DNA from: Styela clava
Taxonomy: Eukaryota > Chordata > Ascidiacea > Stolidobranchia > Styelidae
Assembly: GCF_964204865.1 (NCBI RefSeq)
Contig: NC_135252.1
Span: forward strand, 9,197,383 to 9,261,382
Reading direction: 5' to 3'
DNA length: 64,000 nucleotides
Shown here: positions 1 through 64,000 of the stretch, in pieces
Position numbering within the stretch: position 1 is the stretch's first letter
How the letters are laid out: each line of letters starts with the position of its first letter
The notes under the pieces: generated by a model
Databases searched by the model: none
Seen by the model: the letters and a program-made list of their open reading frames with translations, nothing else
What the model was told of the DNA's origin: nothing
Position numbers and translations under genes: made by a program

Positions 1-2715
1 AGCGCTTCATTGAAAGCATGCAACTATTTAATCGCTACTCTTTCATGTTTAAGTTGGAGAAAAATCTTACTTTTAGATATAAGAGATTTTGCTTTTGTTC
101 TCTCACAATAGAACGTAACAGTTCGACATTTTGTCAAAATTTTATGTATTCAAGATTGTGTCATAGAATCATCATTGATTACGATTTCATCCACCCATAA
201 GTTCCGTGTGTGTCAAATTGGACTCTTAGCCCGCCAAAACACGGATTCTTTGCATTTCTATCCTTCCTAAAAATATCGTTGATTGAACTAAAAACACGAA
301 TATAATTTATACCAAGAATGAAGCAGAGTTATTTCGAAAGCCAATATCTATTGTTTCTTTTATTTATTGTTACCGTACTCGTGATGCAAAAGATGCACTC
401 GGATTCTTTCCGACATATTTATTTCCCGGTTAGAATTTTTGCATATTAGTAATGTCGATGGTTACAGTACTCTGACGTAACCGGAACCTCTTTAAACCGA
501 ATACTTTACGTACGTTACTATACTTTACTTATATATACGTGAACAAGGATTAACCTTCAAATTCAATACTTCTGGGAATGGTTTGAAAGGATAAACTGAA
601 TTTTCCAAGTTGATGGTTACGAATTTTTTTTAACTTGTGCAGTCATAGATATTTGGTTAAACATTTGATTCGGCTGAGGTATATTCGGCAGGCACTTTCT
701 CACCACTATTGGGAATTCTTGTAATTAAATTCGTTTTTATATAGGTTTCTTTGCTTATGTGTATAGACGCAAAAATATCTTATGCATAACTATAATGATT
801 GAGGTATTCTTCAATTTTTCCATACATTTGAACAAGAAGGTTTCTACAGAATTCGATTCTACTGAATATTTGCGATATTGATATCTTAGATAATCATCTT
901 GATTAGCTGTTCACGTGTTTCGAAGACACGTACAACAGAAGGGTAAATATTAGTCTCAGAATTCACGTTTTTTGTTAAATGTTCTATCTCTATATCTTCA
1001 TAAACATATTAAAGCGACGGTTAATCTTTCACCACTATTGTTTATACCGCTAAGCCATGCTGAACATGCTGTTCCGAGAACGTATAATGTCGAGAATGAT
1101 GCGCTAAAAGGTCAACAATGGCCCAGAGCAACAAGTCACACAAAGCCGCCTAAAAAGTGTGCTAGACAAGCTCACCCAATTCGTACTAATGTATCAGTCG
1201 ATTTTTGTGTGATTATTTGTTCACCTTGCCAAACACTAACTACCATAGTATCAACGTAATACTTACCATAATTCGACAACTTAGCAAAAATGACGGAGGA
1301 TTTATTTTTTTCTAACAGCGATATATATATATATATATTGAAATTGGAAAATTTGGCAGTTATATCATGTAGCATCTAACACATTGTTCCTGTGAATTGC
1401 TAGCTAAGCAAGTTTTAGGACGCAAATGAGCAGGATGCTTCGATTGTTATCAGTATGTTAATTTTCTGTACCGCATGAAAGTGAATTGCTCAAATATCTT
1501 AAATGAAATCTAAATTAAGGGCCGGATAAGATTGTATATTCATTTTAAGGATTAAAGTAGATAATACGATTGAGGTGTATACTGGAACACAGACTTTTGC
1601 CCGTTCACTCTTCAGTACTAGCTCAACTTCATCGTTTTAATCCTGTAATCTGGAGGAAGCTGTTAGCATATGCGATAAACAAACACGCAAATCACCACAA
1701 AAAACTAGGACTCTATCACTCTTCTCTCATCTCGTTTGTCGTTACAGGATATATCACTCACCTATGGCATTTCAAATATTAGACTATAACAAGAGCTGTA
1801 TCTGATGAAAAAGTGAATGACTATAACAAAAGTGAATGACACATCCCAAATTCCGCGTAATACCCTTGAAACGTTTGATGTCAATGCGTCAGATAGCATG
1901 AAACACGATCTGATAAAGACGGATAATAATTGTCGTGATGATGTTACTACCCGGACGAAGATCAAGTAATCGTTATGCATAGTTCATTGTTACAAAAAAT
2001 TTATTAGATGTTCACAACACGCAACATTAATTAATTAAGTAAGTAAACAAAATAATATTGCTGAAAAAATTAAAATAAATATTGACAAGGTATTCACATA
2101 CTGCACGCTGAAACTGCAGTCTTAAACATATCGATTCAACGTACAATATAATATGCGCCAGGCACATCAAAACTCGAATGCATTTATCAATTTGATAGCT
2201 GGTTTTATTGATATGGTGACACTTCGAAATAAATATTTTTAAAATGGTTCAACTATGTAAAACAATACCGTGGGAGTACTACTATATAGAAAGACATCTG
2301 TCTAGAAAAAATCCTTGAAATTTCAGCACAGCCCTGGATGATAGTTGAATATGTGAACTGATTGTTGGGATGGCATATGGAATGCGTTCTTCATTGAATC
2401 TGATTAACGTAAAATGTCACAAGCAATAACACTGTCTGCTAAACTAAGGTTTCAAAGTCAATATGAGTAGTATCAGTCGAAGAGTATGATTGAAACACCA
2501 TGAAGTGAAACCAGTGTGTATCCTTAAAAATTTTGATACGATACTAATATCATCGCTCTTAAAAAATTGGTCCATCTTCGTTTTACAAACCTTTCTCTTG
2601 TTCTTATTCCTCTCTGAATCGCGATGTACAGTTATCTCCAATGTGATAAGTATTGCGATTGCTTTGTTTTGCAAGACAATTACGCATTGACGAAATAGTT
2701 ACATACATGGAAGTG
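1..2715. other. Intergenic / 3' flank of receptor gene, no supported gene
   Basis: AT-rich sequence with short open frames on both strands but no recognisable protein motif, no paired splice signals joining them and no repeat with clear termini. A short TA microsatellite lies near 1321-1338. The distal part up to 2715 should include the 3' UTR of the receptor gene on the minus strand. I saw no canonical polyadenylation hexamer close to its stop codon. Confidence 0.5.
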
Positions 2716-5700
2716 TCAACGTGGATCTTGTCTTTTAATCACATAATTTGTTGATAAAAACACGGAGTTGCAACTTGCTGCTCGCTTGGCAGGAATTTTT
2801 GTTATGACTTGTGATGAATTACTACACTCTGAACTTACTGATCCATTTAATGTTGATGTTGACAAACATGTATCGGTGGACACAGTGCGACTTGATGACG
2901 GCACGTCGCTTCCAACGCTTTCAGAATGATCCATATTTTTATCGTAAGGAAATCCCGACTGTAAATATCCGGTTCTTTCATTACTCAATGTTGTTGATGC
3001 ATTTTCTGTTGATTTGATATTTTTATGCTCAGATTTTCTTTTCTTCTTTGTTTCTGATGACATAGTTGTACGTCTGGTTCTTCTGCTACGAAAAGATCTT
3101 TCTGCTTTGCTGACACGTAAGTCACAAAAAGCAGGGCATATCCAGGAAAACAAAAATGATATGGCATCGCATAAGAAGTCGAACATTGCTCTACGGAATT
3201 CCTTGTGACAAGCATTGTATACAATGACATTTATGAAGCTGCCACAGACCAATATGTAGTAAGCGGAAAACAGCAAATTCACGATATGTTGCTCCATGCA
3301 CAAAGGGTTGTCATACGACGTTACGCTGATGACAATCAGGCAAACCAACATCGGTAAAACCGTTATGGTTAACATCAGCAGAACTATGCTCACAGTTCGC
3401 AAAATGTCTCTCTCAAGTCGTCCGATTTTACCGCTAACTGTAGGACTTCCGTTTCTAGATCGACTCATCTGTCGAAGCATTCCTCTGCTGTGATAAGCAG
3501 TCAACAAAGTTAGCATCCAAGTCGCGAAAAATGGAATTCCCCAAACAAGAACAGCGTATAGAATCACGTGGATATATCTACAAAAGATAAACAGTGGTTT
3601 TAGCAAGAATATACTATGAAAGCCGAATAGTCATTGGTTTTACATTTCGTTCGTGTTTTCAAACCTTAAATTCTTTTGAACTTTCACGATGATGTTATAA
3701 ATTTCAAATGCGGATCAAAGAGGCAATCTATGCGATTAGCCGATTACCGATTCATTTGATCAAAAAGCAGAATCAGAATCGATTCATTTGATTACAAATC
3801 AGAATTATAATTGGAAAAACTATAAACTGTGGAATTAGTCATGCTAATCTTAACTCCTTCATATACGTGTTAGCACGATGTGCAATCGTGTACTAACATA
3901 TATTTTTAACCCGACAATTTACTTTTTCTCTCATTAAAAGTATTTCATGTCACGGTAAAATCAAACGAGAAACATAGATCTGTTATTGGAAAAGAGGTGA
4001 ACCTATAAACCGCTTTGCTGAATTGTTGTTAGGTATCTTGATTTTCTGTTAAAATACGTGACTTCTTCCAACATAAAAATTCAGTAAGTAAAGATGAAAG
4101 TGGGCTCCTAATGGTTTTTACTTCTATTTGTTTTTTTAATTTTTGAATAAATAATATGGCAGCAATCAATATACTAAAAACATTTTTACCTTGCCAAGAA
4201 AGCTTCTTCACGTGACATGTGCTGTAAATAAAAGGTAGTCCTTGTTAAGTTTTTCCTGATTAAACCAATTAAATAACAAAGCGCGTCCACACGCTGGTGG
4301 TGCGTCCCACTTGAAACTACTACTTAAGGCGTCAACCTTTGAGATTTACCGACTAATTACCGACAAGAAAGCAATATTTTGAATAAATGACCTTCTAAAA
4401 TTATTTAAAACGCCTGTATTCAAAGTATTATTACGGTTATAATGAATACGTTCTTGTCTGGATATGTAGGTGTCAGTTACTTTGTTATACTTGGTTTCGT
4501 ATTATGGTTTCATAATCAAATTGAAAATTATCTTATTCTATACATTTCGTCTGAATATAATCTTCTGTTTAACCACCGCGAAGATATACAACACCGATTG
4601 GAATAGGTTCGTCCAATAAAAGAGTACTTTTATATGTGGTTTTAAAATTGTATGTTGTCGAGTCAATTAGATTTTTGCAAAAGAGGAGATAAAGTTCATT
4701 GAAATTCTTTAATATTGTAACGAACAAATTATTTCTTTTCTATGAAAAGTTGTTCTGATCAAAACGAACTGGATTAGAGATTACTCCTGTACGGCATACC
4801 AATTAAACCATGACTTAAAATTTACTACCAAATTCTAATAACCGAGGCTAATCATTTTTTTTAAATGACGACTGGCTTTTTTCTTGTGGCCTCTGATTTG
4901 GAGTAACAAGGTTGTAGCCAAATGTAAATAGGTGTATTTGAATCGCTTAACCAAATCGAAATTTCAATCTTAATAATACCAGGTAAAACTCAATTTTTTA
5001 TCGGGTTCTTTGGATGTATGAGCAAAACACACCCGTTAATCGATATCCATTTCGGCAAGTCATTTCAGGGACAGAAATCAATAACTGTTAAATTTAAAGT
5101 GATGATATTTTTTTACTTTCATGATTTTCGCAAATTTGTGTTACGAAGCAAACTTTGTATGATAAACAATGTCTATAAAATGCATACCGATCCAATAGGT
5201 TCCAAAATAGGAAAGTATGAAAACGTAGTGTAGCTGAGACCGTATCGAACGTATTCATAAGCTAATATTGGAAGAGCTGACACCGAGAGGGCAAAAATCC
5301 AAACTACTGCTATGAGGCCAATTGCTCGTTTTGTTGTCATTAAATCCCCGATCCGATATTGCATAGGCCATCTTATTGATAGAAAACTGTCGACACTCAG
5401 CAGGAGTACGCTAAATATAAAGTAAAATTAATGTATTTGCTTGTGAACGAAACAACACCAATCGCGAAGTGTTTCTTTGATTCATTTTTTGTTGCCTATT
5501 TTCCTAACGTTCTAAAACCCAAAATTATTTTATACGTATAAATGGATAAAGCATATTATGTGTTTCAAGCAGAAATATAATATTCTAATTGTGAAAAAAA
5601 TTAATATAATAAACGTGATTTTAATTCTGCTCAAAAGTTAGTAGAATGCCTATATAACAAAACAACTATTTTTTAAAAAGGCTCTGTATGTTTTGCAAAA

Positions 5701-8700
5701 AAAAAAACGAAGTCAGTTGCAGTGTTTTTCAGACATTTTTGTTTTTAACCTAAATCATCTATATCCCATGCATATTTCTACATCCCAACTGCATATAGTA
5801 AATTATTCTAAATAATGGGAACATAAAAAAGTGTCATGTACAGCTGATTCAAAGATTCATAGCCCGATAAAAAACCGCGAAAAGAATGACTTTTTGGTAT
5901 GGTACCGACTATTGAAAAAGGTAGTATACTGGCGACGATAAATGAACGCTACCTAACAGATGTCATCAACTGGTCACTTGCTGGCAGTAACTTGTGAATT
6001 AGGCATCTAAGTGGAAACGCCTGATCTTGATTTGAACACACTCGTGTTTCACATTATCCAAGTTTTTAAGTATAATTTGATAAAAATCACGTAGTTTGCC
6101 CATTAATATAAAAGACGTTTAAGATATATATATTTAAAACTTATATGCAATAGTCATGCTTTGGCAATACTCATTTTAGAAAATGGATTAAACCTATCAC
6201 GTCTGAAGTGTCTGGTCTACGATAAACAGTTCAAGGTTTTTCGATCTCGGTAATATTCCCAGCGGAACAAAATCGGATAATGCGCCTTCTGGGAACTTCA
6301 ATTACGTCGTTATTTGGCCCCGTCGACATATACGAAAATAAAAGGAAAATTTAAAAACAACAAAAACATTGAATTTGATTGCAAATAACACGTAACGAAA
6401 ATCGGCACTTTACCGTAGACGGTCATTTTCATCTGGAAAATAGACGACGAGTAATATACTCGAGGATCAATAACAAATTTTGAGATAACAAATTGGTTCG
6501 AAAAATTGGTAAATTTAATATTGTCACATGTCATATTATTTTTTTTCCGCGAAAATATGCTTACGCTATAAACAAATATGCTACACACCTGTATACTGTC
6601 ACGACTTGTGATAAAACTGCACATATTCCAAAAAATGCTGCTTCCGAGTAAACGGGTTCCAATCTTCGTAATTGAAGAAGCTGAGTAATGTCTTCATCGT
6701 TGAAGTGAATAAATCTTACAAGATTGGAGCTTATATTTGTAAGAACAAAAGTTCCCGTAAACAAGTCTGTTAAAATATACAATTTTGGTTTTGTGAGGTA
6801 CAATAAAGACTGACAATAAGGTACAATAAAGACAACTGATAGAAACTGAATAATTTAATTGAAATCAATTTCATGGTCTGTGTCAGGTTCCGAAACCCAT
6901 TAAATCAGTATATATAAACTTTTAAAAAAAAAATTGAAATTACAAGTGTAATGTAATCTACGTGCGGATTGAATGAAACTTTATCATCAAATTTAGTTAT
7001 GAAACTCCCAAGAGAAGTATTGATTCATTGTTTATACAACGAAATACCGTTATCATATGTCAGGACGTCATTCGGTGTCAGTAATAAAATGATTCTAATT
7101 CGTTAAAATCGAATTATATCGAAATTCTCTCAAATGAAATAAAAATGACGTCAATGCGGTATGGGATTTTAAACTGATAATATCGAATCCTTGCAACTCA
7201 CCAGCAATGGCTAGAGATATCTTGAAATATCCATGAGGTTTTCGTAAAGATCTTGTCCGTAATGTTACGACGATGATTATCGAATTACTTATAATGACGA
7301 CGACAGCTAATATGACAACAAAGGCGATTATCATGCTGACTGAAGTCGGGTCACAGGTTACTTCAAGACTTTTTATCAGAGCTTCAGGGTCATTTGTGAT
7401 CTTTGCTGAGGTTTCTTTCTCGTATGAAAAAGCATCATAATTGACTACATCATCAACAGCGGTAACTTTGAGACGACACGCAGGAAAGACTCCACATCGC
7501 TTTAGAAGGGGAACTATATGCGGGACGTCAAGATTTGCTAAAAATCGAATACGATATGTTATAGATTTTGCAAAACTGAAATATTTTTACAAAATCAACA
7601 TTAATGCGCAAATATATTTTAAAATTTCCTAACATACACTATTATCTTTCTACATTATAAGATTTTGATTTATAAAATTTAAATTTTATGTGACATTGAA
7701 TTTCTTAAATGCAGCTTATATTGGCGGAATTTGGTATCGAATTACAAAAATCTCCATTCAATTCACCTGAAATGTTGAAAGACGGCATTATTCTTTCTGA
7801 TGACACTTGATCACTCGTAAGAGTAAATTCAATTCCCACCCCGGTATTTGTTCTGAAAATTGAAGTATTTTTACAAATTAACATTCATGAAAAAAGATAT
7901 AAAGAAAAATGTTTATTTGCTACAGAAGAATATATCAGTGTTTCCAGCATTTTTTCACCTTGCATAGATAAGTAAATTTGTGACAAATTGTTTTACAATT
8001 ATCGAATTTGGAAGGACTAAAAAATCAATTCTGGCATAGAGTGGTTTTCGTACCGATGAACAGCTGATAACGAGGAAGGACAAATACAAATGCTTACTAT
8101 AGCTGTATTTTTCAGATCATGTATTACTGCCACACAGACATAAATTTGCGACTTACATATTTTTCTCTAAAATTGTGATTTCTGGATTTCCAAATTTATC
8201 CTCATGTATGATGGTGTTTGGCTGAGGGAAGAAAGGAGGTTTGAAGACCAAGAAACGACTGCTATCCAGTTCATTATGGCCATATTCTTCTGTAGTCTCC
8301 GACTTTATTGTTGAATTTGGTGAATCATTTCCGACGTCGTGAACAATCCGACTGTTATTTAGTAATGAATTGTCCCTGAATATTACAAAAATACGTATTA
8401 ATATTTGAACCGATTAGTGTTAGTTGTTAAGTGTTAATAGGAAAAAGTAAACTTACGAATTGATAAAATGTTCTTCCAATATTGGGTTGTCGCTTTCAAG
8501 CAACTCAACATTTGGTACTTCTGAGGTATTGGACGCTTCGGACGTTCGGACTGTTGTCATTATTGTATAGTCATCATTCTCTGGTATTTCATCTCCTGAT
8601 TGTGTCGTAACTTCAAGATCGCTACCATACAAACAATGCAATTCTGTACAATTGAATCCTGGCATAGCCGGCTCGCCCGGTTCCCCAGAATACATCCCTA

Positions 8701-9127
8701 TTAGCGATTGATTCATACGTACACCATATAAACTGAGAAGGACAGCTTCCAAGCCACTGACATCGGGAGTGTCGTTGTTATCTGATTCAGTGTGGGCGTC
8801 AGAATTTTCGGAATCGGAGACGTCTTCCGCCGTTTCTGAATTTTCATCTATATTGGAGTATGCCACAGGAGTCTCAGCCGGAGATGAGGATTCGAAATTT
8901 TCAGTTTCTTTTGCAGTGATAACATGTCCTGGACTACTTATTTCCTGGCTTACACCCGGCTCTCGATGAACGTTTTCATTTCTAGGTTTTGTCACTATTT
9001 CATATGGAGAATCATAAGCGACTGGATCGGAAGCGACGCCAATGTGAGAGGTACCTTCATGATTTTCATCGTGGGCCGAAATCCACGGAAGAAGACATAG
9101 CAGTAAAATGTTTGTTGAACGCTTCAT
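2716..9127 (-). CDS. Atypical class A (rhodopsin-like) orphan GPCR with ~390-residue ectodomain, 8 coding exons
   Basis: Coding exons: 9127-8457, 8375-8157, 7852-7767, 7537-7202, 6766-6589, 5410-5188, 4221-4190, 3577-2716. All phases fit, giving 868 aa. The protein starts at MKRSTN with a signal peptide. An acidic, Ser/Thr-rich ectodomain runs to about residue 390, followed by seven membrane segments (TM1 ~394-416) and a ~165-residue basic, Ser-rich tail. Class A marks present are N1.50 (ISNS), D2.50 (LAIAD, D438) and W4.50. Other key marks are altered: E/DRY is DSF (504-506), NPxxY is NVIVY (698-702), CWxP is missing from TM6, and the TM3 and ECL2 cysteines are absent. It would act at the plasma membrane. 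Ligand and G protein cannot be inferred. Start choice: the only in-frame Met directly before a hydrophobic leader. A 5' non-coding exon is possible. I do not recognise a specific orthologue. Confidence 0.9.
4190..4221 (-). other. 32-nt micro-exon of the GPCR gene (ECL2 segment)
   Basis: A tttatttacag acceptor and a GTAAAA donor enclose 32 nt encoding HMSREEAFLA plus two bases of the next codon. The preceding exon ends in phase 0 (GGATCG before GTATGC) and the next exon (3577) needs two upstream bases. Only this micro-exon, or one of equal phase, restores the frame between TM4 and TM5. It supplies most of extracellular loop 2. Confidence 0.85.
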
Positions 9128-12100
9128 CACAGACGTATTATACACAAATTAAGTTTCGTATATTGATATTAGGCTTGATATTAGTTTTGTCAAAGTTTAT
9201 CAAGCATTGTCTGAATAACGAGCTGAAGTTATGTTTCAACCTCGCTCAATTTCTTGAATCTGTGAACAATATAATTTATCAAATATCAGAGTTAGACAGA
9301 AGTATCAAAATATTTTATATAGACATAACTAAAATATAAATAACTTTCATTTTCTCTGAACAAGTTCGATAAACTTTTTAAGCAGTGTAAAGTCATGGAT
9401 GCGACATATGGCTATTGCCAAACAGGTTTTACAGTAAAACTAGCAATGAGTATATATATACAGTACATGAAAAATATGGAATTGTCACAAAAAGGTTCTA
9501 AGATTACAAACATCACAAGGCAGGATATATTCTCCTATAAGTTATTAGAAATACTTTCGTTGCGAAAAATAGATACCCATTCTAGTGCTCGCGTGGATAA
9601 ATAGAAAAATGGTTGACAATCCCAGTTTCGAAGTAATCGCGAGGTATTATGCCTTTTTAGGGTCGATAAAAATATTCGGCTATTTTTTTTAAAATAATGT
9701 CATGTATCTTACATATTTGAATATAACTCGTCTTTGAAATAAACTCGTTTACATATATAAATATAGTATCTTCTGAGAATCAAAAAAATCTCATCTAGTA
9801 TTGCGGTTTAATAAATGTTAAGTATCGTTCAAGTTTTTGTACTGAAAGTATTAATATTACAATATTCTATTGGATTCTCCTTTCAATAATTTTCAATTTC
9901 ATGAATTCTTGCTCAACGTAAAGAATAGGAAGTTAGTATATAAATATCTTCTTATCAAGAAATTTGAGCAATTTCGAACCAGTCTCCATTGGATTAGCTA
10001 TTCCCGATGCTCTTTGTTAGATTCTCGCTCATTTTTTTGTAATTGTCATAAAGAAACACTTTTTAGGAAATCATAATGTTTAGAATAAATATTTAATGTA
10101 TTTATGGAGAATTATACGATGAATTATAAACAATTATAAACAGTTATGAAAAAAATTATGTTGGATATTTAGAGTGTTACATAAAAATCTAGGACGGAAT
10201 ATTTCAACGACATTGGGCTATCAATGTTGAATGCATTACCTAAGACTGCTCATACGGATGGATTTCGGGGTTTATCCAACATCCTTTTTCTAAGTATAAC
10301 ATAAAATATATTATTAAAATCAGAAAAATAACCAGTTTACCGAACCTTCGTCTACTATAGCTTTCTCCATTATTTTCACTTCATGTCGTTCTGATACGAA
10401 CATCTGATAAAAGTAACATTACCTTTCCTACCGGTGGTTCTATACAAGATAAACCATAACAAGAAAGCGTAGTGACAAAATAGAACATGTAAATGAGAGA
10501 ATATGATAGTTTTGCCGGAGGCGTAATGCGTCGTCATAGTCCGTTCACGGAAAACATTTAGGTAAACCCTGATAATTACAAGGAGAAACATGAATCCGTC
10601 TCACGCAATGTGTTCAAATCATACTCACACAAATGACTTAGCTCAAATTACTTTATTGGCGAGTCGGTGTTTGAAATTTTACCAGCCAATGTTAAAACTA
10701 AAAGTGTTGCTTGGTTTCGGTAAATCATTGTAACAACACCTGTCCTAACAATATGGTAAATCATCTAACACATCATTCGCTCAATTTAAATGCATTTGAA
10801 TGTTTTCTTCGTTTCCTAAACAAAGTGTATGAGTAATAGCTTAAAATAATTAAATAAACAATGAGCTTTCTTCTCGGAAAAACTCGAGGGCTCACGAGTT
10901 TTTGATTGAAATGACTATTTACTTCGAACGAAATTTTGGCATTTTTGTACATTATTTATTTTATCAGTACTATGTTCTGTCAAGTTTGTTCTGTTGTAAT
11001 GTAAAGTGCTCACTAAGAAAAAACAATAAAGATTGTTGCCCGCACGAGTGGTGTAGTTTTTTCTCCTGACCTTCAAGTAGTTTTTTACAAAGAGGATTAT
11101 ATGTTAAAAGTAGATTACAATAACAACTTCAAGGTTAATTTAATCTTCTGTATGTTAACCACAGTAACGTATTCTTTTGTTTCAAATTGTGTGAAAACGC
11201 CCATCGAGACATATTTTGTATAAACAGTGCCGACGACTTTTTCTATGTTTTTTTTTCCTTTCTGCATAGCACCTGACCACAGTCTTGACTGTTCAAAGCG
11301 GTGTAATGAAAAATTCTTTTAATTTTAGTAAAACAAGATGTACAAGTTCAAAAGATCCAGTTATTAAATAAATATATTTTATTGCTATTTAATGTCTGTA
11401 AGAATAATATTATAAGTCGCAAATCAGTCGTCATCAAAGGAAAAACTTGAATAATAAAATCAGACGGTCCCCTTTACTTTTAATAAAAGAAATGCCACTA
11501 ATATTGAATACTAAACTCGAAATTTATTTTTAATTAACTACTTACCGGTAATTGATATTTATGTATCACCAAAACCTATCTTTACTGCTGGCTTTAAATC
11601 CGATTAATGCTAATTTACAATTTTGGATAAAACAAAGTGATTTCAAGTTTAGATGTATGCCAATAGTTCAGGAATGTGTATATGAAGATTATCTAGGTCT
11701 AGGATACTCTCAAATTCAAATATGATGAACTTGGTACATATCAGTCAATGGCGATATTTCAGTCGTAACTAATCAAAAATAACATGAAAGAAACCAGTAT
11801 AACAGTGAAATGGACATGAAGCGACACTTCGACTGTTCACATTAATTATCCGTTATTCTTCTTGATTATTACCAAATTATCGTTTTGCGTAATTGAATTT
11901 TTCGGTATATTTGGAAAAAACGATTAAAAAAAATTCAATATTCAATTCAACACTAAAGAAGAGTCTTTTTAATAGCACCTATCAACACGGATCCTATACA
12001 CAAACGCACGTATTCAGCTATTGTTATTGGATGTTCGGAACTAGACCGGACATCGTTCAGTACTAATATAATATTAGGACATTTGGGACATACGGGGGGT

Positions 12101-14410
12101 AACAATCTTTACCACCCAAAACAATAAACTAAAAAATAAAATGGTATTAAATTTGTTCAAATTCACCTGCAAAAATTGTTGAAATGTTGGAAGCCACGTA
12201 TACAATACCAATAAGCACAACGTGTGCCTGGGGCAGATATTGTGTCATTTATTTAGAAATTATATTTAACTACGAGTCAATCATTCACCACACCATTTAT
12301 TTATGCTGTCAATATGTATGCGTTCAAAGGAGCTGCTATTCTGCAATGTTTCAGTTATATAATTAATACATGTTTACCAACTGAAGACATTTGAATACGA
12401 AAATTGACATTAACAATTGATTTTAAAAATTAGGTTTATCAGAAAACATTGTACTATTCTTTATTTCCTTTTTATAATCTTTCTAAAAATTTAATAAACT
12501 TCTTAATAAATTTTTCGTAATTGTATTTTTTCCTAAATGCAGCAAGGTATATCTATCTATCTACTTACATATATGGGCGTTTTAAATAACCGCGTTTTAT
12601 TGTTCAGATGACACGTCAAGTAATTATGCACGTTAACAAGTTCTTAGTCTTTGTTTCCCTTGAGTATTAAAAGTATTATACTTAATTTCGACAATAAACA
12701 TAATAATAGCTAGATGCTGTACACGCCCATATCAATTATTCAATTGTATTCTTTATTCTTGAATGATTTACAACAAGTTTCATTGCAGTGTGAAATAGAA
12801 CTATTAATTCAATCAATAATAAAACTGAAAAGAAGTTTTCTTGTTTCGAATCAGTGTCATTTATAATTTCTAGAATCAAAATTCTAGAATATAATTTCTA
12901 AAGAATCAAAATCGTCACTATATAACAGACTCCCTGGCTATATTTATGTATAGAATCCTGTTAGGAGCCAGGTTCCAAACACCTAATAAAATTCGAATTC
13001 AATAAAAAACAAGCACGAAACACCATTTTCGTTTTCATATAAAAAAAAAAGAGAAAAGATAATTTAATTTAATGTTAAATTTAATAGTCATGGTAAAGTA
13101 TTTTATTGAAGATTGACTTAATAACTATCGATGTTTTATACTATATAGAGTCTAGCTAGACTATATGACTGTATCGGCTAATAGTACAAATCTTTAAGAC
13201 AAAACTAAACATAATAAATAACCGAAAAATCTCAAAACCGCCATGTAATGGCTATCCAATTGTTCCGTAAGATTACAACACCGCGTAAAACTAAATCGCG
13301 TTTCAACAACCTTTATAGACTTTTTATACTTTTATATGCACCGACGTCGAAAAAATTGATTTCCGTAGTTTAAGCTGATGTTTGAATAAGAAGGCCTCAT
13401 TAATAATTAATAATATTATATTAAAACAGACTTTTATCTGACGTAAAACATTAGTATCTATGAAACACTTTTTATATCGAACGTGGAAAATCCGGGACAT
13501 GTTCATGGTGCGCCTGGTAGTCATTTGACTGATCTGCAAGATCCAATAGACAGATATTTTATTCATCATGAACAAGAATCGAGTTAACTTAGGTTCCAGT
13601 AACCATGTATTAGGTTGAAGTCTAGAATGAACGTGTTTTCACATTTACTCACTCCTCAATACATCTTTCAAAAAATGAAATTAGTATTCCTAAATTCCAG
13701 CATTTCGAGTACTATTTATTCGCGCTGTCGTCACGTCATCGTTTAAATATAGTGCCACCCTTTGTACTTACTGTTCAAGAAATTGTTCGCATTTAATGAC
13801 AATTCACTTCTTACGTCTTGTTTTCTGATACCTAAGAAAACTTTATGATGAATTTTACTATATGATGATAAAGTTATTACTTATTCTCTCATCTTATTGG
13901 AAATATATTATTATCCATTGCATTGCTACACTTTTCATCAAGTCATTTTGATTTAAAACTTCTGAACTATAAAATTTCAGTCCTTAAGTACATATATATA
14001 ACTTTAAACATAAATCATTTGCGATTTTACTTATTATTATGGTATTTGTATATTTCAACGATTTCATTTCTCGTTAAGCAAAATCGATAATGCAAAATTT
14101 TTTTTTTTAAATGTGACCATTTCAAACAAAATAAGATTGATTTTTACAGAGTTGAAGCTGAAATTGAGAAATCGTTATAGTCCATCGAGAATCGTAAAGA
14201 TAAATCTGAAGGTACAACTATTACTGCGCGACTATTTAATGTGGCGCCCCTCACAAATTTCTTTTTCTGTTGTGCTACCTATAAACAGTAATATTTATAT
14301 AAAATAAGTATTTTTTTGAAGTTACTCTGGCAATAAATAATCAACTCTTTTCAAGCCTATAGCGACGCTGTACTCAAATCACTCAACTAACATATCATGG
14401 TGCAATAAAT
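9128..14410. other. Gene-poor region upstream of the GPCR
   Basis: About 5.3 kb of AT-rich sequence. It should contain the receptor promoter and any 5' UTR exon next to 9127, but I could not pick out a core promoter motif. Short open frames show no family signature and no matching splice sites. No tandem repeat or transposon terminus was recognised. Confidence 0.4.
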
Positions 14411-14691
14411 CAGGGGTGTGCAACCTACGGGCCGCGGGCCAAGTGTGGCCCACAGGAAAAATTGAGGAGGAGTCCCAATTTTGAATGATGTGCGGCTGCG
14501 AAACTGGTACGTGCGAATAATTCCAATCCTTTTGCACTGCTAAGCCTACAAATGAGTCCAATGTATTATATATATATGAAATGCCCTAACAACTACCTAC
14601 CAAAATTTTTGTGCTGCAACTACTAGAAAGCCTAGGGTAAATATAGGTGCGGGCCGCGCGTTCACCTAGTTATATGTATCTGGCCCTCCTG
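14411..14691. mobile_element. hAT-like MITE, ~281 bp
   Basis: Starts CAGGGGTGTGCAACC and ends TCTGGCCCTCCTG, with GC-rich subterminal repeats (GGGCCGCGGGCC). Flanks CAATAAAT and TAATAAAC resemble a decayed 8-bp target duplication (6 of 8). There is no coding capacity. Termini and target size fit a non-autonomous hAT element. Confidence 0.6.
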
Positions 14692-16750
14692 TAATAAACA
14701 ATGGATAGGACGGCAGGCAAAGATTGAAAACACACAAGCCCTATAATATACATATATAGATAAATTTTCTACCTAAGATAGCGAGGATGGCCGCTTAGAG
14801 CTTCCACTCTCAGAGTTTCATTGATGTTCATAAAAACGTTGGCAAAAACAACCATGTAAACTTTACTGAAGTTATCGCCATTCTGCTCACAATTGTAAAA
14901 GAGGAACTATTCAACTTAACTGAGATTTCAAGAACAAAACAAAACCAGGTGTTTTGCTTAGAGTATTTATATGTTCTATTTTGAAATCGAAATGTTGCAT
15001 AGCAAAGCCATTCCGTACTTTTCCTAAGTCCATACCTCGCCGAGTGAGTTCACTGCATTTTGCCTAAAACAGAACTTATAATTAAGGTATTTTTTGTTCA
15101 GCGAGAAGTGGATTTATTGATGTTTTGACTTAACTGAAAATAGTACTATATACTTTTAGATTTAGAAGGATATCTTTCGTCTTTAGCAAAACAAACAGGG
15201 TAATTATTGACGAGGCTGTAAAATAACGTCATGGTGCAATGACGTGGTAATCTCGATATAAAGTAATGAACTTGTCACCTGATCACAGATAGCGGTGACC
15301 CTTAGGCAATTTCGTCCATGTTACCACATTAATGGAAACTTGTAAAAGTCACCACAGCTCTTAAAGTCTATCGCGCATTGTGCATTCAACTATTATTGCA
15401 ACACGATGTGAGTCTACTATAATGAGCCTGTTATTCTACATATGAATCACTGTAAGGCATCATTTTTAAAATACACAATAAATTGATATTGTATGTTATA
15501 AAAAATACAATTTTATGATTTTTTTCACAAAATAGACTATACTGCCAGAATGGGTACAGGAAATCAAGTATCAGATAAAACCTGTTCTTCAACAGATTTA
15601 TTCTCTTCGCTAGCATTTTAAAACGTCGATATCCATTAAACGACTAGATTGATTGATTTTATCGTTTGGCATAAAAATCGTTTTATGATTTTTATTCGAA
15701 GCAAATATATCATGAGCGTAATATAATTGCATCAGCTGGCTTCTCAATTAATTTGATACAATAAAATAATAAACTTATTCAATAACAAAAATTTTCAACT
15801 GTTAGCAATATGTATATATAAATTAAATGAAGAAATAAATTAAATTCTACGTGAAATATGTATTCAAAACCACACACTTCAGTCTATAATTACACAGAGA
15901 GTCTCATTATACGGTAAATCCAAAAGTATCGACCGCTGCGCTTCTGAGAAACTTCAACCATACAGCCAATTTCTGACATCCTTTTGCACAAGAGCCAAAT
16001 CTGAATCTGAAACAATCGCGCAGATTATCTGTGACTGACAATATTTTGAAGTTACTAAGCGCAGATTATGGTTGGTATTTGCCCTGAGGTAATTATACAC
16101 CGTATAGAATCTTTGAACATAAATATTGTTTTCATAAATATCAGTTTTTTGTTTCGTTAAAATTTCGATAGGAAGTCAATGTATAAATGATATACGAGGA
16201 AAACTACGTCTTTTGGAAATGTATTTTTGTGATGCCTCTATCGTGTAGTAATGGGTTACTGGTATAAACACTACGATTCTATTAACTGGTGGATACTTAT
16301 CTTATTATCGATCGTTGTGAGAGCAAAATTTTAGCTACATTTTAGTTCATTCCTGTTTTCTATAAGTATATATTTCGTTGTTTTATATTATTATTATAAA
16401 CTGAGTGAACTTCCGACTCACGACATATTTTTGGATTTATATTTATGACGCAATTGCTTGTTTAGTTTTATATCAAGTTTTTCGGTTTTAATTTAAAATA
16501 TAGTGGAATGTGATTTTTCTGACTGCCAAGTATACAACCCCACAACCTCCGTCTGTAAAAATCAAATCGTTTCTAACCTGTCCTTAATTAAGTTTTTTTC
16601 ATTCTATAAGCCGTGTTGTAATTTTGGTGAAATATGTTTGATTATCAATAATATGGATAGCATTCTCGAATATTTTTCGATGCCAGGGAGCTTCAGAACT
16701 GTATAGTTTAGTGACAAACGTTATATCGCCACAGACACAGAATAAACGTT
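14692..16750. other. Unassigned intergenic sequence left of the SLC5A array
   Basis: No supported gene. Similarity to the left flank of SLC5A copy B (from about 31812) begins only near 16753, so this stretch lies outside the duplicated unit. Confidence 0.4.
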
Positions 16751-16859
16751 ATTCTGATGCAAAACCCCGTTGTAACTTGTGACTCACAAACACATTACGA
16801 ATAGATCAGTTGTATTTTTCATCAAAATCCGTTTTTATAAAATGTCAACTATAATTCTT

Positions 16860-16865
16860 TTTATT
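16860..16865 (-). other. Polyadenylation signal AATAAA for SLC5A copy A
   Basis: The minus strand reads AATAAA about 160 nt downstream of the copy A stop codon, a normal 3' UTR distance. It is the first canonical hexamer I noticed there. Copy B has a changed sequence at the aligned site. Confidence 0.45.
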
Positions 16866-17024
16866 CTTGTCTGTTTAATTGGACTCGTCAATTATCGGGA
16901 TTGACAATAATAAAATTGTTTATGCAATTATTCGTTTTGATTATTCAAAAAAAAACATTGAACGGAGAATAACATCATGCAAGAAGTAATAATTTTCTCA
17001 TTATTTCTCCCTTCACGTGAAGTA

Positions 17025-20000
17025 TTATGCGTAATATGCAAAAAGAAACACCATTGAGGCTAACATGAGCACGCAAGCTATGTTCACAATTAATGCTGGC
17101 CATTTCTTTTCGTTGATATCCAATATTACAGAATCCGGTGAAGGTTGCTTCGAGGTTTGGTCATCAAAACCGCAAAAGAGGTCAAATCCTCTTTTTAGCC
17201 AAGACTTTTGTTTTTCTGTTGAGTCAAAGAAAACAATAAAGAGTTAGTTCATTTTCACAATTGAAAATGTGCTGTTAGGTTTTATTTGAACTGACCCCGA
17301 CACAACATTTGCAAACATTCGCTGCCAAGTACGGTAATTTTACAAAAATTTACCATTGTCTTCTTCCTTGCAGTCTATTCGTGAATTTGTGAAACAAATT
17401 AAAGTATAATCAAGTTTTAAACTATTTCGTCTTGTTCTTACCGGTATTACATGATTTCAACATTATGTAGGTTTGATACAAAATAAATCATTAAAAAAAC
17501 TTGTACTTTTTGAAGGATGTTTTCCATTCCCGTTTGCCATTTCTTCATTATCGCCAACCATCACCTCATTTGGATATCCTCCCTCAGTTTCCTGTTGGTT
17601 AAATTGTTGTAATTGTACTAGTAAGATAAAATCCTAAACATATTGTCATTTTTAATTTACAGTCTCCTTTCAAAAGTTAAAAAAAAAGTAATTCAGAGAT
17701 ATATCAAAAACCCAGTCATACACCATTTTATTCGATACTTTGTCGCCGTCTAACGGCAGAAAAATAATCGTTGATTGATACTTGATTTGTAATAGTATCC
17801 GATATATTTTGCTTTAGTATAAAGCTTCGAAAGCACTGATTTGCCGCGCTTACATCGTTCTGCTGGTTACCGGATCCATGAAGTTCAAAAGTCTGTTCGA
17901 TTGGAATTCTTTTCTTCTTACTCAGTCGGGTCCAATATGTCAATCTGTACAACTATGAAAAATGGACGGTTTCATTTTCACACAGATAAAAAGAAATTTA
18001 TATTACCTTTGCTTATTGAGTTACTTATGAGATGAGAGTTAGAGAGTGCAAATAATATAACCGGTGGTAGGTTCCAATTTTTTTATCAGCCGGTTCCATC
18101 ACAAAAGTCATACTTTTCACCCGGTTCTGTTACAAAAAGTCATTGACAGTAATCAGTAATGCTACCCGGTTCGCTGATACCGGCGAACCGGCCGAATACC
18201 ACCACTGAATATAACATATACCGTACCTACTTTTTCAGACCATAAACTGTGCCTAAATAGTTTTATTGTTTGACCTCGGGAACCCAGAAATCGTTTTGTT
18301 ATGTTATTATGCTGTTGTTCGGAAAAAATCGCTTCCCTCTTCAACTACTGAACTAATTGCTTTCTCGTTGGTTAAAGCTTGTTGTTGTCGCTAAAAGGCC
18401 TTTATGCTTATGAGCAATCATTTCAAACAATATCTGTGGGATGTATGGGATTCGTTTTTCACTCCGAAGTTTTGTGTGATGACGTTATCAAAATTAAAAA
18501 TTGCGTCCCGTGGTTTCGTGATTACATCTCAGTGATTTGGTGGTCAGACTGCCGGTATTGTAAATGATTTCATACTACTTCGTTTTGGCCTTCGAGTCTA
18601 TATATTTTAGCATTACTCTCTTGTTTGAATTCAGTATTACGTAATATTTTGAACACGAAAAACTCACGTGTTCACTGGCAATAGGAGGAGTGCACAAGCT
18701 GACACTAACTTCTATTATCAACGTACAAGCCGTAAGAATCAACGCGAAATGAAGGTAGTGGACCTGGAATTAAAATAATTTTTTCAAAAGCATCGAGTAG
18801 AATTTATTTTTATTAACCTTTACATTATAATTTATACTGAGACGGCAAATTCTGAACCGAACTAAACAATTTTAATCAATTCAAGTTTTGTCTATGTTGC
18901 TACGTCTATGTTGTCTATGTATGCTAACTACTCTAGTCTATGTTAAAGCGGGGAACAAACCTTTGACAGAACCAGTGGTCTTGTATCTTCTTCTCCGCAT
19001 AATGGCGCTGTGTAGACAAAATCCAATATCATTCGGGTTAAACCAATAACCATTCCGATTAACAATGACCAGAAAGCACCCTGAAATATATTTCGCGATT
19101 TGGTTCTGTTTTAGCTGACAAACGGTGGAGCGGAAAATAAGAAATGCAGGTAGAAAGAAGAGAGGGCAAAGTAGGTACAAATCAATCATCATTGACACTA
19201 TCTACATACATACCGGCTCATTGAGTCTTGGCCAAAATACAGCAGTCACAAAAATAGTTGCAATTGGAGGAGCGAGATAACTTGTTATAGCCTGTATATA
19301 GTCAAATAGTTGTCCACTTGCAGCTTCCTGTATGATTGGCACCCAGGCAATGCTCACTCCCACCATGCAAAGAATAAAAACGCTGAGGTATAAAAAAAAA
19401 TTAGTTCAACTAGCATTCTTTGTAATTCAATTACAATTTGAAATAAATCATGGTCACTCAATAAAAAAAAAAAAACTGGCTGCAAAAAGAAATATTGTCA
19501 CGCCAATAACCGAATTGCGTAAGTCATTTTTAGCAGTTTTGAGAAAAACGTAAAAAACTTCCTGATGATATTGTTATGCCATCGAGAGTCAATAATTTGC
19601 CATGGTTCAATTTTTTGATCGTAGCCCGATTTAAGTTAATTTGTATGACGCAGTTAAGGGACGTCATAATAGCGCACTGTGACTTAGGCGGAAATGTGTC
19701 TATGACTAGGGGACATACGCAATTTTGCAACTTTACTATATGCACCAGTCCTGAAAACTGAACATTCCAAAAACGAATGTAATTTTCAGTATCTACAATG
19801 TCTAATCCCCAAAATAGCTAATCAGTTTCAATTACATTATTTTTCATGTTTAAAAATATATATTTCAATAATATAACACGATCTGCACACCCACCGAAAT
19901 AAGACTAAGATTAAATATAAAGAATAAAACAGCAATGCACCCAGTATAAAAGCCAACCTAGGTGAATTGGACTCGGACATTGAGTATCACGCACGCCTTC

Positions 20001-23000
20001 CTATACTGTAGTGTAGTATAAATTGAAATTTATAAGCGTTAAGCTAGAATCCGAGATGCAAAAACTCGAAAATACTTCGCCGAGGGTATTTTGCCTTTGT
20101 GACGTCGCAATAGTCCTGCGGTAACAATGATAATTCATTATGACCAAACAATTGCACAAATGTGCATGTCATACTAAATCTCCATTTTTATGGATTTCGG
20201 AATTCTTAAAATAAAATCTGAGTTGACAGACAGGCATTACATAAATACCTATTTTATAGAAAACTCAAAATCGCCAAAAACGACTTACGCCATTTGGTAT
20301 TGGCGTGACGATATGTTTCTTCCTAAACAGCGCACGTCAATGTGATAATAGGTACTGCTTTTAACCGTACTATTGTTGTAAATGCATATGATATATAAAT
20401 GAACTACAAAACTCTCACAAATACTTTACCGGCCAACAATCATTAATTCTCGTTGAGATGCGTTTTTCCGAATCTTAGTCCAAATATCACAAGTAAATAA
20501 AGTTGAAGAACTGTTGAATACTGATGTTAAAGAAGACATTAAGGCCGAAACCATGGCTGCAAGTAGCAATCCTTTCAAATATAATGTATAATGTATTTTA
20601 CGAGAAAACGAAGTATACCACATATGCCATGGGCTCGCAATCTAATGTTTCTCACAAAAAAATAAATGCAAATACTTCCCAAAACTTGGAAGCAGTTGGC
20701 GCCAATCGCGGCCAGACTCGCTACTCGAAAAATAGAGCAATGCCTAAATATATGGACAAGAAAGCCCAAACGGGATAGTACGGGTATCTAATCTTTTGCA
20801 GTACCGTACGGCAGGGCTACTCAACTATTTTTACCGAAGATCCGCAAACAAAACTTCAAAATTATTCGGCTCCGGACTTTCCAAAATTATATTTCGTCAT
20901 CCTTAACGCGCACTTCCTCGACCGGCTAATGATTATTAGCTAATCAAAATTGCTTATTATTGTGTTATAGATCTTTTCATATATATTCAAAACTATCAAA
21001 GTCATTTTATCAAAAGGAAACTTCAAAAGTGGGTCTAATGATCCAAAATAAAGAATTCCGGTGCGGTGCGGTCCGAAGCAAATAACGCGATCCGTCAGTT
21101 AAGTAGCCCTGCCGTACGGCACTGTAGTCTTCCCAACTTTGGCTGACCAACAGATGGAACCTTCGAAAGGTGCATTTATGCATTTGATGAATTCAATGAT
21201 ATCATTACACACAAAAAAAAACGAATCCGATAGAGCACACAGAAGTTTTTGAACCAAATAAAAATAATAACAATAAAATTTCAAAGCAATTGGTCAGTAG
21301 TGAAAAAGAGAAACGATTTTTATAACAACAATAGAAACAATAAGAAGAAAAATATTAAGAATATCCACAACAACATAATAAAAAATCGATCCATTGGTCA
21401 AAAGAAAAGTGAAAGTTTAAAATTAGATCGATTGCTACCGCCGGTAATATATATATATGTATGAAATGAAATCGAAGTTCCACAACGCTTCATTGTCCCT
21501 AATACATTCCAAAATATTTCAGTAGTTAACAAACTTCACAACTTTACCTTTTGCTCCCGTTGGCATGGTTGCCAGTACAAGTTTAGGATAAGCAACATTG
21601 GAGCAACCGACGGTTGAACCACAATATTTCATACATTCTTCTGGTAGTACACATGCAACTGCATCTAAATTAATATGGTGTTGTCATATTCAATTTTAAC
21701 GTAATGATTCAACTGCATAATCTATTTGAGGTATATATCTGTTTTTGTTGTTAAATAAATGTAACGCAACTTATATACTCGAAATAAAGCAAGTAATATG
21801 GGCTGGCTAAAATAAATTTGTCAACGCACCAACCATCAACTAGTACGAGGCCTAAGAATAATGTTAAGCTACCAAATCACAGTATATATAACAGTAACGT
21901 GAGAGCAGTGGCGTGCCTAGAAGGGGGCGAAGGGGGCAACCGCCCCGGGCAGCACATTGTAGGGGCCAGCAGAACCAAGCTGTAGAGTTTGCGTTATTAC
22001 ACATGCTCTTCTAGATGTGTTTTTATTTAATTAAAAGCTAACAGTATGTGTTCTGGGGTGATGGTTATTCAACAAGGGTTGTTTCCCCGACTCTTGACCC
22101 CGGAAAAATGTTTTCTATATTTTACTATCGCAACCTTTTGGATGCTCATTTTAATAAAACAAACGTTTCTTTCTTACTTGACCTTTATTTGATATATTCT
22201 CGTGTATAACGACATCTATAATCTGTTTATCACCCAAATTATTTTAGAAGTTAGGTATAAGGGGCAGCATTATCAGAAACTCGCCCCGGGCAGCAGACTA
22301 GTTTGGCACGCCCCTGCGTGAGAGTGGGATGTATCAGACCAGTGGCGTAGCATCCACGCCCGCAACCCCCGCGGTCGCGGGAGGGCCCACAGCGCAAAGG
22401 GGCACAAGCGGTTAGAATTTAGAAATTTAAGCCGCAAACCAAAAGCTGCAGTGCAAAACAGGTAATGCACATCTTATACCGTTGAGTCGTCGATTTTCAG
22501 CGTCATGTGGTTTGATCGCACCGGCAAAATTACGAATGCTGTCAGAATGATGTCGAAAGCAAAACCTCTCAGTGGCGCACAGAAAAGTTGAAGAGGTAGA
22601 ACGTATGAAAAAAATTATATAGTAACCATAACCAAAAAAACGGCAAATTTTAGGTTACCATTGCTTTTTTATAGCGACATGTAATGCATTTTGATGAAAT
22701 AAAATAAGCGTTGTTTAAGCTTATGTCCGAGAGTTTTTAAGGTCATTTCGACGAAATATTTTTGCGGGGGGGGGGGCACGAGAGTCTTGTTACGCCATTG
22801 TATCAGACATTAGATAGGTCTCTGTAACAGAGACTGCTTTTGTCATTGACATAGGCTATTTGAGGCAACTAACGTAAGTTTTGTCGACCAAGCAATGGTT
22901 GTTAACACATTGATAATATCGTGCCGCATTGCCACAGACCAATAACTTCACTTACCAGTTAATACGATTCTGCTGACCATTCCAACCATTACAATTGTAT

Positions 23001-25979
23001 ACATTGGCATTATTTTAATAAACCCTGCCAAAACACAACCTCCTTTTGCATGTGTCAAGTTCTTTGCTGCCAACGTTCTTTGAACAAGAACCTGGAATGG
23101 AATATTGTTGCATTAGAGATAACACTAGTGAATATTTTATGAAATAAACTAAAATTGCATGTACTTTACATACTAATTTACGAACACCGACTCGAAGCAT
23201 CGAAAGAATAAACATCCGTAGCGTAGGGTGTTAATATAAACCGAGGTGATATGTTTTCGAGAGTTAAAACATGAAATACTTTTCACATTCCCATTTTATG
23301 TCGGATATTAACATATTATGTTACAATGAAATATCACTATTGCTTAGAATGGAGTGCAAATGACACTAAAGAATTTCATGCTATTTTTGCGTTTTCACGT
23401 AGATGACAAAATCTCAAATATTATTCTGAACACAAACCTGATCTGTGCACCAGTACCACGTAGCTAATATTGTTAAACCGAAAGTTAGTCCAGGCCAAGG
23501 AAGATCTCCTGTAACTGGATCTCTAAAAACGCTGAAAGAATCCTCCCTCGGTTCACCGCATGTTGTGTTTGCTGGCCTCAATCTTGGTACTGCTTGCATG
23601 TATTTTGTTTCCAGTTGATCATATCCCCCAATGCTTTCAAACGCTGACAGAGAAGAATTTTTGCGAATAAAAAAATATTGAAGGCTCAATCTTCAACCTA
23701 GCATTTGTGTTATGACAATCCAATAAAATATAGGTAAATACTTACACAATACCATCATGATTACTGATCCAATAGTTATGATTGAAGTTTGAGCAGTATC
23801 TGTATATATGACAGCAGCTAATCCTCCAGTCACTGTATATAATCCAGTGATCAACAGAAGGAGAACCATAGATAAATAAATATTCCATCCAAGAGCTTCT
23901 TGAATAAAGATTGCTCCGGAATATAAGTCGGCCTAGAGTGGATGAATATAATGTTTAATTATGTGTTGTTGAAATAAATCAAAATATTTATATCACTCAA
24001 TATGAAAAGGGCAATTGCGCATTTCAATACCTAAGAACAATATGGGGGGAAATTGAGCAAATCGAGAAATTTGATTACGGATCAGAAGAATTAACTTCAT
24101 ACGAAGAAGGACAATTGAGAATATATAAATCTAAATTTACTGTAGACAGACTGCATCCTTAATAATAGTCTTACGAAACGAAAATGCGCTTTTTGTTTTT
24201 GTTTTCATGTATTTTGTAAAAACCTACCGATACTCTCACTAGAATATAAAGCAACACCGACAACACTGATAAATACACTTGAATTCTTTGGCCTCCAAAT
24301 CTTGCCTCAAGATATTCGGGCATTGTGACGACTCCAGCAGCAATATAAACTGGTGCAAATATCCAACCCAAGAAGAAGAGCGTAAGCATGGCCTGGTAAA
24401 AATTATAATCCATGTTTATAATATAATCACTGGTGACATTGACCTTGCCCCATTTTGAGAAAATTAAAACAAAATTTAAGAAAATATTTATAAAGTGCGT
24501 GAATATCCCCAAAAAAATATGGTAAAAAGACAACAAACACGTAATCTGTGCTTTTATTATTATTGTCATTGTCTAGTCTAGGTTGTCAAAACGCAAACGT
24601 ATATGATGAAGAACTAAGCCAATTTAGAGCATTGTCGCAGAAAGTTATTTGTTCTTTATTTATTAGGAATTGGGAACTTTGTAAAGGCATACATGACTTG
24701 CATGAGGATCCCCCCATATAGGCGACATGCATGCCAACGACGCCCGAAACTTAGATATTTTAGGCATATATAGCGTAGTATTGGCATCCGGCAAACGCCA
24801 AAATTAGCTGAATGATTGAAGCAGCGCTTAAAAAGTTATAACGCCGTGTATATACTTCTAAATGAAAATTCGCAAATATTTAGTTTGTTCTCCCATCTCT
24901 GTAGACTTTCCATTCTAATAATTACAGAATTGACGGAGAATCGAAAAAAATTATGTTAAGTTATGCAAACAATGTTATACTCGAAAGAAGGGATTGTGTT
25001 TAATGGGTAAATATTTAACAATTAAAATTTCAACAAAAGGATTCACATTCCATTCGAATGCACCGACTGCAATTCCGCCGACCACTCCTGTACCAGCCAG
25101 TCCGACGAAATCACCACTTCCAATATTGCTGCTGAAAAGAGATGCTCCGACAGGAAACCAAGTTATGTGTCTCCCAGCGAGAAAGAATCCGTCAACGTTT
25201 CCACGATTCGTGCTGCACATCGCCTGCGAGTAGAAATTTATTCAGTTATGTTATTATATATATAGTCAATTATGAATCTGAGTGTTGTTCACACGCTTTT
25301 GTACCTATGTTAAAATTATCCATACTCTATATCAGGGCTACTCAACTATTTTCATCGAAGATCCGCACACAAAACTTCAAAATTATTTGGGTCCGGTCTT
25401 TCCAGAAATTATATTTTGGCATCCTTATTCGCACACTTCCTCGACTGGCTAATGATTAAACTGGCTAATGAATCAATATTGACTATTAGTGTGTTATAGT
25501 TCTTTACATATATATTCAAAACTATGAAAGTCATTTTATAAAAGGAAACTTCAAATGTGGGGCTAATGATCCAAAATAAAGAATTAGGTGCGGTCCGAAT
25601 CAAATACGCGAAATGTCCGGATTCGGTCCGCGGTCCGCCAGTTGAGTAGCCCTGCTCTATATTTTACTTACTGAGCACAATACGCAGAGCTATATTATAT
25701 TTTACGATTGCCTATATAAATGAAGGAGAAAAATGCGCACATTTTGCTAGTAAAAAAATACAAATTTCCATTGTAACTATGGCCGTAAAATGAAAATATC
25801 TTAAAAATTTACCAGATTATAACAATCGAAGTTGAACAATTACTCACCCATATCCCAACAGCTAATATGAATGCAAAATAGACACCGATAACAACGAAAT
25901 CCCATGTTTCTAAATTTGCATCTGGCAGGAGTGCTGCCGTCGTCTGGTCCGAGTAACTTGCTGTCGTTATTGAGGCCAT
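17025..25979 (-). CDS. SLC5A sodium/glucose-cotransporter-like paralogue A, 14 coding exons
   Basis: Exons: 25979-25848, 25223-25047, 24392-24228, 23932-23746, 23643-23438, 23091-22956, 21664-21548, 20571-20430, 19382-19214, 19080-18961, 18763-18668, 17952-17854, 17591-17507, 17215-17025. Phases fit and give 673 aa (human SGLT1 is 664). Sodium:solute symporter marks include GFFLAGR (56-62), [13 protein letters not shown] (76-88), [25 protein letters not shown] (283-289) and SGQLFDYIQ (443-451). The expected role is Na+-coupled sugar or polyol uptake through the plasma membrane with 14 membrane helices. Sugar-site residues by SGLT1 alignment: N77, E101, Y284, W285, K315 and Q451 are kept, His83 is Asp82 and Thr287 is Ala281. 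Copy-specific changes are SYLAPP (Gly to Ala), VLVQ and NSSST. The cytoplasmic loop exon 13 is 30 nt shorter than in B. Several introns carry transposons. SGLT1/2 versus SGLT4/5 class is unresolved. Confidence 0.94.
18062..18207. mobile_element. hAT-like MITE in intron 12... (between exons 11 and 12) of copy A, 146 bp
   Basis: Bounded by exact 8-bp duplications AATATAAC (18054-18061 and 18208-18215). Termini read CGGTGGTAGG and CACCACTG, with repeated CCGGTTC motifs inside. The element sits between exons 12 (17952) and 11 (18668). Copy B has an uninterrupted sequence at the matching place. Confidence 0.8.
19478..20332. mobile_element. DNA transposon with ~64-bp terminal inverted repeats in copy A intron between exons 8 and 9
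   Basis: The left end (19478-19545, containing ATTGTCACGCCAATAACCG) pairs with the reverse complement of the right end (20263-20332, containing ATCGTCACGCCAATACC). Matching continues through GCGTAAGTC and TTTTGAG. The copy B intron at this place is only 77 bp, so most of this ~1 kb intron is inserted. There is no long reading frame, so it is non-autonomous. Exact ends and target duplication were not resolved. Confidence 0.75.
20811..21111. mobile_element. hAT-like MITE, 301 bp, family 'CAGGGCTACTCAACTA'
   Basis: Inverted termini CAGGGCTACTCAACTA and TAAGTAGCCCTG, with exact 8-bp target duplication CCGTACGG at 20803-20810 and 21112-21119. It lies in the intron between exons 7 and 8 of copy A. 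The same family recurs at 25333-25654. Copy B keeps an empty site near 34805. Confidence 0.92.
21906..22316. mobile_element. hAT-like MITE, 411 bp
   Basis: Starts CAGTGGCGTGCC and ends GGCACGCCCCTG, with exact 8-bp duplications CGTGAGAG (21898-21905 and 22317-22324). The GC-rich subterminal block GCCCCGGGCAGCA occurs at both ends. It lies in the intron between exons 6 and 7 of copy A. Copy B reads straight through CGTGAGAGTGGGATG near 35525. Confidence 0.92.
22340..22800. mobile_element. hAT-like MITE, 461 bp
   Basis: Starts CAGTGGCGTAGC and ends GTTACGCCATTG, with exact 8-bp duplications TATCAGAC (22332-22339 and 22801-22808). It contains a run of about 12 G near the right end. It lies only 24 bp right of the previous element in the same intron. 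The site is empty in copy B. Confidence 0.92.
25333..25654. mobile_element. hAT-like MITE, 322 bp, second copy of the 'CAGGGCTACTCAACTA' family
   Basis: Inverted termini CAGGGCTACTCAACTA and AGTTGAGTAGCCCTG, with exact 8-bp duplications CTCTATAT (25325-25332 and 25655-25662). It sits in intron 1 of copy A. Copy B has the unoccupied site near 38097. Confidence 0.92.
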
Positions 25980-26009
25980 TTGTACACTATATTAAAGCTT
26001 TACCCAAAA

Positions 26010-27571
26010 CAAAAGTCGAGAACCCATGGCTCGCGACGCGCGATGTAAGTTTCGAATATTTATTTTTTTCGAATCACAATGTTCCGATTCGAATCTGATT
26101 CTATTTAGTATATCATCATATTACCGTTAACTTTCTTCAAACTGCACACACGCACATACAAAAAATTCCACCGGTGCCAAAAAGAAGGCTTTGTGGGCAC
26201 ATTGTTATTAATATCGACACAAAATTTGTATTTTTTATGTTCCATTCAAGTTGTTGATTTTATTATTTAATTGCACCCAGTAAATGTTTCATCATTTATT
26301 TAAGATTTATTCAAATCAAACAATTCAGATATAAGCGTGCCTAATTTTTAGTCGTAAGTGTTGATAATTCTTCAAGAAACCTTGGCAAGTATTAATGTAT
26401 TATCCAAACAGCGAAAAATAAATATTCTCAAACTATGAATGTTACATGACTGCTCAAACTTCAGTATCTAACGTACAATTTCCTCCAAATGCGATTCTTC
26501 GCTTGTTTAGAATTAGAACAAATTGAGCATTTGGATGCTACTGCTACCATTGCAAATAAAATTCATCACACTACTCTTGGAGTGAGACAATAACTTTTGC
26601 ATACTGCAGAAGTTATTGTATAGGATCGTTTGTCCGTCCACCCACGCTAGTGTTTCGCGGAACACAGTTTAGGGAACGCTGTTCTAGATGAACGTTTATT
26701 ATATTAAATTATCTGTGAAACTTCTTAATATTTTAAGTAGTCGAACAAAATAGAGCGAAACGATTGCTGCTACCGATATGAAATATAACAACTCTGGGAG
26801 TGTTAGGACTTTGGAAAGCTGTAAACGTAAAGTAACGAGACATCGCCTCTGCGTCGTGCAATTGCCCTGTGTTATATAAATGCAATTCTTTTCGAAATAA
26901 AATCAAGTCTCATTTTCCTAAATTGCTTCGAATTGATGTTGATTCGAATCGCTTCGAAATTCTGAAACTTACATCCCTACTCGCGAGCCATATATATATG
27001 GCTCTTTTGGTGACGGCATATGGCTCCCAGAAAAATCCAATATTCTAAGGCTAAGCTTCTATTACTACCAGATTTCTCTTTTATGGACAAATTTGGCAGA
27101 AAAATTGCTAATACGTTTGGGAACGAGCACTCACCGCATGCCTATGTTATGCGAGAAAATCAGATAGGCATTGTGACAAAACTATAGGATTCTGAAATAT
27201 ATTTTGTGATATCACGTTACGTTAGAGTCGCGATGCAATAAAGGAATAAAAGTATTCCGTCAGTTTGTATTGTATATTTGTAATATTTAGATTGGACTAG
27301 TAGGTTAATTTTTAAAGCACTACGGAGAGAGCCCAAAAGAAAGAAAGGTGATGAGTATCGTGGATTTCAACCTGTGCTGCATGTGAGCAGTCGTTCAAAT
27401 GCCCTCAGCGACAACATGCAGCACCAGAAGGCATATTAATTGTATATTGACATTATATGTTTTAACTGTTGAGTAGAAGTTTAAGACATGATTAGGTGAT
27501 GAAAAATATTATATGGCTCGCAACGAAATGCAATTGAAAATAGGTATCTTTCAAGACTCTCCCGACCCCTG
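26010..27571. mobile_element. Nested hAT-like insertion, ~1.56 kb, upstream of copy A
   Basis: The outer ends read CAAAAGTCGAGAACCC and GTCTTG...CGACCCCTG. The flanks ACCCAAAA (26002-26009) and ACCTAAAA (27572-27579) match at 7 of 8 positions. An inner element (about 26042-26975) has inverted ends GATGTAAGTTTC / GAAACTTACATC and interrupts a CTCGCGA-rich sequence. The interval is missing from the homologous copy B flank near 38440. No transposase reading frame is evident. Confidence 0.7.
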
Positions 27572-28814
27572 ACCTAAAATAATCATTGAATAATCTCTCA
27601 AAACAAGGGTATATCTATGCTCTTCTAAACGTAGTCAATAGGCTATACTAAACCTGAGTGAAAGTCACGGTCATCTATTCTACACTAAACATCATACGAA
27701 ACGTTTTTCCAATTTCATTCATTCTCTTTTCATCTCATAGTTTCTCCAATTTAAGTATAACATTGATTAACCGCAAAAGAATTCCCGTCAAAGGACGGGA
27801 GAATCTTTTCTCCAAAAATGCACTAGGCCAGAGCCAAAATTCACATAAACGTGATTAGATTAAATAATCAATGAAATATAATTTTAGGCAAATTACATTT
27901 CCAAGTTCGTCATCGGGATATTTTTGTAACAGACGTTTTTGACGGCCCCGCGCGTGTTAAAAATATGTATAATTGGATACTACGAAAGCTGCAGCGTTTT
28001 ATTTTACACAAGTCATACTACGCCTCAACTTTTTGCCATCATTCTTCGGTCAACGTTTATTAACACTTGGGATTATCCCTCTCGTGCTGGTCATTAGCTG
28101 AAGCCGATTTCGCAACTGAACCTAAACCATAAAAAGCATAATAAACTGTGAAACTCAATTGACTGAATAGCTGATGAGGGATTTGTCAGTATAAAAGTTC
28201 TATATGATACGCTCAATTGAACAGTTAAAAATTTGCGACTTTTTGTTGCCGGCTTTTGTGGCATGCGATCTCTTTCAATCTTGTGACCCAAATAAAACTT
28301 GCTCGAAAGACAATATGATTAAAAGTCGGAAAAGCACTGATCAAACAATTTTTTAGGACCAGCTCACTCATATAAAATATACTAAACATAAACCACGTTA
28401 GTTCATCGAATTCTCATGGTTTTGAAATAGATTCTACATTCATTGTTTGTCCATTCAATATTCAAACAAGTATATATGAAATGTTCAGATAAGGTTCGGT
28501 CTAGAATGGTCAAATCACAGTTACAATGATAAAAACACTTTTCGTCAATGATAATGTTTTATTGTATTCCAGTAAAATTAAACTTACTTTTTAAAAGCGC
28601 AATGTTCATGCCAAATAACCTCATCTCAGATGCACAATGCATAACCAATCCCCCGCAATGCAAATATTTCCATCGAAAAATTCAATGAAATATTATGTAA
28701 CATCATCCAGAAAGAAAACATTGGATACGTTTGATTCCGACTCATGAAATTCCAAATTGGTGAAACGTATTTTCTAATGCATATTGCCGAATACATTTCG
28801 ACCACGAGCTTTTT
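27572..28814. other. 5' flank of copy A, homologous to the copy B 5' flank
   Basis: Sequence from about 27585 to 28790 aligns over most of its length with 38450-39560, for example AGTTTCTCCAATTTAAGTA and AAAAGTTCTATATGATACGC. The retained similarity reflects the tandem duplication and may contain the transporter promoter. No reading frame in it is shared intact between the copies. Confidence 0.6.
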
Positions 28815-30966
28815 GGATCTCCGCCATAGGAGACCCTTATTATTTATCAGTCGTTCTGTCTGTTGGATCTCCGCTTCTAGGAGACCCTCATTATCAGTCG
28901 TTCTGTCTGTGTATCTGTCTGTCTGTCTGTCTGTCTGTTTGGATGTAGCGTCGAACGGCTGGACCAATCTGGATGAAATTTTCCATGTGGGTTATCCTGT
29001 CACCCTAGTATTATGCGTTTCGTAGAAAGTCTGGATATGGGTTTCGTTTCCATGGTAACAACGAAAAACGCGCCGATCGTTATGAAATTTCAATTTATGA
29101 CAATTTATCGCTGTTTTCTCGCCAACCAAGTCGAAAATTAAAAATCCAAGAACGCTACCTTCCGCATAGCAAAATACTCTTTCAAATAAGTTATCTTTGG
29201 TCTCGATACTCTATAAACTGGAGGAGCCTCAGGGATTTTAGTGAAGATTATTTTTTAATTTTCAACCCCAATATACCAGTCACGCGAGTAAGACTACGAA
29301 ATGCTCAGCGTTTGAAATGAACTCAGTGGAACGCGCAGCGTTAAATATTAACTGGCGTTTTAAGTAGTGTCTCCTATTATCCGTTAGTAAACTGAAATGA
29401 TGCGGGCCTCAAGCAATGGCGGAGATCCAACTGGGCGCCTACCGGCTTGTCTGTATATCTGTCTGTGTGTCCAAGCTGTAGAGTCTTAGCGGCTAGTAGA
29501 CTAATCTGTATGAAATTTCACACGTAGGTTATCCCGTCACCCTAGTTATGTGCGTTTCACCGGGAGTCCGGACTGATGTTCCGTTTCCAGGGCAGCAGCA
29601 AAAAACGCACCGATCGTTGAAAATATCTCCATTTTCTCATACATTTTGGCCATATTCTCGTCAAACAAGTCGAATATTAAAATTCCGAGAATGCTACCCT
29701 TCGCGGAAGAACTCTTTCTAACTAGTCGTCTTTCATCTGGATAGTCCATAAACTAAGAAAGCCTTAGGGATTTTGGTGGACGTGTTTTTATTATTAGCCA
29801 CAGCATAACCATGCACACGGATACCGATGAGCCGCACAGCACTTAAAATGAGCTGGCAATTCTGTTACACTTTTCTCGGTACAATGGCGTCTCCGTATTA
29901 CCCTTTAGTAAACTGAAATTACGCGGGCCTCAAGCAATGGCGAAGATTCATATTGGGCGCCTGAGAGTATACTTCGTTTAAACATTGGGTAGTTAACTGT
30001 TACTTTATATTTTTCTCTCAATAATTATTTTGCCGGAATGGGTGGTGGCTGACTTTGATGACCTTTGGTCGTATCGCCATCTCCCAGTCTATACCAAAAT
30101 AAATGCTGTGTAATTTATTATTTTGAAATTTATTTGTATTTTGGTTGACAAAAATAATAAGCTCTCTCTCTCTCTCTCTCTCTACCGGCTTGCTTTAATC
30201 ATTAGCTACAGTCTATCATCACGCGAGTATGTCTACGAAATACGCAGCGCTTAATTTGAACTGGCAGTTTCGGTAACCTCCTCATTAAACCGCACTGCCG
30301 TTATAGATCCGAAGTATAGAGCCAAAGTTTGTGTGAATGGTAACAGGTTGACTGAGAGCGGGCCTTAACTATCCTGATCCTGGGCGCCTACCGGCTTGTT
30401 GGATCTCCGCTATAGGAGACCCCTATTATCGATCGTTCCGTTTGTCTGTCTGTGTGTCCATTTCTGGCGTCTTAACGGCTGGGCCGATCTACATGAAATT
30501 TCACACGCTGGTTTTCCTGTTACCCTGGTAATGTGCGTTTTATAGAAAGTTTGGATTGAAGTCTCGTTTCCACGGCGACAACTATAAAACGCGCCGACCG
30601 TAATGAAGTTTTCCATTTTTTCACAATTTAACGCCGTTTTCTCGTTGACCATGTCGAAAATTGATATTCCAAGAACGCTACCTTCTGCAGAAGAAAATAT
30701 TATATGGAACAAGTCGTCTTTCGTCTCGATACTCCATGAACTTGAGAAGCTTTTAGAAGATTTTAGTGAACAATACTTCAATGTCTAATCATTAGGTACA
30801 GTAATTATATCATAACGCGAGCATGTCTACAAAACGCACAGGTTTTAAATGAACTGGCAGTTTCGTTAAACTGCTCTCTTAATCGCGCTGCCGTTATTGA
30901 TCCGCAAGTTTCTGTGGATGGTAACCGGTTGCTTGAGTGCGGTCCTTCAACTATCAGCGGAGATCC
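28815..30966. repeat. Cluster of 'GGATCTCCGC' interspersed repeat units
   Basis: At least two full units (28815-29428 and 30401-30966) start GGATCTCCGC and end GCGGAGATCC, so they have 10-bp inverted termini. A degenerate unit (about 29439-29967) and a fragment (about 30184-30396) lie between them. Each unit has a CTGTCTGTCTG tract near its start and internal blocks such as AAAACGCGCCGA and AGAACGCTACC. Units are separated by GGGCGCCTACCGGCTTGT. No coding capacity. A further copy in reverse orientation is at 45037-45607. Confidence 0.8.
30162..30182. repeat. (CT)n microsatellite
   Basis: About ten CT dinucleotides in a row inside the GGATCTCCGC repeat cluster. Confidence 0.95.
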
Positions 30967-31600
30967 CGGGCGCCTACCGGCTTGTTTTCATATGTTTGAG
31001 TGGGTTTTTACGGCTTTTAACTTTGCCTGGTTGTGAAGTTGTCAAATTTTGCAGTCAGCACTCATTTGAAAAGAGATTTATGACGATTTTGGCGATGTTA
31101 CGGAAAAAACTTTGAAAATTCAAAATAATTTCAAGTTTTTTTTTTCAGCGTTACAACATAAAAACGAAATTCTGATATTCATAAAATGTCCAGAACGTTC
31201 TTAGCAACCCATGCGGCATTTGGAAATGAAGAAAAGTCGTTCAAATTAGAACCGTTCTAAATTTGAACGACTTTGAAAATCCGGTATATTCATCTATGAC
31301 AGTGGTTCTTGAATTTTTTGCAAGCGCGACCCAAATCTGAGTTTTATGAATACTCGCGACCCAAGTCTAAATATCGCAAAATGTATTTTTAATGTTAATA
31401 CTGTTTGACTCAAATACAGACAACTATTTATTAGAAACAGTCCATTGACTCAGTGAGATTGATGCAACTGAAATTTTCTTTTCATTATATCTTATAATAT
31501 AACAACAATAGTTGTAGGAGAATATTGCCATAACGTGATTAACAGATTATAAAATTTCACAAGTTTTGAAAATTACACTTCATTAAGTCTATTGTTGAAT

Positions 31601-31798
31601 TTATGCGTAAAATCCGAAAAGGAACACCATGGTGGCCAACATGATAGCACCAGCTATATTTATAATAGCAGCAGGCCATTTTTCTTCATTGATATCCATC
31701 AATTATTTAATCTGAGGGTGGCTGCTGAGATGTTTTCGTCTCTTCTTCTAAGCCGCAGAAAAGGTCAAATCCTTTCCTAAACCAGGATTTTTCTTTTT
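31601..31798 (-). pseudogene. Broken duplicate of the SLC5A copy C terminal exon
   Basis: Aligns over its whole length with exon 14 of copy C (40406-40213), including the [15 protein letters not shown] start and the FLFGFYA stop end. It is 198 nt against 194 nt. A 4-nt insertion shifts the frame and an in-frame TAA at 31707-31709 cuts off the last membrane helix. An AG acceptor is still present. No other copy C exon accompanies it. It lies about 290 bp downstream of the intact copy B stop codon and marks the right end of the A duplication unit. Not expected to be used, although splicing into it from copy B has not been excluded. Confidence 0.88.
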
Positions 31799-32088
31799 CT
31801 ATGGATAAATTAATGATGCAAAACCCTGTTGTAACTTGTAACTCACAAACACATTACGAATAGATCAGTTGTATTTATATCAAAATTAGTTTTTATAAAA
31901 TGTTCAACCATAATTGTATTATTCTTGTGTGTCTTCAAATTGACTGTCAATTATAGGGATTGACAATATTAAAATTGCTTATGCAATTATCCGTTTTGAT
32001 TATTCAAAAAAGAAACATTGAAATAAGAATACCATCATGTAGAAATTTATAATTTCCTCATTATTTCTCATATTTTCTCCGTAAGGTA

Positions 32089-35000
32089 TTATGCGTAATA
32101 TGCAAAAAGGAACACCATTGTGGCTAACATGAGCACGCAAGCTATGTTTACAATTAATGCCGGCCATTTCTTTTCGTTGATATCCAATATTACAGAATCC
32201 GGTGAGGGTTGCTTTGAGGTTTGGTCATCAAAACCGCAAAAGAGGTCAAATCCTCTTTTTAGCCAAGACTTTTGTTTTTCTGTTGAGCCAAAGAAAACGA
32301 TAGTTAGTTCATTTTCACAATTGAAAATGTGCTGTTAGGTTTAATTTGAACCGACCCCGACACAAAATTGGCAAAAATTCGCTGCTAAGTACGGTAAATT
32401 TACAATAATTTACCATTGTCACCTCCCTCGCAGTCTATTCGTGAATTTGTAAGACAAATTAAGGTATGATCAAGTTCTAAAACATTTTGTCTTGTTTTTA
32501 CCAGTATTACATGATTTCAACACTATGTAGGTTTGATACAAAATAAATCTTTAAAAAAACTTGTACTTTGTGGAGGATGGCTTTCGTGAGTTTCAATAAC
32601 TACAGCATGTTTTCCATTCTCATTTGTCATTTCCTCATTATCGCTAACCATCGCCGCATTTGGGTATCCTCCTTCTGTTTCCTGTTGGTTAAATTGTAGT
32701 AATAGTGCTAGTAACCTAAAATCCTAAACATTATGCTATTTTTATTTTATGGTCTCCTCTCATAAAATTCAGAAAAAGTAATTTAGAGGACATATCAATA
32801 ATCCACTCAAAAAACAATTTCATCCTATACTTTGTCGCCATCTAACGCCAGAAAAACGATCGTCAGTTTGATACTTATTTTGAAAAGAATATTCGATATC
32901 TTTTGTGGTGTATATATATAAAGATAATAAATCCATTGAGATAATCCTCTATTTTAGCTTTAGTACACCGCTTCAAAAACAATAATTCGCCGCGCTTACA
33001 TCGTTCTGCTGAGTACCGGATCCATGAAGTTCAAAAGTCTGTTCGATTGGAATTCTTTTCTTCTTGCTCAGTCGGGTCCAAAATGTCAATCTGTACAACT
33101 ATGAAAATCTTGACGATTCAATTTTTTATAAAGATAAAAATAAGTTTATATTTCCCATTCCTATTGAGTTACTTAGGAGAAGAGCGTTACAGAGTGTAAT
33201 TATTATACCAAATACCTCCCTTTTTCAGACCAAAAAAGGTCACGAAAAACTATGAATATATATTAAATCGTTTTCTTATTTGACACGGAGTGAACCGAAG
33301 GATTGTTTTGTGATGTTAATATGTTGCTGTTGGAAAAAAATCGCTTCTATCTTCAATTACTGGAATAATTTCATCAAAATTTTCGTTGGTTAAAGCTTTT
33401 TGTTGTCTCTAAAGGGCTTTTATTTATTCAAAAATATCTGTGGAGTATAGGGGATTCGTTCTTCACTTCTTCACGAAGTTTTGTGTGATGACGTTATCCA
33501 AATTAAAAATTGCGTCCCTTAGTTCCGTGATTACATCTTAGAGATCTGATGGTCAGACTACCGGTAATGTAAAAGATTCCATACTACTTCATTTTGACTT
33601 TCGTGTCCATACATTTTAGCATTACTCTTTTGTTTGAATTCAGTAATATATATGTAATGTACTAAGCAAGAAAAACTCACGTGTTCACTGGCAATAGGGG
33701 GAGTGCACAAACTAACACTAACTGCTACTATCAACGTGCAACCCGTAAGAATCAACGCGAAATAAAGATAGTGGACCTGAAATAAAATAACTATTTTGAA
33801 AGCATCATCAACAACGAGAAGAATTTATTTTTATTAACCTATCGTACATTATAATTTATACTGAAATTGCAGTTTTGCACCGAACTAAACAATTTTAATC
33901 AATTTGAATTATGTCTATGTTACTAGTACTACTCTAATCGATGTTACAGCGGGTCGCAAACCTTTGACACAACTAGTGGTCTTGTATCTTCTTCTCCGCA
34001 TAATGGCGCTGTGTAGACAAAATCCAATATCATTCGCGTTATACCAATAATCATTCCGATTAACAATGACCAGAAAGCACCCTGAAAAAGACTTCACTTT
34101 TTGGTTGTATTCAGCGGAAAAACGTGAACGGAAAATAAGAAGGAGAAGAGGGAAGAGCAATTGAGAATCAATTATCCCCAAATAACACCACATACATACA
34201 TACCGGCTCATTAAGCCTTGGCCAAAATACAGCAGTCACAAAGATGGTTGCAATTGGAGGACCGAGATAGCTTGTTATAGCCTGTATATAGTCAAATAGT
34301 TGTCCACTTGCAGCTTCCTGTATGATTGGCACCCAGGCAATGCTCACTCCCACCATGCCAAGAATAAACACACTGTGATATAGAAACAACTTTTGTTGTA
34401 AATGTATATAATATATAAATGGCCTACAAAACTCTCACAAATACCTTACCGGCCAACAATCATTAATTCACGTTGAGATGCGTTTTTTCGAATCTTTGTC
34501 CAAATATCACAGGTAAATAAAGTGGAAGCACTGTTGAATACTGATGTCAAAGAAGACATAAAAGCCGCAACCATGGCTGCTAGTAGCAATCCTTTCAAAT
34601 ATAATGTATAATATATTTTACGAGAAAAGTAAGAATACCACATATGCCATGGGCTCGAAATCTAATGTTTCTCACAAAAAATAAATGAAACTTCCCAAAA
34701 CTTTGCCAATCGCGACCAGAGTGCTACTCGAAAAATAGACCAATGCATAAATATATGGACACGAAAGCCCTAACGAAGTAGTACGGTTATCTAATCGTTT
34801 GCAGTACCGTGGTCTTCCCGACGTTGGCTGACTACCAGATCGTAACAAACGCAAGCTGGAACCTTCGAAAGGTGCGTTTATTTTTGATGACTTCATTACA
34901 CACAGAAAAAAACGAATCCGATAGAGCCCACAGAAGTTTTTGAACCAAATAAAAATAATAACAACAACAAAAATCTTCAACCACAGAAAATTTCAAAGCA

Positions 35001-38000
35001 ATTGGTCTGTAGTGAAAAAGAGAAACGATTTTTATAACAACAATATAAAGTTCAAGTATAAAATTAGATCGATTGCTAGCGCCGGTAATCTGTATGAAAT
35101 GATATCGAAGTTCCACAACGCTTCATTGTCCCCAATACATTTCAAAATATTTCAGTAGTTAACAAACTTTACAACTTTACCTTTTGCTCCCGTTGGCATG
35201 GTTGCCAGTACAAGCTTAGGATAAGCAACATTGGAGCAACCGACGGTTGAACCACAATATTTCATACATTCTTCTGGTAGTACACATGCAACTGCATCTA
35301 AATTAATAGGGTGTTGTCTTATTTAATTTTAACGTAATGATTCAACTCCATAATCTATTTGAGGTATATATCTGTTTTTGTAGTTAAGTAAATGTAACGC
35401 AACTTATATACTCGAAATAAAGCAAGTAATAGGGGCTGGCTGAAATGTTTGTTAACGCACTAACCATCAACTAGTACAAGGCCTAAGAATAATGCTAAGC
35501 TACCAAGTTACAGTATAACAGTAACGTGAGAGTGGGATGTACCAGACATTAGATAGGTCTCTGTAACAGGGACTGCTTATGTCATTGACATAGGCTATTT
35601 GAGGCAAATAACGTGAGTTTTGTCGACCAAGCAATGGTTGTTAACACATTGATAATATCGTGCCGCATTGCCACAGACCAATAACTTCACTTACCAGTTA
35701 ATACGATTCTGCTGACCATTCCAACCATTACAATTGTATACATTGGCATTATTTTAATAAACCCTGCCAAAACACAACCTCCTTTTGCATGTGACAAGTT
35801 CTTTGCTGCCAACGTTCTTTGAACAATGACCTGGAATGGAATATTGGTGCATTAGAGATAACACTAGTGAGAATTTCATGAAATAAACTAAAATTGCATG
35901 TACTCTAAATACTAATTTACAAACACCGACTCGAAGCATCGAATGAATAAATATTGTTAGCGTAGGTTGTTAGTACAAACCAAGGTGATATGTTTTCAAG
36001 GAGTCGAACCATAAAATAATTTTTACATTTTGTGTCGAATATTAACATAATTATGTTGCAATGAAATATTATTATTGCTTAGAATGGAGTGCAAATGGCA
36101 CTAAAGAATTGTATGCTATTTTCACGTAGATCACAAAATCTCAAATATTATTCTGAACACAGACCTGATCTGTGCACCAGTACCACGTAGCTAATATTGT
36201 TAAACCGAAAGTTAGTCCAGGCCAAGGAAGATCTCCTGTAACTGGATCTCTAAAAACGCTGAAAGAATCCTCCCTCGGTTCACCGCATGTTGTGTTTGCT
36301 GGCCTCAATCTTGGTACTGCTTGCATGTATTTTGTTTCCAGTTGATCATATCCCCCAATGCTTTCAAACGCTGATAGAGAAGAAATTTTGCGAATAAAAA
36401 ATATTGGAGGCTCAATCTAGCATTTGTGTTATGACAACCCAATAAAATACATGTAGATAATTATAAAATACTTACACAATGCCATCATGATTACTGATCC
36501 AATAGTTATGATTAAAGTTTGAGCAGTGTCTGTATATATGACAGCAGCTAATCCTCCAGTCACTGTATATAATCCAGTGATCAACAGAAGGAGAACCATA
36601 GATAAATAAATATTCCATCCAAGAGCTTCTTGAATAAAGATTGCTCCGGAATATAAGTCGGCCTAAAGTGAATGAATGAAATATTTAATTATCTGTTGTT
36701 AAAATAAATTAAAATAATTATATCCCTCAAAACTATGAAAAGGGTAATTGCGCATTTTAATACCCTGCATGTTCAATACGAACAATATGGGCAAAATTGA
36801 GAAATTTGATTACGGATCAGAAGGATTAACTTCATACGAAGAAAGAAGGACAATAGAAAATATATAAATCTAGATTTACTGTAGACAGACTACATTCTTA
36901 AAAATAGTCTTACAAAACAAAAATGCTCTTTATTCAATTCCAAATTACTTCTTGTTCTTTGTAAATGTATTTTTTGTTTTCATGAATTTGTTATATCTTA
37001 CCGATACTTTCGTTAGAATATAAAGCAACATCGACAACACTGATAAATACACTTGAATTCTTTGGCCTCCAAATCTTGCCTCAAGATATTCGGGCATTGT
37101 GACGACTCCAGCAGCAATATAAACTGGAGCAAATATCCAACCCAAGAAGAAGAGTGTAAGCATAGCCTGGTAAAAATTATAATCCAAGTTCAATATTCAA
37201 TCACTGGTGACATTGACCTTGCCCCATTTTGAGAAAATTGAGACAAAATTTGAGAAAATATTTTATAAAGTGCGTGAATACGCCCAATAAATGTGGCAAA
37301 AAGACAACAAACACGTAATCTGTGCCTTTGGCCTTGTCTAGTCTAAGTTGTCCAAACGCAAACGTATATGATGATGAACTGCGCCAATTTAGAGCAGTGT
37401 CGTAGAAAGTTATTTTTTTTTTATATTAAATAGGAATTGAGAACTTTGTAAAGGCATACATGACTTGCATGAGGACTCTCAAATATAGGCGACATGCATG
37501 CCAACGACGCCCGAAACCTAAATATTTTAGGTACATATAGCGTAATATTAGCATCCGGCAAACGCCATAATGAGCTGATTGACTGAAGCAGCGCGTGGAA
37601 AGTTATAACGTCGTGCATATACTTCTAAATAAAAATTCGCAAATATTTAGTCTGTTCTTTCATCTCTAAACTTTTCATTCTAATGATTACGGAATTTACC
37701 GAGAATCGAAAAAATTATGTTAAGTTATACTAATAATGTTATACTCGAAAGAAGGGATTGTGTTTACTGGGTAACTTATATTTAAAAACTGAAATTTCAA
37801 CAAAAGGATTCACATTCCATTCGAATGCACCGACTGCAATTCCGCCGACCACTCCTGTTCCAGCCAATCCAACGAAACTACCACTTCCAATATTGCTGCT
37901 GAAAAGAGATGCTCCGACAGGAAACCAGGTTATGTGTCTTCCAGCGAGAAAGAATCCGTCAACGTTTCCACGATTCGTGCTGCACATCGCCTGCGAGCAG

Positions 38001-38422
38001 AAATTTAATATTCAGGTATGTTATTATATAGTCAATTATGAATCTGAGTTTGAAGTGTTGTTCACGCGCTTCTGTTCCTTGTTAAAATTATTCATACTCT
38101 TTAATTTACTTGGCACAATACGCAAAGCTATATTATATTTTACGATTGCCGATATAAATTAAGGAGAGAAATGCGCACATTTTGCTAGCAAAAAATTACA
38201 AATTTCTTTTGTAAGTAAGGCCGTAAAATTGAAATATGTTAAAACTTTACCAAATATATTCATAACAATCAAAGTTCAACTATTACCCACCCATATCCCA
38301 ACAGCTAATATGAATGCGAAATAGACACCGATAACAACGAAATCCCATGTTTCTAAATTTGCATCTGGCAGGAGTGCTGCCGTCGTCTGGTCCGAGTAAC
38401 TTGCTGTCGACATTGAAGCCAT
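32089..38422 (-). CDS. SLC5A sodium/glucose-cotransporter-like paralogue B, 14 coding exons
   Basis: Exons: 38422-38291, 37990-37814, 37166-37002, 36662-36476, 36370-36165, 35830-35695, 35297-35181, 34591-34450, 34372-34204, 34081-33962, 33776-33681, 33098-33000, 32681-32567, 32279-32089. Phases fit and give 683 aa. The architecture matches copy A exon for exon, except exon 13 (115 versus 85 nt), which adds about ten residues to the cytoplasmic loop before the last helix. Exon 5 is identical to A over all 206 nt. Sugar-site residues by SGLT1 alignment: N77, E101, Y284, W285, K315 and Q451 are conserved, His83 is Ser82 and Thr287 is Ala281. The Na+-site region [15 protein letters not shown] is intact. 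Introns are compact and free of recognisable insertions. Likely a Na+-driven sugar or polyol symporter in the plasma membrane. The exact substrate is unknown. Confidence 0.95.
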
Positions 38423-40212
38423 TTGTACAGTATATTAAGCTTTATCTGAAATTAGCATTTAATAATCACTCAAAACAAGGGTTTATTGTAGGTTCATATT
38501 CTAAATGTAGTCAATATACTAAAACTGAGTAAAGGTCACGGTCATCTAAACTGAACATCATACCAAACATGTTTCTGTTTTTATTTATTTGCTCAACTCA
38601 TAGTTTCTCCAATTTAAGTAACATTAATTAACCGCAAAAGAATTTCCTCCCAAAAAACGGAGAATCTTTTTTATAAAAATGCGCTCGACCCGAGCCATCT
38701 ATCTTCGAAATATCTTTCGAAAAGTTTCCGACAGCCGCACGCGTAGGTAAAATCTTTATAATTGGATACTACGAAAGCTGCAACGTTTTGTTTTACACAA
38801 GTCGTACTACGCCTCAAATATTCGAAAAAACGTTTATTAACAGTTGAAATAACCCTCTGATAGGTTGCTGAAACCACTGATTGCGCAACTGAACATAAAC
38901 CATGAAAAGCATTTATACAAAGCATATATTTCTAAGCATTCAATTGACTAAAATGCTGATGTGGGATTTGTCAGTATAAAAGTTCTATATGATACGCTCA
39001 ATTGAACAGTTAAACAAAATTTGCGACTATTTGTTGTCGGCTTTTGTGGCATACGATCTCATTTAATCTTGTGACCCAAATAAACTTTGCTCAAACGAAG
39101 GCCAATATAATTGAAAGTTGGAAAAGCATTGATCAAACAACATTATAGGACCAGCTCACTCATATAAAATATACTAAACTCTTCAAATTTTACATTAGTA
39201 CCTCGAATTTGCATGGTTTTCAAGTGGATTCTACATTTATTGTCTGTCCATTTTAACCAAGTAGGAAATGTTCAAATAAGGGTCGGATAGAATGGCATAA
39301 TGACAGATATATAATGATAAAGACACTTTTGCCAATGATGATGTTTTATTGTATTCTAGTAAAATTGAACTCACTTTTTAAAAGCGCACCGTTCATATTA
39401 AATACCTTGGTCTCAGCTCTGCACAATGCATAACCAATCCCTCTCAATGCAAATATTTCTGTCGAAAATGTAAAGAATTCAATAAAATATGGATGTAACA
39501 CCATGCAGGAAAGCAAATATTGGATACGTTTAGTCCAATTCGTGAAATTCCAAATTTGTGCAATGTAGATTCGAGTGCATGTTTTGAAAGTATCTTAGTT
39601 TGCCAAGTACTTTCCGACCTTGAAAAATTTTATCAACGAACGTCTATCATTAGGTATACTGCGATCACAATAGTTTCATCGATAAATCTATTTAGGGTAA
39701 CATGCTGTATTTCAGTGGTTGATAATTCGCGCATTGAATGGGTTTTTCGTTTCAAATTTTGCCGACATTTCACAAAAGATATGTGACTATTTCGGCGATG
39801 CTACTAAAAAAATAAAAACACCTTTGGTTATATTCTCTTGTTCTTTATCAACGTTACAACGTATCAAAAAGTCCTTCAAATTTAATCCGTTTGAAATTTT
39901 AATAAATTTCGAAATTCAAAACCTATTATATTCAACTATGATAACACGGTCCTGACTTCTTTTCCAGCGAAAATATTTCCTTTCCGACATAGAAGACTAC
40001 AAAACGTTGACTATTTTTTCTTACAAATACAAAACTAAAGAAACACTTTCAAACAATTTAAATTTTATTGGTAGGATTGATTACAACGACGTCGAACTAG
40101 CATACGACAGCCATAACGATCGTTGTGAGTAAATATCGCAATGACGTGATTAACAGATTATAAAATTCCATGGGTTTTGGAAATTCACACTTCATTAGGT
40201 CCATTGTTGAAT
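38423..40212. other. 5' flank of copy B, up to the 3' end of copy C
   Basis: 1.8 kb between two transporter genes. The part to about 39560 is homologous to the copy A flank (27585-28790). The part from about 39700 to 40212 resembles 31000-31600, left of the broken terminal exon. No gene is supported. It should carry the copy B promoter and the copy C 3' UTR. Confidence 0.6.
40064..40069 (-). other. Polyadenylation signal AATAAA for SLC5A copy C
   Basis: The minus strand reads AATAAA about 144 nt after the copy C stop codon, a plausible 3' end signal. Confidence 0.5.
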
Positions 40213-43200
40213 TTATGCGTAAAATCCGAAAAGGAACACCATAGTGGACAACATGATAGCACCAGCTATATTGACAATAACAGCAGGCCATTTTTCTTCA
40301 TTGATATCCATCAATAGATCTGGAGGTGGCTGCTGAGATGTTGTCGTCTCTTCTTCAAAGCCACAGAAGAGGTCAAATCCTTTCCTAAAACAGGATTTTT
40401 CTTTTCCTGTAGATATATTAAAATTTAATATTCAAATTATACAATAGAAAAAAGTAGGAGTAATTTAAAAATAAGATGCAGCACAGAAATTTGGTGACCT
40501 TTTTGATAATAGTATCGAGTTGGGTTTTCAATTTATTCAATATTATATCATAGTAGGCTTCAATGTTTAAATGTTTTATTTTCACTTCTAATAGGCACAA
40601 AATGATGCCTTAAAACATTTATAAACGAAATGCATATTTTTTTCTGAATATAATATTTTCTTCTGCTAACATACTTGGTTGTGGATTGCTTTTATTTGTA
40701 TAAACAGTATTTGGGTTTGCATACTCGTTTGTTTCGTATTCATCATAAACCATTGCATTATTTGTATATCCAGCTCCTTGTTCCTAAGGATAAATAAATT
40801 CTGCATTATAAATCAATACAAAAATGATAATATTCGGTAAAACACTGTGAATTTTATTGTTACTACGGGGAACGTAAGGGACACACATTTTTGCGAACTT
40901 ACACTGGCTCTCTCTTGAATATATTGTTGCATACAATACAAATTGTATTTTATCGTATTTAATACAGCGTAATATAATTCTTCATTGCTTTTTTGAATAA
41001 TGTTCAATATTTTCTGTTGTAACATTAAATGTTGATAGTATATTGGTTGTTAATTATAGTCAGTAGCAGAAACCAACCAGGAGTCGCAAACGTTTAGAGG
41101 GCTGGAGTAATGTATAACGTGAGGTGACCGTACATTTGAACCCATGTACATTTGAACCCATGCGTATATCCACGGGTTCAATCTATATGCGAATGCTAAA
41201 ACCCATGGGTTAGGGTTAGTATGGGTTTAACTATCCGTGAAACAAAAAAAATTCCATAGGTGCAATAGCATACAGGTGCAATTGTCATGGGTTCAAATGT
41301 ACGTGGGTTCAAATGTAATGGAACCATAACGTGACACCACATCCCTTGATTATCATCACAAAGTAGGCAGATTTGGTTTGTCAATATAAAGTATATATAC
41401 TGGTAATTGTAAATATAAATTTGCTGCCCTACTGCCAACAAAAAATGTCAATAAGAACACCTTATCATGTTGTTGATCGGATCCATGGAGTTCAAATGTT
41501 GTATCGATGGGAATTCTCTTTCTTTTACTCATTCTCGACCACCATGTTAATCTATACAGCTATGAAAATAATGTGTAATAGGAAAATAACGGAAAGACGA
41601 TTTCTAATGGTATAAGTATGCTCATACTAAAATAAATAACAAAAATCTGATATCACAAATATCGAATATATTTAAATATACTATGTACCAAGTTACTTTT
41701 AAAGTTAATTGATATAAATTTTGTCTATTGAAACTCGATGTTCAAATACCTCGATCATTTTATGGGGATGCGTGCTGATGACAAATGCGGTGTATCGATG
41801 CAGACCATTGAATATACGCAACTGAAGATTATAGTGTTGTTAAAACCCCGAAATAGAATGCTTTTATGTTATTTGCCGACGGTGGTCGTGGCTTTATTGG
41901 TTTGAACGCTAAATTTGGTATTTCAAAGTCTTCAAACAAGCATTTTATGTTTTTTTTTATTATTATTTAAATAATTTCCTGACTCAATTTGAACTATCGG
42001 CAAACTTATGCTAATTCAGTATTGCCGCTTTGCCTTAAAAAATTTAGTTACATCAAAATTACTTACGTGTTTATTTGGTATTGGTGGAGTGCATAGGCTC
42101 ACAACAATTGCAATAAATAAAGTGCATGCTGCAAGAATCAAAGCGAAATAGAGGTAGTGAACCTGAAAAAGTTCATCCTAGTTAAAGTCAGTAACCTAAC
42201 AACTTACACTAAGAATGCAACTTTTGATTAATCTAATATTGGGAAGATTTGCCTTCACATTTTTGTCGTGCCACCAGTTTTTATAAATCAAATCATTAGG
42301 TGATTTTGTCATTCTACAATATATTGCAATTTGCCAGATGCCGACTTGCATAATGGTATAATGGTGTTTTCAGTTCTTGTATGCAAGTGTTTTGAACCGA
42401 ATTCGTATCTCTTAAATGCGTCTACATAAAAAGTTTTATCACGACATAGCAGAAATTTCAGAACAACAAAACAGATGATTTATCGAACCTTTCCAACAAT
42501 AGCCGGCCTAGTATCTTCCTTGCCACAAGCTGGAGGTGAGTAGACAAAATCTAATATCATTCGAGTTACACCGATAATCATTCCGATCACCAGCGACCAG
42601 AAAGCGCCCTGAAGGGAAAAAAAAGACTTGAATTATTTTTCTTCTTCTTTTTATCATTCAACAGAAAAAACAATGAATGAACGTTTGTAGAAAGCAACGG
42701 TTATAGAACTAAATTAATTCTATTCTTCAGCATTATAAAATAGGATGAATAATCAGAATTAAAATAAAGAATGGAAAGATAGATTTATAAACTTGACTTC
42801 AAACAAAATTCACTTACCGGTTCATTTAACCGCGACCAAAATATTGCAGTAATGAATATAACAGCAATAGGTGGTCCGAGATAGCTGGTGATTGACTGAA
42901 TATAGTCGAATAGTTGCCCGCTTGCTGCTGCTTGAACGATGGGTACCCATGCAATACTCACACCAACCATCACTAGAATGAATATTCTGAATAGAAATTG
43001 TCAAAAGTTTAATTTAACATTAGCAAGTTGAAACATTACCGTCAGCTAGCATTCGACGTTTGAGGTATATAGTTTACCTGCATCAAACAAAATAGAATTA
43101 GCGAGAGATTTTATAGGACTAATTTTGTTATTTTAGTAAGATTTTACTGTTGTTTTTCAAATGAATTATATGAGAACAGTTAATTTAGTCTTCCTTAGAA

Positions 43201-46200
43201 TTATAAACCGTCATACCTTGTTTTTAATTACCCCAGTAAGAATAGGTGGTCCATGGAAATAATAAGATTATTATAATAAGATCCCAATAAGAGAGTAGAC
43301 GCGGAAAATGGATTCCAATTTTGAGAAGCATTTCCCGATGCATGCACAAAAACGCCATTTTGATGCAGGCTGCTTTCGGACATATCGTTAAACACCCCTT
43401 TACCGTTAATTTCAGTAGTAGACGATCATACCTTCCCACAATCATTAGTTCTCGCTGTGAGGCATGTTTACGAATCCTCGTCCACACATCACAAGTGAAA
43501 AGAGTCGAAGCACTATTGAAGACTGATGTTAACGAAGACATCAAAGCTGCCATCATTACAGCAAGCAGTAGCCCTGAACAGTAAGAGTTTATTCCGCAAA
43601 TAGTTGGACGAATTCTTTCATTTTATTTCAAAAGGTGAGAGACCGTTTCACATATGACAGACAATTTGAGCTGCAGCAACTTCTGTTAGAACCTGGTGAG
43701 TGTAACCAGTCATAGAGTGTAACCAGTAATCCTAACCGGTTCGCTGATCTCATAACATTCCGTGAGACGGTTCTATAGAACCGATGCGAACCGACTAAAT
43801 TCCACCACGGGTTATATGTATATCTAGTATTCAAAATATTTCATTGAACAATTATCACACTTTTTTTAGTTTAAAAAAAAAATAGATGTGAGCGACACAA
43901 ACCTCGTGCTCCTGTAGGCATAATCTCCAAAACGAGTTTAGGATAAGCAACATTGGTACATCCGACTGTTGTTCCACAATATTTCATACATTCCTCCGGA
44001 AGAACACAACCCACTGCGTCTGAAAAGTAGGATGAAGTCAATAACTGTGTTCTGAGTAAACTGAGTGAGTAAAAAGTAATCATAAGTTTTATTCTTACCA
44101 GTAAAAATAATTCGACTGATCATTCCAACCATAACCATCATATACATTGGCATTGCTTTGAGCAAGCCCGCCATAACACAACCTCCTTTAGCATGGGATA
44201 AATTTTCTGCCGCTAATGTACGCTGGACGATGACCTGAATAATAAGTAGAGAATTTTTGTTTTTTTTATTAATTTATATATGGAATCGCGACAGTTAGTC
44301 TCAGAAAAATACCGACAACTTCAAAATCCGGAAAAAAAAGGCCAGAATAATGACAAAATTTAAATAAAGATTTTTTTCGTTCTAATTACCAAAAGTATGC
44401 AGATTGAATAAGTAGCATTACCTGATCTGTGCACCAATACCAGGTAGCCAGTATGGTCAGACCAAATGTTAGTCCAGGCCATGGAAGGTCTCCTGTAACT
44501 GGGTCTCTGAACACATGAAATGAATCTGCTCTCGGCTCGCCACATGTTGTGTTTTCCGGCCTCAGTGCAGGTATCGCCTGCATGTATTTTGGTTCAAGCT
44601 GATCATAACCGCCAATTCTATCGAAAGCTGAAAATTCGTATTTGACGCATTTAAAGCCTACATAAAACTCTAGATATGAAATTGTAACATATGTATTCAG
44701 TAATATTGCCCTGCTTCCCATAGAAAAATTATTCCGAACACGTAACACTTGGCTTTAAATTTAAAAAAATCTGTCAGTAGTATAGTGCCAGGACTTACAT
44801 AACACCATCATTACAATCGCTCCTCCCGTCATAACAAAAGTCTGAGCAGTGTCCGTATATATGACAGCAGCCAAGCCACCAGTGACTGTATATAAAGCAG
44901 TAATTGACAAAAGTAGCACCATAGCAAGATACAAATTCCAGCCCAGAGCTTCTTGGATGAAAATTGCTCCGGCGAATAAGTCAGCCTGTAGAAACATACT
45001 AGCAAATAATTGATAAAACAAGCCGGTAGGCGACCAGGATCTCCGCTGATAGTTGAGGCGCTCAACCAAGCAACCGGTTGCCAATGCCATGCATAGAAAC
45101 TTGAGGATCTTCGACAGCGGCGCGATTAAGTAAGTGAGCGGGTTGCCAAAAAGGCCAGTTCATTCAGGAGCTGTGCGTTTTGTAGACATACTCGCGTGAC
45201 TGATATACTGTGGCTAAAAATGAAAAATAAAAACGAATGTTCACTGAAAATCTCTAAGGCGTCTCTTGTTTATGGAGTATTAAGACCAAAGATGACTCGC
45301 TGGAAGAAGTATTTTCCCATGCGAGAGGTAGCGTTCTAGGAGTTTCAATATTCGATTTAGTTAACAAGAAAATGGCGAAATAATATAAGAAAATGGGGAA
45401 ATGTTACGGACCGGCGCGTTTTTTCGTTGCTACCATGGAAACGAAACATCGATCCTAAATTTATTTAAAACGCATAATATCAGGGTGACAGGATAACCCA
45501 CGCGAAGAATTTCATCCAGATCTGTTCAGCCATCTGGGCTCTACAGTAGGACAGACAGCTAGACATACTGAACGACCGATAATAAGGGTGTCCTATAGCG
45601 GAGATACAATAATGTTGACGTGCCGATTGTATATTTAAAGGTTTACGATGTGTGAAAACAAATCCTAAAAATCAAAAACTTGGAATCGGGGAAAATGTGG
45701 GCCTACAATCGATTCCAACTCCGGCTCCTGATGGCAGGTGATGCGCCTCCCGGAGAAATCAAATTTAGATAATAAAAAAATTTTTGGTGCGTGCATGCCT
45801 CTTTTTTTGGAAACTATTAAAAACGCCTAATGAACGTGTATTTTTTTAATTTTTGAATAAGTCTTCCTGGAATAATTAAAAATTTTCACTCCCGACCATA
45901 CTAATTTTTTGGACCAAGTCTATAAGACTATTACAGTTCAATAGCATACGTTGCTTTATACCCCTTGTTTTGGTAAAACTTGGTTCCACAGCAGAGCTAA
46001 CTTCTTCAGCTTACTTTTCAAGGAAAATGAAAGAGCTTTGCATTAAAAAGTATTTTTGAATAGTTGAATTTATGCGACAACGCGTATTACTATTTTTTTT
46101 TTGTTCACGGTATGATTTTTTCATTAAATCTCTGTGGAATATTCCACGAAAAAGAGAATTCAATTTGATTCAATTCATCCAATTTGATGATCGCGCTTTA

Positions 46201-47349
46201 AAACTTATTCATAAGAAATGAACGTACCGATATCTTTGTGAATATGTAAAGCAGGAGCGACAAAACTGATAAATACAGCTGTATTCTTTGCCCTCCGAAT
46301 CTTGCTTTTAAATATTCAGGCATCGTGACAACACCAGCAGCAATGTAAACAGGTGCAAATATCCATCCGAGAAAGAAAAGCGTGAGCATCGCCTGAGAGC
46401 AAGAAGTAAATATTATTCATCTAATTGGAAGATAATCGGAAATGGTTTTTACGTTCTGTCGATCTTCCGGTATCTTTTTCCGGTAATTGAAATTGTGAGA
46501 AGTTTGCTTATTTTTAAATATATATATATTGCTTTTCTGATTTCTTTTATTGCATTGCTGCAATTTTTTGGGTGTATTTGCTATTTCGATTGTTATGTCA
46601 GAGACAGAGTAATCAAAGTGCATTCTCCTAACTATTTACAATCTCAATGTAAACAAAGAAAAGAAAAAATCTTTGTAAGTCTAATGACACTGATTCAGAA
46701 CATATGAACATTTTTTTGCGCAACAATATTGGTTAGTTTTAGATTTTCATACTTATTAAACACTTGAGTTAAATAACTTTCACTTTTATAGTGGCATAGA
46801 TCGTACTAGGAAAAGATATATCAAAGACAATGCCTACATTCCATTCGAATGCACCGACAGCGATTCCTGCTGCTGCTCCTGTTCCTGCTAATCCAACGAA
46901 ATGTCCACTTCCGATGTTACTGCTGAACAATGATGCCCCAACGGGAAACCACGTGATATCCCGACCAGCGAGAAAGAATCCGTCGACATTTCCGCGATTC
47001 GTTCTGCACATTGCCTAAAAATGATCGTTTGGTGAAGGATATAAAATGAATGGAGTGAAATATCTTATCGGTATTCGATTCGACATGCAAAAAATCAGGT
47101 CAGTTTCAGCTGAGAAAAATAGCGCACAGAAAGGTGGATGCGGGTTTTAATGAAGATGCCCTGACAACTAGAAATTGACAATCAAACAACAATAACCCAA
47201 TAAAATTGAATGCTCACCCATATTCCAACGGCTAAAATGAATGCAAAATAAACACCGATGACAACAAAATCCCACGTTTCTAGGTTCACGTCCGGTAACA
47301 GGGCTGCCGTTGTTTCAGCTTCGTTACTCGCCGTTGTCATTGACGCCAT
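40213..47349 (-). CDS. SLC5A sodium/glucose-cotransporter-like paralogue C, 14 coding exons
   Basis: Exons: 47349-47218, 47014-46838, 46392-46228, 44985-44799, 44627-44422, 44234-44099, 44019-43903, 43573-43432, 42986-42818, 42608-42489, 42162-42067, 41559-41461, 40783-40675, 40406-40213. Phases fit and give 682 aa. It is the copy most like vertebrate SGLTs: [19 protein letters not shown] keeps the sugar-binding His (residue 82), with N77, E101, Y284, W285, K315, D448 and Q451. Thr287 of SGLT1 is replaced by Ala281. The exon 12 start LYRLTWW matches the LYRLCW segment of SGLT1. The protein ends in a last helix and FGFYA. The start is at MASMTTASN, matching A and B; a second Met is three codons further in. 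It is the outgroup to A and B in this array. Introns hold a GGATCTCCGC repeat and a 203-bp MITE. Confidence 0.95.
41123..41325. mobile_element. 203-bp inverted-repeat MITE with 9-bp target duplication
   Basis: Both arms carry ACATTTGAACCCATG twice in opposite orientation (41131-41162 and 41286-41315), giving roughly 40-bp terminal inverted repeats. Flanks ATAACGTGA at 41114-41122 and 41326-41334 are exact 9-bp duplications. That target length is typical of MULE-type elements. It lies between exons 12 and 13 of copy C. Confidence 0.85.
45037..45607. repeat. GGATCTCCGC repeat unit in a copy C intron, reverse orientation
   Basis: Starts GGATCTCCGC and ends CTATAGCGGAGATA. Internal blocks are reverse complements of the 28815-30966 units, for example TCGGCGCG-like and GGTAGCGTTCTAGGA. 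It begins about 50 bp upstream of exon 4 (44985) in the exon 3-4 intron. Confidence 0.75.
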
Positions 47350-50299
47350 GTCGTCCGTAGAGTATTTCAATAGGCTATAGTATAATTAGATAATATGAAC
47401 AGTACAGAAAACTTAGTGGAACAAGAAATAAGTTTGATTGAATTTTTGTGTAATGGATTTTGATATACACTATACAATTGTTCTCCTTGTTAAACTTTGC
47501 TGGTAGGGTATGAATCGTCTTGTTTGGAATCCGAATAACGTTTTCTCGACTTCTTTCAATTTCAATGTGCGACTACCGCGCCCACAAATATGCTCATCTA
47601 AAATCCGGATCCAGTCGGATCTGTAGTTGTGTTATACAAACCGGCAAGAAAATAGTTTGAGTCAAATTTATCCCAATTCAATTGCCGATTTTATTGCTTT
47701 AACGATATACTTTTCCGATAACCGGACCAGGCCTATTTGTAGTATTCAAACAGGCTTCTGTTTATTAGGTTTGCTGACTTTTGATAGAATTTTGAAATTT
47801 TAAACACTGTGATTGTTTGATTATCGTTTTACGTCTGAATTGTTCTATTATACATAAAATTGCACCTAAACTTTGACAAAAGAATTTTTTTATTGAATAT
47901 TGGTCTGTGCAAACACTGCCATGAATGTAGTTTTAGACGAAGGTGTCGACGTTTTGTATTACATGAGTAAATCTATCAGAGCATAGCATTTAATCGTGTT
48001 CTTTCATTCAAATATCCAAAGATATCACTGTTTGCTGAGTGGCCTGTGCCCTCACGTCTCAACAATATACTGTATAGAAAAAAAAAGAAAAATAAGGCTA
48101 TTTCTATGGCAATGGACTTTCCTCCCTCCCTGCAACATATTGACATATATTTCAACTCAAATATAGGAAACTGTCAGTGAGTTTATAAGTTATCCAACCG
48201 GATACCTAGCACTTCGATTAGATGGGTGCATTGAAGTGGACATTTATTACGCGGTCTCACAAATACAAACACTTGACGTCATAGTATAAAATGTGGCTGG
48301 CGTCATAAACCCTTTCGAAGGTAATATTAAATGTCCATGATCTGCTAGATATTCATCGAATATTACTAGATGACGTAACAAGTTTATTTCACAGCAGGCC
48401 ATTTCCATGCAGTCGTAGTAGTACTGTCCACTTTTTATTCTGAAATACAGTACACCTAAAAATCATTACGTATTTCAAAACATTTTTTTACCACAAATTC
48501 CAACCACTGAAAAAAAACGAAACTGTGTCGTTGTTGACACGCTGATGTAATATCTGCAGTAGTACCACCTCCTACTTACTCCAAGCTAGAATACTGACAG
48601 CAGCCCATGAATTCAGTCAATATTTAGTGGAGTTGTTAATTCCACCCATCCATTGTTCGTAGTCCTTGATCAATGGTTGTAACTTTTTTGTGAATTTCAC
48701 TAAAAGGTAGACCGCAGTTTTATCGTTTATTGGATGTTATACAATGAACAAAATGTATTCTCCCACATGTAACAACTAGGGAAGGGCAATTCAAAATACG
48801 AGGGATTCATACCCCAAAGTACTGTATCCGATAACGGAATTCGGTTTCTGTTTTTACGGCACCATGCGTCGAATCGTCCTTGTTAGACTATGCTTGCTCG
48901 CAAAGGACACGTTAAAACGGAAGACATCAAACACGATTAATATCAGCCAGCGAGTTCCATCCAATTAGCATATACTAATAATTATTGGAGCCGCGAGCAA
49001 CGTAATGGCCGTGCATCTAATTAATTTTAAGCGAGTGTGCTTTAGTACAATGTGCACTCTGACAATATTAGTTATCAATGCCGTTTGATATATATTTTTG
49101 TACCCTACCGCTTACTATTGAAGCGTACAATGGGCTCTAATTCGGCATATCAGTATTTAGGGATTACATAATTTATTTGAAATCTAGGTGAAAAAATAGA
49201 ATATTGTAAAAAATATTAAATATCACCCTGGGTAACTATTGTTTGATATCAAATAAAATCCAATACACGCATTTCAATTAACTACAAAATCACTAAAACA
49301 TTTACAATTTTGCTTCTTGAAAATTTTAATCTAGTAATAAATAGGGTGGTAGAATTCCTATTGATGTATAACCATAAAAACTGAATGGGATTCGGAATGC
49401 TGGATCCGATTTAAGCATTCCAGAATAGTAAATTATTCTGAATTGCCCATCTCTACTAATATATATTAAGCGTCAGAATTGTAGTTTGCATCTCTTTGCC
49501 CTTTTTCTCCAGCCAAAAATCACCAGACACAAGCCAGAAACTTATTTAAAATCCCACTGGACAAAACAACTACTTGAGAAAAATCTAAAAAGTATAATTT
49601 AGAAATGATAATAAACAAGATTTTGCAAAAAGTTTTACTCATTTGACTAAGCAACATAACTACGATCGTCATAATTAGCACTGCTAATTACCAAATCTGA
49701 TTTCAAGATACGAAAACCAAGAAAAAAAATAATGTGAAAAACAAATGTTGCTGGATTTCTCACATCAGTGTAGTTTACCAAACCCGGTGGCTGGTCTACC
49801 ATCACGATCAATCATTGTCAAAGAATCTGGAAAGATTACCGAATCCTTTTTTACTTCTGATATTAACTCAATATTAATTTAACTGAATCAATGTATTTTA
49901 GAGAGACAATGGCAATAAGATCAAATTTTTTGACTAAAGCAATAAGGTGCAAAAAATTGGATATATAGAACTAGATTAGTGTCCAAATTGAAGATGCAAC
50001 ACTCGTCTGCCGTGAGAGTCAACATGAACATAATAAAGCAATACGTTACAAAACGTGGTGATGACGGTTAAAGCAAGAATACGTCCAGCGCAAGTCTTTT
50101 GTCATACCAAGAAGCAACAAAAACACAATGCATACATAAATGAGTGGAAAAAAAAATGAGGTGGAAAAATAAGAATTTAACAAAATATTACATTTACACA
50201 AAGGAAGCTACTTATCAAATCCAAAATATTGATAGATAAAGAAAATTGAGCACAGGCATCTTTAGAAATGTTATAAAGTTTCTCCACGCTTCCACTGTG
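47350..50299. other. Intergenic: copy C promoter side and NAB 3' flank
   Basis: 2.9 kb without a supported gene. The right part should hold the NAB 3' UTR and the left part the copy C promoter. I saw no canonical poly(A) hexamer close to the NAB stop, no recognisable core promoter and no repeat with clear termini. Confidence 0.45.
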
Positions 50300-53200
50300 C
50301 TATTCACTCAAATTTGCAACAGTTATTGTAGAACTGGTCGATTTTTTACTAACACTGCTGCCATTTGAAGCTTCTGCAGTATGTTTTCGCTTGTTTGTTC
50401 GTGATGATACATTGCTTTTAGTTGATAATCCTTCAAATTCGTTTTCTAAAATTATTATTAAAATGAAAAGCTAGGTTTGGAAATAGCATCTTTGGAAAAT
50501 ATCAATAGTTGTTGAATGGAGTAGGGTCAAAGCATCATTCCAAGCTTTAAGGTTTTCGAAAAGCTTGGAATTGCCGATAGAAAATTCTGTGACTCAAATC
50601 ACAAAACAATATTTCTAATCCCTTTCATTTCAGTAACAATTGCATCAATATATTGTTCCGATCAGGTAAAATTTTTGGTACTCCCGTAGTGTGTGTACCA
50701 GGGGCGGGTTAGGACATAATTTCATTCTGATTTTTCTTATTTTAGTTCTATTACGAGTTCGGGGACTGTCCGTGTTAGCCCATACGTTTCATTCCCTTTA
50801 CACATCTTGATGTAACGTAGGTGAACAAAATTAGATACCTCCATATTGGTACACACACTTCTGGAGCACCAAATTTTGTACTTACCACTTTCAGTCTCAG
50901 TTTTTATTCGAATTAATTCTGGTGGTCGCCGTTCTGATTCACTAGTTGATCTGAATGGAAAAATTAAAATTGAGCCATTTCGTTCTTATTTATCCCATTT
51001 GATGCTTTTTCCATTACTGACCCTTTAAAATCGATTGAAACAATTCGTGGAGGTGATAGACCAGATGACTGGCTAGGTGTCGGCTTTTCAATTCCTGTGA
51101 CGTCGTAGTTTTTGTCACCATTCACACTGTTTTGAGAAGATGAATCGCTTGATGAATTTGGTCGTGACCATTGTGTAGAAGAGTTTGGTAAAGATTGGAG
51201 ATTACCAAAAGATATATTGTGAGCTTTAGCAAGATCTGAATATAAAGAAATTCAAGCGATTACGTCATTTCATTGAAGCCTATAGTAATAACATACGAGT
51301 GACAACTTGTGCTTAATCATGTTGCTATGTGATCATTATCAAGCACAAAAGAGTGAACCAAATTATGACAATTTTTTCCCAGCACTGTTGCTCAATACAA
51401 TCCCCATTTCCTTTCATTGACTTCAGCCGATAGTTTTACTTCAACCGCACTCCACTTGACGAAAATTATACCAGATTTTACTATATGCTCACTCGTGAGT
51501 GAGTTTACTGCCATCAAGTAGTTACTCATGACCTTGACTCAATTTTTTTTCGTTTATATAATAATAATATGCACAATGTAACAATAGGGGTCATTATGAC
51601 ATTATTTTCATTGATATTTTAAACAGAAATTTATATCCATAAAAACTATAGTCATAGTTTCAGCAGACGCAAGTGGGCCGGATAAGACACTTCGATGGGT
51701 CGTAATTTGGCCACCACTGGCTTAGATAAACATGAGACTAAACAAAACATATAAACTATTAACCTGCCAATTCTGATGAAAACGTAGTTGATTCCATTTG
51801 TACCGAAGATGAAGATCGCTGTAATTTAAATAGAAAATTACACAAATATAATTGCCATCAGGCATAAGATAATCCAGTAAATGTATACCACAGGAAACCA
51901 ACGATTGTTTGGTATTTTGATTTGAATAGAATCATATATATTATTCTGGCATTAAATATATACAGTGACAGCAAACCCTTTTCCAAGGTAATCAAACCAG
52001 ACATTCAAAAATAAAAACTATAAGAATAAGGCTAACAGTAAATATACTCAATTTCTCACAAAATCAAGATCCCAAGATAACTCATTTATGATGCTGCTTT
52101 GCTGCCATTATAGGGTTACCCCAATAAATAAACCTAAAGCTGTACCATTATCACACAACCTTAACTATGTTTCAGTGTGATTTAGGCATGATTGAACTTT
52201 TTTTGCAAAAATATTTAAAAAATAAAAAACATGGAGGTTATGTAATAATATACTTCTCTGTTTTCATTTTGCAATTTCTCCGATAGTTCGTTTTTTTCTT
52301 GTAATAAAAGTATTTCTTCTTTTGCAAGTTTTGCTAGTATATTCTGAAAATAATATTGTACTTTCATTTTTTAACTAGTTAAATAAATTTGTTTGATAGG
52401 GAGGTACCAAATATGGGTTAAGATTTGCATTATTCCTCGACCTTACAAAACATCAAAAACCATATTTAGAAGAAGAAAATTAAAGGGGATAAAGAGACAA
52501 TTCGCTGGAAAAATTGATAAAATAAATCTAGCAAACATAACAAATCTGAATAGACAATGTACATATGTACAACGAAGCACACTAAACAGCACAAAATTCA
52601 AATTATATAAAGCACCACAGATGGTCATTTGTATACCTTTACTGCTTAATAGAATACCGCTATTTCCTTTATTTGCATGGCCTGTAATTTCAATACCATC
52701 CTGAACTAATAAATGAGAACAACCTTGCAAACCGCACATAAAAATTAACTTCATCTAATAACCTAAAAAATACCAGCAAGAGCAAAACTGTGGGAGATTC
52801 CAACTATCTGCATTCAAAAACGATATTTGAGACAGGAAACAGATGACAAACATACATATGCTCAATTTACAACTAATAAGGAAGTCTTAAATTCTTACAC
52901 AACTATGGTGAGGCATGCTGAAAAAATATGGTTGCTTGTCAAATGCTTGGTCTATACACGACATGTTTCGTAAACTATATTGATTACCCTGCGTGCTGTA
53001 TGGTAATAGATATACAGTATCAGTGTTTTTACTGAAAAGTAGAATGGCTCGTATTATATTTGAGCATTGGTCCCATGCTAGAGTGTATACTGTATAGCAC
53101 TGCATATTGATACCTGTTTATTAAATAACGCCCAAACCTGTCTACCACTCATGTTTTGTTTCAGGTCTTTCCAAATGAGCAAATTGATCTCTTTGGCTGC

Positions 53201-56200
53201 ACCACTGCTCTAACCTGGAAAAAAGCTTTGCCTTTACATATCCTGAATCCTTATTTGCCATCTACCATTGAAAGGCTAAAATTCATTTAAACTATTCTGA
53301 AGGAAACACCACTTATAACCGCTCCTGCATTGGGATTTCCAGTATAATTGATATTACTATGAAATTTAACATAATTGCAACTATTCTCTTGTGTTGTTCT
53401 ATCAAGAAGTTCAGAGAAATATGTATACAAACCTGACAATCATTTTCCTTAATGACATTTTTATTATTTTGTGCATCTGATATTGTTTTATGCAAATTTG
53501 ATCTTTGTGATTTGATGTTTTGAAGACGGTCGTTGACTTCTTGTATTCTAGACTAAATGAATGAAATAATAAATCACATTAAAAATTATAAACACCAAAA
53601 ATATTGCTAATAAGCTTTAAGAAAAACTATAGATAAATCACCTCATATTGCTATTTTCTAATCGGGTAGAAAATTTCATATTGCTCAATTTTCGAACTTC
53701 AACTACAGTGATTAGAGCGTTGAGCCTAACTATGTCAGCATGGCAGGTTGATACATATGGTTCAAATTTCATGCTCACCAAGTGTGCAATGAATTCGATA
53801 AGTAATAAAAAACTGGATTTTGATCTTTCCAGAGATATTAGTCGCTTACATTTTAGTTACCGTTCATCCAAAGCTTTGTTTAGAGTTGTGACATAAAAAC
53901 GCTTCATATAAAGCACAATTTATGCGACTCAATTCATATAACTTTATGGATCAGTCGACATCCAGAGACCTAGCAACCAAGTTTAGAAGCTCGGAAAATA
54001 CGATGCCAAAGTAAACATACAAGTAAACTTGATTCTAAATATAAGTTACATGAAGCACATACCTGACTACAGCTACCATGCAGATGTGTTGACGATCGTC
54101 GTCTACTGGAAAATAAAAAATAAAATCGTTACAATTTTGTAACAAAAATTGATAATGTTGAAGTTTCGAGATAAGATGTAGCTTACCTTGGTGCTTTTTT
54201 TTCAACTTCCACTGCCACTTTTTCAGCTATTGCAATCAACTCATTTTTCTTTATTAAAAATCTGTTATCTGCTAGACATAGTTTGACTGCGGCATCAGTT
54301 ACGAGAATCTGAAATTTTACATTTAAGAGATATGTCGGAGTAATTGTGATGTCAATAGTCATGATTGTCAATTAGTCAAGATGACAATTTTTGAATAAAA
54401 ATATTCTAAATTTGGCATAATAAATATAACAGGTTTCAAATGTATTCGATTCATTTTGGGCATCACTGCTTGAGGTGAATTGTTTTTCCCATTATTAATC
54501 TTTTTCTTGTCATTATTTTTAAACTAGTGATGGATATTACTTAGTAAAATTACAGTCATTATTGAAATCAATCACATTCATAACTAGAGATGAAAAATAT
54601 TTCAATCTGATAAATAAAAGACTATTCAAGCGTCTCTAGGGAAATAAGCGCATCTACCTTTCAGCGTGACAAATAGTGGATTTATTTTAAAGAAGGAAAA
54701 ATTTGTCTCAAGAGATTTTTATAAGGATTATATAGAAGAAAATAAAGAATCTGCTCGGGTACAACTCCCAAGAGAGAAAAGCTTCTGTAGGAAGAAATAT
54801 AGAGCATCCTGCAACAGAGGTAGCTGTGTGTAATGAAGTCATAAAATATTGATGACATTCTGTGTATTCAATATTGCTTGCCATTTGGATGTACTGTTGG
54901 GAATTGTTCTTTATAAAACAAAAACCAAGGTACCCTTGAGTTCGTTCTTTAAATATCCATATTCATCTTGCCACAATACCCGAGAGAATGTGAACATCGT
55001 AATTAGGCATGTCTCATGAGAGTTAATTTATAAGGCGGTGTGGGAAGCATGTGTTTTTGTATACTACTCTGTAAAAGGTATTTTGAGCTTAATGCTCTTG
55101 AGATTACGCAGATCTGGATATGGCAATGACAAGAGTTCATGCATACATGACATATCAACAAGACATGACCAAAGAATTCAATTTTGAGACCTTCAAAATA
55201 ATAATATTCACAGTCAATATTGTTCATATTTTGTGATTATTTTCAGTCTTTGCAAAAAAATCACTACTTTCATGATATAAATTTTGGCTTCGACACCAGT
55301 GCTATCCATGCAAAACGAACATTATACAACTAATATTTTTTCATAATGAAGAATCTTAATTCTTGACAATTTTATTCAATAAAAAGAAATATGAACTGAA
55401 TTTTTATCAAACATATACCGGTAATCAACTGACAAAGCATGGATGCTATGTGAAAGAAATACTAGAGACACAAGGGACTGTCCTCAGGTCTTGTAACGTA
55501 TTCCCTAATTTTTGTTCGATTTAACAAGGTGTAGAAGTGTACAATAGGAAATGATTATCTGTAATACTTTCGCGTTTGTCAAATCCAAGTTTGTACTTCT
55601 CAGATGTTTCGGGGTTATCTACTAGATAAAAGTAAAGCGGCATTTTATCTGACAAAAATCACACGTAGTCAAATTTAATCATTTTTGAGATGAGTTGAAA
55701 GAGATTGATAAGTCCAACAAGATATATTTGATTGTTTTTAACAAATGCGTATAACTATATGCAATATTCTATACACGAAAAAAAATCTATAATCTCTATG
55801 ACATAAAATCCCAAGTGATCTATCAATATTCCTTTTTCTATGATATGGCAATTACCTCATGTTCAGACATATTATCTGACGTCCTTGTACCCTTTATGTA
55901 TTCCCTGATTAATACTTCCATTCTAGGTTTATTATGGTTTTCAATAGCATGCGCTAAATCTCGACAACTTCTATCCTCCTGAATATAACGAAGAATTAAT
56001 ATATATTATTTTTATCTAGTCCAGAATTAAAAATGAAATTTAATTAATATTTATACCACTTTTCATTACTTTCTTCAAATAGTAAAACAAAACATCTGAA
56101 ATCAGACATGAAAATGCTGAAAGGGTGAAATTGAGAAAATGATAATTCTTATCAAGTTTTTTCCTGAGAAAGTTAAAATTAAAGAAAGTTAAAATTAGAG

Positions 56201-59200
56201 AGAGAGAAAGAGTGATTCCACATGTTGGGACGAACATACCTTTAATTGTGATAAAAGATCTTTCTTTTCCGATGAAGAAATTGTGGCAGATTTAATATAT
56301 TTATGCACAGCATGATTCAGTATGGTTGACAAAGTGCCTGCATCACTCATCTGGAAGATTTTTATGAAAAGGATTTCAAAATGAAACAAGATCAGACAAT
56401 ATCATACACACAAATCAATAGCAATCCTCAGACATAAGTAAAGTTGCTATATGGTAATATAATAGTTTGGTTATTGAAAAATTATCATCTTTATCAATTT
56501 TTTTCATCAAAGCATGTGCTGACACCTAAAATGCAAATTATTATAGTATTGCTGCGAAAAATAACAAAGATCCTAGGAATTTACAACTGAGTTATATTTA
56601 ACTAGGTTGAATCCTTTATTCAGGAATATCAAAAACTACCGTAGGTAAAATATCACATACATGATTTTATTCAATGTACATATTACAACAATTTGAACAA
56701 AAATTTATAAATATATATTATATAAATTCACAAGATGAGCTCCTACTCATATTTCCCTTCTTGTTTGACTGTTATTTTAACTTCATATACAATTCTATTG
56801 GCAAGATGACAAACCTCTGCATCATCAATATCTCCTGTGCCATTAACTTTCCTTGAATTGTTGTCTATTCTAAACACGTTTCCGAATCCATTCATTGATT
56901 TAGGTGACGTCATGGCAGATCCACCAACGCTCTTAACATAAAAAATTGATCAATTTCACAGTAGAACAGGAAAATAATGTTTATACATTTCGAAACGTAA
57001 ATGCAATGTTACTTTCGATAAAACGTTCTCGATATCAATGTAGAAAAAAGAAATATAAGTTATATAAGAAATATTAAAGTCAAAATATTCATTCTTTGGT
57101 ATAAATAGGCAACCAAAATATTTTGGATATAATATGAGAATATACATATATCGACTATAGTAAAATTTAAAAAATTCCAGGTAAAAACTCAATTGATATA
57201 AAACTAACTTCTAGCAACCATTAATAGAATTCACGAATTATCCCATTAATTTTAACTTATTAATACTCAATATTCACCAAAAATTACTTCATCCCAATCA
57301 CAACAAAAATCTGTACAATTTCTCAAATGCCAAAAAAATTTGAATTTGAACTGTATTATAATTCCTGAATGTTAAATATTTAAGATATTGAAAATAACCA
57401 TAAATTTTTGGCTAAAGCTGCAAGCATAAGCAGTCCATTTTGTTGAATATGATTGCCATTTTCTTTAAAGCAATATGATATATACCAAATAGAGGATCGA
57501 AATTTTAAGAATATTGATTGAATGTGGTATGGTTCATTTCTGATAATGCAAATATAGCAATAGTGAAAGCAATTCTTTGTGACATCGAGAATTATAGAAA
57601 AGTGTTAGCAAAATTGACACACGCACATATCAACAAGGATTGACAAAAAACCTAATAATATTGATCATATGAAAATGGTGATCTTTTTCAAATATAATCA
57701 CATCACAGAGATATTCACAAAATTTGGCTCAATCAACAAAAAAGTTATAGCAATCTAACGAATTAATCTGCAATTAAAAAAGTTTTACCAGTGGTCTGTT
57801 TGAAAGTTCATCTTGTCCCGGGAGAGCACCGTTAGTTTCTCTTGCAAAACCGGGAGAGGTGGCTTTATTAGGAATTGTGATTGACATTCCTGCAAGATCT
57901 CTAGCATCGATTCCAAGTGATGTTAATGGAATACTTTGAGCAGGAAGATAATTGATCTTTCATAGAAAACAAGATAACTTTAATAATACTAAAAATGTGA
58001 AGTTATATATTAAAGAATTCAAAGATTGTGATATGTGTAGTGTATATAAGCACAGATATGAAATAACCTAACTAAAATAGATAAGGAGAACAAATTTACA
58101 CTTTGTATCAAACAAATAAAATCTACATATATGGATTTTCAGATCACAATTAGTATATTATTAAGCGCATATTTTACGACTTGGGCTATTTTCAAGATAA
58201 CTAAAGATGCAAAATCTTGTAAAAAAAATAACTGCTTGGGATAGAGATAGAATGAATTCAATTTTTCATCTGGTATAAGGAAATGTGAACTAGTTAATTT
58301 AATAAATTGGCAAATTGCAACTGTTATAGGTTGAGATTGGACTGTAAAATCAGCTACCAACTTCAGCATTATATATGAAAATGGCCGAGAAAGAAAGATA
58401 ACATATAAAATAACAGAGTTCGTGCTGTTTTTATCACGATCAAGAATCCAATCCAACAGTTGCTATTCGTGACAACGAATGGATTCTTGTGCCTTTCTAA
58501 TATTTCATAACAAATGTGAAGCATAAAAATTTTAAAATATTGTTCAAAGAAACATACACTTGTTCCTCGAAACATAGCAGGCCGAGTAACCCATTCTTGA
58601 AGTGCTTTTTGTAATCTTCTAACATGCAATGGTTTGCAAGCCATTCCAACCAACGCCATAATTTCAAGAAATTCTTCTTCTCCAGCTTCACAAAGTTGCT
58701 GCACATCATCGCCACCTAGATTTGTGGTCGATAATAATTAGTTGAAATACAAAAGCACTTTCCACAAAATCGAATTCCATTTATATGTTCATTGTGGTTT
58801 TGCGATCATGATGAATCTACAGCGATAAATTTAATTGTTAATATTGGAAAGATAAAGTTGGGTCTAGTATAGTTTAGTACCACAAGTAGTTCCAGTGGGC
58901 AATCCTAACCCCCACTTGACTACGTCACCGAAAAATTACGTCATTCCGACGTCAGAGTGGCGTAATAATAAGGCCCACCGAAGTATGCGGATGGTCGTCC
59001 AAAACGCGCAGACGATAACCCCGAAATCGAGCAAGCTATTTCTCTCGTTTTCTCGTCGCAACGATCACGATAGGAGAGAGATCGCCGGCTTTAGCAAGTT
59101 CTTATCGGCCGCGCAGATGCCATTCCGGGCGATCGTAATCATACTTTGGCAATCCCTATGACATGATGGTGACGCAGTAGTGATGTAATTTTTGGATGGC

Positions 59201-60226
59201 ATAGTCAGGTGAGGGTTAGGAATAACATATGCAAAAATCGTTATGCTACGCCCACTGGAAGTACTTGTGGTAATAAACTATACGGGTCTCGTGTAGTTTC
59301 TTACCTAACATACTTCTAGTGGGCGTAGCATCACGATTTTTGACATATCAATCCTAACCCCCACCTGACTATGCCATCCAAAAATTACGTCACTACGACA
59401 TCACAATCACGTCATAGAGCTTGTCAAATATACATACTATCGTCCGAAATGGCATCGGCGCCGACGATAAAGAACTTACTAACGTCAGCGATCTCTCTCA
59501 TATTGAGATCGTTGCGACGTAAAAAACGAGAGAAATAGCAGTTCGGGTTCGCAGACGTGCGCGTCTTGGATGACAGTTCGTATAGTTTGAAGGTCTCTAT
59601 TACGTCACTGTGACGTCGTAGAGACGTAATTTTTGGGTGGCATAGTCAGGTGGGGGTTAGGATTGACACATGAAAAAATTGTTGTGCTACGCCTGCTATG
59701 AGTATGTAAGGTAGGAAACTACGGGACCAACTATACTAGACCCGGATTGACATATGCAAAAATAATTGAGCCAGGCCAACTAGAAGTGCATGCGGAACTA
59801 AACTAGTCTATACCAGACCCCAAAAGTTGACTGTAAGCATAAAAATTAAAAATAATCTTCATTATAAAAAAAGTTGGAAGCTCGGGTGGGTCCGGCGAAC
59901 TTATTTCAAGCGCAGCATGTCTGCATGTAGGGAATATTTTAGACCATATTTGTATATTGTGAGAATTGTAGGTTTAACATTAGTAGTAGGTGATTTTATA
60001 ATGCAGTACAGTCCGACAGTACGGTACCTGCAGTAATGCAAGTTGTTCGCAAACTGGGCAAACACATGACAAACTTTTAAATATAGAACAGCCTGGCAAA
60101 AGTTGATGAATTGTATATTCACTTACCTTGTGAAATAAATGTTTCGTAATAGGATAACAGGTTCGCTCGCTGCAACACTTTGAACAATTGCAACTCTCCT
60201 AGCGTCGAAGGCTTTGTAGTACTCAT
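50300..60226 (-). CDS. NAB: NAB (NGFI-A/EGR-binding protein) transcriptional corepressor homologue, 14 coding exons
   Basis: Exons: 60226-60127, 58715-58558, 57956-57789, 56931-56815, 56350-56240, 55978-55856, 54308-54187, 54105-54063, 53552-53433, 52343-52254, 51818-51764, 51235-51022, 50950-50886, 50445-50300. Phases fit and give 543 aa. NCD1 (about residues 8-86) is very conserved: [20 protein letters not shown], then [20 protein letters not shown] and [11 protein letters not shown]. This domain binds the R1 region of EGR/Krox zinc-finger factors. An NCD2-like region spans about 190-300, with [15 protein letters not shown] and [12 protein letters not shown] predicted coiled coil follows (315-384), then a Ser-rich segment and IRIKTETE (488-), like the C-terminal IKTEPE of vertebrate NAB. 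A nuclear corepressor that limits EGR-driven transcription. The exon 12 donor GTCAGT is weak but is required by phase. One NAB gene, where vertebrates have NAB1 and NAB2. Confidence 0.95.
58868..59282. mobile_element. MITE 1 of NAB intron 1, ~415 bp, long inverted repeats
   Basis: The left arm (TATAGTTTAGTACCACAAG, then CCAGTGGGC) pairs with the right arm (GCCCACTGGAAGTACTTGTGG, then TAAACTATA). Complementarity extends about 110 bp inward across CCTAACCC..CACCTGACTA-like and AAAAATTACGTCA blocks. The interior has no long frame. Inserted between NAB exons 1 and 2. Confidence 0.8.
59291..59722. mobile_element. MITE 2 of NAB intron 1, same family, opposite orientation
   Basis: The left arm (GTAGTTTCTTACCTAACATAC, then CTAGTGGGCGTAGCA) pairs with the right arm (GTGCTACGCC, then GTATGTAAGGTAGGAAACTAC). 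The interior matches MITE 1 in reverse complement, for example GAGATCGTTGCGACG against CGTCGCAACGATC. A lone arm of the family follows at about 59748-59820. Confidence 0.8.
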
Positions 60227-61210
60227 GATTACAAAGCCTGTGGAACTACGCAGTCAAATCGGCAACCTACTACCTCAAGTTAAACTTCCTGGTTTGTGGA
60301 TGTTTGAATGGAAAGTTAAGATAAATAAAGCGAATGCAAAACCATCGGAATCCCTCGAAGCGCGACTGAACGCACAACTAAACTGCGTCGCATCTTTGAT
60401 CGGATGAGACATCTCGGATCGATCAAGAGAAGAAGGGAATCACAGAGAAAAGTCGGCGTCAAAACAACCCGCGTGGGTCCTCGATGCGATCGCAAAACAT
60501 TTGACAGATAGAAAGAAAGACAACTTTTAAATTAGATCGCCCATTGATAAGAAATGAAATTGTAAAGTAATCGGTTTTAAAAATTAGTCTGAAACTGTAA
60601 AATAGCTTAATAGAGTGATGGTTTTGAAGTGCGATCTGTAACATGAAAAAAAAATTAACGAGAGATGGCAGGCAAGAGCCAAAACCATGGTCACAACTTC
60701 AGAACTTCCATCACTCTGCGTTGTTTGGCTTGGAGTTTCAAGTGGTTTCCTGGGATCGTCGAGGTAATTCCGCTTATTAACTACATAGCTTTGTTTAAAG
60801 GATCTTGGTAATTATTTTAATGGGTCGTAGGCTAGTTCTTGCTTAGCCTGAACAAGCATTAAGATATTTATTTGAACCACTCCTATGGCTGTATCGAAAA
60901 TCTCAATAATACTGTCTGACTGTAATATAAATATGGAAATGGGTGAAGTTATATTATCAACTTCTGATTGTATCTCAGCATGTCTATAGCTCCTGAATCA
61001 GTTTGATTTTATTCTTCTGAGAATTATCATATACGGTTAATTACCTACCTCAATAACCTGATAATGTTATACCGGTAACGCACGTGCTGATTTTAATATA
61101 CTTTAATTTGTGCTATTTGTACTGCCTTGTCTTCTACGGTTCTTATTCATTTTCTATATTGAGCCCGGTTTCGATATTGTGGTAGGCCTAGATCACAGCG
61201 CAGTACAGAA
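60227..61210. other. NAB upstream region
   Basis: Immediately 5' of the NAB start codon on the minus strand, so it should hold the promoter and 5' UTR. Sequence composition is less AT-rich next to the gene. No other gene is supported. A plus-strand open frame here shows no family signature. Confidence 0.45.
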
Positions 61211-61212
61211 TA

Positions 61213-62021
61213 GGGTGGTATAGCCAGTCTGCGGACGATTTCATTCAAACGGCTATAAAACAAAAACCAATATTTCTAACCCGTTAATTTTTTCACCGTA
61301 GGTGCATTGGCATGTAACTTTCTACGACCAGGGGTTAAGCTATACAAAGCTTAATTCTTCTTAATTTCTTAATCGGAAAAGAAAGATCTTTTATCACAAT
61401 TAAAGGTATGTTCGTCCCAACATGTGGAATCACTCTTTCTCCCTCTCTCTGTATATATAAGCTATACGCAGCCATGCGTGAAAAAATTAGGCTTCTAATT
61501 GCATTTCTGACCGTCATATATTTTAAGAACACGGTCATTTCGAACAAAACTTGTCAAATTATATACAAAGCACCGCATCAAAGCAATCAAACAGACAAAA
61601 ACACGGTGGTCGCAAATTGGTCCACAAAGATGTTATCGACGTATTGGAAATGCGCACCCCCCTATTCCCCCTCCTTTAAATGTAGAAACGCGAAAAATTA
61701 AAGATGGGTAAAAGAAACACAACTCTACCCCCTTGCCAAGTTTCATCTTTTTATCTCCTATATTTGTATGGATTTTCAAGTTTTTTCAATAGGAAATGGG
61801 TAGTAGAAAAAATAATCCGTTTTTTTTCTTCGGTCAGGTTTTCGGTCGTAACTTTTTTGTTTGTGGCCGCATTTTAGTGTAATTTCGCAGAGCTGTGAGG
61901 GACAAGAGGACGATCACGCGTGAGAAATATCGTTGCGGTTCGCTAATTTTTTCGACATTAATTAGATCGATGAAGTTGATGGCCGCAAATAGGTCGGGGC
62001 CGCAAAGCGGGTAAGCCACCC
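61213..62021. mobile_element. ~809-bp TA-flanked DNA transposon carrying a NAB gene fragment
   Basis: Imperfect inverted termini: the left starts GGGTGGTATAGCC and the right ends GGGTAAGCCACCC. Both are flanked by TA (61211-61212 and 62022-62023), as in Tc1/mariner-type or related insertion. No transposase frame. Bases 61372-61441 are identical over 70 bp to the end of NAB exon 5 and the first 36 bp of its intron (56273-56204), in opposite genomic orientation. Confidence 0.65.
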
Positions 62022-63332
62022 TATAATGTAACCCATGTCCTCTAAACTCATAATTCTGCTATAAATTGTTGGATCATGGAACAAAATTTTCCTATAGTTA
62101 TGTTGTCGCAACCAATTCTGACAGTTTATTTACAGCTTAAATGCAATGGCAAGGAGCCTTGATGATCTTCGACGGTCTTGCATACTGACCTGCACAAAAC
62201 ACAAAACAATGTGTAAACAATGTGTGCTATGGCCAACTGGATTGACCGTTGTCTACAATTCCAACTCTGCTAGTAATGGAAGTCATTAAGGAATTACGGA
62301 TCGGTTGTTTTATGTCAAATCGCTTAGTACTAAAATATTTTGAAATCACACAAGGGAAAAGGTACAACAGGCACAATGGTATTTGAAAGGGAATGAACCG
62401 TTTTATAATGATATATTCAAAAATTCTTAGGCCATATCACACCCAGTAAAATTGTGATGTTACACTGCTGCCTTGGCCCGCTGTTATTCTGTAGGCAACA
62501 CTTTAGTTTACAAGGCCGGATACAGGATATCATAATATTATCTGGATGTCAATTTTGCATCTAACTAAATCTTTACTTCGTTCATGTGATTCATAATACC
62601 ATTGGCACGGGGTCGGGGATATGGGAATGGTCACATTGAGGGTGATAGAATTATGCAACAGAGGTAAAGTTGCCATTTCTTTCCAACCCTCTGCAATTGA
62701 TTACTGACGATGAACTGTCTCATTTGTTATATAATATAATAAATATTAACCACTCGCCCAATAAAAAATGTATTAATGATCAAATTACATAAGGAATCAT
62801 TAGCTGTATAACCATAGTATCGGTAAAGTAATCTTTGGTATGAGTCTTCAATTTGTGTGTGAATTGAAGACTGGTCAGCAAATGATGTCGTACCGCTCTC
62901 CCAGTTTAAACAAACTGATATACAGAATGTACTGCCAAGTATTAATCAAATTACTTGCCATAAAACCTGCTGTGTTCATTTTATTCAAGGGAATATCACC
63001 AATTTTACTTGGTGTACCAGAAAATACAAAAAAATAGTTCGATAAGTGATGATAAAGGCCGCTGGAAATGATTCTAGAGAGAATATTCTCCATAATCAAA
63101 CCATAGTTGCATGACATAATGATTTTAGAATAGCTAATGAATGCTTTACAATAAACAACATATAAAGGTTTTTAGGAAGTAGTGCCAAACACTTTGAATT
63201 TTAGCGAGGACCATTTTTATAAATAACCAGTAGCTATCAGCGAATGTTTATGGAAGACTGAATCGGTGTTTGTTATTCTGCTACCAACATGTATTGAATG
63301 AAAGGGTTAATATTTCCATAGTAATCTCAAAC
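62022..63332. other. Unassigned sequence at the right edge
   Basis: No gene recognised. A minus-strand AG acceptor after a pyrimidine tract (CTCTCTAG, near 63077) could follow the candidate exon at 63333-63421 in matching phase and run to a TGA near 62990. The encoded sequence resembles nothing I know. Confidence 0.3.
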
Positions 63333-63421
63333 CATATATAAGCACATTTTCCATTTTTTCTTGATGGTTGGATTGCTTGAGCCAAGTTTCCATTTGCTGT
63401 AGTCTTTTGTTCTTTTCTTCA
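63333..63421 (-). CDS. Candidate internal exon of an unidentified gene extending beyond the window (partial)
   Basis: 89 nt open in one frame between an AG acceptor (ATCATTACAG) and a GT donor (GTTTGAG). It encodes EEKNKRLQQMETWLKQSN and eleven further residues. The peptide is charged and Gln/Leu-rich, as in a coiled coil. No upstream exon could be tied to it inside the window, and the function is unknown. It could be a chance open stretch. Confidence 0.3.
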
Positions 63422-64000
63422 CTGTAATGATATAATATTGATTTTGAGGTGATCATACAACATTATGCTGCCTATAATCCAAATAATGTCATCAATTACA
63501 AAATGCTTATGCCTTACTGTTAGGATTATCCTTGTATCACTATATATCCCCAATATTGATTTGGTTTTGGATACAATACTGTGTCCAATTAATATAATTC
63601 TATTAACCGGTAATGAGAAATGCTCATCTCATAGTGTAGTTGTATTTACGTTAAGATTTTCATGGGTATACAATTTATTAACGGGATGTGCCAACTATAG
63701 GTTCCATGTGACTCAATATGATTCAAGGTATATTTTTAAATTTGCATTTTAAACATTTAATGACTATTTTTAAGAGGACAAAAATATTGTTTGGATTAAT
63801 AAAATCTTTTTTTTCTGTGCCACATTCGAGAATATATGGTGTATAATATACAATTGAGTAATAAAAATGTGGAGGAATGTAATGTGGGAAGTAAAAAGAC
63901 ATACAGTAACCTGATTATAAAATTGAATGTTAACATATATGTAGCTAAATCTTCCCTTCTAATAGAAACTTGTGTATTTTTTAAACAATGTCCTGTATTT
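63422..64000. other. Unassigned AT-rich edge
   Basis: No supported feature. Short open frames lack motifs and splice partners. Confidence 0.3.

Follow-up and report, generated by a model that had tools for sequence, protein, structure and literature searches.

Three tandem SGLT-type SLC5 genes of Styela clava with Asp, Ser or His at the position of His83 of human SGLT1

Position 83 in described SGLTs

SGLT1 and SGLT2 (SLC5A1/SLC5A2) carry a histidine in their ligand site, H83 in SGLT1 and H80 in SGLT2, and published data on this position are given here from excerpts of the cited papers. In docked SGLT1 models, the sugar part of phlorizin is hydrogen-bonded by H83 among other residues and the inhibitor ring stacks on H83 (PMC6286348). 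In cryo-EM structures of SGLT2, H80 forms a bond with the glucose moiety of gliflozins (PMC10803289). In the structure of SGLT1 with LX2761, H83 sandwiches the inhibitor ring and is absent from the sugar-ring contacts listed in the excerpt (PMC9616851), which suggests that a change at this position may affect inhibitors more than sugars.

SGLT4 and SGLT5 (SLC5A9/SLC5A10) have a leucine at the site of His83 (PMC12605011, PMC10439028). According to an excerpted review, the substrate range of SGLT4 can be ascribed to H83L, T287A and Y290C (PMC12605011). A triple mutant of SGLT5, in which the SGLT1/2 residues were restored at this site and at two neighbours, was reported to have a higher affinity for glucose and galactose and a lower affinity for mannose, fructose and 1,5-anhydromannitol; the single mutants each had a reduced transport and, in the excerpt, give no simple picture (PMC10439028). 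Taken together, the inhibitor structures of SGLTs and the data on SGLT4/5 make position 83 a published specificity determinant, the published mutants being Leu or His and not Asp or Ser. Among the literature matches listed, there was no H83D, H83S, H83C or H80A mutant of an SGLT (a series of this kind may exist in subscription journals), and no title was evidently about a tandem array of SLC5 genes in an ascidian, a tunicate or any other invertebrate.

Human SGLT3 (SLC5A4), which is a glucose-gated sensor, has E457 as an additional pocket acid, together with Leu156 and Ala287.

An array of three SGLT-type genes and its pocket residues

The window, i.e. the whole stretch of 64,000 nucleotides of Styela clava DNA that was analysed (34.5% G+C, no N), carries three SGLT-type SLC5 genes on its minus strand: copy A (17025–25979; 673 aa), copy B (32089–38422; 683 aa) and copy C (40213–47349; 682 aa). 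All three are intact, with an open frame and 14 exons whose phases match and which are separated by GT-AG introns, the splice sites having been placed by hand from sequence and homology rather than from transcripts. The three proteins match the Pfam SSF profile (PF00474) at E ≤ 0.001 (best 2.2e-146). For copy A (E 6e-138), the match, which is the one displayed in full, reaches 460.5 bits for a curated cut-off of 22.8 and covers the whole profile (1–406 of 406). A tblastn search with C gave no further SLC5 exon in the rest of the window or in the 10 kb flanking it on each side. The comparison with solved structures (SGLT1/2 versus NIS, SMVT, SMCT1 and CHT1), which concerns copy A only, as a draft join, gave SGLT1 (E 5e-232) and SGLT2 (E 3e-207) as the nearest ones, the matches to SMVT (2.5e-14) and NIS (9e-14) being far weaker. 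Over 562 aligned residues, 340 are identical to human SGLT1 in A, 347 in B and 364 in C (60–65%). By sequence, A, B and C belong to the sugar branch (SGLT) of SLC5, and they are predicted to carry out sodium-coupled uptake of sugars.

Residue 82 of these proteins is encoded by exon 2 (in copy A, 25047–25223 on the minus strand, residues 45–103). Its codon is GAT (Asp) in copy A (25110–25112), AGT (Ser) in copy B (37877–37879) and CAT (His) in copy C (46901–46903). The minus-strand gene models confirm these three states, which had been proposed in the initial annotation, and the alignment to the solved chain of human SGLT1 bears out the equivalence of residue 82 with His83, within the motif SNIGSGHF. 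The count of about seven A/B differences in exon 2 (177 nt, 59 codons) can be made exact: there are seven, two of them adjacent and located in codon 82 and the other five (codons 61, 65, 84, 86 and 88) synonymous, as also proposed. Residue 82 is one of the 11 aligned sites at which A, B and C all differ from one another.

A search for exon 2 in the 376.6-Mb genome, in which 13 of 13 candidates were scored and whose counts are lower bounds, gave 13 matches at at least 10 loci, i.e. the three genes of the array and seven others. The residue at the His83 site is His at six of these seven loci (L031, L032, L034, L035, L040 and L041) and Ser at the remaining one (L038, C16:15363406–15363525). In the latter, Ser comes with other changes of the motif, which reads SNISSISI, so that a Ser at this site does not necessarily always mean the same. 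C has CAT at this codon, and so have E (L031) and F (L032), the two nearest outgroup paralogues. Together with the His found at six of the seven loci outside the array, this shows that His is the ancestral state of the family at this site and that A and B are exceptions. Whether the common ancestor of A and B had kept His depends on the model used: the reconstruction favours Asn with one ratio (Asn 0.66, Asp 0.27, His 0.01) or with free branch ratios (Asn 0.68, Asp 0.23, His 0.02) and His with the branch-site model (His 0.53, Asn 0.29, Asp 0.13). As two of the models give an Asn/Asp ancestor, Asp and Ser may each be one step away from it; because of this model dependence, it is not claimed that A and B lost His independently.

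The other residues of the ligand site were compared over 21 positions taken from the cited SGLT papers. A and B differ at two of them, position 83 (Asp/Ser) and position 156, which is Val in A but Thr in the other four genes compared (B, C, E and F); the remaining 19 are common to A, B and C. The second difference lies in exon 3 of copy A (24228–24392, minus strand), where A reads Val155-Arg156 (24234–24239) at the place of the Thr-Lys of B, C and human SGLT1 (T156 and K157). N78, F101, E102, Y290, W291, K321, Q457 and D204 are unchanged in the three copies. As in SGLT1 and SGLT2, the sugar contacts N78, E102, Y290, W291, K321 and Q457 are kept in A, B and C, and they are identical in E and F as well. 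The same likeness holds for the sodium-site residues D204, S392, S393 and T395. Besides the replacement of His83 in A and B, the differences from SGLT1 and SGLT2 are T156 to Val in A and, in all three copies, A76 to Ser, S389 to Ala and T287 to Ala. The last one is also found in E and F, and rat SGLT1 likewise carries Ala287, as given in Table 2 of PMC12809628; Ala287 alone therefore leaves glucose transport possible.

The His that characterizes the glucose-type SGLT1/2 at position 83 is thus found in C, and A and B have Asp and Ser instead. A and B resemble SGLT4 and SGLT5 in having a replaced His83, and SGLT4 in having Ala287. Unlike these transporters, they have Asp or Ser and not Leu, and they retain both Y290, where SGLT4 has Cys, and N78/I79, where SGLT5 has Ser/Glu. 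Tyr290 and Asn78/Ile79 are present in C too, and none of the features of the mannose type (Leu83, Cys290 of SGLT4, Ser/Glu at 78/79 of SGLT5) occurs in A, B or C. In a paralogue piece found elsewhere in the genome (L033, C8:6573000–6582999), the Q457 site holds Asn (LFVYINVV) and WYWC is replaced by LYFC. For a wider tally, a contig scan for bacterial relatives with two 7-residue patterns gave 43 matches and zero confirmed relatives.

Divergence of copies A and B

On balance, we favour the view that the array consists of three intact SGLT-type SLC5 genes, of which the duplicates A and B have had the pocket His replaced by Asp and Ser, with an altered recognition of sugars or inhibitors. The following scheme can be proposed. 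One duplication gave rise to A and B, and the His equivalent to His83 of human SGLT1 has been changed to Asp in A and to Ser in B. This His stacks on inhibitor rings and is presumed to reach hydroxyls of the sugar on its C1/C2 side; the published set of sugar contacts is otherwise kept in A and B, with the exception of Thr287 (Ala in all three copies). A and B would have a shifted preference around C1/C2 of the sugar together with a weaker binding of phlorizin and gliflozins, and C would keep an SGLT1-like pocket. Judging from the residues involved, the changes at residue 82 are likely to have a functional effect in A and B; they probably represent ordinary divergence after duplication that would alter the recognition of sugars or inhibitors.

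If the three proteins differ in their substrates, the array would amount to a natural mutagenesis series (His, Ser and Asp) at one specificity residue of SGLTs and would test the contribution of position 83, which the SGLT5 single mutants left open. The Asp of copy A has no counterpart at the His83 site among the other proteins examined here, and it would add a new charge to the pocket of an SGLT. That A and B have an altered profile of substrates or inhibitors appears likely enough to merit an assay.

The A and B proteins are about 5% apart (641 of 673 residues identical). Of the 81 changes between their 673 codon pairs, 47 are synonymous and 34 nonsynonymous; the pairwise dN/dS of 0.22 indicates that the pair is still constrained. 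Three codons (82, 155 and 578) carry two changes; since a random placement of the 81 changes would give 4.4 such codons, the double hit at codon 82 is not unusual.

These figures could be accounted for by a relaxed constraint after the duplication, under which A as a redundant copy, and the A/B stem to a smaller degree, would have tolerated changes, some of which fall in the pocket. We give this explanation a little less than an even chance. The ratio w is 0.43–0.66 on the branch leading to A versus 0.05 in the background, and a free ratio for A gains 8.9 lnL units over a single one. The differences are also unevenly shared, with 16 of the 32 differing residues derived in A, 5 in B and 11 ambiguous, and with polarised base changes of 21 nonsynonymous to 12 synonymous in A versus 7 to 14 in B (Fisher p = 0.05). 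Moreover, exon 13 is 30 bases shorter in A than in B, and most of the random-placement tests show nothing unusual. However, A is still open, with GT-AG introns and w below 1, A and B do not differ at all over the 68 codons of exon 5, and B has Ser82 although this copy evolves slowly (w 0.08).

Another explanation is positive selection for a new sugar specificity in the pocket of A and B, codons 82 and 155 being the main targets; selection on specificity had been suggested in the initial annotation from the concentration of A/B changes at codon 82, a contact residue. This explanation was examined by a branch-site model (own implementation, GY94, F3x4) on five in-genome paralogues and 473 codons of exons 2–10, exons 1 and 11–14 being excluded because models of E and F were incomplete for this set of exons. 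When A and B form the foreground, the joint top rank goes to codons 82 and 155, with a posterior of 0.997 each (naive posteriors, which ignore parameter error) and w2 is 5.7. With a single foreground, codon 82 comes first for B and codon 155 for A. Both codons belong to the ligand site as published or listed, and they are the sole A/B codons with two changes in exons 2–10. In addition, the three double-hit codons exceed the 0.8 expected from a random placement of the 34 nonsynonymous changes (P of 3 or more = 0.04).

Against this, the likelihood ratio tests (chi-square, 1 df, uncorrected for three tests) give p = 0.079 for A+B, 0.050 for B and 0.106 for A, none of which falls below 0.05, values that would be halved under a 50:50 mixture null and that come from a tree with long deeper branches, in which the F branch lies at its upper bound and w2 for B alone ran to 259. 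The A+B signal depends on the two codons: p rises to 0.58 without codon 82, to 0.42 without codon 155 and to 1.0 without both, and two-change codons such as these can be mimicked by single multi-nucleotide mutations. Nor is the pocket significantly enriched in A/B differences. A and B differ at nine of the 264 positions on which C, E, F and human SGLT1 agree, two of them in the pocket (P = 0.11; 0.15 and 0.09 with the other backgrounds), and the chance that one or more hits fall on 8 or 9 contact sites is 0.27 or 0.36. What stands of the proposed selection on specificity is the location of codon 82 in the pocket, the published role of this position, the ancestral His and the joint top rank of the codon in the branch-site test on the in-genome paralogues. 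The concentration itself is not clearly unusual (3 double-hit codons versus 4.4), and the same test does not clearly reject neutrality (p = 0.050–0.106). Positive selection in A and B is possible, and a relaxed constraint fits the data about as well; as the main explanation, we regard selection as rather unlikely.

A more distant proposal is that copy A is an SGLT with a charged pocket, acting as a sugar- or proton-gated sensor conductance or as a carrier of cationic or unusual sugars, B (Ser) and C (His) being cotransporters with different sugar ranges. Copy A would then combine a carboxylate at the place of His83, beside the kept E102 and K321, with Ala287 and with a hydrophobic residue at the T156 site, Val where human SGLT3 has Leu. 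It resembles human SGLT3 in having an acid in the pocket (residue 82), Val155 and Ala281 (sites 83, 156 and 287). Unlike SGLT3, copy A keeps Gln457, the residue reported to decide between sensor and transporter, and Gln stands at the place of the sensor-type Glu457 in B and C as well. This proposal is considered improbable.

Duplicated units and other features of the window

Copies A and B arose from one tandem duplication, apparently an old one, and are very unlikely to be two alleles. The unit carrying A (16755–31813) and its tandem counterpart carrying B (31814–40421), both on the minus strand, meet at a junction located at 31813/31814. Each unit begins 15 bases ahead of the last exon of C, spans the intergenic stretch and ends about 270 bases past the end of the gene. 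As the unit starts just before the last exon of C, the A unit holds a spare tail of C (31504–31813, minus strand, 87.5% identical to 40115–40421), with a frame-broken last exon (31604–31799) that lies downstream of B and marks the junction. The two units share 77–78% identity in the intergenic stretch, 87.5% in the tail of C and 80–92% in the gene blocks, and the coding dS is 0.10. That A and B could be two alleles mis-assembled in tandem, as might be suspected from a unit that begins in the last intron of C and stops just past the gene like overlapping haplotype contigs, is very hard to reconcile with these identities and dS, with the broken frame of the C tail in the A unit, with a window devoid of N and hence of a scaffold gap at the junction, and with the genome search for exon 2 (at least 10 loci), which gave no extra copy of A or B.

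The synonymous divergence between A and B is uneven, being low in exons 4–7 (0 to 0.03) and high in exons 8, 11 and 13 (0.25–0.36). This pattern may result from a partial gene conversion (20430–23932 and 34450–36662).

Several repeats were observed in and around the genes. The introns of copy A contain two repeats that are 87.5% identical (20812–21067 and 25333–25594). The segment 25333–25654 starts with CAGGGCTACTCAACT and ends with AGTTGAGTAGCCCTG, and resembles an element with terminal inverted repeats. A dispersed repeat family (74–77% identity, some members being inverted) is present upstream of A (28861–30988) and inside C (45015–45609).

Outside the array, two open frames (2716–3630 and 7095–7586) have weak matches to rhodopsin-type receptors (E 0.14 and 0.011, under the curated cut-off) and may belong to a single split gene, as its end and its start. 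A NAB-type corepressor gene (Pfam SAM_NCD1, E 2.4e-27) has an exon at 58369–58737 on the minus strand.
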